In this document: positions 1 through 43,832 of the stretch, piece by piece
Layout of the letters: each line of letters begins with the position of its first letter
Position numbering within the stretch: position 1 is the first letter of the stretch
Source of the DNA: Chlorobiota bacterium
GTDB taxonomy: Bacteria > Bacteroidota > Ignavibacteria > Kapaibacteriales > NICIL-2
Length of the DNA stretch: 43,832 nt
NCBI GenBank assembly: GCA_026416585.1
Contig: JAOAEV010000016.1
Location: forward strand, 1 to 43,832
Reading direction: 5' to 3'
The notes under the pieces: generated by a model
Seen by the model: only the letters and a program-made list of their open reading frames with translations
Told to the model about the DNA's origin: nothing
The model's database searches: none
Translations under genes and position numbers: made by a program

Positions 1-3
1 GAG

Positions 4-1176
4 ATGCGTTACTCTCACGGTGCAATTCAGCGCGCGAGGTCGTATCCGCAGTGCTACCTATGGATGCTGCAATATCAAGGTCCAGCGTCATTGCTCGAAT
101 ACGTTGCCGATTGTTACGATGCAATTGCCGATATCGCTCCATTGCTCTCGCTTGTTCCGTGCAGTTTTCACCGCCCCCGCTGGGCGGAAGATTTGCTCGA
201 AATAGCAGCCAGGATACAATCAGCGCTCTACCATGCTCTCCGCGAGGCGGGACTTGATGTCCGACGTTATCCGGATCCCGATCAAGATGCAGTGTTCGTG
301 TGGCTCAAGTGGTACACGCGCACGTTCCAAAAGTTCATTCCACGGCATATGAGATTGGAGGATCCAGCCGATTATACGCAAATACAGTGCATCATCGAAC
401 AACTTGACGAAATTCAGCAGAGTATTCCGCCGGCAGTGCCCTCAGCCGAAGAACAGCCTGATTCTGTTCCATCATCACGTGTGCTGGGAATTGAAGCGAA
501 GAAACATCTTCGCACCCTGCGCTACCACGTCAGTCACATTCTGCGGGGCAGCCTCAACCACGAGTATCATTGGCGGCGCATCGGCGAAGAAATCGCAAGA
601 CTTCTCGGATTGGGTGTGCCACCGAGCAACGTCGAGTTGCGTTCTATCCTGTTACCAGTTGTTGACGACATGCCGACCGACGATGTGTTTTTGACACAAC
701 CGGTGCAGCTTGTGCTTCGCGAGATTGATCGCTACCTTGCACAGCAAGAAATACTCGAACAACTCGAGGATGAGCTGTTCCCATCAAGCAGGGAAGTGTG
801 CTCTGTGCGGACCGTACTGGAAGGAAAAACGGTCGTGCTCATTGGTGGCGAGAAACGTTCGCACCGATGCCAAGCAATCGAGAATGCGTTCGGCTTACGT
901 CAGCTTCTTTGGGTTGCCACTCGCCCACATGAGTCGCTGGATGATATTGTACCGTTTGTCAAACGCGACGACGTCGCACTCGTGCTACTGGCGATTCGCT
1001 GGTCCAGTCACAGCTATACAGCACTTGCGGATGTGTGCAAATGGTACGGGAAACCATTCGTTCGATTGCCTGGAGGGTACAACCCCAATCAAATTGCAGC
1101 GCAGATATTGACACAGGCTGCAACAGCACTCGGCTTGAAAGCTCCGGCGGCAGGACTTGAACCTGCGACCCTCTGA
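4..1176 (+). CDS. DUF2325-like protein of unknown function (possibly 5'-truncated)
   Basis: A 390-residue soluble protein without signal peptide or membrane segment. The last ~100 residues look like a DUF2325-type domain: a beta-strand and glycine turn (TVVLIGGEKRSHR, about residues 276-288), then alternating strands and helices including VALVLLAIRWSSHS and KPFVRLPGG. The first ~260 residues are helical and I do not recognise them. DUF2325 has no firm biochemical role that I know of. The ATG lies three bases from the window edge, so the true start may be further upstream. The stop falls inside the antisense tRNA-Asn gene, so the last ~11 codons (ending AGLEPATL) are read from the tRNA complement; this peptide is a common product of reading through tRNA genes. 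Whether the native protein ends there cannot be decided from this sequence alone. Confidence 0.6.
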   Translation: MRYSHGAIQRARSYPQCYLWMLQYQGPASLLEYVADCYDAIADIAPLLSLVPCSFHRPRWAEDLLEIAARIQSALYHALREAGLDVRRYPDPDQDAVFVWLKWYTRTFQKFIPRHMRLEDPADYTQIQCIIEQLDEIQQSIPPAVPSAEEQPDSVPSSRVLGIEAKKHLRTLRYHVSHILRGSLNHEYHWRRIGEEIARLLGLGVPPSNVELRSILLPVVDDMPTDDVFLTQPVQLVLREIDRYLAQQEILEQLEDELFPSSREVCSVRTVLEGKTVVLIGGEKRSHRCQAIENAFGLRQLLWVATRPHESLDDIVPFVKRDDVALVLLAIRWSSHSYTALADVCKWYGKPFVRLPGGYNPNQIAAQILTQAATALGLKAPAAGLEPATL

Positions 1177-1215
1177 TTAACAGTCAGATGCTCTAACCAA
1201 CTGAGCTACGCCGGA
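1143..1215 (-). tRNA. tRNA-Asn (anticodon GTT)
   Basis: On the minus strand the 73 bases fold as a full cloverleaf. The 7-bp acceptor stem TCCGGCG pairs with CGCCGGA, the D arm is GCTC/GAGC, the anticodon stem TCTGA/TCAGA encloses the loop CTGTTAA with anticodon GTT, and the T arm is GCAGG-TTCAAGT-CCTGC. CCA is not encoded. It lies 40 bases downstream of the PrsW-type gene on the same strand and overlaps the 3' end of the opposite-strand DUF2325-like gene by 34 bases. Confidence 0.97.
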
Positions 1216-1255
1216 AATAGTGCGCAAAAATACAAATAAAAAGAAGCAATCATAC

Positions 1256-1954
1256 CTAATGATGTTGGTCGCGAAACGGAGAGATGTGCTGGTGGATGCG
1301 AATTGCCCGAATGCTTAGTCGTACCGCGATTGCTAACACCACGAAGGCACCCAGTGTAAGCGCGCCTGGATTACTGTACAGAAGAAACACGTCGTATAGC
1401 CCATGAGCGATAATTGCTGCTGCACACGCTGCTATGTGCAGTCCACGCGACGTGTCGGTGAACTTCGCTAAACCGAGAAAGTATCCCATCAATACTCCAT
1501 TTGCTGCGTGGGCAGGAACAGCCGTGAACATTCGCAGGAGCGCTATACCAAGCTGCATACTGGCATCGCTACCGACGACGTAGAGAATGTTTTCCGTAGT
1601 CGCAAAACCCATTGCAACCATCACTGTGTAGGTGATGCCATCGTAGGGTTCATCGAAATCGGGACGCCAGTACACGTAACTACGCACAACCAGATATTTG
1701 GTGAGTTCTTCTGTTGCAGCGATGATGCCAAATGCGTAAAGAATGACACTCGTGAGATTATTCATGTCCGGCTGGACAATGATTACCAGTGTATGCTGGA
1801 GAACGATCACCGGAACGATGCTCGCGGCTCCCCACAAGAAGCAACCGATAAGCAGATCGTGCGGCTCCCGATTGTAGCGATCGAGCCACCACACAAGCGC
1901 TCCAAGTGCTGGTCCCGGCGCGATTGCCAGCAGCATGATCCACGACTGTTCCAT
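1256..1954 (-). CDS. PrsW-family intramembrane metalloprotease
   Basis: A 232-residue polytopic membrane protein with about seven hydrophobic segments. It has the PrsW family hallmarks: an EExxK motif (EELTK, residues 82-86), GFATTEN (116-122), and a conserved His in a later helix (AHAANG, H149) with a following glycine-rich helix (GVLMGYFLG). In Bacillus, PrsW cleaves an anti-sigma factor; in this lineage the substrate is unknown, and many PrsW relatives are annotated only by family. The gene is divergent from the M16 peptidase, with about 64 bases between the chosen starts, and is followed on the same strand by tRNA-Asn. The family call is firm and the substrate is open. Confidence 0.85.
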   Translation of the reverse strand: MEQSWIMLLAIAPGPALGALVWWLDRYNREPHDLLIGCFLWGAASIVPVIVLQHTLVIIVQPDMNNLTSVILYAFGIIAATEELTKYLVVRSYVYWRPDFDEPYDGITYTVMVAMGFATTENILYVVGSDASMQLGIALLRMFTAVPAHAANGVLMGYFLGLAKFTDTSRGLHIAACAAAIIAHGLYDVFLLYSNPGALTLGAFVVLAIAVRLSIRAIRIHQHISPFRDQHH

Positions 1955-2018
1955 TCGATATGCTCCGTCTACAATTGCAAATTTGAAAACAACTCACTAT
2001 AGAAAAATAATTGGACTG

Positions 2019-3296
2019 ATGCGCAAACGTTTTCAAACTGATGAGTTACATCTTCGTGGGAGTCAACTGACCGAGAGCACAACGCTCCCGTCCGGCATTC
2101 GAGTCATTACCGACTACGTGCCACATGTCCGATCTGTTGCCCTCGGTGTATGGCTCGATTGCGGGAGTCGGGAGGATGCAATCCCTGGTACAGCCCATGC
2201 ACTCGAGCACATACTATTCCGCCGCTCCCGCCGGTATTCTGGCATTGTGCGCTCGCGTGTGGTTGAATCGCTCGGGGCATACCTCAATGCCTCGACCGCC
2301 AAAGAACTGACGTGCTATTACGTGCGTGGATTAGCAGAACACTTCGACAGACTTGCCGATGTCCTTCTCGAGCTTGTGTTTGCGCCAGCGTACACGAGCG
2401 CCGATGTCGCAAAAGAGCGGCAAATTATCGTTGAGGAAATTCGCTCATATGAAGATGATCCCGAAGAAGTTGTCAGCGACCGACTCGATGAACTGCTCTT
2501 TGGTGCCCATTCATTAGCACGACCGATTGCAGGCACGCTTGACAGCGTCGAGCGTATCACACCAGATGTACTCGAGCAGTTCCATCGCAGCAATTACGTT
2601 GGGGCACATACTGTAGTAATCGTCAGTGGAGCAATACCGCATGAGCATGTGGTCGAAACCGTCGCGCGGCTTGCCGATCGGTGGCAAATTCGAGCACAAC
2701 CGGAGAAGCGACGCATGCGGCGCCTACCGCGCCAGCGGCCGCCAGGACGCCTAAAAATCGAGTGTGCATTTCAGCAAACGCACTGTGCCTATGGAATCCG
2801 TACTGAAGGTGCTCGGAGTGCAGAACGCCATGCATTGGCGATACTGAACATCTTGTTCGGCGATAGCTCTAGCTCGCGTCTCTACCGACGTGTTCGAGAG
2901 CGTCAGGCGCTTGCCTACGTGGTGTATTCGTCGCTGCAATTATGGAGTGATTGTGGAGAGCTGAACATCTATGCAGGAATTCGCTCTCATCGAATTGAGC
3001 GAGCAATCTCTGCAATTGAACAGGAAATCAAAAGCCTCGCCACGGTTCCGCCGACGCAGGAAGAATTCTGCCGTGCACGTCAACAATTGCTCGCCTCACT
3101 GGTGATGAGCATGGAAAGCCTATCGGCGCGAATGCATGCGATTGCTCATATGGTGCTTGTCGAGCATGAGCTTCAACCGCTTGATGCGATAGTACAAGTG
3201 ATCAAAGAAACGTCGCTTGAGCAGGTGCACGCTATCGCACGACAGCTATCGGATCCTGCACAGTGGTCGTGTGTCCTCGCTGTCGAGAAAGACTAA
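2019..3296 (+). CDS. M16-family zinc peptidase (insulinase/processing-peptidase type)
   Basis: A 425-residue peptidase. The N-terminal half has the inverted zinc motif HxxEH (HALEH, H60-E63-H64) and a third zinc ligand in VEEIRSYEDD (E140, 76 residues after the second His), the spacing expected for active M16 subunits. The C-terminal half contains the SSRLYRRVRERQALAY segment typical of the second M16 lobe. No signal peptide is visible, so it is probably cytoplasmic and degrades or processes peptides. The ATG at 2019 is preferred over the in-frame ATG at 1935, because the latter would overlap the divergent PrsW gene and adds 28 residues without family character. The 3' end overlaps nadK by 4 bases, tail to tail. 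A single catalytic gene suggests a homodimer rather than an active/inactive pair. Confidence 0.9.
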   Translation: MRKRFQTDELHLRGSQLTESTTLPSGIRVITDYVPHVRSVALGVWLDCGSREDAIPGTAHALEHILFRRSRRYSGIVRSRVVESLGAYLNASTAKELTCYYVRGLAEHFDRLADVLLELVFAPAYTSADVAKERQIIVEEIRSYEDDPEEVVSDRLDELLFGAHSLARPIAGTLDSVERITPDVLEQFHRSNYVGAHTVVIVSGAIPHEHVVETVARLADRWQIRAQPEKRRMRRLPRQRPPGRLKIECAFQQTHCAYGIRTEGARSAERHALAILNILFGDSSSSRLYRRVRERQALAYVVYSSLQLWSDCGELNIYAGIRSHRIERAISAIEQEIKSLATVPPTQEEFCRARQQLLASLVMSMESLSARMHAIAHMVLVEHELQPLDAIVQVIKETSLEQVHAIARQLSDPAQWSCVLAVEKD

Positions 3297-4180
3297 CGCA
3301 CACGGGGGACGACAGCGTCAGCGCTCCACAGGAGCTTCTGCCGGAGAACATCGTAATACGTCGTATCAGCACGCTTGATCAGGCGGGCGCTGCACTGGGA
3401 GCGGCGAATCGTGCAACGCATCTCTGGCTCGAAGGGTGCCACCTGCTGTCCGTCGGCAACAAGGGAAGCTGCATGGCTTTCGGCATCGAGCATGAGGGTG
3501 ATCTCCGATGCATCGCTGACGACAAGCGGTCTGAGTGTGAGCATATGGGGACAAATCGGAACAATGCACAACACAGGTGCCGAAGGGGCAACGATTGGCC
3601 CGCCACACGAAAGCGCATATGCTGTCGAGCCAGTTGGTGTGGTTACCAGCAATCCATCTGCACGGTAACGAGCGATATAATGCTCGTCCACCCATGCATG
3701 AATGGTGATCATACGGGAAGAGTCTCGTTTCTCGAGTGCAAATTCGTTGAGGGCATACAGGGTTGTTGGCTTGTCATCGAGTTCGAGTGTCGTTTCGACG
3801 AGTGCGCGGTCCACGACGCGGTAACGTCCGCTGAGCACATCGTCTATGGTGCTGCGAAGATCGTCTGCGGAGAATTCTGCTAAGAAACCTAACTTGCCGA
3901 GATTGACCCCCAGTAGCGGTAGATCACTTTCCGCCAATCGCCGTGCACAGGCGAGCATTGTGCCGTCGCCACCGAAACACATAACGACATCCGCAAAGCG
4001 TCCGAAATCTTCCAGCGGTAAGGCTTCGACTTTCTCAGCGACTGCTGGAAGCATGCGTGCCTTAACTTCCGGTTCGACACATACCTCGGCGCCACGCTCG
4101 AGTAAAATCCCGATAGCTTCGACGACGCGTCGGAGCGCATCTGTTTTGCCCAGATTGACGTAGAGACCAATTCGGTTCAT
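3293..4180 (-). CDS. nadK: NAD kinase
   Basis: A 295-residue ATP-dependent NAD kinase that makes NADP+ from NAD+ in the cytoplasm. The diagnostic GGDGT motif is at residues 70-74, followed by GVNLGKLGFLAEF (substrate-binding strand), the NEFALEKRD region and the glycine-rich TGSTAYALSCGGPIV segment. The length is normal for the family. It is the last gene of a tight minus-strand operon (pntAB, DUF1844, nadK) and its start overlaps the DUF1844 gene by 4 bases, implying translational coupling. It meets the M16 gene tail to tail with a 4-base overlap, leaving no room for a separate terminator. Confidence 0.96.
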   Translation of the reverse strand: MNRIGLYVNLGKTDALRRVVEAIGILLERGAEVCVEPEVKARMLPAVAEKVEALPLEDFGRFADVVMCFGGDGTMLACARRLAESDLPLLGVNLGKLGFLAEFSADDLRSTIDDVLSGRYRVVDRALVETTLELDDKPTTLYALNEFALEKRDSSRMITIHAWVDEHYIARYRADGLLVTTPTGSTAYALSCGGPIVAPSAPVLCIVPICPHMLTLRPLVVSDASEITLMLDAESHAASLVADGQQVAPFEPEMRCTIRRSQCSARLIKRADTTYYDVLRQKLLWSADAVVPRVR

Positions 4181-4470
4181 GTGCGGTTGTCGGGCGATGG
4201 GGGCGATTGAGCTGTCGTGCGATTTTCACGTGCACGAATATACCCGAGCCGAAGCTGCGTGAGCGCCTGTAGTAGAAAATGTTCTTCCTCATCGCTACGT
4301 CCGGGGCGCGTGCGCTCTTCAATCACTTCGAGCAATTCGATCGCTGTACGTGCACGCTCCAAATCAGTTTGGCATTCGTTGGTCAACGGATTGGGCACCT
4401 CGCCAAGCGCAATGAGCGCATCATGCACAAAGAGTGCGGCAACGTCGCGCAAGTCTGGACGCCGACTCAT
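4177..4470 (-). CDS. DUF1844 family protein
   Basis: A 97-residue soluble helical protein. The core (ALFVHDALIALGEVPNPLT, then DLERARTAIELLEVIEERT, then EEEHFLLQALTQLRLGYI) matches the DUF1844 family pattern of a first helix ending in LGE-x-PNP, a helix with IxLLE, and a closing LRxxY helix. No function is established for this family to my knowledge. It sits between pntAB (1-base overlap) and nadK (4-base overlap), so the three products are made together. A link to NADP metabolism is only a guess from position. Confidence 0.85.
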   Translation of the reverse strand: MSRRPDLRDVAALFVHDALIALGEVPNPLTNECQTDLERARTAIELLEVIEERTRPGRSDEEEHFLLQALTQLRLGYIRARENRTTAQSPPSPDNRT

Positions 4471-4787
4471 TACTGCGTGTCAGTGCGATTGCGAAACATA
4501 TCGAGCATGCGATCGGTGACGACAAAACCACCAACTACGTTCAGCGTGCCGAGCACAACAGCAACGAAACCAAGAATCATTGCTGCGATATTATCTGGTG
4601 AAGCATGCCCCAGTACAATGATGGCACCGATGAGTACGACGCCGTGAATTGCGTTGGCACCCGACATCAACGGTGTATGAAGTACTGCCGGCACTTTTGC
4701 AATAACCTCGATGCCAACGAAGATCGAAAGCACAAGCACGTACACCATCTCGATGTGTGTGCCCAAAAAGGTAATAAGCGCTTCCAT
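4470..4787 (-). CDS. pntAB: NAD(P) transhydrogenase subunit alpha 2 (membrane part of PntA)
   Basis: A 105-residue inner-membrane protein with three to four hydrophobic helices. The segment KVPAVLHTPLMSGANAIHGV is the signature of the 4TM domain of proton-translocating transhydrogenase alpha subunits, followed by two more helices (VLIGAIIVL and ILGFVAVVLGTLNVVGGFVVTDRML). In split-alpha systems this subunit works with a soluble NAD-binding subunit (PntAA) and PntB to couple proton flow to hydride transfer from NADH to NADP+. Neither partner is encoded in this window. It is first in the operon with DUF1844 and nadK, which fits an NADPH-supply role. Confidence 0.9.
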   Translation of the reverse strand: MEALITFLGTHIEMVYVLVLSIFVGIEVIAKVPAVLHTPLMSGANAIHGVVLIGAIIVLGHASPDNIAAMILGFVAVVLGTLNVVGGFVVTDRMLDMFRNRTDTQ

Positions 4788-4935
4788 CGTCTATGTGAGG
4801 GAACGTTCGACTGAAGCGAAACTACGAAAGCTCAGTCGTGGTGCACGGACATATTGCACACGGTGGAACTGTCCTATTCGTCTGCTTGTTCCGGGCAAAG
4901 AATACAATGTGTCAAAACGTACATAGTGAGATTCT

Positions 4936-5433
4936 ATGATCCCAGTTATGCTTGTCACTGCGATGGTCGTCGGCAGTGGTGGATCCCCTCCAGTTGGTAC
5001 CCGTGCCCCGGAGTTTACTGCCACAGCAACCTCGGGCACAATCAAGCTCAGCGATTATCGCGGCAAATGGGTTGTGCTCTATTTTTACCCAAAGTCCTTC
5101 ACGCCTGGCTGTACCGCTGAAGCCTGCTCACTTCGTGATGGTTTTGACTCCTTGAGAAATCTCGACGCTGTGATCATCGGTGTTAGCACCGACGACGTAG
5201 AAACGCAGCGTTTGTTTAAGGAGAAATATCAACTGCCGTTCGATCTTATTGCCGATACCGACAAAAAGGTTGTTGAGGCTTACCACGTGGCTGGTATGTT
5301 GGGTTTTGCCAAGCGACGAACGTTTATCATTGATCCGTCGGGTGTGCTGCGCTACATTGTCGACGATATTGACACTCGGCGTCATGCGGATCAGATACGT
5401 TCAGTGTTGCAGCAATTGCGGAAAAATGGGTAG
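4936..5433 (+). CDS. bcp: Thioredoxin-dependent peroxiredoxin, BCP/PrxQ type
   Basis: A 165-residue AhpC/TSA-fold peroxidase that reduces hydrogen peroxide and organic hydroperoxides. The peroxidatic site FTPGCTAEACSLRD places C59 and C64 five residues apart, the atypical two-cysteine arrangement of BCP/PrxQ proteins. Other family segments are VVLYFYPK, VIIGVSTDD and KRRTFIIDPSG. The N-terminus has a short hydrophobic run (MIPVMLVTAMVVG); it may be a weak signal sequence or an over-long start, as the in-frame ATGs at 4948 and 4963 are also possible. Divergent from pntAB across 148 bases; convergent with bshB1, with only 5 bases between the stops. Confidence 0.92.
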   Translation: MIPVMLVTAMVVGSGGSPPVGTRAPEFTATATSGTIKLSDYRGKWVVLYFYPKSFTPGCTAEACSLRDGFDSLRNLDAVIIGVSTDDVETQRLFKEKYQLPFDLIADTDKKVVEAYHVAGMLGFAKRRTFIIDPSGVLRYIVDDIDTRRHADQIRSVLQQLRKNG

Positions 5434-5438
5434 GGAAG

Positions 5439-6170
5439 CTATAACAAAAGTTTGCTCAATGACGCCAACCCAAGCGGCTCGATCGTCAGAAAACCTTCGG
5501 CGTAAGTGGTGCCAATTAGGCTGCCCCAATAGCGAGCACGAGCGGTGATTGCTTCGAGAAAATCCGGACGCGATAGCACAGTTTCCGGCTCATTGCTTTG
5601 GTAACGCTCAGGTACGTACACCTGTGATGCATACGCACGAATAGCTTCCATTTTTACGTCGAACGTATCGGTGATATCCACGAGAAAGTCCGGCTCGTGG
5701 TGATATGCCTGAATGTAACACACAAGCCGGCTCGGTCGAAATGGTGTCTGTTCCGTTCCATCGGAGCCAAAGGTACGCAGCTTTGCTATACCGCTTTTGA
5801 AGTAGGCCGTTCGAACGATACGGTGCACTGTTTCGTGGTCTGGATGCCGCTCAAATGGAGGAGGGAAGAGCACCAATCGGGGGCGATACGTACGGAAAAG
5901 ACGGATGATCTCTAACACTGTATCCTCAGTCAGACTAATTGCGGCATCGGGCATCGCAAGAGTTTGGCGTACGTGTACACCAAGGATGTTTTGTGCGGCA
6001 CGTGCTTCTTGGAGTCGAAGTTCTGCACTGCCTCGTGTACCGAGTTCGCCACGCGAGCAGTCGGCGATACCGACTTTGTAACCTTCTCGAACTGCTTTTG
6101 CAAGTGTACCGCCGACAGCAAGTTCGACATCATCGGGATGAGCGCCGATTGCTAAGACGTCAAGTTGCAT
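5439..6170 (-). CDS. bshB1: Bacillithiol biosynthesis deacetylase BshB1
   Basis: A 243-residue LmbE-like (PIG-L) zinc deacetylase. The zinc-binding motif AHPDDVE is at residues 9-15, and the segments CSRGELGTRGSAELRLQEA and FPPPFERHPDHETVHRI are characteristic of BshB1. It removes the acetyl group from N-acetylglucosaminyl-malate, the second step of bacillithiol synthesis. Bacillithiol occurs in Firmicutes and in many Bacteroidota/Chlorobi, which agrees with the other lineage signals. The other bsh genes are not in this window. It follows the IgGFc-like/beta-barrel gene on the same strand after 54 bases and converges on the peroxiredoxin gene. Confidence 0.92.
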   Translation of the reverse strand: MQLDVLAIGAHPDDVELAVGGTLAKAVREGYKVGIADCSRGELGTRGSAELRLQEARAAQNILGVHVRQTLAMPDAAISLTEDTVLEIIRLFRTYRPRLVLFPPPFERHPDHETVHRIVRTAYFKSGIAKLRTFGSDGTEQTPFRPSRLVCYIQAYHHEPDFLVDITDTFDVKMEAIRAYASQVYVPERYQSNEPETVLSRPDFLEAITARARYWGSLIGTTYAEGFLTIEPLGLASLSKLLL

Positions 6171-6224
6171 CGAAGAAATTGCACGTGGTGAAACAATGAG
6201 TTATTGACTGCGTTAGCTGCCACA

Positions 6225-8642
6225 TTAAAAACGGTAGCGCACACCGAGTGCTAGCTGGAGGCGTGCAATGTACCAATCGGCATCGTTGAGCATACTGCCG
6301 AGTGGGTGGACGTATTGCGCAGTCAATACAAGACTCCATCGTGGTAGATGCGGCAGTGAAGCGACCAATCCAAATCCCCCAAACAGCTCGGGTACAGCCA
6401 CCTGTAGCGAGGACAGACGATACGTCTGCCGTCGAGCAATGTCGGGCGGCGTTGGTACAGGCTGTGGCAGAACAATGCGCCGCTCAATCGCTACCGAAGA
6501 ACTCAGCGGCAGCGCAGCTTGCACACCGCCAATAGCAGTTAGTTCATACACTTGGGTTCCCTTGATGCTGGAAAGAACGACAATTTCACTGCCGATACCG
6601 ATACCGAGCATCGGCGCAGTCGGTGTGAGGCGGTTGTCGAACTGAACCGGGATTACTGAATCGTTCGGCATGCGGAACAGCGATATTGTCGAATCCGGTG
6701 CTGATAGGCTCTGTCCGAATGGCTCGACCATTGTGCGAAGGAAAAAACGCACACGCTCGTTGAATGCGTAACCGATGCTGGTACCGATGCTGAGCGCAGA
6801 GCCGTAGGCGTTGCCTGTTGAGCGTGGGAATGTAAGAGTTCCAGTCGCATTGAATGCCGCAGTGTGGTACACTGCATTGACAATTCCATAGACGCTAAGG
6901 TGCCAGGGCAAGAATTCCGGACAGCGTTCCCCATCTGCGAACTCAAAGCGTCGGCGTTCTGGATTGTAGCAGTACACGTACTGAGCAATCCTTCGATTCC
7001 CCGCAGCATCAACGAAGGCGAGCGTAATATGTCCGTCCACTTGCGGATCCAGTGGATGGATGTTGAATTCCGTCTGTGGCTGACCGCGCTCCAGACGTGG
7101 TAGATATGCCCGAAGATTTACTGCTTCAAGTGGGACGATACTGTCGAGGCCACTGTCTGTTGGTCGGTCATCTCGTGCGATGACATGGAGTGCTTTTCCA
7201 CCCATCACCAGCTGGAATGTAGTTTGTGGGGGCTGTTGGTCGCGGAGGGTATCGAGTATAAAAAACGTTTGCCCTCCCATCGTGCCGTATGCATCATATG
7301 CATCAGTGCGATATCCGAAGCCATACGAGTATAGTCCAAACGGTTCGTCGGCGGTGATGGTGTGTGTACCAAAGTTCAGGCGCAGTTGTGCGATCGCATA
7401 GCTTGTGATTCCGATTCGCTCGAACTGTTCGCGTGTGATGGGTCGTCCGTCGAGCCGCAGACCGGAGAGCGCTTCTTCCCGTGCAACGACGTTGATGTAG
7501 TGGTCCCACGATCCTTGAACCGGTGTGATGATGCGGTAGCGGCGTGCGAACTGCTGCGTCGGCGAGATGAGAATCATCATCGGGTCGCCGATCTCGTCAC
7601 CATTGCCGTACCCTTGAGAAAATTGCGCGACAAGAATTGGCTTGTCGGCGGTAATCTGCATGTGATCAGTTGCGTTCGTTTCTTCGTAGTATTCGCCTGC
7701 ATCGAGCACAGCGATGAGCGTCTGGTTTTTGAATACTCGCGTGCGGTTCTGACTCGCCAAAATGCGCACAGTATATCGTGAACGTCCTTTGAGTTTGCCG
7801 ATGTAGTAATGTTTGCCCCATGTGTTCACCGGTGGAAGCTGTTCAACCAAATGATTACATGCTTTGACTCCCGGTGGTACGTACGCGCACGTATGCCCGC
7901 TGAACACCGCAATTGGCTTGGATGATCGAATACGTGTGCCGGTCAAATCGCCAGACCCAGTGGCAAAATATTGGGCGCGCACTTGGTACACCTGACCGCG
8001 ATCGAGCACAGTCGAATAGGCTTGCTGTGCTCCATGACCATCAGTGGTCGGGGTCGTCGGGAGGATCTCGACGCGTGTGTCATCCTCGGTAGCAACAATG
8101 GCAAAGATTGGCGTGAGAACGGCAGAGAGTTTGCTGTAGCACATAACGCGGTAGTCGGTGCCCAGAACATCGGTCGGTAGTGCGAGGTACGTATCTGTCG
8201 TTTGAATGCGACGATTGAGGGCATACACAGCAATCGGTGCAGAGCTTTGGATGTGCAGGGCACGCAGTTGTGGGCGCGGGAATGTATCCAATTCCGCTTC
8301 CGGTGTGATGCGAACGCTTCGCATTTCGCCAGCGGGTATCACTAAACGATGGCGAAAACTGAGCGAGGGGATTTCCATTGTAACCTGCGCATCAGTATCA
8401 GCCGTTACAAATACCTCTAAGAGCGCTGGCTCGTAGCTCCCTGGCTTGTTCGGGTCTTGTTCGCGAAAATTTTTCATGAAGCACAGCCAAAACTCTGTGC
8501 CGAGAGAGGTCAAGATGCGATAGCGAGCTGTTGAATCTTCCACATTTTGAGCAGGTATCCTCTGCACACAGACAAGCAGTGCGGCAGCAATGAGTACCAG
8601 CGGGGTGATCGGTCGTATGGCTCTCACTTGCCGATCATGCAT
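6225..8642 (-). CDS. Exported IgGFc-binding-like protein with C-terminal outer-membrane beta-barrel
   Basis: An 805-residue exported protein. The ATG at 8642 gives a good signal peptide (hydrophobic core PLVLIAAALLVCV, cleavage near IPAQ) and overlaps the upstream gene by 19 bases; the in-frame ATG at 8765 adds 41 unlikely residues. Residues ~40-440 resemble the IgGFc-binding N-terminal family (GTEFWLCFMKNF, APIAVYALNR, DTYLALPTDVLGTDYRVMCY, IVATEDDTRVEI, KPIAVFSGH, VEQLPPVNTWG). A middle Ig-like stretch follows. The last ~180 residues are glycine-rich alternating strands (LSIGTSIGYAF, MLGIGIGSEIVV, LQLALGVRYRF) ending in Phe, as expected of an outer-membrane barrel, and no T9SS tail is seen. 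So the recognition-like domain may be displayed by its own barrel. Its paralogue at 26214-29216 uses a T9SS tail instead. Confidence 0.75.
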   Translation of the reverse strand: MHDRQVRAIRPITPLVLIAAALLVCVQRIPAQNVEDSTARYRILTSLGTEFWLCFMKNFREQDPNKPGSYEPALLEVFVTADTDAQVTMEIPSLSFRHRLVIPAGEMRSVRITPEAELDTFPRPQLRALHIQSSAPIAVYALNRRIQTTDTYLALPTDVLGTDYRVMCYSKLSAVLTPIFAIVATEDDTRVEILPTTPTTDGHGAQQAYSTVLDRGQVYQVRAQYFATGSGDLTGTRIRSSKPIAVFSGHTCAYVPPGVKACNHLVEQLPPVNTWGKHYYIGKLKGRSRYTVRILASQNRTRVFKNQTLIAVLDAGEYYEETNATDHMQITADKPILVAQFSQGYGNGDEIGDPMMILISPTQQFARRYRIITPVQGSWDHYINVVAREEALSGLRLDGRPITREQFERIGITSYAIAQLRLNFGTHTITADEPFGLYSYGFGYRTDAYDAYGTMGGQTFFILDTLRDQQPPQTTFQLVMGGKALHVIARDDRPTDSGLDSIVPLEAVNLRAYLPRLERGQPQTEFNIHPLDPQVDGHITLAFVDAAGNRRIAQYVYCYNPERRRFEFADGERCPEFLPWHLSVYGIVNAVYHTAAFNATGTLTFPRSTGNAYGSALSIGTSIGYAFNERVRFFLRTMVEPFGQSLSAPDSTISLFRMPNDSVIPVQFDNRLTPTAPMLGIGIGSEIVVLSSIKGTQVYELTAIGGVQAALPLSSSVAIERRIVLPQPVPTPPDIARRQTYRLSSLQVAVPELFGGFGLVASLPHLPRWSLVLTAQYVHPLGSMLNDADWYIARLQLALGVRYRF

Positions 8643-9373
8643 GGTACAATCGACACATACTCGCCACGTCGCAAGCACAGGTAATAAAGACCTGCCGAGG
8701 TCGCCGTGCGATTGAACGACAGCTCGACGCTGTGGGTACCAGCAGGTAGTAGCCCCAAGCTCCACTGTGCTAATTCTCTGCCGACGGGATCATATAGCAC
8801 GACCACAGGAGTACTGCTATCCGCCAACCATAACGTAACGCGGAAGCGATCTCCCTCGACTGGGTGCGGTGCAATCGGACCGACAGCGGTGAGTGGTTTT
8901 ACCTCTGCCGTCGCTGCTGGTTTGAACACGAGGGAACCTCCGCTTGCTTGAACGGTGAGCGGTTGTCCATTCTGCCATACTGCAGTGGGTAAGATATGCG
9001 CCGGTGAAGTACCACTCCATAGAGCAGAACAGACCGCAACAAGCTCAATGCGGGATGTTGCCTGTGCACAAACCATACGTGCTGTAAGCCAACCTGTTTC
9101 TCCAAAACGAAGTTCATCCTCGATATTGAAGATGTGAATTTCAGCAGGGAACTTTGCCAAGATTGTTTCGATACGGAGCGCTGCACGTGGATACTCCATG
9201 CGCAATCCGATCGTGTCGCCTGTTGCCACTGGTGTTGAAATGACAATCGTCAGTGCGGCTGTTTCACCTCGATGGAGCACCGTATCAGGCAGCACAACTG
9301 TCACGCGCTGAGCGTGGAGATACACTGTTCCAGTTGCAAACAGTGCACAGCAGAGAAATGTGTGGAGTGTCAT
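8624..9373 (-). CDS. Small T9SS-type secreted protein
   Basis: A 249-residue exported protein. The ATG at 9373 starts directly at a signal peptide (MTLHTFLCCALFATGTVYLHAQ); the ATG at 9415 would add 14 residues in front of it. The mature part begins with a cohesin-like or Ig-like beta-domain (VLPDTVLHRGETAALTIVIS). The C-terminal ~85 residues look like a T9SS type A sorting domain: IAPHPVEGDRFRVTLWL (PHP replacing the usual PNP), VVVLYDPVGRELAQW, then SAGLYYLCLRRGEYVSIVP. Such tails direct proteins across the outer membrane and are usually removed on attachment. It overlaps the downstream IgGFc/barrel gene by 19 bases, so the two are probably co-translated and may act as surface partners. Binding target unknown. 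Confidence 0.7.
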   Translation of the reverse strand: MTLHTFLCCALFATGTVYLHAQRVTVVLPDTVLHRGETAALTIVISTPVATGDTIGLRMEYPRAALRIETILAKFPAEIHIFNIEDELRFGETGWLTARMVCAQATSRIELVAVCSALWSGTSPAHILPTAVWQNGQPLTVQASGGSLVFKPAATAEVKPLTAVGPIAPHPVEGDRFRVTLWLADSSTPVVVLYDPVGRELAQWSLGLLPAGTHSVELSFNRTATSAGLYYLCLRRGEYVSIVPCMIGK

Positions 9374-9582
9374 GTTCCGACGATGATAAACCGAAACAAA
9401 AATACGCCCGATCATTATCGTAAAACTGCAGCGTGCTTATTCGCACTTTCGCAGTGCGATCGGGTTCCGTTGGATGATTTCTGCAAAATGTGTACGGTGC
9501 ATTTATCACAAATGCAAAAAACTGTCCATAGAAAATGGCAATGTTCAATTCGAAGTTTGTGTTACCATCATTGAGTACTCGA
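9374..9582. promoter_or_regulatory. Divergent intergenic region with dyad symmetry
   Basis: This 209-base AT-richer stretch separates two divergent gene sets that encode exported proteins, so it must hold both promoters. It contains a perfect 7-bp inverted repeat with a 5-base loop at 9441-9459 (TCGCACT/AGTGCGA). A second pair of 7-base arms, at 9407-9413 (CCCGATC) and 9458-9464 (GATCGGG), abuts it. These could be an operator or an RNA hairpin. I could not place a convincing promoter consensus. Confidence 0.3.
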
Positions 9583-11202
9583 ATGCGAACGGTTCTTTTA
9601 TTCTGGTGGTTCACAATGAGCCTATCACCAGTATTGGCGCAGTGGATTCGGGTCAACGGCTCATTCGGTGCTTCGGCGGATGCCTACCGTGCGGTCGGTA
9701 ATACAGCACGGCTGCCGTCAGAGACGTATCGTGCGGTTGGACGTCTGAGTGTAGTGCTTGCCGACAATATCGAATTTCCCTTCGAGCTCTACCTCAACAG
9801 TGGTCAAGTTGGATTCCAGCAGCCATTCAATCAGTTCGGTGTCACGCCGCGGTTCGGGTGGCTACAACTATTTGGCGGGTGGTACTCGACGCGGGTGTCG
9901 GACTTCACTTTTGGGGATCTTCGCATCTTCGGGGGAGGGGTAGAGCTTACCCCAGGAGCATTTCGACTGGCGTTCCACTACGGTTATACCCGCCAGCCGC
10001 GCCAGCCAGATACAGCAGTTGCCTTTTGGGGTGAATACCGCCGGCGTGTTGTTATCGGCAGGCTCGGCTATGAATCTCAAGACGGCAGTTTCTTTACGAT
10101 TCAAGCAATGACTTCCCAGGACGAGCCTGGCTCGATTCAGCGAGATCATCTGACTTCCTCCCCCCAAGCCAACGCGGTGCTGTCGCTGGCAGGCGGAATT
10201 GCGGCATTCAGTGGTGCGGTGCGCCTACGGGGCGAAGTAGCGGCAGGACTATTTACAAACGACATCGGTGCCGGCGCGGATAGTGCACTGGCGACAAACA
10301 TCCCATCAGCGATGCAGCAGCTTGTACCGACGAATGCAACCTCAAATATCGACGGCGCCGGGCGGGTAAATCTGGTGATTTCTCCGAGTGCGGTATGGGG
10401 AATCACTCTCGATGGGCAATGGATTGGTCCTGGCTTTGTTACCCTTGGCTATGCACAATTGCTCAACGACCTGCTGGACGTGAGTGCATCGCCCTATGTG
10501 CGCTTTGCCGACGGACGAGTCTCGCTGCGGGCGACGTTCTCGCGCCGCGTGAATAATCTACGGCAGACGCGCATTGCTACCATCGAACGCTGGGTGGCGA
10601 ATAGTGGCATCAATTGGCAAATCAGCGACGCTCTCGGCATGGATCTCCAATACGGGCAATACACGATGATGTCTGACCACACAAACGACACACTCCGCGC
10701 CGATAATCGCATGCAGATGCTGACGCTGACGCCAAGCTGGCGCTTTGTCGCTGGTGGTAACGACCACTTCCTATCAGCGTCATTAAGCTACCAGAGCACT
10801 ACAGATAACAACATTGTTAGTGGACGCTATGGCTCAAACTCGATGATAAGCGCGACCCTGTCACATTCGACGCAGCTTCCCTCGAAGCTCGGTTTGAGTA
10901 CGTCGCTCAGCTATAACCACACGGAAACGTACCTGCAGAACATCCGTTTTGCCACGCTCAGCGAATCGCTCACCTATCCCTTTGCCGAGCGTTGGACTGC
11001 ACGTGGCACACTCGGATTCAACGCAACGAGTACGGCGCGTACAACGCTGCAATTGCTGCTCCGTGCTGCTGTGACGTATTCTCTTAGTGAATGGGGTAGC
11101 CTAACGTTACAGCTGATGAACAACACATTTGACCTGACGGCACAGCAAGGCAACCGGTATAGCGAACTATTCGGGAGTCTGCAGTACGCTGTCAGTTTTT
11201 GA
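9583..11202 (+). CDS. Predicted outer-membrane beta-barrel protein, first gene of the giant-protein cluster
   Basis: A 539-residue exported protein. The ATG at 9583 begins a signal peptide (MRTVLLFWWFTMSLSPVLAQ); the in-frame ATG at 9535 would put 16 extra residues in front. The mature chain is almost entirely short amphipathic strands with many aromatic and glycine residues, and ends in YAVSF, a typical barrel terminus. An early block (FNQFGVTPRFGWLQLFGGWY, then GVELTPGAFRLAFHYGYTR, about residues 80-140) recalls a family of Bacteroidota barrels of unknown function that I remember as lying next to very large exported proteins; this is recollection, not a search. Only 30 bases separate it from the giant gene, so they are probably one transcript. 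Possible roles are an anchor or secretion channel for the giant protein, or a porin. Confidence 0.65.
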   Translation: MRTVLLFWWFTMSLSPVLAQWIRVNGSFGASADAYRAVGNTARLPSETYRAVGRLSVVLADNIEFPFELYLNSGQVGFQQPFNQFGVTPRFGWLQLFGGWYSTRVSDFTFGDLRIFGGGVELTPGAFRLAFHYGYTRQPRQPDTAVAFWGEYRRRVVIGRLGYESQDGSFFTIQAMTSQDEPGSIQRDHLTSSPQANAVLSLAGGIAAFSGAVRLRGEVAAGLFTNDIGAGADSALATNIPSAMQQLVPTNATSNIDGAGRVNLVISPSAVWGITLDGQWIGPGFVTLGYAQLLNDLLDVSASPYVRFADGRVSLRATFSRRVNNLRQTRIATIERWVANSGINWQISDALGMDLQYGQYTMMSDHTNDTLRADNRMQMLTLTPSWRFVAGGNDHFLSASLSYQSTTDNNIVSGRYGSNSMISATLSHSTQLPSKLGLSTSLSYNHTETYLQNIRFATLSESLTYPFAERWTARGTLGFNATSTARTTLQLLLRAAVTYSLSEWGSLTLQLMNNTFDLTAQQGNRYSELFGSLQYAVSF

Positions 11203-11232
11203 GCAACATGTGCAACTGTATCTGGAGCACCA

Positions 11233-14200
11233 ATGAAAGCTCGATACATTTTTCTGGCACTAACGTGCTGTATAGGCTCGCTGATCGCTCAACCGATCAC
11301 GGTTTCAGTGCTTGTGCGCAATCCAGCACCAGTGTCGCTCCAGACATGGCGAACTGATCCGAGCATCGTTCGAGTTACGCTTACCAACACCGGCAGCAGT
11401 TTACGGCAGATAGTTATCGGCATCCTGCTCACAAATCGTACGACTGGGCAAACGGTGCGGACAGATAACATGCATCCCTGTATGCCACAGTTCCAACTTG
11501 CTCCCGGTGAGACTCGCCTGCTCGATGGCCCTGCATTGATATGCGAAAATGCACTTGTGATTGACCCAACGATTCGTACCTCGATCATTGCTGCTGGGGC
11601 AATACCGGAAGGAGACTACGAATTCTGCGTGACGGTGATTGATGCCACCGACCGCCGAACGGAATTAGCTACCACAGGGGTTCGCTGTGCAACAAGTCGT
11701 GTCATTTGGCCGGATCCTCCTGTGCTTATCCGACCACTTGCCGGCGATGCAGCACAGCGGTGTGATCAAGCAATACTGCTCCAGTGGCAGCCGTTGACAC
11801 CGACGCCTATAGGTGGTGTGCGCTACCGAATCCGTGCTGTGGGTATGTTCGAAGGTCAACTCCCCCGACAGGCGCTGGAGGCGGCGACTGCGACCGAGAC
11901 AATTGTTGACCAGGTCGTTTCGACGACCTCGTACACCATCGCGCCGAACACCCCGGTAATCCTGGACTTGGTGCAGCGCCGAGCGCCACGACTGGTTGGT
12001 ATTGCCTGGCAGGTCGAGGCCCAGGACGATGGAGGACGCTCAATCACCACGCGCGGTGGGACACGTGGGAAAAGCGACATCGGACAGTTCACGCTTACAT
12101 GCCCCGATGCCAGTTCGGCAGTATCGTGCAACGGACCGATGACACTGGAGGGGTACTATCCAACTGACCGCGATACCATCCCATGGGTGCCACCACAGCT
12201 TGTGGTGCAGTGGGGACCGTACTGCGACGATGTCCTGCGTATGCAGTTCACACTGACAGTGCATGACGAGAGCAGTGGTCGATCCTACAGAAACAGCAGA
12301 ACCCTTTCTTGGCCGCGTGGGCCAATCGATGGGCAGTCACTCACTGGTCAGGCAAATGCGCAGGAGCGTGCTCGTCTCGCAATCGTCAACTCGTTCGACG
12401 ACCGGGGCGAATTTGTCGAATGGAATAACCAGCTCCGCCGCGGTGGGACGTACCGCTGGAACGTCATGGCGACCTTCACTCGCCGCGAGGGACGCTCCGA
12501 ACAAACCTACACACCCTCTACTGCGGAACTTCGCCTCAATCTCGGGTTGCGTATGCCGACGGAGCCCAATCCCGCCAATGGTGCCACAGTGAGTACGCGC
12601 CGTGGACTTACCCTCCGTTGGATGATTCCACCACCAACAAACATTGTTCGGGAATACCTTGCTGATTTGATCAGCCTTCGGGGTACAAGTAGAGCGGGGA
12701 TGATGTTCGGTGCTGCCAGTGAAGCCATCCGTGTTGTTGTTGCCCGTGATTCGGCGTTCCGCACACTCGTTGGTAGCCGACTTCTCCGCTTTCCCGATAG
12801 CGGCACTTATCCAAGCTTCGATGATCGTGTCAATGAGCTGTTTGGGGCAAAGAGCGTCAGTTGGAGCGATGTAGAGCTTGCCGATGGTGAGTACTTTTGG
12901 CGCGTTGAATACTGCGAACCAACCGACACAAGCCAGGTGTACCGCCGTGGTCCGGTCTGGCGCTTTCGTGTCGGCAGTAGTGTTTCGGCGAGCGAATGCA
13001 TCCGCATGCGTGTCCACGCACCCGAACATCGTGCAACCGTGACGATGCCGAACAATGGGGGTGTCCGTTTTTCAATTGCCGTGGAGCCAGCAATTCGCCT
13101 CAGCGCCATCACACAGTGCCGCGTGCGTATCTGGCAAATGTCTCGTCCAGACGAGGATCCTGCGGTGGTGCGCTCCCGATCGCCATTGCTGAACGCCGCA
13201 ACGACTACCAGCGGTGGGAGATTGCTTCTGGCGGAACCTACCAGTGGCATCATTGAGCTTCGCTTCATCAATGTCGAGGGAGCGGCGCACACGTTTACCG
13301 CAACAAACGGGCAAACCTACCTGTGGGAATGCGAGCTCCAGTACAACGGCGCTCAGATACGCGCTGATGGTACTCCGTGCGAGGTCGGGCGCTCCGCGTG
13401 TGACGGTATCTTTACCTTTCGCGTCAGTGAGTGCAATAGTCCGTGTGAAGCACCTCTACCCTCGAACACGACGCCATATGCCTTGTCGCTTGGTGTGGGC
13501 GATGTCATTCGCATTGGGCACTTCGAAGCAGAATTGACGCGCGTTTCCGGGGCGCCCGAGAACCTCTCTGGTGAAGCACTTGTACGGCTTCCGTGGATGG
13601 GCATTCGTATTCGAACGAGTTTTTCGGGGATCGCGGTTAACACTGACCGGCAGGTCTATCGCGGGCGAATGGATGCGATGCAAGCGTCAGGTTCGGCATT
13701 GAGCCAGGAAGAGGCGAACCGGCTTAGCTCGACGCTTGGTCTATCGACAGACCAGCTTACTGCGATTGACGAGTTCATTACGTCGGGCAATCGTTTCGTA
13801 AGTGCGTTTGTGGCGAATCAACCCGTAGAGTTGCCTATCGGCTTCGACCGCACTATCGAGGGGTTCCGTATCGCTGTTGGTATTGTTGGAATGGTGTTCG
13901 AGCCAACCGGTGCGCGGCTCAATATCGTCCATGTACAGCCGATGCCGTGGCTTGGACCGAGACAATCGCTCGGATTTGGGGTGCGCAATATCTGTTTTTC
14001 TCCGCACGGGCTCGGGCGCTCACTGGACATCTATCTGGCAAGCGATGTAGGCTATCGTGCCAGTGACGACGCGTGGGCGATCAATTTCAAAGCTCCACAA
14101 GCAGCCCGTGCTGGCATGCCTGCTGATTCGGGAACGTACGTGCGGATCACGTGTGGCGGCTTCGAGTTCCTGCGCATTGCTGCAGAGGTGGAATTTCCAC

Positions 14201-17200
14201 GCTCGTGGATGGTGCCAGCACCGGATGATGGCACGAGCGAGGTTATTCTTCGTTTTACAACACAAGTTCGTCGCAGCGGCGATTTCCTTGCAACGGCGAC
14301 GATGACACCATTCAGCCCATGCGGAGCGTCGGGTTTTGTGTTCCACTGTGAGAACGTCGCAGTGGATCTTTCCGACCGCGAAAATCCCATAGGTATCGCC
14401 TTCCCGAGTGGCTATAGAGGCGAAACCAGCGAACGCTGGCGAGGCTTCTATCTAGGGCGGCTTTTCATGCAATTCCCCGAAGGAATTCGTGGCTGGAGTA
14501 GTACCGAACCACCACGTGTGGAGATCACCAACGTTATCATTGATGAGCGCACCGGACTGAACTTCCGTGTGATGGCTGCAAATATCCTCCGCTATCCCAA
14601 TGCGAATCTTGGCGGGTGGGGAGCAAGTCTCGATACCATCGGTTTAGAGGTAGTCAACTCCTCGTTGCAGCGAGGATGGATGAGTGGAAAGATTCAAGTA
14701 CCGATCAGCGATTCGGCGCTCACGTACTCGGCAATACTCCGTGATAGTGTGGGTGGCATTCGCTTTGAGTTCAGTATCGTGCCACGAAGCGCAATCAATG
14801 TGCCGCTGTGGGCTGCAACTCTCCAGATTGATCCGACCTCGTGGATCCGACTCGATGCAGGACGGGGCGTCAGGGGCGGATTTCGTGCACAGGCAAACTT
14901 TGATGGTCGGATTAGCTTCGGAGGAACAAGTAGTGTTCCCCTCAATCTCGGTGGCATTCGTTTCGAGGGATTGCTTGTTCGAACAGATTCTGCACCATAC
15001 ATCAGTGTTCGCAGTTGGTCGTTTGCGTCCCCTCCGCATAGCATCCTGGGTCCGCCCGAGCCGGAACCTCCGTCCGATGTCGGTTCCGGTGGTACCAGGT
15101 CCGCAGGAGGATTTCCAATCAGCATCCGCGAGTTCAGTCTGGTCAGCGGTAGCCGACGCGAGGGTCCCGGGGTTGGTGTCCGCATTGGCGTAGATGTCAA
15201 TCTACAGTCAGGTGGTAGCGGCATCAGTGGAGGAACGACGATTTCTATTTGGGGAGCATTCCGAACCGGCAGTAGCGGACCGCCCTCGTTTGTGTTTAGT
15301 GGAATTGACCTCGACTCAATCGGGGTCCGTGCAGATATGGGGGCGGTTTTGATCCAGGGCTTTGTCCGGTTCTACAATGGGGATCCTACCTATGGTAATG
15401 GCTTTCGCGGTGCAGTTCAGGCAAACTTTGTCCGGATGGTTGAAATTTCAGCGACCGTCCAGTTCGGTACGGTGCGGGATTTCCGCTACTGGTATGTAGA
15501 TGCTCGTGCCCTTATCACCAGTGGAATCCCGGTTTTCAGTGGCGTTGGTATCTATGGCTTTGGTGGGGGTGCGTGGTATAATATGCGCCGGGTCAGTGAC
15601 CCTGCAAGTGTGACGCCAACCCGGAGCGGTAGTACAGCGGTGACCGCAAGCACCGGAGCACCTGGTGTGACGAACTCCGGTGCACGTTATGAGCCGTACT
15701 ATTCTTCTTCTGGCGAGACATTCGGCTTCTATGCGCTCGTTACGTTGGGGACTCACCCAGAACCGAAAGCATTCAATTGCGATGTTCGCCTGGAGGTGAG
15801 TTTCGTCGGTGGCGGTATCCATGAAATCCGTCTCCAGGGTGATGCGTGGATGATGGCAGAACTAACAGAGCGAGGGAGCGCCCGGGTCAGAGCATCTGCT
15901 GTCATTTCGTATACGTTTCCCACGCGCACGTTTTATGGTGAATTTGGGATCACCGCAAACCTGGAAGCTGTGCAGGCAACAGGTCGTATGGTTCTGCTGT
16001 TTTCGCCAGCGACGTGGCACGTCAAAATCGGTGATCCAGAAGGGCAGCGGATCGAGGTTGCGGTACTCAACAACCTTATTCAGTTGCGAGCATACTTTAT
16101 AGCGGGGATGAATCTGCCATCGATGCCGCCTATTCCACCAGAAGTGTTGGAGTTAACTGGCCCGATACCTGCGCCAGTGCGTCCAGAATCGATAGGTCGC
16201 GGTAATGGCTTTGCATTTGGTGCTGATGCGCGTTTTGCACCACCAGAGTTGCGTTTTCTGATCTTCTATGCCTCAATGCGTTTCCTCGTTGGATTCGATA
16301 TGGCGCTGCTCAATTATGGTGCAACGGCGCAGTGTAGCGATGGGCGTCCAATGGGTGCCAATGGATGGTATGCCACGGGTCAGATGTATGCACGATTGGA
16401 TGCCTCTATTGGCTTGCATGTGGATTTATTTTTCGTGTCAGGCAAATTTGAAATCCTTGGCTTGCGTGTTGGTGCTGCACTCCAGGCGGGACTGCCAAAC
16501 CCGACCTGGTTAGCAGGTGCGTGTGGTGGTCGCTACAGCATTCTCGGAGGGTTGATCAGTGGTTATTGCAACTTTCAATTTACACTTGGTGAGCGCTGCA
16601 CGCCTCCAACTGAATCAGCTCTGGCGAATATCGAGATAATTAGTGACATTGCACCAGCGAATGGTTCGACCGACGTCCCCATCTTTGCTGAACCGACAGC
16701 GTTTTTCAACCTGCAGCCCGACCGTCCGTTTGCCCTCGAGGAGCTACAGAACGATGGGGCGACCGTGACAAAAATTTTCCGTATTCGGGTTGGAAGCTTT
16801 ACACTCCGCAAGCAGAACAACCGAGGGGATTTCACCGTCTCCGTTCCCGTCTCGCAACCTGTGGACCGTTCAACGCGGGAGGCACCAGCTCGCGCAATTG
16901 TGCCTGCTGAGCCGTTGGAAGGGCTGACACGATACCGCGTGGAAGTTACAGCATACGGACAAGAATACACCGGTACAGGTTTCGTTCGACAACCAAGCGA
17001 GAGCATTGAACAAGCAAGCGAACGTGCTGCCCGTGAGTTGGCAGGAGTAACTCTGTGGCGTGACATTCGCTACCGAAGCGGTCCACGCAGTGGACAGCGG
17101 GTCGAGCAGACAGTGGGTAGCACGTTTACAACGCAGCCACGTCCTGATACAATTGTTCCCCAGATGGTGTACATGGCGTATCCGCGACCATCACAGCGAT

Positions 17201-18510
17201 TCTATCTGCAGGGCGAGTGTTCGGGCGGTGAAATCCTGCTCCTGAATGATTTCAGCTATTTATTTGCTCCTTCGCCGAATCGGGATACAGTGAGACTCTA
17301 CCAGGTACGCTTTATCCGTCTCAGCACAAGCGAACGGACGGAAGTACCGCTATCGTACACACGCTATACCCGCCCGTACTACAATGGTGAACGCCGTACC
17401 GGACAGCAATGGGGAGGACGCATTGGCTTTTCGATTCCACGACTTGCCAACGATGCCATTTATGCTGTGCAGGTCATCCGTCGTGATTCGGTTGTACGGC
17501 GCTCCAGCAGCAATCGGTTCGAACTGGCTCTCAGTGGTATGCCAGAAGCACGAAGCGGCGTTATCTCGCAGCAACTTCTCGACCACTTGGGAAGCACGCT
17601 GGTGCTACGCCGCATCAGGCGTCCCTCAGGATTTGATGTCGGTCGAGCGGTGGCAAGCAACGAGAAACTTCTCTATGTGTACTACTTTCGTACAAGCCGC
17701 TATGACCAGCTCGCGGATAAGGTGCGAGATCTCTCCACCCAACGAACTGATTCAATGAACACCATCGCTCTGATCCTCCCTGTGATTGGATTGGTGCCAT
17801 CAGTATCATCGCCAGAAGGTTTTGATCCACACGATCTGCAGTGGCAGAGTATTACAGCGTCCCCGAATGGAGTGGCTTCGTATGAGTACGAGGTTCCGCC
17901 GCTTATTTCAACCAACGGCTGGGTGCGGAGCGATCGCTGGCATAGCCAGTATGCAAATGCCATATATGAGGATGAAAGCTGGGTGGCGAGTTTACCAGCA
18001 AGCAGCACACGCAGACCTCCGACACCTCGGGGCGGTCGAACATGGTTTAGCCATGCTGTCAGTGAGGGAAATAGGATGTTTTCTGCCGTACAAACAAGTC
18101 ATCAGACACTTTCTGACCATGAAATTGGTGCAGCAACTGGCGATCCGTCGTATGTAATGGTTGCCAAGTTACTGCGCCAGGCGTCATTCAGAGTCGATGA
18201 ATCACGCATTAGCCAAACGTGGAGGATACCAATCGCCGATGATATTCGCCTTACCCGGTTCGTTTACGACCAGCCGACCTGGGTTGCACTCGATGTATCC
18301 AGACTTGCCACGTGGGCGGCAGGACTGGTTTCCACGTGGTGTGGAAGTGGTGATGTGGGCTATGATCAAGTAACGTGCGAGAGACTTCGGCGCATTGCTG
18401 CACGGCGGTTTGTGTTTCCGTATCGAGGCGATTACACGACCGTGTGGTTGTATTCTTGGTGCCAAGACCCCGACCGTCCGGTTACGTATCAATTTCGTTT
18501 CCGGTACTAA
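11233..18510 (+). CDS. Giant exported multidomain protein (2425 residues), function unknown
   Basis: The start ATG at 11233 has GGAG at 11224-11227 and a clear signal peptide (MKARYIFLALTCCIGSLIAQ). Residues ~20-160 form an Ig-like domain ending in GDYEFCVTVIDATD. Residues ~165-740 hold about four fibronectin/Ig-like modules with recurrent P-x-G openings and L-x-W strands (LLQWQP, LVVQWGPY, LTLRWMIPPP), with several Cys. Residues ~745-1790 are a long glycine- and beta-rich region with repeated alternating-strand segments (for example FSGVGIYGFGGGAWYNM) and a proline-rich joint MPPIPPEVLELTG. Residues ~1795-1925 resemble an SbsA-like Ig domain (IAPANGSTDVPIFAEPTAFF). The final ~450 residues are unrecognised. 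No T9SS tail, lipobox or LPxTG is visible, so export beyond the periplasm would need another route, perhaps the upstream barrel. It is followed after 13 bases by the FN3 gene. Confidence 0.8.
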   Translation: MKARYIFLALTCCIGSLIAQPITVSVLVRNPAPVSLQTWRTDPSIVRVTLTNTGSSLRQIVIGILLTNRTTGQTVRTDNMHPCMPQFQLAPGETRLLDGPALICENALVIDPTIRTSIIAAGAIPEGDYEFCVTVIDATDRRTELATTGVRCATSRVIWPDPPVLIRPLAGDAAQRCDQAILLQWQPLTPTPIGGVRYRIRAVGMFEGQLPRQALEAATATETIVDQVVSTTSYTIAPNTPVILDLVQRRAPRLVGIAWQVEAQDDGGRSITTRGGTRGKSDIGQFTLTCPDASSAVSCNGPMTLEGYYPTDRDTIPWVPPQLVVQWGPYCDDVLRMQFTLTVHDESSGRSYRNSRTLSWPRGPIDGQSLTGQANAQERARLAIVNSFDDRGEFVEWNNQLRRGGTYRWNVMATFTRREGRSEQTYTPSTAELRLNLGLRMPTEPNPANGATVSTRRGLTLRWMIPPPTNIVREYLADLISLRGTSRAGMMFGAASEAIRVVVARDSAFRTLVGSRLLRFPDSGTYPSFDDRVNELFGAKSVSWSDVELADGEYFWRVEYCEPTDTSQVYRRGPVWRFRVGSSVSASECIRMRVHAPEHRATVTMPNNGGVRFSIAVEPAIRLSAITQCRVRIWQMSRPDEDPAVVRSRSPLLNAATTTSGGRLLLAEPTSGIIELRFINVEGAAHTFTATNGQTYLWECELQYNGAQIRADGTPCEVGRSACDGIFTFRVSECNSPCEAPLPSNTTPYALSLGVGDVIRIGHFEAELTRVSGAPENLSGEALVRLPWMGIRIRTSFSGIAVNTDRQVYRGRMDAMQASGSALSQEEANRLSSTLGLSTDQLTAIDEFITSGNRFVSAFVANQPVELPIGFDRTIEGFRIAVGIVGMVFEPTGARLNIVHVQPMPWLGPRQSLGFGVRNICFSPHGLGRSLDIYLASDVGYRASDDAWAINFKAPQAARAGMPADSGTYVRITCGGFEFLRIAAEVEFPRSWMVPAPDDGTSEVILRFTTQVRRSGDFLATATMTPFSPCGASGFVFHCENVAVDLSDRENPIGIAFPSGYRGETSERWRGFYLGRLFMQFPEGIRGWSSTEPPRVEITNVIIDERTGLNFRVMAANILRYPNANLGGWGASLDTIGLEVVNSSLQRGWMSGKIQVPISDSALTYSAILRDSVGGIRFEFSIVPRSAINVPLWAATLQIDPTSWIRLDAGRGVRGGFRAQANFDGRISFGGTSSVPLNLGGIRFEGLLVRTDSAPYISVRSWSFASPPHSILGPPEPEPPSDVGSGGTRSAGGFPISIREFSLVSGSRREGPGVGVRIGVDVNLQSGGSGISGGTTISIWGAFRTGSSGPPSFVFSGIDLDSIGVRADMGAVLIQGFVRFYNGDPTYGNGFRGAVQANFVRMVEISATVQFGTVRDFRYWYVDARALITSGIPVFSGVGIYGFGGGAWYNMRRVSDPASVTPTRSGSTAVTASTGAPGVTNSGARYEPYYSSSGETFGFYALVTLGTHPEPKAFNCDVRLEVSFVGGGIHEIRLQGDAWMMAELTERGSARVRASAVISYTFPTRTFYGEFGITANLEAVQATGRMVLLFSPATWHVKIGDPEGQRIEVAVLNNLIQLRAYFIAGMNLPSMPPIPPEVLELTGPIPAPVRPESIGRGNGFAFGADARFAPPELRFLIFYASMRFLVGFDMALLNYGATAQCSDGRPMGANGWYATGQMYARLDASIGLHVDLFFVSGKFEILGLRVGAALQAGLPNPTWLAGACGGRYSILGGLISGYCNFQFTLGERCTPPTESALANIEIISDIAPANGSTDVPIFAEPTAFFNLQPDRPFALEELQNDGATVTKIFRIRVGSFTLRKQNNRGDFTVSVPVSQPVDRSTREAPARAIVPAEPLEGLTRYRVEVTAYGQEYTGTGFVRQPSESIEQASERAARELAGVTLWRDIRYRSGPRSGQRVEQTVGSTFTTQPRPDTIVPQMVYMAYPRPSQRFYLQGECSGGEILLLNDFSYLFAPSPNRDTVRLYQVRFIRLSTSERTEVPLSYTRYTRPYYNGERRTGQQWGGRIGFSIPRLANDAIYAVQVIRRDSVVRRSSSNRFELALSGMPEARSGVISQQLLDHLGSTLVLRRIRRPSGFDVGRAVASNEKLLYVYYFRTSRYDQLADKVRDLSTQRTDSMNTIALILPVIGLVPSVSSPEGFDPHDLQWQSITASPNGVASYEYEVPPLISTNGWVRSDRWHSQYANAIYEDESWVASLPASSTRRPPTPRGGRTWFSHAVSEGNRMFSAVQTSHQTLSDHEIGAATGDPSYVMVAKLLRQASFRVDESRISQTWRIPIADDIRLTRFVYDQPTWVALDVSRLATWAAGLVSTWCGSGDVGYDQVTCERLRRIAARRFVFPYRGDYTTVWLYSWCQDPDRPVTYQFRFRY

Positions 18511-18523
18511 TGGAGGACAGAAC

Positions 18524-20629
18524 ATGCTTCGAATGGTGGTAGTGCTGGGTGCTGCATTTTCGGCAGTGCTTGCGCAGCAGCAAACGACCAGTAGCGACAC
18601 AACAGACCCAACACTTGCAGCCTATCGCGAGTTGTTAGTGCCGTACTTGCGCCTGCTGGTGCAGTCCTACGGTGATTCGGTAGTGCTGCGGTGGGCACCG
18701 TCGAATGCACCGGCGTGGCGTGTCTATAACCGCATCGGCTACATCGTCGAGCGCGCATTGCTTGATACAACCGACAGCGGTCCGCTCCGCTACGAACGTC
18801 TGACGTCTCAACCCCTGCGGCCGTGGACGTTAGAGGAGTGGAAACAGCGGAGCCGTCCGGATCAGCAGTTCGCCGCAATTGCGGTGCAGTGCCTCTACGG
18901 GGCGTTGTCCATCCCGCAGCCGAATACCATTCCGAGCATGCTCGATGCGGCGACGGAATTGGAAAATCGCTTCGGCTTTGCGCTCTTTGCTGCCGATTGC
19001 GATGCCCATACAGCAAACGGTTTAGGACTGCGGCTGGTGGATCGGAACGTGCAGCTCGGTCAGGTTTGGGTGTACCGGGTTTTTCCCGCGAGGCTTGATT
19101 CGGTGTTTCTGCTGGATACGGTGTACTTGGTTGCGCACGTGGACCCCTACCGACCGTGGCCGCCAGTCTTGGACCTGGTGGCCGACGGACACGATCGTTT
19201 CGTGCACCTTCAGTGGAAAAATTTCCCAACGGGTGGGTACACAGGATTCAACGTCTATCGGACTGATCCGAACGGGCGCCGCATAAAGCTCAACAGCACT
19301 CCGATTGTGCCTGCGACCCCGCGCGGATGGTCACGCCGCATTGAACCGTGGTTTGAGGATACAACTGCCCAATGGGGTATCGTGTACACCTACGAGGTGC
19401 GCGGTATCTCGCCGTTCGCCGAAGAAGGTGAGCCAGCAACGATCCGCGCTAAACTTCGCGACCGCACACCACCGCCGATGCCGCGAACGCAAAAGCCCAT
19501 TATCTACGGCATGACAATGGTGCGGCTACAGTGGGATATCGCCGATGTTCCAGACATCATGGGGTTTTCCGTGATGAAAAGCGATAAGCCCGATCGCGAT
19601 TGGCGTGCTCTGCACACCGAACTCCTTCCACCGTCACAGCGTGCCTTTTTGGACACGCTTGCCGATCCAGACCTGCCGTTCTACGCTATCATTGCCGTTG
19701 ATACGGCGGGTAATTCCAGCGACTACCTACCGCTCTACGTAGACATCCACGATACTATTCCACCGGCCCCGCCGACGGGAGTTGTGGGCGCGATAGATAC
19801 CAACGGTATTGTGCGTCTGGAATGGCGCTTGGGGACAGAACGTGATTTGTTGGGCTACCGTGTGCTATGGGCAAACGACACCACGCACGAGTTTACGCAG
19901 CGCACTAACCTGGTCTGGCAGGACACGGTTTTCTACGACACGGTTGCGATCAACACGCTCACCGAGTACATATACTACCGCGTGGTGGCAGTAGATAATC
20001 GCTATTTCCACTCGGTTCCATCGTCGATTGTTGCGGTGCGTCGTCCGGACGTAGTGCCGCCAGTAGCACCGATTTTCACCGACGTTCGCACGTACGAGGA
20101 TCGAGTCGTTCTGACGTGGAACCCGTCGAGCAGTCTCGATGTGAGCCAGCAGATCCTCTACCGCCGCGCTGAAAGCGACACGAGCTGGACGGTGCGAATG
20201 CAGCTACCGGCAACAGCATGGCAGTTTACAGACACCGCTGTCGTTCCACGCGTGCGCTATAGCTACACGCTCGACGCGGTTGACCACAGCGGGTTACATT
20301 CGGAGCGGGCGTTGCCAGTCACTGCACGACCCTATGGCTCGGCTGAGCATGCACCAGTGCAGAGCATACGTGCGCGCTACGATAGCACAAGCAGAACGGT
20401 TATTCTCGAGTGGCTCTACCCACAGCCGCCGGTGGAGCGATACTGGTTTGCAATCTATCGTGCAGTGGATAACTATCCGCTGCAGATATATGAATCGGTC
20501 GAACCGACGATTACACGATTCGTTGATCGCCGCCTTGTCGGGCGTGGACAATATCGATATGCCGTGCGGGTTGTAACACCGACGGCGCAATCGCCGCTCT
20601 CGGATGAAATCATCGTGGATGTGCAGTAG
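18524..20629 (+). CDS. Exported protein with five fibronectin type III-like modules
   Basis: A 701-residue exported protein. The ATG at 18524 follows GGAGG at 18512-18516 and begins a signal peptide (MLRMVVVLGAAFSAVLAQ); the open frame from 18395 only extends into the giant gene. After a ~200-residue N-terminal domain come five FN3-like modules starting near residues 210, 320, 413, 511 and 608. Each opens with a proline-rich linker and has the L-x-W strand and a later Y-x-V/Y-x-I strand (FVHLQWKNF, MVRLQWDI, IVRLEWRL, VVLTWNPS, TVILEWLY). FN3 arrays serve as protein-binding or spacer rods at surfaces. It ends with the last module and no T9SS tail. Thirteen bases from the giant gene, so most likely a partner of the giant protein or the barrel. 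Confidence 0.8.
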   Translation: MLRMVVVLGAAFSAVLAQQQTTSSDTTDPTLAAYRELLVPYLRLLVQSYGDSVVLRWAPSNAPAWRVYNRIGYIVERALLDTTDSGPLRYERLTSQPLRPWTLEEWKQRSRPDQQFAAIAVQCLYGALSIPQPNTIPSMLDAATELENRFGFALFAADCDAHTANGLGLRLVDRNVQLGQVWVYRVFPARLDSVFLLDTVYLVAHVDPYRPWPPVLDLVADGHDRFVHLQWKNFPTGGYTGFNVYRTDPNGRRIKLNSTPIVPATPRGWSRRIEPWFEDTTAQWGIVYTYEVRGISPFAEEGEPATIRAKLRDRTPPPMPRTQKPIIYGMTMVRLQWDIADVPDIMGFSVMKSDKPDRDWRALHTELLPPSQRAFLDTLADPDLPFYAIIAVDTAGNSSDYLPLYVDIHDTIPPAPPTGVVGAIDTNGIVRLEWRLGTERDLLGYRVLWANDTTHEFTQRTNLVWQDTVFYDTVAINTLTEYIYYRVVAVDNRYFHSVPSSIVAVRRPDVVPPVAPIFTDVRTYEDRVVLTWNPSSSLDVSQQILYRRAESDTSWTVRMQLPATAWQFTDTAVVPRVRYSYTLDAVDHSGLHSERALPVTARPYGSAEHAPVQSIRARYDSTSRTVILEWLYPQPPVERYWFAIYRAVDNYPLQIYESVEPTITRFVDRRLVGRGQYRYAVRVVTPTAQSPLSDEIIVDVQ

Positions 20630-20684
20630 AACTCACGCGGCTGTTACCGTACCCCTACAACAGGCGTCGTTACAAACTCTTGTC

Positions 20685-20912
20685 CTATAGGGCACGAACA
20701 CTGTAGAGCCCTGGAGGGAGCTCGGGCAGCGGCAGTCGGTGCTCGCTGCTGGAAAGCATAACGTACCCATTACCAACAATCGGCTGCGGCTCGATCCGCA
20801 GCTCCATCACCGTGGTGCCTATATCAGCGCTGGACCGAGAGCAAATGTAGGGGAAAGCAACTCCGCCATCCCTGGAGCAAGAATAAGTGTACGCTTCAGG
20901 GCAAAACCTCTT
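20685..20912 (-). pseudogene. Remnant of a T9SS cargo gene (C-terminal sorting domain only)
   Basis: On the minus strand an open frame of 75 codons ends in TAG at 20685-20687. Its last ~40 residues read as the end of a T9SS type A tail: MELRIEPQPIVGNGYVML (PQP in place of PNP), then LPLPELPPGLYSVRAL. The glycine-tyrosine turn LPPGLYSVR is typical of these tails. There is no convincing start: an in-frame TAA lies at 20913-20915 and the residues upstream (for example AYTYSCSRDGG) have no signal peptide. I read it as the surviving 3' end of a lost secreted-protein gene. A short frameshifted gene is the alternative. Confidence 0.6.
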
Positions 20913-21006
20913 TTAGTTTATAGTAGTTAGCTGTGATGCCGCGGCAAAATATAAACTAAATTCTCTTCATATTCCTGCCTCGTTATTACGACTTCGTAGT
21001 AACCTG

Positions 21007-21030
21007 GTAACACTGTCGTAACACTGTCAT
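21007..21030 (+). promoter_or_regulatory. Pho-box-like direct repeat (candidate PhoB site)
   Basis: GTAACACTGTC occurs twice in perfect tandem (21007-21017 and 21018-21028). The stretch 21013-21030, CTGTCGTAACACTGTCAT, matches the enterobacterial Pho-box consensus CTGTCATAwAwCTGTCAy at 16 of 18 positions, with the correct 11-base period. It lies 75 bases upstream of the receptor start on the same strand. The PhoB site in this lineage may differ from the E. coli one, so regulation by phosphate limitation is an inference. Confidence 0.45.
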
Positions 21031-21105
21031 TACCACCCCGAAACATACGTGAGGGAGTTTCGCATTCAGTTTGTGTGTGGTTGTTTCACAACGTGCGTTT
21101 TTACC

Positions 21106-23973
21106 ATGTTCCTAAGGTTTGTCGTGTGTGTGGTCCTTGCTTGTGCTGTAGTCGTTAGTGCTGAACAGCCAGGCAATATCAGTGGAAAAGTTCGCGAAGC
21201 ATCCAGCGGAGAGCCGTTGCGCGGCGCGACTATCATCGTCGAGGGGACAAAAAAAGGTGCAATAACCGATCCCAAAGGCTCGTTCACAATCAAGAACCTC
21301 CCTGCTGGTACCTATACACTTCTTGTCCGTTATGTCGGCTACGAAACCAAACGGATCAGTGGTATCACTGTCGAAGCGGGAAAAACTGCAAACGTAGCAG
21401 TTACGCTTGATCGAGATCGTGAGCTACGGGCGCGAGATGTTGTCGTTGAAACGCGGCGCACGACCGAAACCCAGGCTGCTCTCTTGGCACAACGAAAAAA
21501 TAGTGCACTGGTATCCGATGGTGTTAGCACCGAGGAAATCAAAAAAATGCCTGATGCTGACGCTGGACAAGCGCTCCGCCGTGTTCCAGGAGTCACGCTT
21601 GCCGGTGATAAGTATATCGTCGTTCGCGGCACAAGCGATCGTTACAACAACGTCACACTCGACGGGGTACCGCTGACCTCGACCGAGCCGGATAAAAAAG
21701 CGTTCACCTACGATCTTTTCCCCAGCGACTTACTCGAAAGCGCAACGATTGCAAAGACATTCACACCAGATCTGCCGGGCAACTTCACTGGTGGCTTGGT
21801 GCAACTGGCAACAGTCGAATTTCCCTCCCAGCGGATGCTTAAGGCGAGTATTTCGTCGTCAGTCAACGACAATGCGTTCATGCAACCTAATCGCTTCATT
21901 AGTCCGACAGGCGGACGCTGGGACTGGCTGGGATTCGACGACGGCACACGTTCGAGATTGCCCAACGGCATGCCATCCGACCGTCGCCAGATGAGTGAGC
22001 TGCTGAGCGCAGTGCGTAATCCGTATGACACGACCGGTGCGCGTGAGCGCTGGACGGAACTTGCTCGCTCGTTCAATAACAAAAACTGGCAACCATATCG
22101 GCGAACCCTTGTATCGCCAAATAGCTCCCTGTCGCTTGCATATTCGGATGTGGTGTCGCTGTTCGGGAGTGACTTTGGCATTGCGGCGAGCCTGGTGTAC
22201 TCGAATTCGTGGAGTGTTTCGACGATTGAACGGAACGGAATTCTTGCTGATCGATCACTGTGGTTCCGCACTGGTGGGTATAATCCAACACGGACAACGA
22301 ACCTTGGTGGAATGCTCAACTTCGCTTGGCGCGCCAACGAATACAGCACCATTGCTCTCCGGACGGTCTATAGCCACTCTGCCGACGAAGACGTGGTGGT
22401 ACTCAACGGACAAGACTACGTACGCATCTTCGACACCAAGCAAGTTTCGATGCAGTACGTTGAAAAATCACTCGTGACGTCGGTGCTTGCGGGTACGCAC
22501 ACGCTGCCAATGCTGGGGAATGCATCCCTCGAATGGAAGGTCGGCTATTCACAGTCGAATCGCAATGAGCCGGATTTTCGTCGCTTTCGTTTTGCGCGTC
22601 AAACACCCCACGACGATGCGTACATCGAACCGTACACATCCGACATCATTGCATTTACGCCGCTGGCGCAGGGCGACGGCGTTCGAGCTGGACGCTTCTT
22701 TTCGAACCTTGATGATCGGTCATATACGGGTGGATTCGATCTGAAGCTCCCTGTTGGTGATGTGACACTGAAGACAGGTGTGTACACCGAACAACGTCAA
22801 CGCACGTTTCGAGCGCGGTCGTTTACCTACGTGCCGGGTCCTGAATTCTCGCTTGACTACAGTGTTTTCACACTACCGGACTCGGTGCAGTGGGCGGATC
22901 CATCGCGCATTTTTCAGCCTGAGAATCTTGGTCCGCACGGCATAGGGATTTCCGAAGATTCCCGCCTTGCTGATGCCTATGACGCCAGTGAACGGCTCTA
23001 TGCCGGCTATGCAATGGCAGATTGGTCGGTCGGTGCAGTCCTTGGCGTGCCACTGCGAATTATCGGTGGTGTGCGATATGAGGACAATCGGCAACAGCTA
23101 TCGAGCTTCGACTTGAGCGATCGTTCTGTGTCAGTTGATTTGCTCACGCGTGATCTATTGCCAGCGCTGTCGGTGGTATTGCAACTGACCCCGACGATGA
23201 ATCTACGGCTGGCGGCTTCACAGACGCTGGCACGTCCGGCGCTGCGCGAGTTCGCGCCATTTGCATTCTACGATTTTTCGACTCAATCACAAGTGATGGG
23301 CAACCCCAATTTGACACGTGCTCTTATCACAAATGCGGACATTCGGTGGGAGTGGTTCCTTGCACCAGGCGAAGTGATTTCGGTTGGTGCATTTACCAAG
23401 CGATTCCTGCACGCGATCGAGGAGACGATTTATCTTGAGCAGCAAGAAATCGCACGGACCTACCGGAATGCCGAGGGACCAGCGACTAACTACGGAGCGG
23501 AGATCGAGCTTCGCAAACGACTCGATATGCTTGGAGCATGGGGCGAGAACGTGATGGTTTCTGCTAATTACGCACGAATCTTCTCGGAGATTGCCGTTGC
23601 ACAGGGCGGACAAATTGACCGACGTCCTATGTGGGGACAGTCACCCTATACGCTCAATCTCGTTGCATCAGCAGCGATACCGGAGTGGAACGCAACTATC
23701 AGCGTTGGTTATAACGTATTTGGTCGGCGTATTGTACTTGTCGGCTTGCGTAATGCATACACGTTCCCTGATCCACATACCTATGAACTTCCGCGTGATG
23801 TTGTGGACGTGACCGTAACAAAGCGCTTCGATGCAGTGGAATTGCGGCTGTCGCTCCGTGATCTGCTCAACCAGCCATTGCGTTGGGAGCAAGGCGGAAC
23901 GGTAGTGCAATCAACGATTCGTGGACGTTCGATTGGTCTTGGGATAAGCTATCGGCTCGCGAACGAGCAATGA
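21106..23973 (+). CDS. TonB-dependent outer-membrane receptor
   Basis: A 955-residue receptor. The ATG at 21106 starts a signal peptide (MFLRFVVCVVLACAVVVSAEQ); the GTG at 21049 would add 19 residues in front. Residues ~25-105 are a carboxypeptidase-like regulatory domain (GNISGKVREASSGEPLRGAT, LPAGTYTLLVRYVGYE), common in Bacteroidota receptors. The plug domain follows (ADAGQALRRVPGVTLAGDKY, VVRGTSDRYNNVTLDGVPL, then DLLESATIAKTFTPDLPGNF), and then a large barrel with repeated aromatic strands ending GLGISYRLANEQ. Energised by TonB-ExbBD, such receptors import scarce ligands. There is no SusD partner; instead the next gene, 25 bases on, encodes a T9SS beta-helix protein. The upstream Pho-box-like repeat suggests a phosphate-related ligand. 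Confidence 0.93.
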   Translation: MFLRFVVCVVLACAVVVSAEQPGNISGKVREASSGEPLRGATIIVEGTKKGAITDPKGSFTIKNLPAGTYTLLVRYVGYETKRISGITVEAGKTANVAVTLDRDRELRARDVVVETRRTTETQAALLAQRKNSALVSDGVSTEEIKKMPDADAGQALRRVPGVTLAGDKYIVVRGTSDRYNNVTLDGVPLTSTEPDKKAFTYDLFPSDLLESATIAKTFTPDLPGNFTGGLVQLATVEFPSQRMLKASISSSVNDNAFMQPNRFISPTGGRWDWLGFDDGTRSRLPNGMPSDRRQMSELLSAVRNPYDTTGARERWTELARSFNNKNWQPYRRTLVSPNSSLSLAYSDVVSLFGSDFGIAASLVYSNSWSVSTIERNGILADRSLWFRTGGYNPTRTTNLGGMLNFAWRANEYSTIALRTVYSHSADEDVVVLNGQDYVRIFDTKQVSMQYVEKSLVTSVLAGTHTLPMLGNASLEWKVGYSQSNRNEPDFRRFRFARQTPHDDAYIEPYTSDIIAFTPLAQGDGVRAGRFFSNLDDRSYTGGFDLKLPVGDVTLKTGVYTEQRQRTFRARSFTYVPGPEFSLDYSVFTLPDSVQWADPSRIFQPENLGPHGIGISEDSRLADAYDASERLYAGYAMADWSVGAVLGVPLRIIGGVRYEDNRQQLSSFDLSDRSVSVDLLTRDLLPALSVVLQLTPTMNLRLAASQTLARPALREFAPFAFYDFSTQSQVMGNPNLTRALITNADIRWEWFLAPGEVISVGAFTKRFLHAIEETIYLEQQEIARTYRNAEGPATNYGAEIELRKRLDMLGAWGENVMVSANYARIFSEIAVAQGGQIDRRPMWGQSPYTLNLVASAAIPEWNATISVGYNVFGRRIVLVGLRNAYTFPDPHTYELPRDVVDVTVTKRFDAVELRLSLRDLLNQPLRWEQGGTVVQSTIRGRSIGLGISYRLANEQ

Positions 23974-23998
23974 TGTTTCACTATACTCAAATTTTGCG

Positions 23999-26020
23999 AT
24001 GCGGCGTTTGTTGATCCTCCTGTGTTTGGCGATGGTGGTTGGTGCGTCAGCACAGCAAATCACCGTCCGATTGAAAAAACCAGCCGGTGGAGAGGTGTTC
24101 CGTCCAGGTCGGTCGGAGGACTTGGAGTGGGATACGACAGCATATCCTGGCATTTATCCGACGTGGCGGTTCCAATTTGCAACCTCGCCAACAGGTCCGT
24201 GGACAGACTTGCCCGGGGCTACTGCTGTCAAAGACTCTGCGGCGCGACGCGGACGCTTTGCAGGGGGATTTCGTGTTCCAGCTGTTTCTACCACCAACGG
24301 TTATGTGCGGATGGTGAGGGTCAAATCAGACGGAACGCTCGATGAAACTGTTACCAGTCGGAATCAACAGCCGTTCACCATAGAGCAACCATCAGCGGTT
24401 CGTCCCGATTCCGTCTTGCGAGCACCTATCACCGGACGCGTGCAGCTGAACTCGAAGAAAATCTACGGACTCGATGGTTATGTGTTCGTTGACGATGGTG
24501 GTGTTCTGGTTGTCGAGCCAGGTACGATCATTATCGGCGATACAGTCGGGCAGAATTCAGCGCTCTGCGTCAATCGTGGCGGTAAGATCATTGCAGAGGG
24601 TACGCGCCAACGCCCGATCATCATGACATCATCGGCACCGCCGGGACAGCGGGCCTCAGGTGATTGGGGCGGTTTGCTCATTTGTGGTCGTGCACGAACT
24701 AATCATCCGGGTGGTCAAGCAGCGCTCGAAGGCGGAATTGCTGATGCAAATCAAGTACGCGGATGGTTCGGTGGTACCGACGATGATGATTCGAGTGGTA
24801 TCGTTCGCTTTGTGCGCATTGAATTTGCTGGTATCGCCGCTGCACCAAATTCTGAGCTCAACTCACTTACACTTGGTGGTGTCGGGCGACGCACAGTGAT
24901 CGAATACGTCCAGTGCAGCTACGGCAATGATGATGCCTTCGAATGGTTTGGTGGTTCAGTTAATGGGAAGTACTTGATTTCAACCGGTTGTCTGGACGAT
25001 GATTTCGATACCGACAATGGATGGAGTGGACGGGTACAATTTGGAGTGGGGCAACGCTTTCGTTCCCGTGCGGATCAATCCATTTCGCAGGCATTTGAAT
25101 CGGACAATGATGCCAGCGGCTCGTTCAATTCTCCGAAAACCAGTGGTGTGTTTTCGAACATGACGCTCATTGGACCGCTACAGGACACGTCGTGGTCAGC
25201 CGGTACTGGTGTGGCACCCAATACGTACAACTCACGCTTCGGTGCAGCAGCACAGATTCGCCGGAATTCACGCCTGAGCATTATCAATAGCGTCTTTCTC
25301 GGTTGGCCGCGCGGTGTTGAAATCGCCGGAAGTAACACCATGGCCGCGGCAGCAGGGGATTCTTTATTAGTTCGGAACAATACGTTCTACGGCATAAAGG
25401 GAACTTGGCTCAATTTCGCCGGTGGAACACCACCACAAGGCATGACCACATCCTGGATCGAGCAGCAGCAGTTTGCCAACATTCTCGATAAGAGTTCACC
25501 AGCTCTGGCGATGCTGATGAATCCATTCTCGACCACGATCGACTTCAATCCGCAACCGATGGCGAATTCTCCGTTGGCATCGCAATCGACAAGTTTTGAA
25601 AGTACACCGCGTGTGGACCTGAGTTGGTTTACGCGTGTCAACTATCGCGGAGCGTTTGCACCGTATCCGGTTGAGCGCTGGGACTTGCCGTGGGCGGAAT
25701 ACGATCCCGCCAATACTGACTACACGCTCTCTGTTGGCAGCGATGAGCAAACGCTACAGCTTGCGGTCGAAATTGTTCCCAATCCAGTACGTGATGTAGC
25801 GGCGATTCGATATACGTTACGGACTGATGATCGTATCAGCCTTAGCCTCACCGATGCCAGTGGGCGTGAAGTTGTGCGATATCTATCGCAGTATCCACAC
25901 CACGCAAGCATCTACGAAGTACCGCTGAATGCAAGCTGGCTATCAAACGGTGTGTACTTTGTGCGGCTTCTGAGCGAGCGGCATGGAGCGGTTATTGCTC
26001 CCGTTGTCATAGCGCGTTAG
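23999..26020 (+). CDS. T9SS-secreted right-handed beta-helix protein
   Basis: A 673-residue secreted protein with signal peptide MRRLLILLCLAMVVGASAQ. Residues ~20-130 form an Ig-like domain (KPAGGEVFRPGRSEDLEWD). Residues ~145-520 look like a parallel beta-helix (VFVDDGGVLVVEPGTIIIGD, GDWGGLLICGRA, RTVIEYVQCSYGNDDAFEWF, SRLSIINSVFLGWPRGVEI), with acidic clusters such as DDDDSSG and CLDDDFDTDNGWSG that could bind cations. The last ~90 residues are a T9SS type A sorting domain (VEIVPNPVRDVAAIRYTL, LSLTDASGREV, LSNGVYFVRLLSERHGAVIAP). Close linkage to the receptor suggests it binds or releases the receptor's ligand at the surface. No catalytic residues could be assigned. Confidence 0.85.
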   Translation: MRRLLILLCLAMVVGASAQQITVRLKKPAGGEVFRPGRSEDLEWDTTAYPGIYPTWRFQFATSPTGPWTDLPGATAVKDSAARRGRFAGGFRVPAVSTTNGYVRMVRVKSDGTLDETVTSRNQQPFTIEQPSAVRPDSVLRAPITGRVQLNSKKIYGLDGYVFVDDGGVLVVEPGTIIIGDTVGQNSALCVNRGGKIIAEGTRQRPIIMTSSAPPGQRASGDWGGLLICGRARTNHPGGQAALEGGIADANQVRGWFGGTDDDDSSGIVRFVRIEFAGIAAAPNSELNSLTLGGVGRRTVIEYVQCSYGNDDAFEWFGGSVNGKYLISTGCLDDDFDTDNGWSGRVQFGVGQRFRSRADQSISQAFESDNDASGSFNSPKTSGVFSNMTLIGPLQDTSWSAGTGVAPNTYNSRFGAAAQIRRNSRLSIINSVFLGWPRGVEIAGSNTMAAAAGDSLLVRNNTFYGIKGTWLNFAGGTPPQGMTTSWIEQQQFANILDKSSPALAMLMNPFSTTIDFNPQPMANSPLASQSTSFESTPRVDLSWFTRVNYRGAFAPYPVERWDLPWAEYDPANTDYTLSVGSDEQTLQLAVEIVPNPVRDVAAIRYTLRTDDRISLSLTDASGREVVRYLSQYPHHASIYEVPLNASWLSNGVYFVRLLSERHGAVIAPVVIAR

Positions 26021-26053
26021 AACAAAGCAGCATATTCATTTCCTCCAGGACGT

Positions 26054-26123
26054 TTCTCCGCGCCGAGCGGAGAACCACACACACGCAGCAAGGCGCTCAT
26101 TTCGGGCGCCTTGTGGTTTTCTC
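26054..26123 (+). terminator. Two tandem hairpins, probable terminator of the receptor operon
   Basis: The first hairpin has an 8-bp stem, TTCTCCGC/GCGGAGAA (26054-26061 and 26067-26074), with a 5-base loop. The second has an 8-bp stem, CAAGGCGC/GCGCCTTG (26089-26096 and 26106-26113), with a 9-base loop, and is followed by TGGTTTTCTC. The T-tract is short, so termination efficiency is uncertain. Both lie in the 193-base gap between the beta-helix gene and the next gene. Confidence 0.5.
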
Positions 26124-26213
26124 TGCGTCCTTGTGCACTGAAACGAAATGTTCTCCGTTTGTGTTCTTGCGCCGTACTTTCGAATAAAACGCTCACCTGC
26201 GGTGGAGGCGGCA

Positions 26214-29200
26214 ATGAAACAAGTGCTTTTCCAACTGCTGACGCTGTCGCTGCTGGCAGCCGCCCAACAATTGCCTGATAGCAAGGGCACAGACTTTTGG
26301 TTTTGCTTCATGCCGAACTTTCACAACGGCGGTATCAATAATCAAGCAGCAGCTGAGCGCGACTCAGTGTTCATCTTCGTTGCTGCGGATGAACCGACGA
26401 CCGTTACCCTCCGCTACACACCGTATGATAACCGCCTCCCGCAGGAATTGACGTACCGCATTGTCAACCCTCAGAATATGCTTATCATTAGGATGTCATT
26501 CTATGGGGTTGAATTGGTCGGTATCAACGGAGGAACGTTTACGGTTCCGGTTGCTTCGCGTCATACCCAACGACCGGTGCCATACTCGTTCCACCTAACA
26601 ACTGACCGTGATGTTACCGTCTATGCAATGAGTCATGCTGAAAAAACCAGCGATGCATTTTTAGTGCTTCCTACCGACGCACTCGGCAAAGATTATTACG
26701 TGATGAGTTTTAATGCCGATCCATATGACGGACGTGGTCAAACCCCGTCGCAGTTTGCCATCGTCGCTACTGAAGATTCGACAGTGGTTGAGTTCCTTCG
26801 CGTGACGGCACCGACAACGGATGGAACGCTGAGTCGAGTCGTGTACCTCGATCGTGGTGAGGTGTACTTAGTGCAATCGCAGGCAAACTCGAATGCAAAC
26901 GATCTAACCGGCACGCGCATCAAGGCAAATCGTCCGATTGCTGTTTTTGGGGGGCATCAGCGGGCACGTGTGCCGATAGATGGTCGCACAAGTGGCGCAT
27001 CACGAGATTGTTTGATCGAGCAGCTTCCACCGATCAACACGTGGGGTCGCTCGGCGTTGATGGTACCATATCCGGATCCGCCGGATGAGGAGCACATTGG
27101 ACCAGACCTCTACCGCATCTTGGCGGCACGCGACAGTACGGTCATCTACCTCGACAGCGTCCCGCTGGTGACACTCAATGCAGGGCAGTTTTACCAGGCA
27201 TCATTGACTGCACCGCATTCAGTCCATGCTAACCGTCCCATTTTGGTGGCACACTATCGGCGCACATCTACACCTGGTGGGCAGCTTGTTGAGCTTTATC
27301 GCCTTGGCGATCCATTTATGATGCTCATCCCACCAGCAGAGCAATTCCAAACAAGCTATCGTTTCATTTGTCCACGCATCTATGAGGATACACTCAATGG
27401 TGTACGACTTGTCGAGCTGTACAAGTATCATTTCGTGACGATTGTCATTCCAGATACCGCTGTAAGCTCGCTTATCCTCGATGGTCGACCGGTCAGGCAA
27501 CCGTCGTTCCCGATTCCGAAGAGTAGCTATCGTTATCTACAAATTCAGTTGAGTGCAGGGGTTCACACCGTATCAGCATCTGTACCCTTTGGTATCTACG
27601 TGTACGGATATGGCTTTGCCGATTCGTATGGCTACATTGGTGGAATGAGCTTCCGGCGATACGATTTCGATCCGCCGCGCCTGTCGTCGCTGCCGCAGTG
27701 TCCGCCATATCGGCTGGTTGTCTATGACACGCTTCCCGGAGATAGCCGCGTTGACGTAGTACAGGTGATTGAAGATTCCACCGAAAACGTTGCGTGGCAG
27801 ATTCAACGTTGGACACTACTGCCCGAGGATTCGGTGGTTGTTGCACTGTCGCTGATTGATCCCTACCAGGATGGGGTAATTACTCTTCGGGCGCACGATG
27901 CCGAGCAATTCATTACGTCGGCACGCATCTCGATTCCGGGCATGACACTGCGCATAACCGGCAGCGATGGTATGCTTACACGTCCGCCGGCTACATTTAG
28001 CTATCGCAGTGCGACCGCGCGCAGTTCGTGTTTCCCGATCGCGCTCGTCAATACTGGGAAATTTGCACAAACAGTGCTACGGCTCGGCAGTGCGCATGGA
28101 ACTATTAGCAGCGATGCACTACCTGTCAATATAGTACCGGGCGACAGCTTCCGTGTGGATGTTTGCTATCGTGTTACACAAACAGGCATTATTCATGATA
28201 CGCTCTGGTTCGAGATGCCGTGTGGTCGGTTCGTGGCAGCAACGTTCGATGTGGAATTCATCATTGACTCTTTGCCGCCAACAGTCCAACGCGTTGACCG
28301 GCCGTGCCCTCCGCTGCATGATATCACCGTCTCAGAACGCGGCTACACGGAAACCGGCATAGCTGACATCCGAGTGCTTGACTCGAATAATGTACTCATC
28401 ACCATCACAGCATCATCGGTCGAAGGGATGCTGTCCTCCCAAATGCAACATATCAAGGTTGCTCATCGTGATTGGCGTTACGACGGAAGGTACAGTATTG
28501 CCGTCACTGACTCGGTGGGGAATACCTCGCTTATCAGCGGCACGTTTGTTGGTCACACCGTCATGATTGTGGGAAGCTCACTTCAGGGTTCAGTGCCAGA
28601 TTCACTCTCAGTAGAATACCACTACACTGCCAAGAGCAATGAGTTTTTCTGCGACACAGTCGAGTTGTACAACTACGGCTTGTATCCCCACACATTCGAG
28701 CGACTGGTCCGTCGTGGGGTCGAGTTTTCCGTTCCACCATCGTATGTCCCACTTGTGCTCATGCCTGGTCAGCGTGTACGTGTACCGTTATGTGTCTTGA
28801 CGCCGTCGTACACACACGGCACTTCGAATCGCTCTGATGATACACTGGAACTCAGTATCGGATGCTATAGACGTGCTCTTCCTGTGACAATTAGTAGCTT
28901 ACATTCTTCGTACACAGCGCCAAGCAGTTGTGATGTGACAGTTCAAGCAGGCACTGCAGTAGGGGACACAACCACTATGGTTGTCCCACATGGTAGCATT
29001 GAGTACAACGGTTCAACGGTGCGCATACAGTGGGATGCAACGGTGCGTGCGACGGTGCGGCTATTCTCAGCCAGCGGTCAATGTTTTCGCTACATTCAGC
29101 ATGAAGGCGAGGCAGTCCAGCTCGACATAAGCGATTTGCCTGCAGGTGTGTATTGGCTGCTTGCACAGACCAAAGATAACATCCTGCGTACACCGATCCT

Positions 29201-29216
29201 GTGGATGGGACAGTAA
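26214..29216 (+). CDS. IgGFc-binding-like protein with T9SS sorting tail
   Basis: A 1000-residue secreted protein. The ATG at 26214 has GGAGG at 26204-26208 and a signal peptide (MKQVLFQLLTLSLLAAAQQ); the ATG at 26148 is rejected. Residues ~22-450 match the IgGFc-binding N-terminal family and parallel the protein at 6225-8642 (GTDFWFCFMPNFHNGG, VTVYAMSHAEKTSDAFLVLP, DALGKDYYVMSFN, KANRPIAVFGGHQRARV, IEQLPPINTWG). The middle (~470-900) contains Ig-like beta-domains with Cys pairs, including two with similar endings. The last ~80 residues are a T9SS type A tail (VRLFSASGQCFRYIQ, LDISDLPAGVYWLLAQTKDN). The family is named for an animal IgG-binding mucin-like protein; the bacterial ligand is not known and antibody binding should not be assumed. 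Confidence 0.8.
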   Translation: MKQVLFQLLTLSLLAAAQQLPDSKGTDFWFCFMPNFHNGGINNQAAAERDSVFIFVAADEPTTVTLRYTPYDNRLPQELTYRIVNPQNMLIIRMSFYGVELVGINGGTFTVPVASRHTQRPVPYSFHLTTDRDVTVYAMSHAEKTSDAFLVLPTDALGKDYYVMSFNADPYDGRGQTPSQFAIVATEDSTVVEFLRVTAPTTDGTLSRVVYLDRGEVYLVQSQANSNANDLTGTRIKANRPIAVFGGHQRARVPIDGRTSGASRDCLIEQLPPINTWGRSALMVPYPDPPDEEHIGPDLYRILAARDSTVIYLDSVPLVTLNAGQFYQASLTAPHSVHANRPILVAHYRRTSTPGGQLVELYRLGDPFMMLIPPAEQFQTSYRFICPRIYEDTLNGVRLVELYKYHFVTIVIPDTAVSSLILDGRPVRQPSFPIPKSSYRYLQIQLSAGVHTVSASVPFGIYVYGYGFADSYGYIGGMSFRRYDFDPPRLSSLPQCPPYRLVVYDTLPGDSRVDVVQVIEDSTENVAWQIQRWTLLPEDSVVVALSLIDPYQDGVITLRAHDAEQFITSARISIPGMTLRITGSDGMLTRPPATFSYRSATARSSCFPIALVNTGKFAQTVLRLGSAHGTISSDALPVNIVPGDSFRVDVCYRVTQTGIIHDTLWFEMPCGRFVAATFDVEFIIDSLPPTVQRVDRPCPPLHDITVSERGYTETGIADIRVLDSNNVLITITASSVEGMLSSQMQHIKVAHRDWRYDGRYSIAVTDSVGNTSLISGTFVGHTVMIVGSSLQGSVPDSLSVEYHYTAKSNEFFCDTVELYNYGLYPHTFERLVRRGVEFSVPPSYVPLVLMPGQRVRVPLCVLTPSYTHGTSNRSDDTLELSIGCYRRALPVTISSLHSSYTAPSSCDVTVQAGTAVGDTTTMVVPHGSIEYNGSTVRIQWDATVRATVRLFSASGQCFRYIQHEGEAVQLDISDLPAGVYWLLAQTKDNILRTPILWMGQ

Positions 29217-29249
29217 TTTTGTTTTGAGTTGAACATCATCATTGCTCCT

Positions 29250-29915
29250 ATGCAGCTCTTCGTTGATTCCGCAAATGTGGATGAGATTCGCCATGCAGCT
29301 CAGCTTGGCATCATTGCTGGCGTGACGACCAATCCCAGTTTGTTAGCGAAAGAAGATCCAACGCAGCCGGTAGAACGCATCATCGCAACAATTCAAGAAA
29401 TTGTTGGTGGTCACATTTCCGTCGAGGTTGTTTCGACTGAGACTGATGGGATGATTCGTGAGGCAGAGGAAATTCTATCATGGCTGCCTGAAGCGACCAT
29501 CAAGATACCGATGATTCCTGCAGGTCTGGCTGCCGTGCGACAGCTTAGTCGCCGTGATATTCCCACAAATGTCACATTAGTCTTTTCTCCAACGCAGGCG
29601 CTGGCAGCTGCCAATGCCGGTGCATCGTACGTGAGCGTCTTTTTGGGACGACTCGATGACATCGGACATGACGGGATTGACGTGCTGCGCGACGTGGCAG
29701 AAATTTGGGATATGCACCACATGGAGGCAGAGATCATCGCGGCATCAGTCCGCCATCCGATGCACATCGTCGAGGCAGCTAAAGCGGGTGCACACATTGC
29801 GACGGTCCCATACAAAGTGCTTATGCAATCGCTCACACATCCGCTCACCGATGCAGGATTGCAGGCATTCCTGCGTGATGCTGCAAAACGGCAACAGCGC
29901 TCGGTTACAGTGTGA
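29250..29915 (+). CDS. tal: Transaldolase, TalC/FSA-like subfamily
   Basis: A 221-residue cytoplasmic TIM-barrel aldolase. The Schiff-base lysine is K85 in EATIKIPMIP, the position known for the small transaldolase/fructose-6-phosphate aldolase family. Other signatures are MQLFVDSANVDEI, GVTTNPSLL, NVTLVFSPTQALAAANAGA and the C-terminal HPLTDAGLQAFL. The NVTLVF block favours transaldolase (transfer of dihydroxyacetone between sugar phosphates in the pentose phosphate pathway) over a dedicated FSA. The ATG at 29250 is chosen, as the TTG at 29229 adds only a non-conserved leader. It is the first gene of a plus-strand run and its stop overlaps the next start (GTGA). Confidence 0.93.
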   Translation: MQLFVDSANVDEIRHAAQLGIIAGVTTNPSLLAKEDPTQPVERIIATIQEIVGGHISVEVVSTETDGMIREAEEILSWLPEATIKIPMIPAGLAAVRQLSRRDIPTNVTLVFSPTQALAAANAGASYVSVFLGRLDDIGHDGIDVLRDVAEIWDMHHMEAEIIAASVRHPMHIVEAAKAGAHIATVPYKVLMQSLTHPLTDAGLQAFLRDAAKRQQRSVTV

Positions 29916-30403
29916 TAATGCTACACGTCATCGTCGCATGTCTTGTTCTGGTCACTGCGGCTGCCGATACAGCCGTCGAATTCACGTTGGAGGATCAACG
30001 AGGCGCTGAAATCTCATCGCAACAATTACGGGGAAAACCATACGTGCTCATCATTGCCGACCGGGATGGTGCAGAACATTCGGTACGCTGGGGTGAAGGC
30101 TTATACCGTGCTCTTGGCAACGATGCGGTAATTCTTGGCTGTGCAGCGCTCGAGGGTGTGCCGTGGTTTCTTCGGTGGTTTGTGCGCTCGAGGTTTCGCG
30201 AAAGTGTAACCGCCGTTCCGGTATTGCTTGACTGGGAAGGAGTTCTCTTTCGTGCGTATCGCTGCAGTCCGAAGCTCCCCACACTCATTGCCGTGGATGC
30301 TAATGCACGGGTTGTTTGTCGACATAGTGGGAAGCCAGATTCCGATGCCGTGCGAAACGTCGTTGCATTGCTTCGTCAACGCTTCGGAGTGGAGCAGCAA
30401 TGA
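29912..30403 (+). CDS. Exported thioredoxin-fold protein lacking a CxxC site
   Basis: A 163-residue protein starting at GTG 29912 (4-base overlap with tal) or ATG 29918. A signal-like N-terminus (LHVIVACLVLVTAAADTAV) is followed by an AhpC/thioredoxin-like pattern: FTLEDQRGAEISSQQLRGKPYVLIIADRDG, then VPVLLDWEGVLFRAYRCSPKLPTLIAVDANARVV. The position where a CxxC would lie after the first strand reads ADRDGAEH, so no redox-active pair is present. Remaining Cys residues are isolated. It may be a binding or scaffold variant, and the fold assignment is by pattern only. It overlaps rnhA by 4 bases (ATGA). Confidence 0.6.
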   Translation: MIMLHVIVACLVLVTAAADTAVEFTLEDQRGAEISSQQLRGKPYVLIIADRDGAEHSVRWGEGLYRALGNDAVILGCAALEGVPWFLRWFVRSRFRESVTAVPVLLDWEGVLFRAYRCSPKLPTLIAVDANARVVCRHSGKPDSDAVRNVVALLRQRFGVEQQ

Positions 30404-31053
30404 GTGACTACGATTTTTTAGTGTACACCGACGGTGCGTGTATCGGCAATCCCGGTCCGGGCGGATGGGCTGCAATCATCCGTGATCGACAAGGGAACGA
30501 ACGGATCGTTCGCGGTAGCGCTCAGCGAACAACGAACAACCGCATGGAGTTGCGAGCGCTCCTGGAGGCACTTCACGTGCTGCCGTCGGGCAACCACGTG
30601 CGGGTACTGGTTCGTACTGACTCGCGCCATTTAGTTGATGCGATTGCCAAGGGGTGGGCCGCTCGTTGGCGACAGCACGGTTGGAAACGCAATCGTCGCG
30701 ATCGCGCAGAAAACACTGACCTGTGGGGTCCGTTGCTTGACGAGCTCGACCGCCGTACAGTTGTTGTTGAGTGGACAAAAGGACACAATGGTGATCCGCT
30801 CAACGAGCGCTGCGATGCAATTGCGCGTGCAGAAGCTGAACATGCCGTCGGTACTGATGACGGTTATGTTCCCGCCGACAGATCTACTCAGCAGACACTT
30901 CCTCTGAGCATATCTTCTGCTGGAGCGCGTGTCCGCTGTACACCCACAGATGATGGTCGTATCGCCATCAGTGACGGCACAGCAACAGTGTATATCAACT
31001 CTGAAGACGTTTCGCAGATCATTGGTCAGTTGGTGATGCTCTCCAGGCAATGA
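30400..31053 (+). CDS. rnhA: Ribonuclease HI with C-terminal extension
   Basis: A 217-residue protein. Residues 1-147 are a complete RNase HI domain that cleaves RNA in RNA-DNA hybrids: VYTDGACIGNPGPGGWAA, NNRMELRALLEAL, TDSRHLVDAI, WTKGHNGDPLNERCDAIA. The metal-binding carboxylates are D11, E50, D74 and D139, with H129 as the flexible-loop histidine. Residues ~148-217 are an extra C-terminal region absent from the ~155-residue E. coli enzyme; it has a variable linker and a short beta-rich end (GRIAISDGTATVYI, then VSQIIGQLVML). The extension is of unknown role. It is translationally coupled by 4-base overlaps at both ends. Confidence 0.94.
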   Translation: MSDYDFLVYTDGACIGNPGPGGWAAIIRDRQGNERIVRGSAQRTTNNRMELRALLEALHVLPSGNHVRVLVRTDSRHLVDAIAKGWAARWRQHGWKRNRRDRAENTDLWGPLLDELDRRTVVVEWTKGHNGDPLNERCDAIARAEAEHAVGTDDGYVPADRSTQQTLPLSISSAGARVRCTPTDDGRIAISDGTATVYINSEDVSQIIGQLVMLSRQ

Positions 31054-31790
31054 GATGGTGTGTACTGGTGCTTTCGACGATTGCCCATGCGCAGGTGTTG
31101 AGCATCATCGCACCGGATACGCTTCCGGCGCGTTTTTCTGCATGGTCGAATTTGTCGCACTCGCTGCGTATAGTGTCACCAGCCAGCCGCGCTGTACGCA
31201 TCCTCTTGTGCATTGAAGGAAACAATCTGAGGGCGTGTACACCATTTGCAGCGCAGCCAGTCGTCGTGCTCCGTGATACTATCGTGCTACCGCTTTCTGC
31301 TCTGCTGTCGGATTTACTCGCGACGACGGAACCACTTGTGCGCACTGCGTTCTTGCTGCATGGTCGCTATCGTTTGTGTTTTACGCTGACCGATCCGAGT
31401 GATTCGAGCAAGCAATTCGATCGCCAATGTCGAGAATTCACCGTGGCTGGACCATCGCCGGTCGAGCTTGTCGGTGATCGAAAACGTTCTTTCCCATCCA
31501 ATGCGCCAGTGCATTTGTCGTGGCGTGCAGCGATTGCATCGCCATTCAAGGTAGCAATGGAAGTATGCATCGTGGAGTGCTTACCTGGGCAGAGTCCATG
31601 GCATGCTGTGATGACAGGACATCCAATTGCCACGTGTACCCCGGATGCCATCGAGGGGAATCAGTGGACGTGTATATTTGATGCAGCACAGTTCATCCCA
31701 GGACGCCGTTACGCATGGGGAGTTTTTATCGTGGGTGGAAAAGAGTTGCTGTCCGATGTTGGCGAGTTCATCATCGAGAAGGCACCGTAG
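31050..31790 (+). CDS. Secreted protein resembling the N-terminal modules of the giant protein
   Basis: A 246-residue protein starting with a signal peptide (MRWCVLVLSTIAHAQ) and overlapping rnhA by 4 bases. The segment GRYRLCFTLTDPSD followed by RQCREFTV, SPVELVGDRKR and VHLSWRAA parallels GDYEFCVTVIDATD, VRCATSRV, PPVLIRPLAGD and ILLQWQPL in residues ~125-190 of the giant protein (11233-18510), with the Cys residues in matching places. It therefore looks like an Ig-like domain plus one FN3-like module of the same family as a stand-alone protein. Its location among metabolic genes gives no functional hint. No T9SS tail is present. Confidence 0.6.
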   Translation: MRWCVLVLSTIAHAQVLSIIAPDTLPARFSAWSNLSHSLRIVSPASRAVRILLCIEGNNLRACTPFAAQPVVVLRDTIVLPLSALLSDLLATTEPLVRTAFLLHGRYRLCFTLTDPSDSSKQFDRQCREFTVAGPSPVELVGDRKRSFPSNAPVHLSWRAAIASPFKVAMEVCIVECLPGQSPWHAVMTGHPIATCTPDAIEGNQWTCIFDAAQFIPGRRYAWGVFIVGGKELLSDVGEFIIEKAP

Positions 31791-31882
31791 CGGAAATGGG
31801 CTGTGTAATTTCGTATGCAAGGTTTTGCTCCAGTGTCGGCACAGAAGCCCAAAGCAAATTTTTCGACCACAAGACCACCTCG

Positions 31883-32542
31883 ATGTGGCGAGCGTTTTTC
31901 GCAATCGTGCGTAAAGAGTTTCTGGCAGCGTTTCGCAGTCGGCACAACATCGCTGCCGAGCTGTACTTCGTTGTTGGATCGGTGCTGATTCTGGTGCTGG
32001 GATTTCCACAAGTACGGCTTGATGCTGGACAGCAATCTGGCGTTGTATGGGTTGTTGTGTACTTTGTGGCAATGATGACAGTTGCACGCAGTTATGTCAT
32101 CGAACAAGAGCGCAGCACCCTTTTGTACGTGATGCATGTCGCTCCTGCTGATGCGGTGTACTGGGGCAAGCTTGTTGCGAGCGTGTTGTGGTTGATTGTT
32201 GTTGGTGGCATCCAAATGTTGCTCATGGGTGCCTTTTCGTTGGTGCCAGTGCGGTTTGAATCGGCAGCGGTCGTCATGATCGGATGTGCGGCGATTGGTG
32301 CGGCAACTTCGTTGTTGGCCGCGATTGTTGCAGCAGCTCGTTTACGCAATTGGGTTTTTGCAGCGATTGCTTTTCCGATAGTGATGCCAATTTTCTTTTT
32401 GGGAGTCGATTCACTGGCGACTGTTCTGGCAGGAGGTGAGATTGTGTCGGCAGTTACCGAGCTTACTGTGATGCTGCTTTACGTGATAGTGGTTGCTATT
32501 GTCGCTTGGTGGCTATTTCCGTTCATCTGGAGCGAGGCATAG
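31883..32542 (+). CDS. ccmB: Heme exporter / cytochrome c maturation permease CcmB
   Basis: A 219-residue inner-membrane protein with six predicted helices, the normal CcmB size. The start MWRAFFAIVRKEFLAAFRSR gives the amphipathic cytoplasmic lead-in usual for this family, followed by LYFVVGSVLILVLGFPQ, YVIEQERSTLLYVMHVAP and YWGKLVASVLW. CcmB pairs with the ATPase CcmA and with CcmC in delivering heme for cytochrome c assembly; neither is visible in this window. The ATG at 31883 is chosen, as the open frame reaching back to 31715 overlaps the preceding gene. The 92 bases in front may hold a promoter. Confidence 0.88.
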   Translation: MWRAFFAIVRKEFLAAFRSRHNIAAELYFVVGSVLILVLGFPQVRLDAGQQSGVVWVVVYFVAMMTVARSYVIEQERSTLLYVMHVAPADAVYWGKLVASVLWLIVVGGIQMLLMGAFSLVPVRFESAAVVMIGCAAIGAATSLLAAIVAAARLRNWVFAAIAFPIVMPIFFLGVDSLATVLAGGEIVSAVTELTVMLLYVIVVAIVAWWLFPFIWSEA

Positions 32543-33879
32543 TGGGACTTCAGAGGAGACTTAGCCTGCTGCATGCGACCGCACTCAATACGATTGATAT
32601 GGTCGGCATCGGACCGTTCATTGTTATGTCCTCAGTGATGGCAGCAATGGGTGGACCGCACTGTGTGATTGCATGGATCGCTGGCGCAGTGCTGGCGTTG
32701 ACCGACGCAATGGTATGGGCTGAACTTGGTGCTGCTTTTCCTGATGCTGGTGGTAGCTATGCGTTCCTTCGCCGACTCTACGGGTCCCAGCGATGGGGAC
32801 AAGTGCTGTCGTTTTTGTTTATCTGGCAGACGGTATTTCAATCATCGTTTGTCGTTGCGTCGGGAGCAATCGGTTTCACAAACTATGTGCAGTATTTGAT
32901 GCCGCTGACCTCACGCTGGGTGACAAAAGCTGTTGCCGCTGGCGTTATTGTTCTCGTTGTAGTAGCGCTTTACCGACGAATTGAAACAATTGGGAAAACC
33001 TCTGTTGCACTGGCTGTTGTTGTGATTACCACAATTCTGTGGATTGTGGCAAGTGGTATTGTCGGTGGCAATTGGTCGCAGGTAGCACAGATTCCCCGCA
33101 CGTTTAGCCTCAATGGACTCGGTGAAGCTATGCAGAGCAGTGTTTATGCGATCTTAGGCTACTATAACGTATGCCATTTGGGAGCTGAAGTGCGGGAACC
33201 GCAGCGCACTATTCCACGCAGTATGTTTTTATCCATCGTGCTGGTAACAACACTGTACATCGCCATGCAGCTGTCGGTACTGAGCATTGTTTCTCCACAC
33301 CAAGCCAGACCAGATCAGTTCATTGCCAGCATCGTCGTCGAACGTGTCTTCGGGCAAACCGCCGCAGTCATCGCAACAGTGCTCGTGCTCGTCGTTGCGC
33401 TCAGTTCGCTTTATTCCGTTATTCTTGGGTATTCGCGGATTCCGTATGCAGCGGCACGCGATGGAAACTTTTTCGCAATATTCGCACGACTTCATCCGAC
33501 GGAGCATTTCCCGCATATCTCGCTGCTGGCGATCGGTGCGCTATCTATTCTCATTGTGCTCATATTCGATGGGCTGCGCATTGTGGTTGCCAGTATCCTC
33601 ACACTGCGGATCCTTGTGCAATTCGTTGGACAAGCGATAGGACTTTTGCTGTATCACCGTCGCAAGGGATGGGCAGAGTTCCCATTCCGTATGTGGTTCT
33701 ATCCGCTGCCAGCCCTGGTAGCAATCATGATGTGGCTCTGGTTGTTCTTGTCGCGACCACCAGTTGCAATTGCCAATGGCACTCTTGCGCTCATCGCCGG
33801 TGTGGTTGTCTATGTAGTGGTTGCGCGGCAGAACGGTTGGTTCCCGTGGAACGTTGAACGGTCAACGGACTGCGAATAA
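32542..33879 (+). CDS. APC-superfamily amino acid permease
   Basis: A 445-residue inner-membrane transporter with about twelve helices. TM1 begins LSLLHATALNTIDMVGIGPFIV, including the unwound GIGPF-type motif of APC carriers, and later segments (AELGAAFPDAGGSYAFLRRLYG, SSVYAILGYYNVCHLGAEVREPQRTIPRS) are standard for the family. It probably imports or exchanges an amino acid; specificity cannot be read from the sequence. I prefer the GTG at 32542, which overlaps the ccmB stop by one base and gives the usual short cytoplasmic lead; ATG at 32506 is possible but overlaps ccmB by 37 bases. The stop overlaps the aspartate kinase ATG by one base. Confidence 0.9.
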   Translation: MGLQRRLSLLHATALNTIDMVGIGPFIVMSSVMAAMGGPHCVIAWIAGAVLALTDAMVWAELGAAFPDAGGSYAFLRRLYGSQRWGQVLSFLFIWQTVFQSSFVVASGAIGFTNYVQYLMPLTSRWVTKAVAAGVIVLVVVALYRRIETIGKTSVALAVVVITTILWIVASGIVGGNWSQVAQIPRTFSLNGLGEAMQSSVYAILGYYNVCHLGAEVREPQRTIPRSMFLSIVLVTTLYIAMQLSVLSIVSPHQARPDQFIASIVVERVFGQTAAVIATVLVLVVALSSLYSVILGYSRIPYAAARDGNFFAIFARLHPTEHFPHISLLAIGALSILIVLIFDGLRIVVASILTLRILVQFVGQAIGLLLYHRRKGWAEFPFRMWFYPLPALVAIMMWLWLFLSRPPVAIANGTLALIAGVVVYVVVARQNGWFPWNVERSTDCE

Positions 33880-35192
33880 TGAACGTTGTCAAAGTTGGCG
33901 GATCGTCGCTACAGGATGTGAGCCATTTCGAGCAGCTCGCCGAGCGGCTTCGACGAGAGCATCCACCACCCTCACTTGTAGTTATTTCGGCGCTGCCGGG
34001 TGTCACGCGTCGCCTTGAGCAGGCAGCATTGCTCGCTCAGCATGGTGATCTCGGCGCTGCAACGTTGATCCTTCAGCAAATTCTCGCACAGCATATTGCA
34101 TGTGTGAATGCGCTTTTCGGTGGTACTGCGCTGGCGCAGGCACTTGTGAAGCTCATTGACGAGATTGGTGAACGCACCGAACGCTTGCTCCGCGGTGTGG
34201 CGCTTACTGGCGTCCTGACTCCTCGAACGCTCGATCGTATCGTGAGCACTGGCGAGCGTTTTGTGCTACACATTGTGCGGCATCTGCTCCTCGAACGCGG
34301 GCTTGAGGCTCATGCTATTGCAGCCGACGAGTTGATTGTTACCGACGAACAATTCGGCAATGCGTGTCCGCTGGTGGATGAGACTGCTGCGCGTGTACAG
34401 CAACGATTGATTCCAGCTCTCGAGCAAGGTGGCTACGTGATTACCGAAGGATTTGTGGGGGCTACTGCAAATGGTGATGTCACGACGATGGGAAAAGAAA
34501 GCTCGAGTTTGACTGCTGCGCTGCTTGCCAGTTTAGTGGGTGCCCGTCATCTGGTATTCTACACACCGGTTGCAGGAATTTTCAGTGCTGATCCCTTGCT
34601 GGTACCGACAGCACGTCCGATTTCGCAGCTCTCATATGATCATGCCGAGCATCTTGCATACGCAGGACTAAAACTGCTCTATCCAACAATGATCGCACCA
34701 CTGCGTGTGCACAATACTGTGCTTCGCGTAACTGCGCTCGACGCACACTCGCAACAGTCCACGGAAATAACACACACACGCAACGGCCACGATGTTTTTG
34801 TTGTGATGGAAGAGCACCTCATGCTTGTGCAGCTCGATCGCAGTGCATTTACACAAGCGACCGAGTGTCTGTGGCGGTACCGCGAGGTTGTTGCCATCGA
34901 GTATGGGACCGTTCTGGTGTTGGCAGAGCCTCCGCACGTATTGTCACTTGAGCAGCTTGGCATTGTCGTTCGGAACTCTACACCGTGTCGGTTGCTGCGG
35001 GTGTGGGGATGGAGCAGCTCAGCAGATTTTCACACGAAGCTGCAACAGTGTGTTGCCGCACTTCCTCAGCGACGAGCAATGGTGGTTGTGCAGAACGGTG
35101 AGGAAAGCCTTCTCTCTGCCGTTACTTTGTCGGTTGCGCCACAGTTGCTGGCTTCATTGCATGATGCAATTGTCGAGAACCTTGTACGCTAG
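33879..35192 (+). CDS. lysC: Aspartate kinase
   Basis: A 437-residue enzyme that phosphorylates aspartate at the head of the lysine/threonine/methionine and diaminopimelate pathway. Features are KVGGSSLQD at residues 5-13 (usual form KFGGTS), the STGERF segment, GFVGATANGDVTTMGKESSSLTAALLA (nucleotide- and aspartate-binding loop) and YTPVAGIFSADPLLVPTAR. The C-terminal ~130 residues form a regulatory ACT-like region that is divergent from standard LysC, so feedback control may be altered or absent. It starts one base inside the stop of the permease gene. Its 3' end overlaps the convergent GT2 gene by 71 bases. Confidence 0.9.
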   Translation: MNVVKVGGSSLQDVSHFEQLAERLRREHPPPSLVVISALPGVTRRLEQAALLAQHGDLGAATLILQQILAQHIACVNALFGGTALAQALVKLIDEIGERTERLLRGVALTGVLTPRTLDRIVSTGERFVLHIVRHLLLERGLEAHAIAADELIVTDEQFGNACPLVDETAARVQQRLIPALEQGGYVITEGFVGATANGDVTTMGKESSSLTAALLASLVGARHLVFYTPVAGIFSADPLLVPTARPISQLSYDHAEHLAYAGLKLLYPTMIAPLRVHNTVLRVTALDAHSQQSTEITHTRNGHDVFVVMEEHLMLVQLDRSAFTQATECLWRYREVVAIEYGTVLVLAEPPHVLSLEQLGIVVRNSTPCRLLRVWGWSSSADFHTKLQQCVAALPQRRAMVVVQNGEESLLSAVTLSVAPQLLASLHDAIVENLVR

Positions 35193-36669
35193 CTGATCGC
35201 CACGCGTCGAGCCAATGAACCAGTGACAAATAGCCGATCCCGCCGAAACCAATCAGAAAGAGGAGTTGAAAAGGTATCGCTGCAAGTTCAGCGTAATAGA
35301 GCGAAACACAGATGCTAATGGTGAAATACATCCCCAGCAGCAGCTCTACGAGGACTGATGCACGTAAAGGCATGCGTGCGTACTTGCGGGTGCGCCAATC
35401 GTCGTTCGACGAAGTGATGCGATACTTTGGCGTGCGCGTAAACTCTGAGCGCTTGCCAATGAGTGCCTCGATTACCGCTTTGGTATTGTTGATTGCCAGT
35501 CCCATGCTCCCAGCCATAAAGAGCGGAAAAAGTAGAACGCGCCGCTGCCAATCCTCGTGGACGCTGCGCTGCGAATACAAGTAGAACAGAAATGTGCTCA
35601 CCGACGCTAACACGAAAATGGACATCAGTGTGAACAGTTCGTCGTAGCCGCCCACAAGATTTTTGATGAGCACCATCGGCAGATTAAGGAATGCTACCAG
35701 CAGAATGAACGGGAAAACAATGTTGCTGGTTAGGTGGATTGTGCACTCGAGCTTTGTCGCCAGCGGCAGCCGCGATCGCCAGACTGCGGGGAGAAGTTTT
35801 TTTGCAGCCTCGACAGCTCCTTTGGTCCAACGGAATTGTTGCGACTTGAGCGCATTGATATCAGCGGGCAATTCTGCGGGCGAGGTCACATCATTGAGAA
35901 ATACAAATTTCCAGCCGCGAAGCTGTGCGCGGTAGCTGAGATCCAAATCTTCAGCAAGTGTATCGGACTGCCAATTGCCAGCATCTTCAATACAAAGGCG
36001 ACGCCAGATGCCTGCAGTACCATTGAAGTTGATGAAGAAACCAGCTTTGTAACGCACTTGTTGTTCGATAACAAAATGTCCGTCAAGAGCTAGTGCTTGT
36101 GCACGCGTCAGCAGCGAGTAATCTTCATTGAGGTGCTCCCATCGTGTTTGTACCATTCCCACACGGGGATCAGCAAAGTAGGGGAGCGTCTTTTGGAGAA
36201 AGTCCGGCTTCGGGATAAAGTCGGCATCGAAGATAGCAATGTATTCGCCACGAGCAAGCGATAGTCCATAACGCAATGCACCTGCCTTGTATCCTTCACG
36301 ATTGCTACGGTGAATATAGTGGATGTCGTAGCCAAGAGTTCGGTAATATTCGACCCGCTCACGAGCAACCTGCTGGGTTTCGTCGGTCGAATCATCGAGC
36401 ACTTGAATTTCGAGTTTGTCTGCGGGATAGTCAACTCGGACCACTGCATCAATGAGGCGCTCCACAACATATACCTCGTTGTAGATCGGTAGTTGGATGG
36501 TGACTACTGGCAATGGATCGAGCATCGCCGCGGTAGGGCGAAGCTTGCGCTCGCGTGTACGGTGGTAAAAGTAGAGCATGACCAATCCGTGAACCCCAAA
36601 CGCAAAGAGGATAACCAGCGCTCCGACGTAGAGCGCTACAACGGCGTCGTACAACGAAGTGTCGAACAT
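35122..36669 (-). CDS. Membrane GT2 glycosyltransferase, cellulose-synthase-like
   Basis: A 515-residue processive-type GT2 enzyme. One N-terminal helix (LYVGALVILFAFGVHGLVML) precedes the catalytic domain (~50-300), which carries the D,D,D,QxxRW set: VLDDSTDE, AIFDADF, AEDLD and QQFRW. Four to five helices follow (LTSNIVFPFILLVAFL, MSIFVLASVSTFLFYLY, ELLLGMYFTISICVSLYY, FQLLFLIGFGGIGYL). It should transfer hexose from a nucleotide sugar to a growing glycan or lipid at the inner membrane; product unknown. It is last in the recG-MBL-lptE-GT2 run, 18 bases behind lptE, which hints at envelope glycan work. The final ~23 codons are antisense to the end of the aspartate kinase gene. Confidence 0.9.
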   Translation of the reverse strand: MFDTSLYDAVVALYVGALVILFAFGVHGLVMLYFYHRTRERKLRPTAAMLDPLPVVTIQLPIYNEVYVVERLIDAVVRVDYPADKLEIQVLDDSTDETQQVARERVEYYRTLGYDIHYIHRSNREGYKAGALRYGLSLARGEYIAIFDADFIPKPDFLQKTLPYFADPRVGMVQTRWEHLNEDYSLLTRAQALALDGHFVIEQQVRYKAGFFINFNGTAGIWRRLCIEDAGNWQSDTLAEDLDLSYRAQLRGWKFVFLNDVTSPAELPADINALKSQQFRWTKGAVEAAKKLLPAVWRSRLPLATKLECTIHLTSNIVFPFILLVAFLNLPMVLIKNLVGGYDELFTLMSIFVLASVSTFLFYLYSQRSVHEDWQRRVLLFPLFMAGSMGLAINNTKAVIEALIGKRSEFTRTPKYRITSSNDDWRTRKYARMPLRASVLVELLLGMYFTISICVSLYYAELAAIPFQLLFLIGFGGIGYLSLVHWLDAWRSASVQGSRQLHHAMKPATVAQPTK

Positions 36670-36687
36670 TGTCTGCAGAGAAGTTGT

Positions 36688-37218
36688 TTACCAATCGCTG
36701 ATAACTGCCAGCAAAACATCGCTGGCGATCTGCTCGAGTGCAGTGCGAATGGCTTGGTCGCGGGCTATGGCTGCTTGGGCGATCAGAAAGAACTGCTCGC
36801 TGGTGAACGTGCGCCGCCAGATCGTGCGGCTTTTGACTGCATCGTAATATTCAACCTCCATCGCGACACGGATTTTGCGCTCACGCTCGACTTCGCCAGC
36901 GCGGAGCGTAACTGGCTCCTCGGCGATTGTCGTTAGCGCGGCACGAAGCTCAGCATCACCGCTGCGGTCAACCAGCTGGAGCGTGTTGTCATTCCGAAAT
37001 CGCTCAATGAGCAACTGTGTTGCCACCTCACGCCAGACTGGCTGTCCAAAACTTGTCCGATCAGCAACAGTCGCAATCGCGATTGTTTTGAGATGCGGGG
37101 GCACACTACCGCCCACCAACGAATAACACCCCGTCCAAACCAATGCTGCACTCAACAGCGAACTTAGCAGCAATTTCCTCAGCGGGTGATGACAGAAAAA
37201 TGACTGTTTTTTCATCAT
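36688..37218 (-). CDS. lptE: LptE-type LPS-assembly lipoprotein
   Basis: A 176-residue lipoprotein. A basic lead and hydrophobic core (KLLLSSLLSAALVWTG) end at a lipobox-type Cys, C31 (TG-C-YSL). The following GGSVPPHLKTIAIATVADRTSFGQP is the pattern of Bacteroidota LptE proteins, and the rest has the alternating helix and strand layout of that domain (FRNDNTLQLVDRSGDAEL, YYDAVKSRTIWRRTFT). LptE plugs the LptD barrel and helps place lipopolysaccharide in the outer leaflet. MMKK at 37218 or the adjacent ATG at 37215 are equivalent starts. It lies 17 bases behind the MBL gene and 18 in front of GT2. No lptD is in the window. Confidence 0.85.
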   Translation of the reverse strand: MMKKQSFFCHHPLRKLLLSSLLSAALVWTGCYSLVGGSVPPHLKTIAIATVADRTSFGQPVWREVATQLLIERFRNDNTLQLVDRSGDAELRAALTTIAEEPVTLRAGEVERERKIRVAMEVEYYDAVKSRTIWRRTFTSEQFFLIAQAAIARDQAIRTALEQIASDVLLAVISDW

Positions 37219-37235
37219 ACGATTCGTTGGAGTTC

Positions 37236-37880
37236 CTACTGCTCTGTTGACTGGAGAAATGGGTTCGTTCTGCGCTCTTGACCGATAGTAGTTGGCTCCA
37301 TGTGGCCGGGGTAGCAGATATAATCGTCGGGCAGCACGAGTAGTTGCTGCCGGATAGACGTGATGAGTTGATCGTAATCTCCACCGGGCAAATCTGTCCG
37401 ACCGATACTACCAGCAAAGAGTGCATCACCGGAAAACACAACACGTGCCGTATGCTCGACGAAAGTGATGCTGCCTTCGGTGTGACCAGGAACATGCCGG
37501 ACTTCAAAACGCAGCGTACCAACCGTGAGCACATCGCCGTGGTGAATATAGCCGCCAATCGGCACTGGCTCCAGTGCAAACGGCAATGGAAACACAGTGT
37601 GTTTATTGGGATCGCAAAGACGGTATGCATCGAGCGGATGAATCAGGGCAGGAATGCCGAACATACTACAAATGGCAGCTGCATCGCCGGTATGGTCCCA
37701 GTGTGAATGGGTGAGCCATAGTGCCAGTGGACGGTACTGAGCTGCAGTAATACGTTCAGCAAACCACTGCGCTGAGTCCAAAGGTGCATCAATCAACACT
37801 GCGTCGCCAGTAGCACTATCGGCGACAAGGTAGGCATTAGTTTCAACCGGTCCGGCAGTGATTATCTCGGGCACAAGCAT
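37236..37880 (-). CDS. MBL-fold metallo-hydrolase (glyoxalase II-like)
   Basis: A 214-residue cytoplasmic metallo-beta-lactamase-fold hydrolase. It has the binuclear metal motif THSHWDH (H58, H60, D62, H63), the downstream His of VPGHTEGS, the bridging Asp in FSGDALFAGSIGRTDL, and the last His in YPGHMEPTTIGQERRTNPF. This pattern belongs to the glyoxalase II-like hydrolases often annotated as hydroxyacylglutathione hydrolase. Because this organism appears to make bacillithiol rather than glutathione, the substrate may be another thioester. It starts 3 bases after recG. Confidence 0.9.
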   Translation of the reverse strand: MLVPEIITAGPVETNAYLVADSATGDAVLIDAPLDSAQWFAERITAAQYRPLALWLTHSHWDHTGDAAAICSMFGIPALIHPLDAYRLCDPNKHTVFPLPFALEPVPIGGYIHHGDVLTVGTLRFEVRHVPGHTEGSITFVEHTARVVFSGDALFAGSIGRTDLPGGDYDQLITSIRQQLLVLPDDYICYPGHMEPTTIGQERRTNPFLQSTEQ

Positions 37881-37883
37881 TGG

Positions 37884-40106
37884 CTATGCAATGGAAAGGT
37901 GAGGGTAAGTATCAAGATGCTCCATGATGTAATGGCGCAACAAGCTATGCTCAGGACTGCGCAGGTGCGGATCGCGTTCGATGAGTGCGAACGCTTCTTG
38001 GCGAGCACGTGCAATAATATCGTTGTCGCGTACCAGGTCCACATAACGAAAGTCTGGCATGCCGGACTGGCGCGTTCCGAGTACGTCACCTGGACCACGG
38101 AGCCGCATATCAGCTTCAGCGATCAAAAAGCCGTCAGTGGTTTGCTCCATTGTGCGCAGTCGAGTGACGGCAGGTGGTTCGTCGTTGCTCGGCGTGGAAC
38201 GAACGCGTATGGTGATATACGGCTCAGTGATCAAGTAACACGTCGCTGGTGTAGTGCCACGGCCAACACGCCCGCGCAACTGATGGAGTTGTGCCAGTCC
38301 GAATCGTTCCGCATGTTCGATGAGCATGACTGTTGCATTCGGCACGTCGATGCCCACCTCGATGACTGTGGTCGCAACAAGAACGTCGAACTCGCCACGA
38401 GCAAAGGTTGTCATGACACTTTCTTTTTCGTTCCAGCTCATTTGTCCGTGCACGAGTGCCAATCGTTCGGTGGCAAAATGCTCGCGAGCCAAACGCTCGA
38501 ACTCTGTTGTTGCAGCGCGGAGCTGCACGCGGTCGGATTCCTCCACCAGTGGATAGACGATGTACGCTTGCCGTCCAGCACGAACTTCAGCGCGGATATG
38601 ATCATACGCTACTAAAAGCTGGTCGCGTGAGACCACCCGGGTACGAATCGGCTGACGACCAGATGGCATTTGGTCGAGGATCGAGACGTCGAGATCACCA
38701 TAGAGCGTCATTGTCAGCGTGCGGGGAATTGGTGTGGCGCTCATAACCAACACATGCGGCTGGTATTGCTCCTGGTGTGACTTGATTGCCAGATGACGGA
38801 GCATAGCGCGCTGAGCGACTCCAAAGCGATGCTGCTCATCAACAACGACCAGGCCAACGCGACAGTATTGCTGAGCACCTTGTGCCGACTCAGCAAAAAG
38901 TGCATGAGTCCCGACGACGATATTCGCTGTACCACTGGCGATTTGTTCAGCGATACTGCGACGTTCCCGTGCCGACTGACTTCCGACCAGTTTGACGATC
39001 TGCACATCGAGTCCGGCAGTCAGACGCCGTAGCGTGCGCCAATGTTGTTCGGCAAGCACTTCAGTAGGGACTGCCAGCAGTGTTTGGTAACCAGCGTCAA
39101 TGGTATGAAGCATTGCTGCGAGTGCCACTAACGTTTTGCCAGCACCCACGTCACCTTGCAGCAATCGATTCATCGGGTGTCCGCTGGATAGATCTGCGAC
39201 GATCTCTGCGATAACGCGCTGTTGTGCTTCGGTGAGCGCGAACGGAAGTTGTGTGCATAGTCGTTGCCAGGTGGTACTCTCTGTCGCCATTGACGGGGCA
39301 ATGCCAGCGTTGAGGCGCTGCCGATGCATTGCCAGTCGCAACTCGAACAGAAAAATTTCTTCAAACTTCATTCGCTCCTGAGCGCCTTCGAGTTGTTTGC
39401 CTGAGGGGGGGAAATGTAAGTGCTCAAGCGCTTGACGTTTTGACGGCAGCGTGTGCTGTTCAATGATTGTGCGCGGGAGCAACTCCCCGACGGCAGAGGC
39501 GTATTGATCGAGCGCGGTGCGCACCAAACGCCGCATTGTTCCAAGTGTGATCCCGCATGATCGCATTGCATCACTGATGCGATAGAGCGGCAGAATCCCG
39601 TGCTGGAGCAATGCACGCTCCTCGTCTTCGAGTGGCTCCAGCTGTGGGTGAGTGAAAACAATGCGCTGGAGCCGATCCAGTTCTGGAACGCCTGTGACCA
39701 CGTACTGTCTGCCTTCAACTAACACACGGCGGTAATACTCATGCGCGTTCCAGAAGAGCAACACACCCCGCGTGCCTTCCTCGTCACTGATAATCGCTTC
39801 GAGCAAAGCCCGGTGATTGCGGAGTTTTTTGAGAGTTACACGCTCGACCGTGGCGATAACACTAACTTCGGTGCGCAAGACACTGACCGATTCCCGATCA
39901 GTTGTGAAGATATCGGGTACAAGCAGCCTCCGCGTGATCGCGCGAAGGGAGCGCTGCGCTGTCCGCTCGATGTATGCGCGCGGCGTGTAACTGAGCAAAT
40001 CCTCGACTGTTTTGATGCCAGAGCGAGCAAGTGCGTCGGCGCGACGCGGCCCGACACCTTTGAGGTACTGCACCGGTGTAGCAAGTGGCGATGTGGTTGC
40101 CATCAT
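37884..40106 (-). CDS. recG: ATP-dependent DNA helicase RecG
   Basis: A 740-residue superfamily 2 helicase that remodels stalled replication forks and branched DNA. The N-terminal wedge region starts PVQYLKGVGPRRADALARSGI, the typical RecG opening, and includes an OB-fold. The helicase core has Walker A (LLQGDVGAGKTLVAL, about residues 313-327), the DEQH box (VVDEQHRFGVAQR, near 420), VMSATPIPRTLTM and the C-terminal helicase segments VIEVGIDVPNATVM and QLRGRVGRG. The start is the ATG at 40106 or 40103, since the ATG at 40130 adds eight residues. It heads a minus-strand operon and is divergent from typA over 72 bases. Confidence 0.96.
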   Translation of the reverse strand: MMATTSPLATPVQYLKGVGPRRADALARSGIKTVEDLLSYTPRAYIERTAQRSLRAITRRLLVPDIFTTDRESVSVLRTEVSVIATVERVTLKKLRNHRALLEAIISDEEGTRGVLLFWNAHEYYRRVLVEGRQYVVTGVPELDRLQRIVFTHPQLEPLEDEERALLQHGILPLYRISDAMRSCGITLGTMRRLVRTALDQYASAVGELLPRTIIEQHTLPSKRQALEHLHFPPSGKQLEGAQERMKFEEIFLFELRLAMHRQRLNAGIAPSMATESTTWQRLCTQLPFALTEAQQRVIAEIVADLSSGHPMNRLLQGDVGAGKTLVALAAMLHTIDAGYQTLLAVPTEVLAEQHWRTLRRLTAGLDVQIVKLVGSQSARERRSIAEQIASGTANIVVGTHALFAESAQGAQQYCRVGLVVVDEQHRFGVAQRAMLRHLAIKSHQEQYQPHVLVMSATPIPRTLTMTLYGDLDVSILDQMPSGRQPIRTRVVSRDQLLVAYDHIRAEVRAGRQAYIVYPLVEESDRVQLRAATTEFERLAREHFATERLALVHGQMSWNEKESVMTTFARGEFDVLVATTVIEVGIDVPNATVMLIEHAERFGLAQLHQLRGRVGRGTTPATCYLITEPYITIRVRSTPSNDEPPAVTRLRTMEQTTDGFLIAEADMRLRGPGDVLGTRQSGMPDFRYVDLVRDNDIIARARQEAFALIERDPHLRSPEHSLLRHYIMEHLDTYPHLSIA

Positions 40107-40178
40107 ATGCCGGTGTCGAGTGGTTCGCACTCAGTCGCTGATCTATTCGTCATAGTGCTTTCGTTCGACAATCACGTA

Positions 40179-42026
40179 ATGCCAATGCAGCGACGCAGCG
40201 ATATCCGCAACATTGCTATCATCGCACACGTTGACCACGGTAAAACAACATTAGTAGACCAAATTCTGCGCCAAGCGGGCTTATTTCGCCAGGGGCAAGT
40301 TCTGGCAGATCGATTGCTTGATTCAAATGCCCTCGAACGCGAAAAAGGGATCACTATCATGGCGAAAAATACCGCAGTCCGCTGGAAAGGTGTCACCATC
40401 AACATTGTGGATACACCTGGCCATGCAGACTTCGGTGGCGAAGTCGAACGAGCCCTCTCGATGGTTGACGGTGTGCTTGTCCTTGTTGATGCTGCTGAAG
40501 GTCCACTGCCACAGACCAAATTTGTTGTGCGGAAAGCCATCGAGCGCGCGCTGCCGGGGATCATCGTTATCAACAAAATTGACCGTAGCGATGCGCGCCC
40601 GCGCCAAGTGCTCGACGAGGTACATGAACTGTTCTTGGCACTCGGTGCTGGGTTGGAGGCGCTCGATATGCCGGTGCTGTTTGCCGTCGGGCGTGATGGT
40701 ATCGCCTCGCGATCGTTGGAAGAATCCGGCACAAATTTGATACCGCTATTTGAGACAATTGTGAACCATATCCCAGCACCGAGCTATCAGCCGGATGAAC
40801 CATTCCAGATGATCGTTGCAGCACTTGACTGGAATGATTATGTCGGGCGGTTGGCAATTGGACGCATTCATCGCGGCCGTGTGCGTGTTGGGGATGATGC
40901 GGTGCTCCTTGCAACCGATGGCAGCGCTACACCACTGCGCATTACAAAACTGTTTACATTTGAGGGGCTCGAGCGCATCGAGATCGAGAGCGCTGAAGCT
41001 GGCGACATCGTGTGCCTGGCTGGTATTGAGCAGGTTCGTATCGGTGATACGATTGCTTCTCCCGAGCAGCCTGAGTTGCTGCCGCCTGTCGTCGTTGACG
41101 AACCAACCGTCGCGATGCACTTTATGGTCAACGCCTCGCCACTGGCGGGGAAAGAGGGTAAATACGTTACCACACCCAAGCTGCGTGATCGGCTCTGGCG
41201 AGAGCTCCGAACAAACGTCTCGCTCCGCATTGAGGAAACAGACCAACCAGATGTGTTTCGTGTTCTCGGTCGCGGCGAACTTCAAATGGCGGTGCTCATC
41301 GAAACGATGCGGCGCGAAGGGTATGAAGTAGCGGTATCGCAGCCGGAGATCCTCTTTCAGCGTGATGCCGATGGACGACTACTCGAACCAATTGAACATG
41401 TTGTCATTGATGTGCCGAGCCAATTCAGTGGTAACGTTATCGAAGCGCTCGGTCGCCGTCGTGGCGAGATGCTCGCGATGGTACCTGTTGGTTCGACAGT
41501 GCGGATTGAATTCAGTGTTCCCGCGCGGGGACTGCTCGGATTTCGAACGGAGTTTATGACATTGACCCGCGGCGAGGGTGTGCTCCATCATACATTTGCT
41601 GGCCACGAGCCGTACCGAGGCGAAGTTGCTCGTCGTACGCGTGGCAGTCTTGTTGCACTCGAGGATGGCATTGCTACAGCATATGCTCTCGAAAGCATTC
41701 AGGAGCGAGGTATGCTGTTTATCACACCTGGTGAACGCGTCTATGAAGGTATGGTCATCGGTGAGCATGCACGCGAAGGCGACTTAGTTGTCAACCCCTG
41801 CAAGACAAAGCATCTGACGAACATGCGATCGAGTGGCTCGGAAGGGCTTGTTCGATTGGCACCACCGCGTCAGATGACGCTCGAACAGTATCTCGAGTTT
41901 TTGAATGACGATGAGCTGCTCGAAGTAACGCCACTATCGCTGCGTGTACGCAAACGCATTTTGAATACCAACGAACGTCAGCGGCACGAAAAACGCAGTC
42001 GTGCTGCTACTGAAAGTGTAGCGTAA
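40179..42026 (+). CDS. typA: Ribosome-associated GTPase TypA/BipA
   Basis: A 615-residue translational GTPase, the usual length. G motifs are IAHVDHGKTTL (P-loop), the switch region REKGITIMAKN, DTPGHADFGGEVERAL and NKIDRSDARP. The elongation-factor-like domains II, III and V follow (VGRLAIGRIHRGRVRVG, RGELQMAVLIETMRREGYEV), and the C-terminal block (PCKTKHLTNMRSSGSEGLVRL) is specific to TypA/BipA. It acts on the ribosome under stress and cold, aiding 50S assembly. The start is ATG 40179 (ATG 40185 is equally possible); the open frame continuing to 39741 runs antisense into recG and is not part of the gene. Confidence 0.96.
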   Translation: MPMQRRSDIRNIAIIAHVDHGKTTLVDQILRQAGLFRQGQVLADRLLDSNALEREKGITIMAKNTAVRWKGVTINIVDTPGHADFGGEVERALSMVDGVLVLVDAAEGPLPQTKFVVRKAIERALPGIIVINKIDRSDARPRQVLDEVHELFLALGAGLEALDMPVLFAVGRDGIASRSLEESGTNLIPLFETIVNHIPAPSYQPDEPFQMIVAALDWNDYVGRLAIGRIHRGRVRVGDDAVLLATDGSATPLRITKLFTFEGLERIEIESAEAGDIVCLAGIEQVRIGDTIASPEQPELLPPVVVDEPTVAMHFMVNASPLAGKEGKYVTTPKLRDRLWRELRTNVSLRIEETDQPDVFRVLGRGELQMAVLIETMRREGYEVAVSQPEILFQRDADGRLLEPIEHVVIDVPSQFSGNVIEALGRRRGEMLAMVPVGSTVRIEFSVPARGLLGFRTEFMTLTRGEGVLHHTFAGHEPYRGEVARRTRGSLVALEDGIATAYALESIQERGMLFITPGERVYEGMVIGEHAREGDLVVNPCKTKHLTNMRSSGSEGLVRLAPPRQMTLEQYLEFLNDDELLEVTPLSLRVRKRILNTNERQRHEKRSRAATESVA

Positions 42027-42027
42027 T

Positions 42028-42963
42028 TTGCGCGTGGTTCCACTGACGAAGCTATTGCCAATGCTTATTCTGTTGCTGCTGTTGTGTACAGTCGCTGCAA
42101 GCGCACAGACCCCGGCTCGTAAGCCATCGACCGCCGGACGACTGCCCAATGCATTTGTGTACCGCTTGCAACCGAAGGCAGACATCAGTTATCGCTATGC
42201 GGCGTCAATGGAGATGGATCAGACGTTACACATAATGGATTTCGATCAAGCGATCCGCTCTCGGGTGTCGTTACAACAAGTGGTTGTGCCGCATCGGGTC
42301 ACTGATACCCTTCTAACACTCGTTGTTCGGCAGCGAGACATTCGTGTCGAGTTGAAAGGATTAGAGCAACTGGGTAGAACAGACTCTCTACTGACATTCC
42401 CCGAACTGGAAGACTACGAAACGCACATTCTGTGTAACCGTCATGGGCAGACACTATCACAAACCATTGTGTCCAAAGACACAAGTGCTGCAGTAGCGCA
42501 GTCGGTCCGCCGGCAAGCCATCGAGCAACTAACCAACAGTGGAGTGCGCATGCGGCTTTTGGTGGAGTTTCCTGATACGCCTCTTGCACCAGGGACCCAG
42601 TGGACGCGTACCATTAGTGATACTATTACGGCGGGAGTAGTCGGTCAAAACATCGCTACCACGATGGACTTACGCTACACGTTCGATGGGCTGCTCGATA
42701 CGCTCGGACGTCGCTGCGCCGTTGTGCGGGTGGAATCAGTACGGTACTTGCTTTCCGGTACTGCGGAGCAGATGGGCATGACGATGGGAATCAGTGGTGA
42801 TGGCGTGTACTCGGCGCGATATTTGCTCGAGGTCGAGTCAGGGATGCCGCTTGTGATTGAAACGCTTGCCCAGCTCGATCAACGAATGACGCTCTACGAC
42901 CAAGGTAACACAGTCATCCCGATGACTGTTGACATTCGCGGTCGAATGGTGCGTCGGCTGTGA
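42028..42963 (+). CDS. Secreted protein of unknown function
   Basis: A 311-residue exported protein starting at TTG 42028 (or GTG 42034, ATG 42061), one base after the typA stop. The signal peptide is LTKLLPMLILLLLLCTVAASAQ. The mature part is beta-rich, opening FVYRLQPKADISYRYAASMEMDQ, with a later PLAPGTQWTRTISDTI and repeated strand pairs (RCAVVRVESVRYLLSG, GVYSARYLLEVESGMPLVIE). This layout recalls periplasmic or surface beta-proteins that accumulate near envelope genes in Bacteroidota, but I cannot name the family. No T9SS tail or lipobox. It overlaps the next gene by one base and the two share a similar opening. Confidence 0.65.
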   Translation: MRVVPLTKLLPMLILLLLLCTVAASAQTPARKPSTAGRLPNAFVYRLQPKADISYRYAASMEMDQTLHIMDFDQAIRSRVSLQQVVVPHRVTDTLLTLVVRQRDIRVELKGLEQLGRTDSLLTFPELEDYETHILCNRHGQTLSQTIVSKDTSAAVAQSVRRQAIEQLTNSGVRMRLLVEFPDTPLAPGTQWTRTISDTITAGVVGQNIATTMDLRYTFDGLLDTLGRRCAVVRVESVRYLLSGTAEQMGMTMGISGDGVYSARYLLEVESGMPLVIETLAQLDQRMTLYDQGNTVIPMTVDIRGRMVRRL

Positions 42964-43778
42964 TGCTCGGGTTCGTCCTTGCGCTCGTGGGAGCTGCACT
43001 GAGTGCTGTAGCACAGACGCCGTGCTTTGAATGGAGACTCAAGGCGGGTACTACTGTGCGCTATCGCGTCGAGGCGTTCGACACCCTTGCGATTATCGGT
43101 GAGCCAGTGCTCTATCGCCATCGTCGAGAGGATTGGTTGCTCAAGTGCGACAGTACTCGCGGTGATACGATGTTCGTACAACAACGGTTGACAACGTACT
43201 GGGCACGCGAGCATACCGATAGTGGCGATACCAGCTACCGCACGATGATCCCATGGGTTGGCAAATCAGCAGTGCTGGTGATAACCGGACGCGGACATCG
43301 CGTGCAGGTTATCAGTCCACAGACAGATTCACTTGGACTGGTACCGGGCAGTATTGCTGGTCCAACGTTTTTCCCTCCATTGGATTCTGTGTGTACGCGC
43401 TGTGATCAGGGCGTGCAATGGCTTGCTGAGCAACGAGACACACTTGTCGAATACGCATATCCGCCTGCTCGTATCGAACGGCTCTACCTTGGGACGGTTG
43501 ATTCATGTACCGAGCGGGGGAAACCGTTTCTGCTGACAATCGCTGAAACATCGCGGGGACAGCACATCGTTCGCGTATCGGAGTTTGTTGTGCAGACGGC
43601 ATTCTGGATCCTGGCGCATGCTGCTATCGAAATTGATACGGCAGCAAGTATTCCACGGCGGATTTCCTACGCGCAACGTGCGCGCATTGCAATCGAGCGC
43701 GGCACAACTGGCAAAACCAAAAACGGTGAACAACGAACGCATGCCAATATCAGTGCTATTGAGACAACACAACACTGA
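42963..43778 (+). CDS. Secreted protein of unknown function
   Basis: A 271-residue exported protein starting at ATG 42963 (TGATG overlap with the previous stop; GTG 42960 is also in frame). The signal peptide is MLGFVLALVGAALSAVAQ. The mature start CFEWRLKAGTTVRYRVEAFD resembles the opening of the preceding protein, and a later segment (FPPLDSVCTRCDQGVQW) sits where that protein has its APGTQW block. Two Cys three residues apart (C-T-R-C) could bind a metal or form a disulfide. The pair may be diverged tandem duplicates. The C-terminal end is rich in charged and polar residues. No family is recognised. Confidence 0.6.
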   Translation: MLGFVLALVGAALSAVAQTPCFEWRLKAGTTVRYRVEAFDTLAIIGEPVLYRHRREDWLLKCDSTRGDTMFVQQRLTTYWAREHTDSGDTSYRTMIPWVGKSAVLVITGRGHRVQVISPQTDSLGLVPGSIAGPTFFPPLDSVCTRCDQGVQWLAEQRDTLVEYAYPPARIERLYLGTVDSCTERGKPFLLTIAETSRGQHIVRVSEFVVQTAFWILAHAAIEIDTAASIPRRISYAQRARIAIERGTTGKTKNGEQRTHANISAIETTQH

Positions 43779-43832
43779 TACTGCTTGACTACGTATTATG
43801 CTGCAGTGTTGAGTCGGTGGCCACAACTCTGC

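What the first reader, a model, noticed from the sequence alone, without database searches (positions are those of the whole stretch)
9583..20629. Three-gene surface system: barrel, 2425-residue giant protein, FN3-array protein
Three plus-strand genes with 13-30 base gaps encode an outer-membrane-barrel-like protein, a giant exported protein with Ig/FN3-like modules and a ~1000-residue glycine-rich beta region, and a five-module FN3 protein. All have signal peptides, and none has a T9SS tail or lipobox although neighbouring secreted genes do. This suggests that either the large proteins stay periplasm-facing, or the barrel takes part in their export or anchoring. I recall similar barrels beside giant proteins in Bacteroidota without known function, but could not check.
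Basis: partly seen in the sequence, partly recalled or inferred. Interest (0 to 1): 0.75.

Follow-up and report, generated by a model that had tools for sequence, protein, structure and literature searches.

The report
Giant exported proteins with partner barrel
A giant exported protein of the TANFOR kind, some of whose relatives carry toxins, is encoded beside a large uncharacterised outer-membrane barrel, and across the phylum the two kinds of protein occur together, side by side and sometimes fused, which points to the barrel as the missing outer-membrane partner that exports or anchors these proteins.

Summary
The three genes are real and tightly spaced. The giant begins with a TANFOR-like domain, the N-terminal domain of a known class of Bacteroidetes polymorphic toxins whose export route is unknown (PMC7073777); this copy carries a conserved, non-toxin body. 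The barrel matches no known family and is predicted to be very large (24-26 strands). Their link is strong. In 394 sampled genomes of the phylum, 66 of 67 with TANFOR-like domains have the barrel (P = 4e-55). Of 100 such domains, 76 lie within 20 kb of a barrel, all on the same strand. In eight genera where presence varies, 22 genomes have both, 24 neither. In seven loci they are one polypeptide, TANFOR first. Eight genomes whose barrel lacks an adjacent giant all encode a TANFOR-like protein elsewhere. None of 33 C-termini carries a recognisable T9SS signal, yet all 135 barrel genomes have the T9SS translocon SprA; the window's lineage lacks detectable PorP/SprF carriers. Best reading: the barrel is the dedicated outer-membrane partner of TANFOR proteins, working like SprF for SprB but unrelated to it. 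Partnership is strongly supported; export or anchoring itself is inferred, not shown.

The parts
9535..11202 (+). Outer-membrane beta-barrel, 555 aa (probably 539 aa from ATG 9583), predicted 24-26 strands
9814..9837 (+). Loop FQQPFNQF between predicted strands 3 and 4 (residues 78-85 from ATG 9583), invariant in 44 barrels; candidate plug or docking loop
   Evidence: role is inference
11233..18510 (+). Giant exported protein, 2425 aa, TANFOR-like
11254..11682 (+). TANFOR-like N-terminal domain of the giant (residues 8-150)
11710..13437 (+). Ig/FN3-like modules of the giant (residues 160-735)
   Evidence: fn3 rings in a relative
13435..16632 (+). Glycine-rich all-beta 'mid' region (residues 735-1800); most of it lies in a separate gene in L032 and L046
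16630..18507 (+). Conserved C-terminal region of the giant (residues 1800-2425); no T9SS tail, no toxin domain
18524..20629 (+). FN3-array protein, 701 aa, with a conserved N-terminal module of its own

Best explanation
The barrel is the dedicated outer-membrane partner of TANFOR-domain proteins. The giant is exported by Sec (signal peptide, seen in the sequence). Its N-terminal TANFOR domain docks on the periplasmic face or in the lumen of the barrel (inferred from fusions, adjacency and co-occurrence). The barrel then acts as carrier and anchor, so that the Ig/FN3-like, beta-rich body is displayed at the cell surface (inferred). The FN3 protein is a co-exported or assembly partner of the TANFOR protein (inferred). 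The arrangement works like SprB with its carrier barrel SprF in the type IX secretion system, but with an N-terminal docking domain instead of a C-terminal signal and with a much larger, unrelated barrel. Delivery probably depends on the T9SS translocon SprA (correlation only). In toxin-bearing relatives the same platform would display or deliver the C-terminal toxin; the copy in this window carries a conserved, probably structural or adhesive body.
For: Genome level: 66 of 67 genomes with TANFOR-like domains have the barrel (E<=1e-30 in 87 of 394; Fisher P = 4e-55). Domain level: 76 of 100 TANFOR-like domains lie within 20 kb of a barrel, 76 of 76 on the same strand. Within eight genera where presence varies there is perfect concordance, 22 both and 24 neither, product P = 6e-10. 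Seven loci fuse TANFOR and barrel in one polypeptide, TANFOR first (sequences). Eight genomes chosen for barrels without an adjacent giant all encode TANFOR-like proteins elsewhere, including the Kapabacterium L002, which lacks giant and FN3 at the syntenic place. Strong barrels without a TANFOR profile hit still neighbour a giant in 18 of 19 loci inspected. This genome has one barrel and three TANFOR-like proteins. Giants lack type A and type B T9SS signals, so another recognition element is needed. All 135 barrel genomes have SprA. PorP/SprF is not found in the window's lineage although PorV-family proteins and SprA are.
Against: No experiment; no prediction of the complex could be run. The SprA correlation is weak once phylogeny is allowed for: only about 6 of 171 sampled genera lack SprA. 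The eight genera were picked by eye; genera with only the distant barrel subfamily (e.g. g26) or with giants too divergent for the TANFOR profile (e.g. g83, g111) were left out and would look discordant at these thresholds. Surface location of the giant is not shown. The barrel has no cysteine, so no SprF-like cysteine tail, and its fold matches are generic large barrels. PorP/SprF carriers recognise C-terminal, not N-terminal, domains.
Confidence: 0.5

Rival explanations
1. The barrel is itself the export pore: an usher-like, T9SS-independent channel through which the body of the giant passes while the N-terminal TANFOR domain stays behind as a plug or anchor, as in N-terminally anchored (intimin-type) secretion.
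For: Predicted 24-26 strands, more than porins or TonB receptors; Foldseek's first eight matches are PapC/FimD ushers and VIA-align gives MtrB Z 19.1 and ushers Z about 15-16 at rmsd 4.4-6.6. There is an invariant loop and, in some relatives, an insertion of about 100 residues after strand 4, a plug-like place. In fusions TANFOR precedes the barrel, so it should lie in the periplasm or lumen. Giants carry no T9SS signal.
Against: The fold similarity is weak (TM 0.25-0.46) and is shared with many barrels. No source of energy or gating is known. Barrel genomes always have SprA, which an independent pore would not need.
Confidence: 0.25
2. The giant stays in the periplasm as a long scaffold under the outer membrane, and the barrel is its membrane anchor.
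For: Sec signal without T9SS tail or lipobox; TANFOR-barrel fusions fit a periplasmic location of the domain.
Against: Toxin domains at the C-termini of TANFOR relatives beside this barrel family (ADP-ribosyltransferase in L042; EndoU in one of 33 ends) would be of no use if kept in the periplasm. PMC7073777 argues the same.
Confidence: 0.17
3. The barrel is a solute porin and the neighbourhood reflects shared regulation only.
For: Generic barrel folds among the structural matches; a few barrels stand without an adjacent giant.
Against: Fusions, concordant presence and absence within genera, and TANFOR proteins in every genome with an apparently orphan barrel that was tested.
Confidence: 0.04

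Closest known systems
TANFOR-domain polymorphic toxins of Bacteroidetes (TIGR02542; Jana, Salomon and Bosis 2020, PMC7073777)
   Same: N-terminal Sec signal and TANFOR-like domain, giant size, FN3 modules, FN3 and T9SS-tail genes nearby, host with T9SS. Two giants beside this barrel family end in recognisable toxin domains.
   Different: The window's giant scores above E 0.1 against TIGR02542 and is linked only through intermediates. Its C-terminal body is conserved across eight relatives rather than polymorphic, with no toxin domain or immunity gene seen. The sections read of the paper do not mention a barrel.
SprB adhesin and its carrier barrel SprF / PorP-like shuttles of the T9SS (PMC9143113, PMC12618676, PMC12635249)
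   Same: Giant exported protein encoded beside an outer-membrane barrel, cognate pairing, one barrel able to serve several substrates, T9SS host.
   Different: The barrel is not PF11751 and is about 540 rather than about 300 residues; it has no cysteine tail. The giant has no type B C-terminal signal; the widely shared part is N-terminal. PF11751 is not found in this lineage.
Chaperone-usher pores PapC/FimD
   Same: About 24-strand barrel; Ig-fold substrates; possible plug.
   Different: No sequence relationship, no usher family hit, no pilin or PapD-like chaperone recognised; fold match weak.

Membership tests
TANFOR-domain protein (TIGR02542) | Match to the curated TANFOR model above its cut-off | tested here: not met
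   No hit at E<=0.1 for the window giant. Relatives L034, L030, L042 hit at E 6e-4, 3e-6 and 2e-8, below the cut-off of 67 bits. No genome of 394 passes the cut-off.
TANFOR-domain protein (TIGR02542) | Homology of the N-terminal domain to TANFOR through intermediates | tested here: met
   A profile from eight giants of the window's type finds the N-termini of the TIGR02542-matching relatives L034 (9e-12), L030 (6e-8) and L042 (2e-6) in register; shared motif EG.Y and near-invariant P before it.
TANFOR polymorphic toxins | Variable C-terminal toxin domain | tested here: not met
   The window C-terminus is conserved in eight relatives and has no Pfam or NCBIfam domain.
PorP/SprF carrier family (PF11751) | Match to PF11751 | tested here: not met
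   Only DUF2490, below its cut-off, rings on the barrel. PF11751 finds nothing in G000 but 5-21 copies in three other genomes of the same search.
T9SS substrate with type A or type B C-terminal signal | C-terminal sorting domain (PF18962, TIGR04183, TIGR04131, CHU_C) | tested here: not met
   0 of 33 C-termini; positive control for PF18962 at 25775-25984 in the window.
T9SS substrate with type A or type B C-terminal signal | Secretion depends on SprA/Sov | not testable with these tools
   Only co-occurrence is available: all barrel genomes have SprA.
Chaperone-usher outer-membrane pore | Usher domain architecture and fold | tested here: inconclusive
   Best Foldseek hits are ushers, TM 0.25-0.46; Z about 15-16 at rmsd 4.4-6.6, tied with porins; no Pfam usher hit.

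The most novel reading that the evidence does not exclude
A new outer-membrane export route of the Bacteroidota: an oversized, plugged barrel that recognises an N-terminal TANFOR domain, passes the giant or toxin-bearing body to the surface without a C-terminal T9SS signal, and keeps the TANFOR domain as its anchor; broader in the phylum than the PorP/SprF carriers.
Probability: 0.25. Interest if true: 0.9.

Novelty: new variant of a known kind. Interest (0 to 1): 0.72.

Why it matters
How TANFOR proteins, a class that includes an antibacterial DNase and other toxins, leave the cell has been open since 2020; the published guess is the T9SS, with no recognition element named. The comparative data name a specific partner, an unannotated outer-membrane barrel that conserved-domain enrichment could not see because it matches no domain model, and make the question testable by one gene deletion. 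If right, it adds a carrier or pore that reads an N-terminal rather than a C-terminal signal, in lineages that have SprA and PorV-family proteins but no detectable PorP/SprF.

Tried and rejected
Toxin reading for this copy: rejected, because the C-terminus is conserved and domain-free. Membership in PorP/SprF: rejected. PDB sequence relatives of the barrel: none at E<=1. The fold of the mid region was not resolved: model pLDDT 77, pTM 0.43; weak matches to LptD, ApoB and porins (TM about 0.1; ApoB Z 14.6 at rmsd 9.5) show only a long antiparallel sheet. From memory I suspected DUF6603 for the mid region; Pfam gave no hit, so I dropped it. TIGR02542 as a survey probe was too narrow (9 of 394 genomes), so a profile of 32 N-termini was used (A5). 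A first TANFOR alignment (A4) held a full-length row by mistake and was not used. L128 is a 10-base dummy locus. A PF11751 search of the own genome alone was uninformative, as no control rang, and was repeated with genomes that do ring. The distant 800-930-aa barrels (E 1e-10 to 1e-24) are a separate subfamily with CHASE2-like neighbours and were left out of the E<=1e-30 statistics.

Full report
What is there. The window lies in a 2.06-Mb draft genome (G000, 97.6% complete) of the Kapabacteria/Chlorobiota side of the Bacteroidota; the nearest barrels are in MAGs labelled Chlorobiota SKW43 (81%) and Candidatus Kapabacteria KatS3mg039 (71%). Three plus-strand genes encode a 555-aa barrel, a 2425-aa giant and a 701-aa FN3-like protein with gaps of 30 and 13 bases. 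All begin with Sec signal peptides followed by Gln; none has a consensus lipobox or a T9SS tail, while the tail model rings on the neighbour at 23999-26020. No Pfam or NCBIfam family is reached by the barrel or the giant.

Neighbourhood conservation. A scan of 84,980 species genomes with the barrel gave 54 loci from Chlorobiota to Cytophagales, Flavobacteriales and Sphingobacteriales. In 43 of 53 barrel loci, window included, a gene with a giant-type domain lies beside the barrel on the same strand, mostly within 100 bases; 37 of these also have the FN3 gene. Several of the ten exceptions end at a contig edge. Order varies: barrel 5' of giant in 33, giant 5' of barrel in 10.

Modules of the giant. 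Profiles of four segments show that they behave independently. Residues 1-150 are the most widely shared: they reach N-termini of giants in Pedobacter, Sphingobacterium, Flavobacteriales and Cytophagales; three such relatives scanned match TIGR02542, the TANFOR domain, weakly but in register. The mid region (735-1800) and C-terminal region (1800-2425) are shared by a subset; in L032 and L046 the TANFOR module (about 475 aa) and the mid-plus-C protein (about 1535 aa) are separate consecutive genes. In L042 the TANFOR module leads to an ADP-ribosyltransferase toxin domain and one of 33 C-termini is an EndoU nuclease. So TANFOR looks like the common delivery part and the rest like cargo; the cargo of this window is a conserved, non-toxin body.

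Barrel and TANFOR go together. In a sample of 394 genomes of the phylum, a profile of 44 barrels (A1) and one of 32 TANFOR-like N-termini (A5) were searched. Of 67 genomes with TANFOR-like domains, 66 have the barrel; with barrels at E<=1e-30 (87 genomes) Fisher's P is 4e-55, and 76 of 100 TANFOR domains lie within 20 kb of a barrel, all 76 on the same strand. To answer relatedness I compared genomes within genera: in eight genera picked because presence varies, 22 genomes have both, 24 neither, none only one (product P 6e-10). The choice was by eye from the printed lists, among genomes whose genus label was shown, and leaves out genera with only the distant barrel subfamily or with giants too divergent for the TANFOR profile. 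Strong barrels without a profile hit were inspected: 18 of 19 loci still have a giant of about 2000-3300 aa, or a piece of one cut by the contig end, next to them, many with the same kind of N-terminus. Eight genomes with apparently orphan barrels all have TANFOR-like proteins elsewhere. One is KatS3mg039, where barrel and TonB-receptor gene are adjacent and giant and FN3 are missing at the syntenic place, but another TANFOR-FN3 set is present. The window genome has one barrel and three TANFOR-like proteins, two of them on other contigs, one of these beside its own FN3 gene and a T9SS-tailed gene. The single exception to co-occurrence is G310, a fragmented genome whose TANFOR contig is only 4.6 kb.

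Fusions. In L089, L090, L092, L093, L094, L095 and L102 a single ORF of 860-1016 aa holds signal peptide, TANFOR-like domain, an Ig-like stretch and the barrel; in L090 and L102 it lies with an FN3 gene and another TANFOR giant. Such fusions suggest physical partnership. Because the termini of outer-membrane barrels normally face the periplasm (general knowledge), an N-terminal TANFOR domain should sit in the periplasm or in the lumen.

The barrel. AlphaFold2 gives mean pLDDT 87.5, pTM 0.74 and 25 listed strands, so 24-26 in a closed barrel. Foldseek's first eight matches are the 24-strand usher pores; VIA-align ranks the 26-strand MtrB first (Z 19.1, 441 residues) with ushers at Z 15-16 among generic porins. 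This supports a large barrel and no more. The stretch FQQPFNQF, a loop of low confidence, is invariant in all 44 sequences. Several relatives have about 100 extra residues after strand 4, a place where a plug could sit; both readings are inference.

Type IX secretion. The window genome has SprA (E 1e-213) and PorV-family proteins but no detectable PorP/SprF; nor have five other genomes of its lineage or class or two more distant ones, while three further genomes have 5-21 copies. All 135 barrel genomes have SprA, but only about 6 of 171 genera lack it, so this is weak evidence. No C-terminus tested carries a type A or B signal. Known carriers: SprF anchors SprB and acts as its carrier in export, PorP binds a type B substrate, and one SprF-like carrier can serve several orphan substrates (PMC12635249, PMC9143113, PMC12618676). 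The present system resembles that logic without sharing its sequence features.

What is shown and what is inferred. Shown by computation: the genes, their domains, the co-occurrence, adjacency, concordant presence and absence, fusions, lack of known T9SS signals. Inferred: physical binding of TANFOR to the barrel, its periplasmic or luminal place, surface display, T9SS dependence, the role of the FN3 protein. The literature library held three papers with the word TANFOR, and the substantive one is PMC7073777; the sections of it that I read report enrichment of FN3, SprB-repeat and T9SS-tail domains near TANFOR genes and no barrel. So the barrel link appears new within what could be searched, but subscription papers and preprints were not searchable.

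Noticed in passing
G000:C64 (L105:2888-6639, minus strand) and G000:C115 (L106:295-2391, minus strand): Two further TANFOR-like proteins (930 and about 700 aa) in the window's genome without a barrel of their own; the first lies beside a 320-aa FN3 gene and a 463-aa T9SS-tailed gene, the second beside a T9SS-tailed gene.
   Followed up: partly
L129:7843-10242, L130:7542-10340, L131:8250-10991, L135:8380-10785: A distant 800-930-aa barrel subfamily with an N-terminal Ig-like part is followed directly by a 730-750-aa protein that looks CHASE2-like (by eye), in four genomes; possibly a sensing counterpart of the same barrel family.
   Followed up: no
L112, L115, L117, L119, L124, L126: A serine/threonine-kinase-like gene of 740-930 aa (by eye; motif DWKKLSRIFD.VL.LP in several) lies near the barrel in six loci.
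   Followed up: no
window 6225-8765 (-) and 26148-29216 (+): Proteins related to each other flank the cassette on both sides; the first has an IgGFc-binding domain (Pfam E 8e-81).
   Followed up: no
window 21049-26020 (+): TonB-dependent receptor with carboxypeptidase-regulatory domain, followed 25 bases later by a T9SS-tailed gene; in L002 this pair directly follows the barrel.
   Followed up: no
L005:2926-6280, L006:3119-6210: Two barrels of the Ignavibacteria type stand without a giant but share the same neighbours (about 210, 300 and 430 aa genes on the other strand), a conserved alternative context.
   Followed up: no

Follow-up and report, generated by a model that had tools for sequence, protein, structure and literature searches.

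A probable Pho-box array upstream of a TonB-dependent receptor and beta-helix gene pair in a Kapabacteria genome

Organization of the receptor locus and its repeat array

The window, by which we mean the whole 43,832-nucleotide stretch analyzed, contains a TonB-dependent receptor gene followed closely by a gene for a secreted beta-helix protein, both rightward-transcribed and preceded by an array of short direct repeats. The features of the locus are as follows.

21007..21050, + strand: predicted Pho-box array of four 11-bp units, GTAACACTGTC, GTAACACTGTC, ATTACCACCCC, and GAAACATACGT (repeat search; conserved in 6/6 Kapabacteria orthologues)
21055..21062, + strand: probable -7 promoter element GAGTTTCG, of the Bacteroidota TAnnTTTG type; the last unit of the array begins 15 bp ahead of it
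21106..23973, + strand: TonB-dependent receptor with N-terminal CarboxypepD_reg and plug domains (PF13715, PF07715), 955 aa from ATG 21106
23999..26020, + strand: secreted right-handed beta-helix protein of 673 aa that ends in a T9SS type A sorting tail, encoded 25 bp beyond the receptor gene
24395..25438, + strand: beta-helix core of that protein, approximately residues 133-480, with invariant acidic residues (AlphaFold model, structure alignment, and residue conservation)
25775..25984, + strand: T9SS C-terminal sorting domain, residues 593-662 (PF18962, 26.8 bits with a cut-off of 27; TIGR04183, 25.4 bits with a cut-off of 23)

The receptor reading frame spans 21049-23973, with the ATG at 21106 as the likely start, and its best NCBIfam match, TIGR01782, falls below the cut-off of that model. 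It does not belong with the SusCD/PusCD systems, as it scores 63.6 bits with OMP_RagA_SusC against a cut-off of 368.25 and its neighbor is a beta-helix protein; a receptor adjoining an exported beta-helix protein is the arrangement of the PUSIV and ElpS-CC0171 type of pair discussed below. A beta-helix homologue is present at 22 of 28 receptor loci; the six without one include some where the contig stops shortly past the receptor. The window also encodes two large IgGFc_binding-domain proteins (PF17517), at 6225-8765 on the reverse strand and at 26148-29216 on the forward strand, the latter directly downstream of the beta-helix gene.

The beta-helix protein is balanced in overall charge (63 acidic and 61 basic residues). 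Comparison of 13 homologues shows 13 acidic positions with conservation of at least 90%, of which eleven are invariant, with D311, D312, E315, D333, D334, D337, D339, E367, and D369 as examples. Its AlphaFold model has a mean pLDDT of 74.5, with higher values in the helix core. The best structural matches are right-handed beta-helices that act on polysaccharides (tailspikes, AlgE4, polygalacturonase, and PL6 lyases, with Z scores of 17-22); model residues 133-567 align with tailspike 6w4q (Z 22.0, rmsd 3.2 over 271 residues), AlgE4 (Z 21.1, rmsd 3.9 over 281), and the polygalacturonase ADPG2 (Z 19.7, rmsd 3.5 over 272). A common fold in a predicted model is not by itself proof of function. The full model gives low TM-scores with Foldseek, a PDB sequence search with a beta-helix profile gave no match, and a plasmid collection has 21 records with a homologue, at less than 60% identity, with no annotation naming a function among the 12 matches listed.

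Positions 21007-21030 read GTAACACTGTC GTAACACTGTC AT, and the preliminary description of a perfect 11-base tandem repeat 75 bases before the receptor start is accurate in both respects: Tandem Repeats Finder reports 21007-21028 with a period of 11, 2.0 copies, and a 100% match, the top score among seven rows for the window, and base 21030 lies 75 bases before the ATG at 21106. The true site is longer than the repeat at 21007-21030, however, extending to 21050 as four in-register 11-bp units of which the last two (ATTACCACCCC and GAAACATACGT) are decayed, and it has the head-to-tail 11-bp direct repeats that a Pho box requires. The four-unit pattern has one match in the window and none in 100 shuffles. 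An imperfect inverted repeat, GTTATTACGACTTCGTAGTAAC, abuts the array on its upstream side at 20982-21003 and by eye is absent from the orthologues.

The earlier count of 16 of 18 matches to the PhoB consensus is also correct, with the 18-mer CTGTCGTAACACTGTCAT at 21013-21030 differing from the Escherichia coli consensus CTGTCATAWAWCTGTCAY at two positions; it is the only site in the window that fits with two mismatches, and none of 100 shuffles yields one. The E. coli CTGTCAT register is nonetheless rejected, as 18 other compared sites score 9-13/18 and the fit is peculiar to the window copy. The conserved unit is (G/T)TAACA-N5 with a period of 11. In 10 receptor arrays, positions 1-6 (GTAACA) carry 0.88, 1.55, 1.83, 1.66, 1.02, and 0.66 bits and positions 7-11 just 0.02-0.39 bits, nine other arrays being alike; columns 1-5 of this matrix are inflated for sites found by pattern, but not for the orthologues, and position 6 is outside the pattern. 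Because the information sits in positions 1-6, the CTGTC emphasized previously is the variable half of the unit, and GTAACA is its core. Three exact KWAAC units in succession occur at no place in the window's own genome, compared with three places for the reversed control, and the array in this genome is therefore decayed. An E. coli-like 17-mer scan of the same genome is uninformative (37 places, with 75 for the reversed control).

Orthologous promoters and core phosphate genes

A receptor scan identified 28 relatives, six of them from Kapabacteria/Chlorobiota metagenome-assembled genomes (MAGs) (L012-L017, with 83, 77, 77, 77, 55, and 41% receptor identity, respectively). All six have an 11-bp periodic (G/T/A)TAAC array approximately 100-120 bp before the start codon, in flanks that barely align, and the array score is matched by no more than 1 of 60 shuffles in L012, L013, L014, L016, and L017 (L015 lay outside this test). 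Among distant homologues from Bacteroidia, Halieaceae, and other groups, the score in the same test is mostly at chance: more than 1 of 60 shuffles reach it in L018, L020-L022, L025-L027, L029-L035, L038, and L039, which have no significant array, and at most 1 of 60 does so in L019, L023, and L024, with the L019 and L024 arrays on the other strand. No E. coli-type Pho boxes score above shuffles before the Halieaceae homologues.

In five Kapabacteria genomes (∼12 Mb), the four-unit pattern with up to three mismatches occurs at five places, compared with one for the reversed control. Four of these are promoters of the window-type receptor, and the fifth (L048, in genome G004) precedes a choice-of-anchor I/phytase-like gene; no other PF13449 gene was found across the five genomes. 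A further receptor array (K039) has four mismatches and was hence missed by the pattern.

The genes for PstS and an OprP-like porin (PF07396) carry a two-unit box, GTTAnCnAAnC-RTAACA, located 28 bp before TAGTTTYG (39 bp for pstS of MAG305). The composite of this box and the -7 element occurs at 10 places in the five genomes and at two for the reversed control; all 10 belong to pstS (G000-G003), the OprP-like porin (G000-G002), or a response regulator (again G000-G002). The window's own genome, G000, has exactly three such places, one each before pstS, the OprP-like porin, and the PhoB-like regulator, so that the same motif precedes core Pho genes of this genome, in two-unit form and out of phase with the receptor array by 2 bp. 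The best NCBIfam models for the response regulator are those for PhoB (RespRegPhoBBctds, 232.7-240 bits), with scores below the cut-off of 270. G004 has no composite box within three mismatches, and its pstS and porin promoters hold weaker versions. By eye, the first pstS unit overlaps the 3' end of the preceding reading frame in four of the five genomes, so conservation there may be partly coding, and the composite box was for this reason sought elsewhere in the genomes. No array was seen near phoU in L041, where the contig begins inside the upstream gene. The reverse strand of G000 contains a second own-genome match to the pattern of four-unit array plus -7 element.

The preliminary description had proposed control by phosphate starvation and named orthologous promoters and the pst genes of the same genome as places where absence of the repeat would count against it; a box is present in both, and the proposed control is supported. 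Its further suggestions, uptake of an organic or polymeric phosphate and binding of a cation-phosphate ligand by acidic clusters of the helix protein, are conjectural, although eleven acidic positions of that protein are invariant.

Promoter spacing and class-wide distribution

The Bacteroidota -7 element is TAnnTTTG. Across 23 sites, the TAnnTTYG score at +15 from the start of the last unit averages 5.0 of 6, compared with 1.0-2.8 at each of the remaining offsets (5 to 59), and +15 is the best or tied-best offset in 19 of the 23; no -7 element is found at +15 in four of them, the PstS sites L070, L071, and L074 and the porin-like L075. The units of the receptor arrays thus lie 15, 26, 37, and 48 bp before the -7 element, and the two units in the boxes before pstS, oprP, and phoB lie 28 and 39 bp from it, a 2-bp phase difference. 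A motif, GTGTGTGG, is present approximately 10-25 bp past TAGTTTYG in most of the Kapabacteria promoters examined (window positions 21073-21080, L012-L016, and the pstS, oprP, and phoU upstream regions), and may be a conserved feature of the start site or the 5' leader.

When 100 genomes from the class are scanned, the four-unit pattern occurs at 27 places in 21 genomes, compared with 39 for the reversed pattern. The raw counts are not enriched, and the case rests on the genes downstream. By a crude open reading frame filter, 13 of the 27 arrays lie upstream of a same-strand reading frame, compared with none of 30 control loci (fetched from the 39); the filter calls the receptor promoters L058, L059, L060, L062, and L078 "intragenic" owing to long antisense frames, and the counts are left unadjusted. 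The genes behind 15 of the 27 arrays are receptor homologues (eight, including the window; L058 and L081 assigned by BLAST, L063 as the K040 orthologue, and the others by eye), PstS (three; PF12849), and OprP-type porins (four; L072 assigned by Pfam, and L066, L067, and L076 by similarity to L072). The remainder comprise one DUF5690 membrane protein (L082), one possible porin (L075), and 10 with other genes or none; 10 of the 27 places precede or sit in genes without a phosphate link. The DUF5690 protein (PF18943; L082:1599-2909) is possibly an uncharacterized phosphate-starvation transporter.

The combined pattern of array and -7 element has matches in 252 of 391 genomes of the class. Thirty loci were fetched, as selected by the search tool itself rather than as a random sample, and 24 have a frame of at least 80 aa starting within 250 bp and six do not. 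The 24 frames code for members of the window receptor family (12, with 31-38% identity to the window receptor), PstS (three), metallophosphoesterases (two), PAP2 proteins (two), Porin_O_P proteins (two), and unassigned proteins (three). Homologues of the window receptor are thus the most frequent genes behind the class-wide arrays (8 of 27, and 12 of the 30 fetched with a -7 element). Overlapping array matches 22 bp apart at G161:C22:50657-50733 and G199:C180:3492-3568 suggest arrays of six or more units.

A probable class-specific Pho box and its putative role

Pho boxes are 11-nucleotide direct repeats with a species-dependent consensus, the units being CTGTCAT in E. coli and GTTCACC in Streptomyces coelicolor (PMC4415409). 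The boxes described here resemble these PhoB and PhoP boxes in having head-to-tail 11-nucleotide repeats immediately before the promoter core and in preceding pst, porin, and regulator genes, but differ in their (G/T)TAACA core, in reaching four units or more, and in being coupled to a TAnnTTTG -7 element where the others have a sigma-70 -10. The Bacillus subtilis PhoP and cyanobacterial boxes have TTAACA and TTAACC cores. Comparison of the promoters gives good support to a Pho box of the class's own type, with a phylum-specific core. In the same phylum, the Riemerella anatipestifer PhoP motif from DAP-seq is similar, with TTTAACA as its most conserved bases; in its available text, the work associates PhoP with pathogenicity and oxygen stress and mentions no phosphate role (PMC9603813). 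The portion seen of a Bacteroides fragilis PhoB paper gives no box consensus (PMC3547664).

Similar gene pairs are described in two other bacteria. In Flavobacterium johnsoniae, PUSIV consists of the TonB-dependent receptor Fjoh_0545 and the beta-helix (IPR011050) lipoprotein FII Fjoh_0546, located beside phoBR and strongly induced by phosphate depletion (PMC8115612). The likeness to the window pair is drawn from gene order and domain descriptions, and the window beta-helix protein differs in having a T9SS tail and in not being a lipoprotein, with phoB elsewhere in the genome. Chryseobacterium sp. ZHDP1 has a homologous pair (31% identical for the receptor and 42% for the beta-helix protein) divergent from PhoB/PhoR-like genes, in the same order as in PUSIV. 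In Caulobacter crescentus, ElpS (CC0170), made under phosphate starvation, adjoins the TonB receptor CC0171, reported as constitutive, and the two co-occur in genomes (PMC2996285). Here too an exported protein is encoded next to a TonB-dependent receptor, as judged by description, but ElpS is a lipoprotein released T2SS-dependently, whereas the window protein has a T9SS tail. In a search outside which most subscription journals lay, no literature was found linking a Bacteroidetes Pho box and phosphate starvation to a TonB-dependent receptor, nor any on PusCD from 2021 on, and we do not claim that the regulon is unpublished; Kapabacteria papers on phosphate or TonB-dependent topics include none on regulation as judged by title and the start of the abstract.

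As the box precedes the receptor in related bacteria and the phosphate-scavenging genes of its own genome, the array is very probably a phosphate-starvation switch. We are thus largely confident, from these sequence comparisons, that PhoB would activate the receptor and the T9SS-exported beta-helix protein under phosphate starvation through the array. The phosphorylated PhoB-like regulator, whose gene (G000:C15) lies behind its own two-unit box, would bind the array when phosphate is scarce and bring RNA polymerase to the -7 element at 21055-21062, and the two genes would be switched on as a single transcript. The exported beta-helix protein may then capture or process a phosphorus-bearing ligand at the cell surface, for TonB-driven import by the receptor. 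A phosphorus-bearing polymer is the preferred guess for this ligand, at even odds or less.

The repeat could be a chance 11-bp duplication resembling the E. coli Pho box, and the four-unit counts below those of the reversed control (27 and 39) are in keeping with this, but conservation of its position in 6/6 orthologues already refutes it, and the fixed +15 spacing, the fitting downstream genes, and the absence of control loci (0/30, compared with 13/27 arrays) upstream of a gene by the crude filter leave its probability negligible. It is improbable, to a lesser degree, that the array is the operator of a non-phosphate OmpR-family regulator with a TTAACA-like repeat, the pst, oprP, and phoB sites being a merely similar motif. 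Many OmpR-type regulators bind such direct repeats. Both the phase difference between the 28/39-bp boxes and the 15/26/37/48-bp arrays and the oxygen-stress association of the Riemerella motif (PMC9603813) point this way; against it, the four-unit, +15 architecture elsewhere in the class precedes OprP-type porins and phosphoesterases, and four-unit arrays precede PstS in the class and the phytase-like gene in G004.

An alternative to only the second half of the mechanism is that the pair, though controlled by a true Pho box, serves a starvation role unrelated to phosphorus, such as remodeling of surface polysaccharide or scavenging of metals. Pho regulons include indirect members. The best structural alignments of the modeled beta-helix core are with proteins that act on polysaccharides (Z 17-22), but the Flavobacterium and Caulobacter authors link similar pairs to phosphorus acquisition, on indirect evidence (PMC8115612, PMC2996285), and we regard this alternative as unlikely, if well short of negligible. 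Returning to a phosphorus role, a broader proposal that we hold tentatively, as possible but doubtful, is that the pair represents a widely distributed alternative to SusCD/PusCD, in which a beta-helix protein anchored by T9SS or lipid and bearing invariant acidic residues would replace SusD for capture or cleavage of a phosphorus polymer, and that it is the most frequent strong PhoB target in the class.

Control by PhoB would give a condition, phosphate starvation, to an uncharacterized receptor/beta-helix family spanning Kapabacteria to Gammaproteobacteria, and would point the search for the receptor's ligand toward phosphorus compounds. The (G/T)TAACA-N5 repeats at a fixed spacing from TAnnTTTG offer a usable Pho-box definition for a group represented here largely by MAGs, one that lets the phosphate regulon of such genomes be read from sequence.
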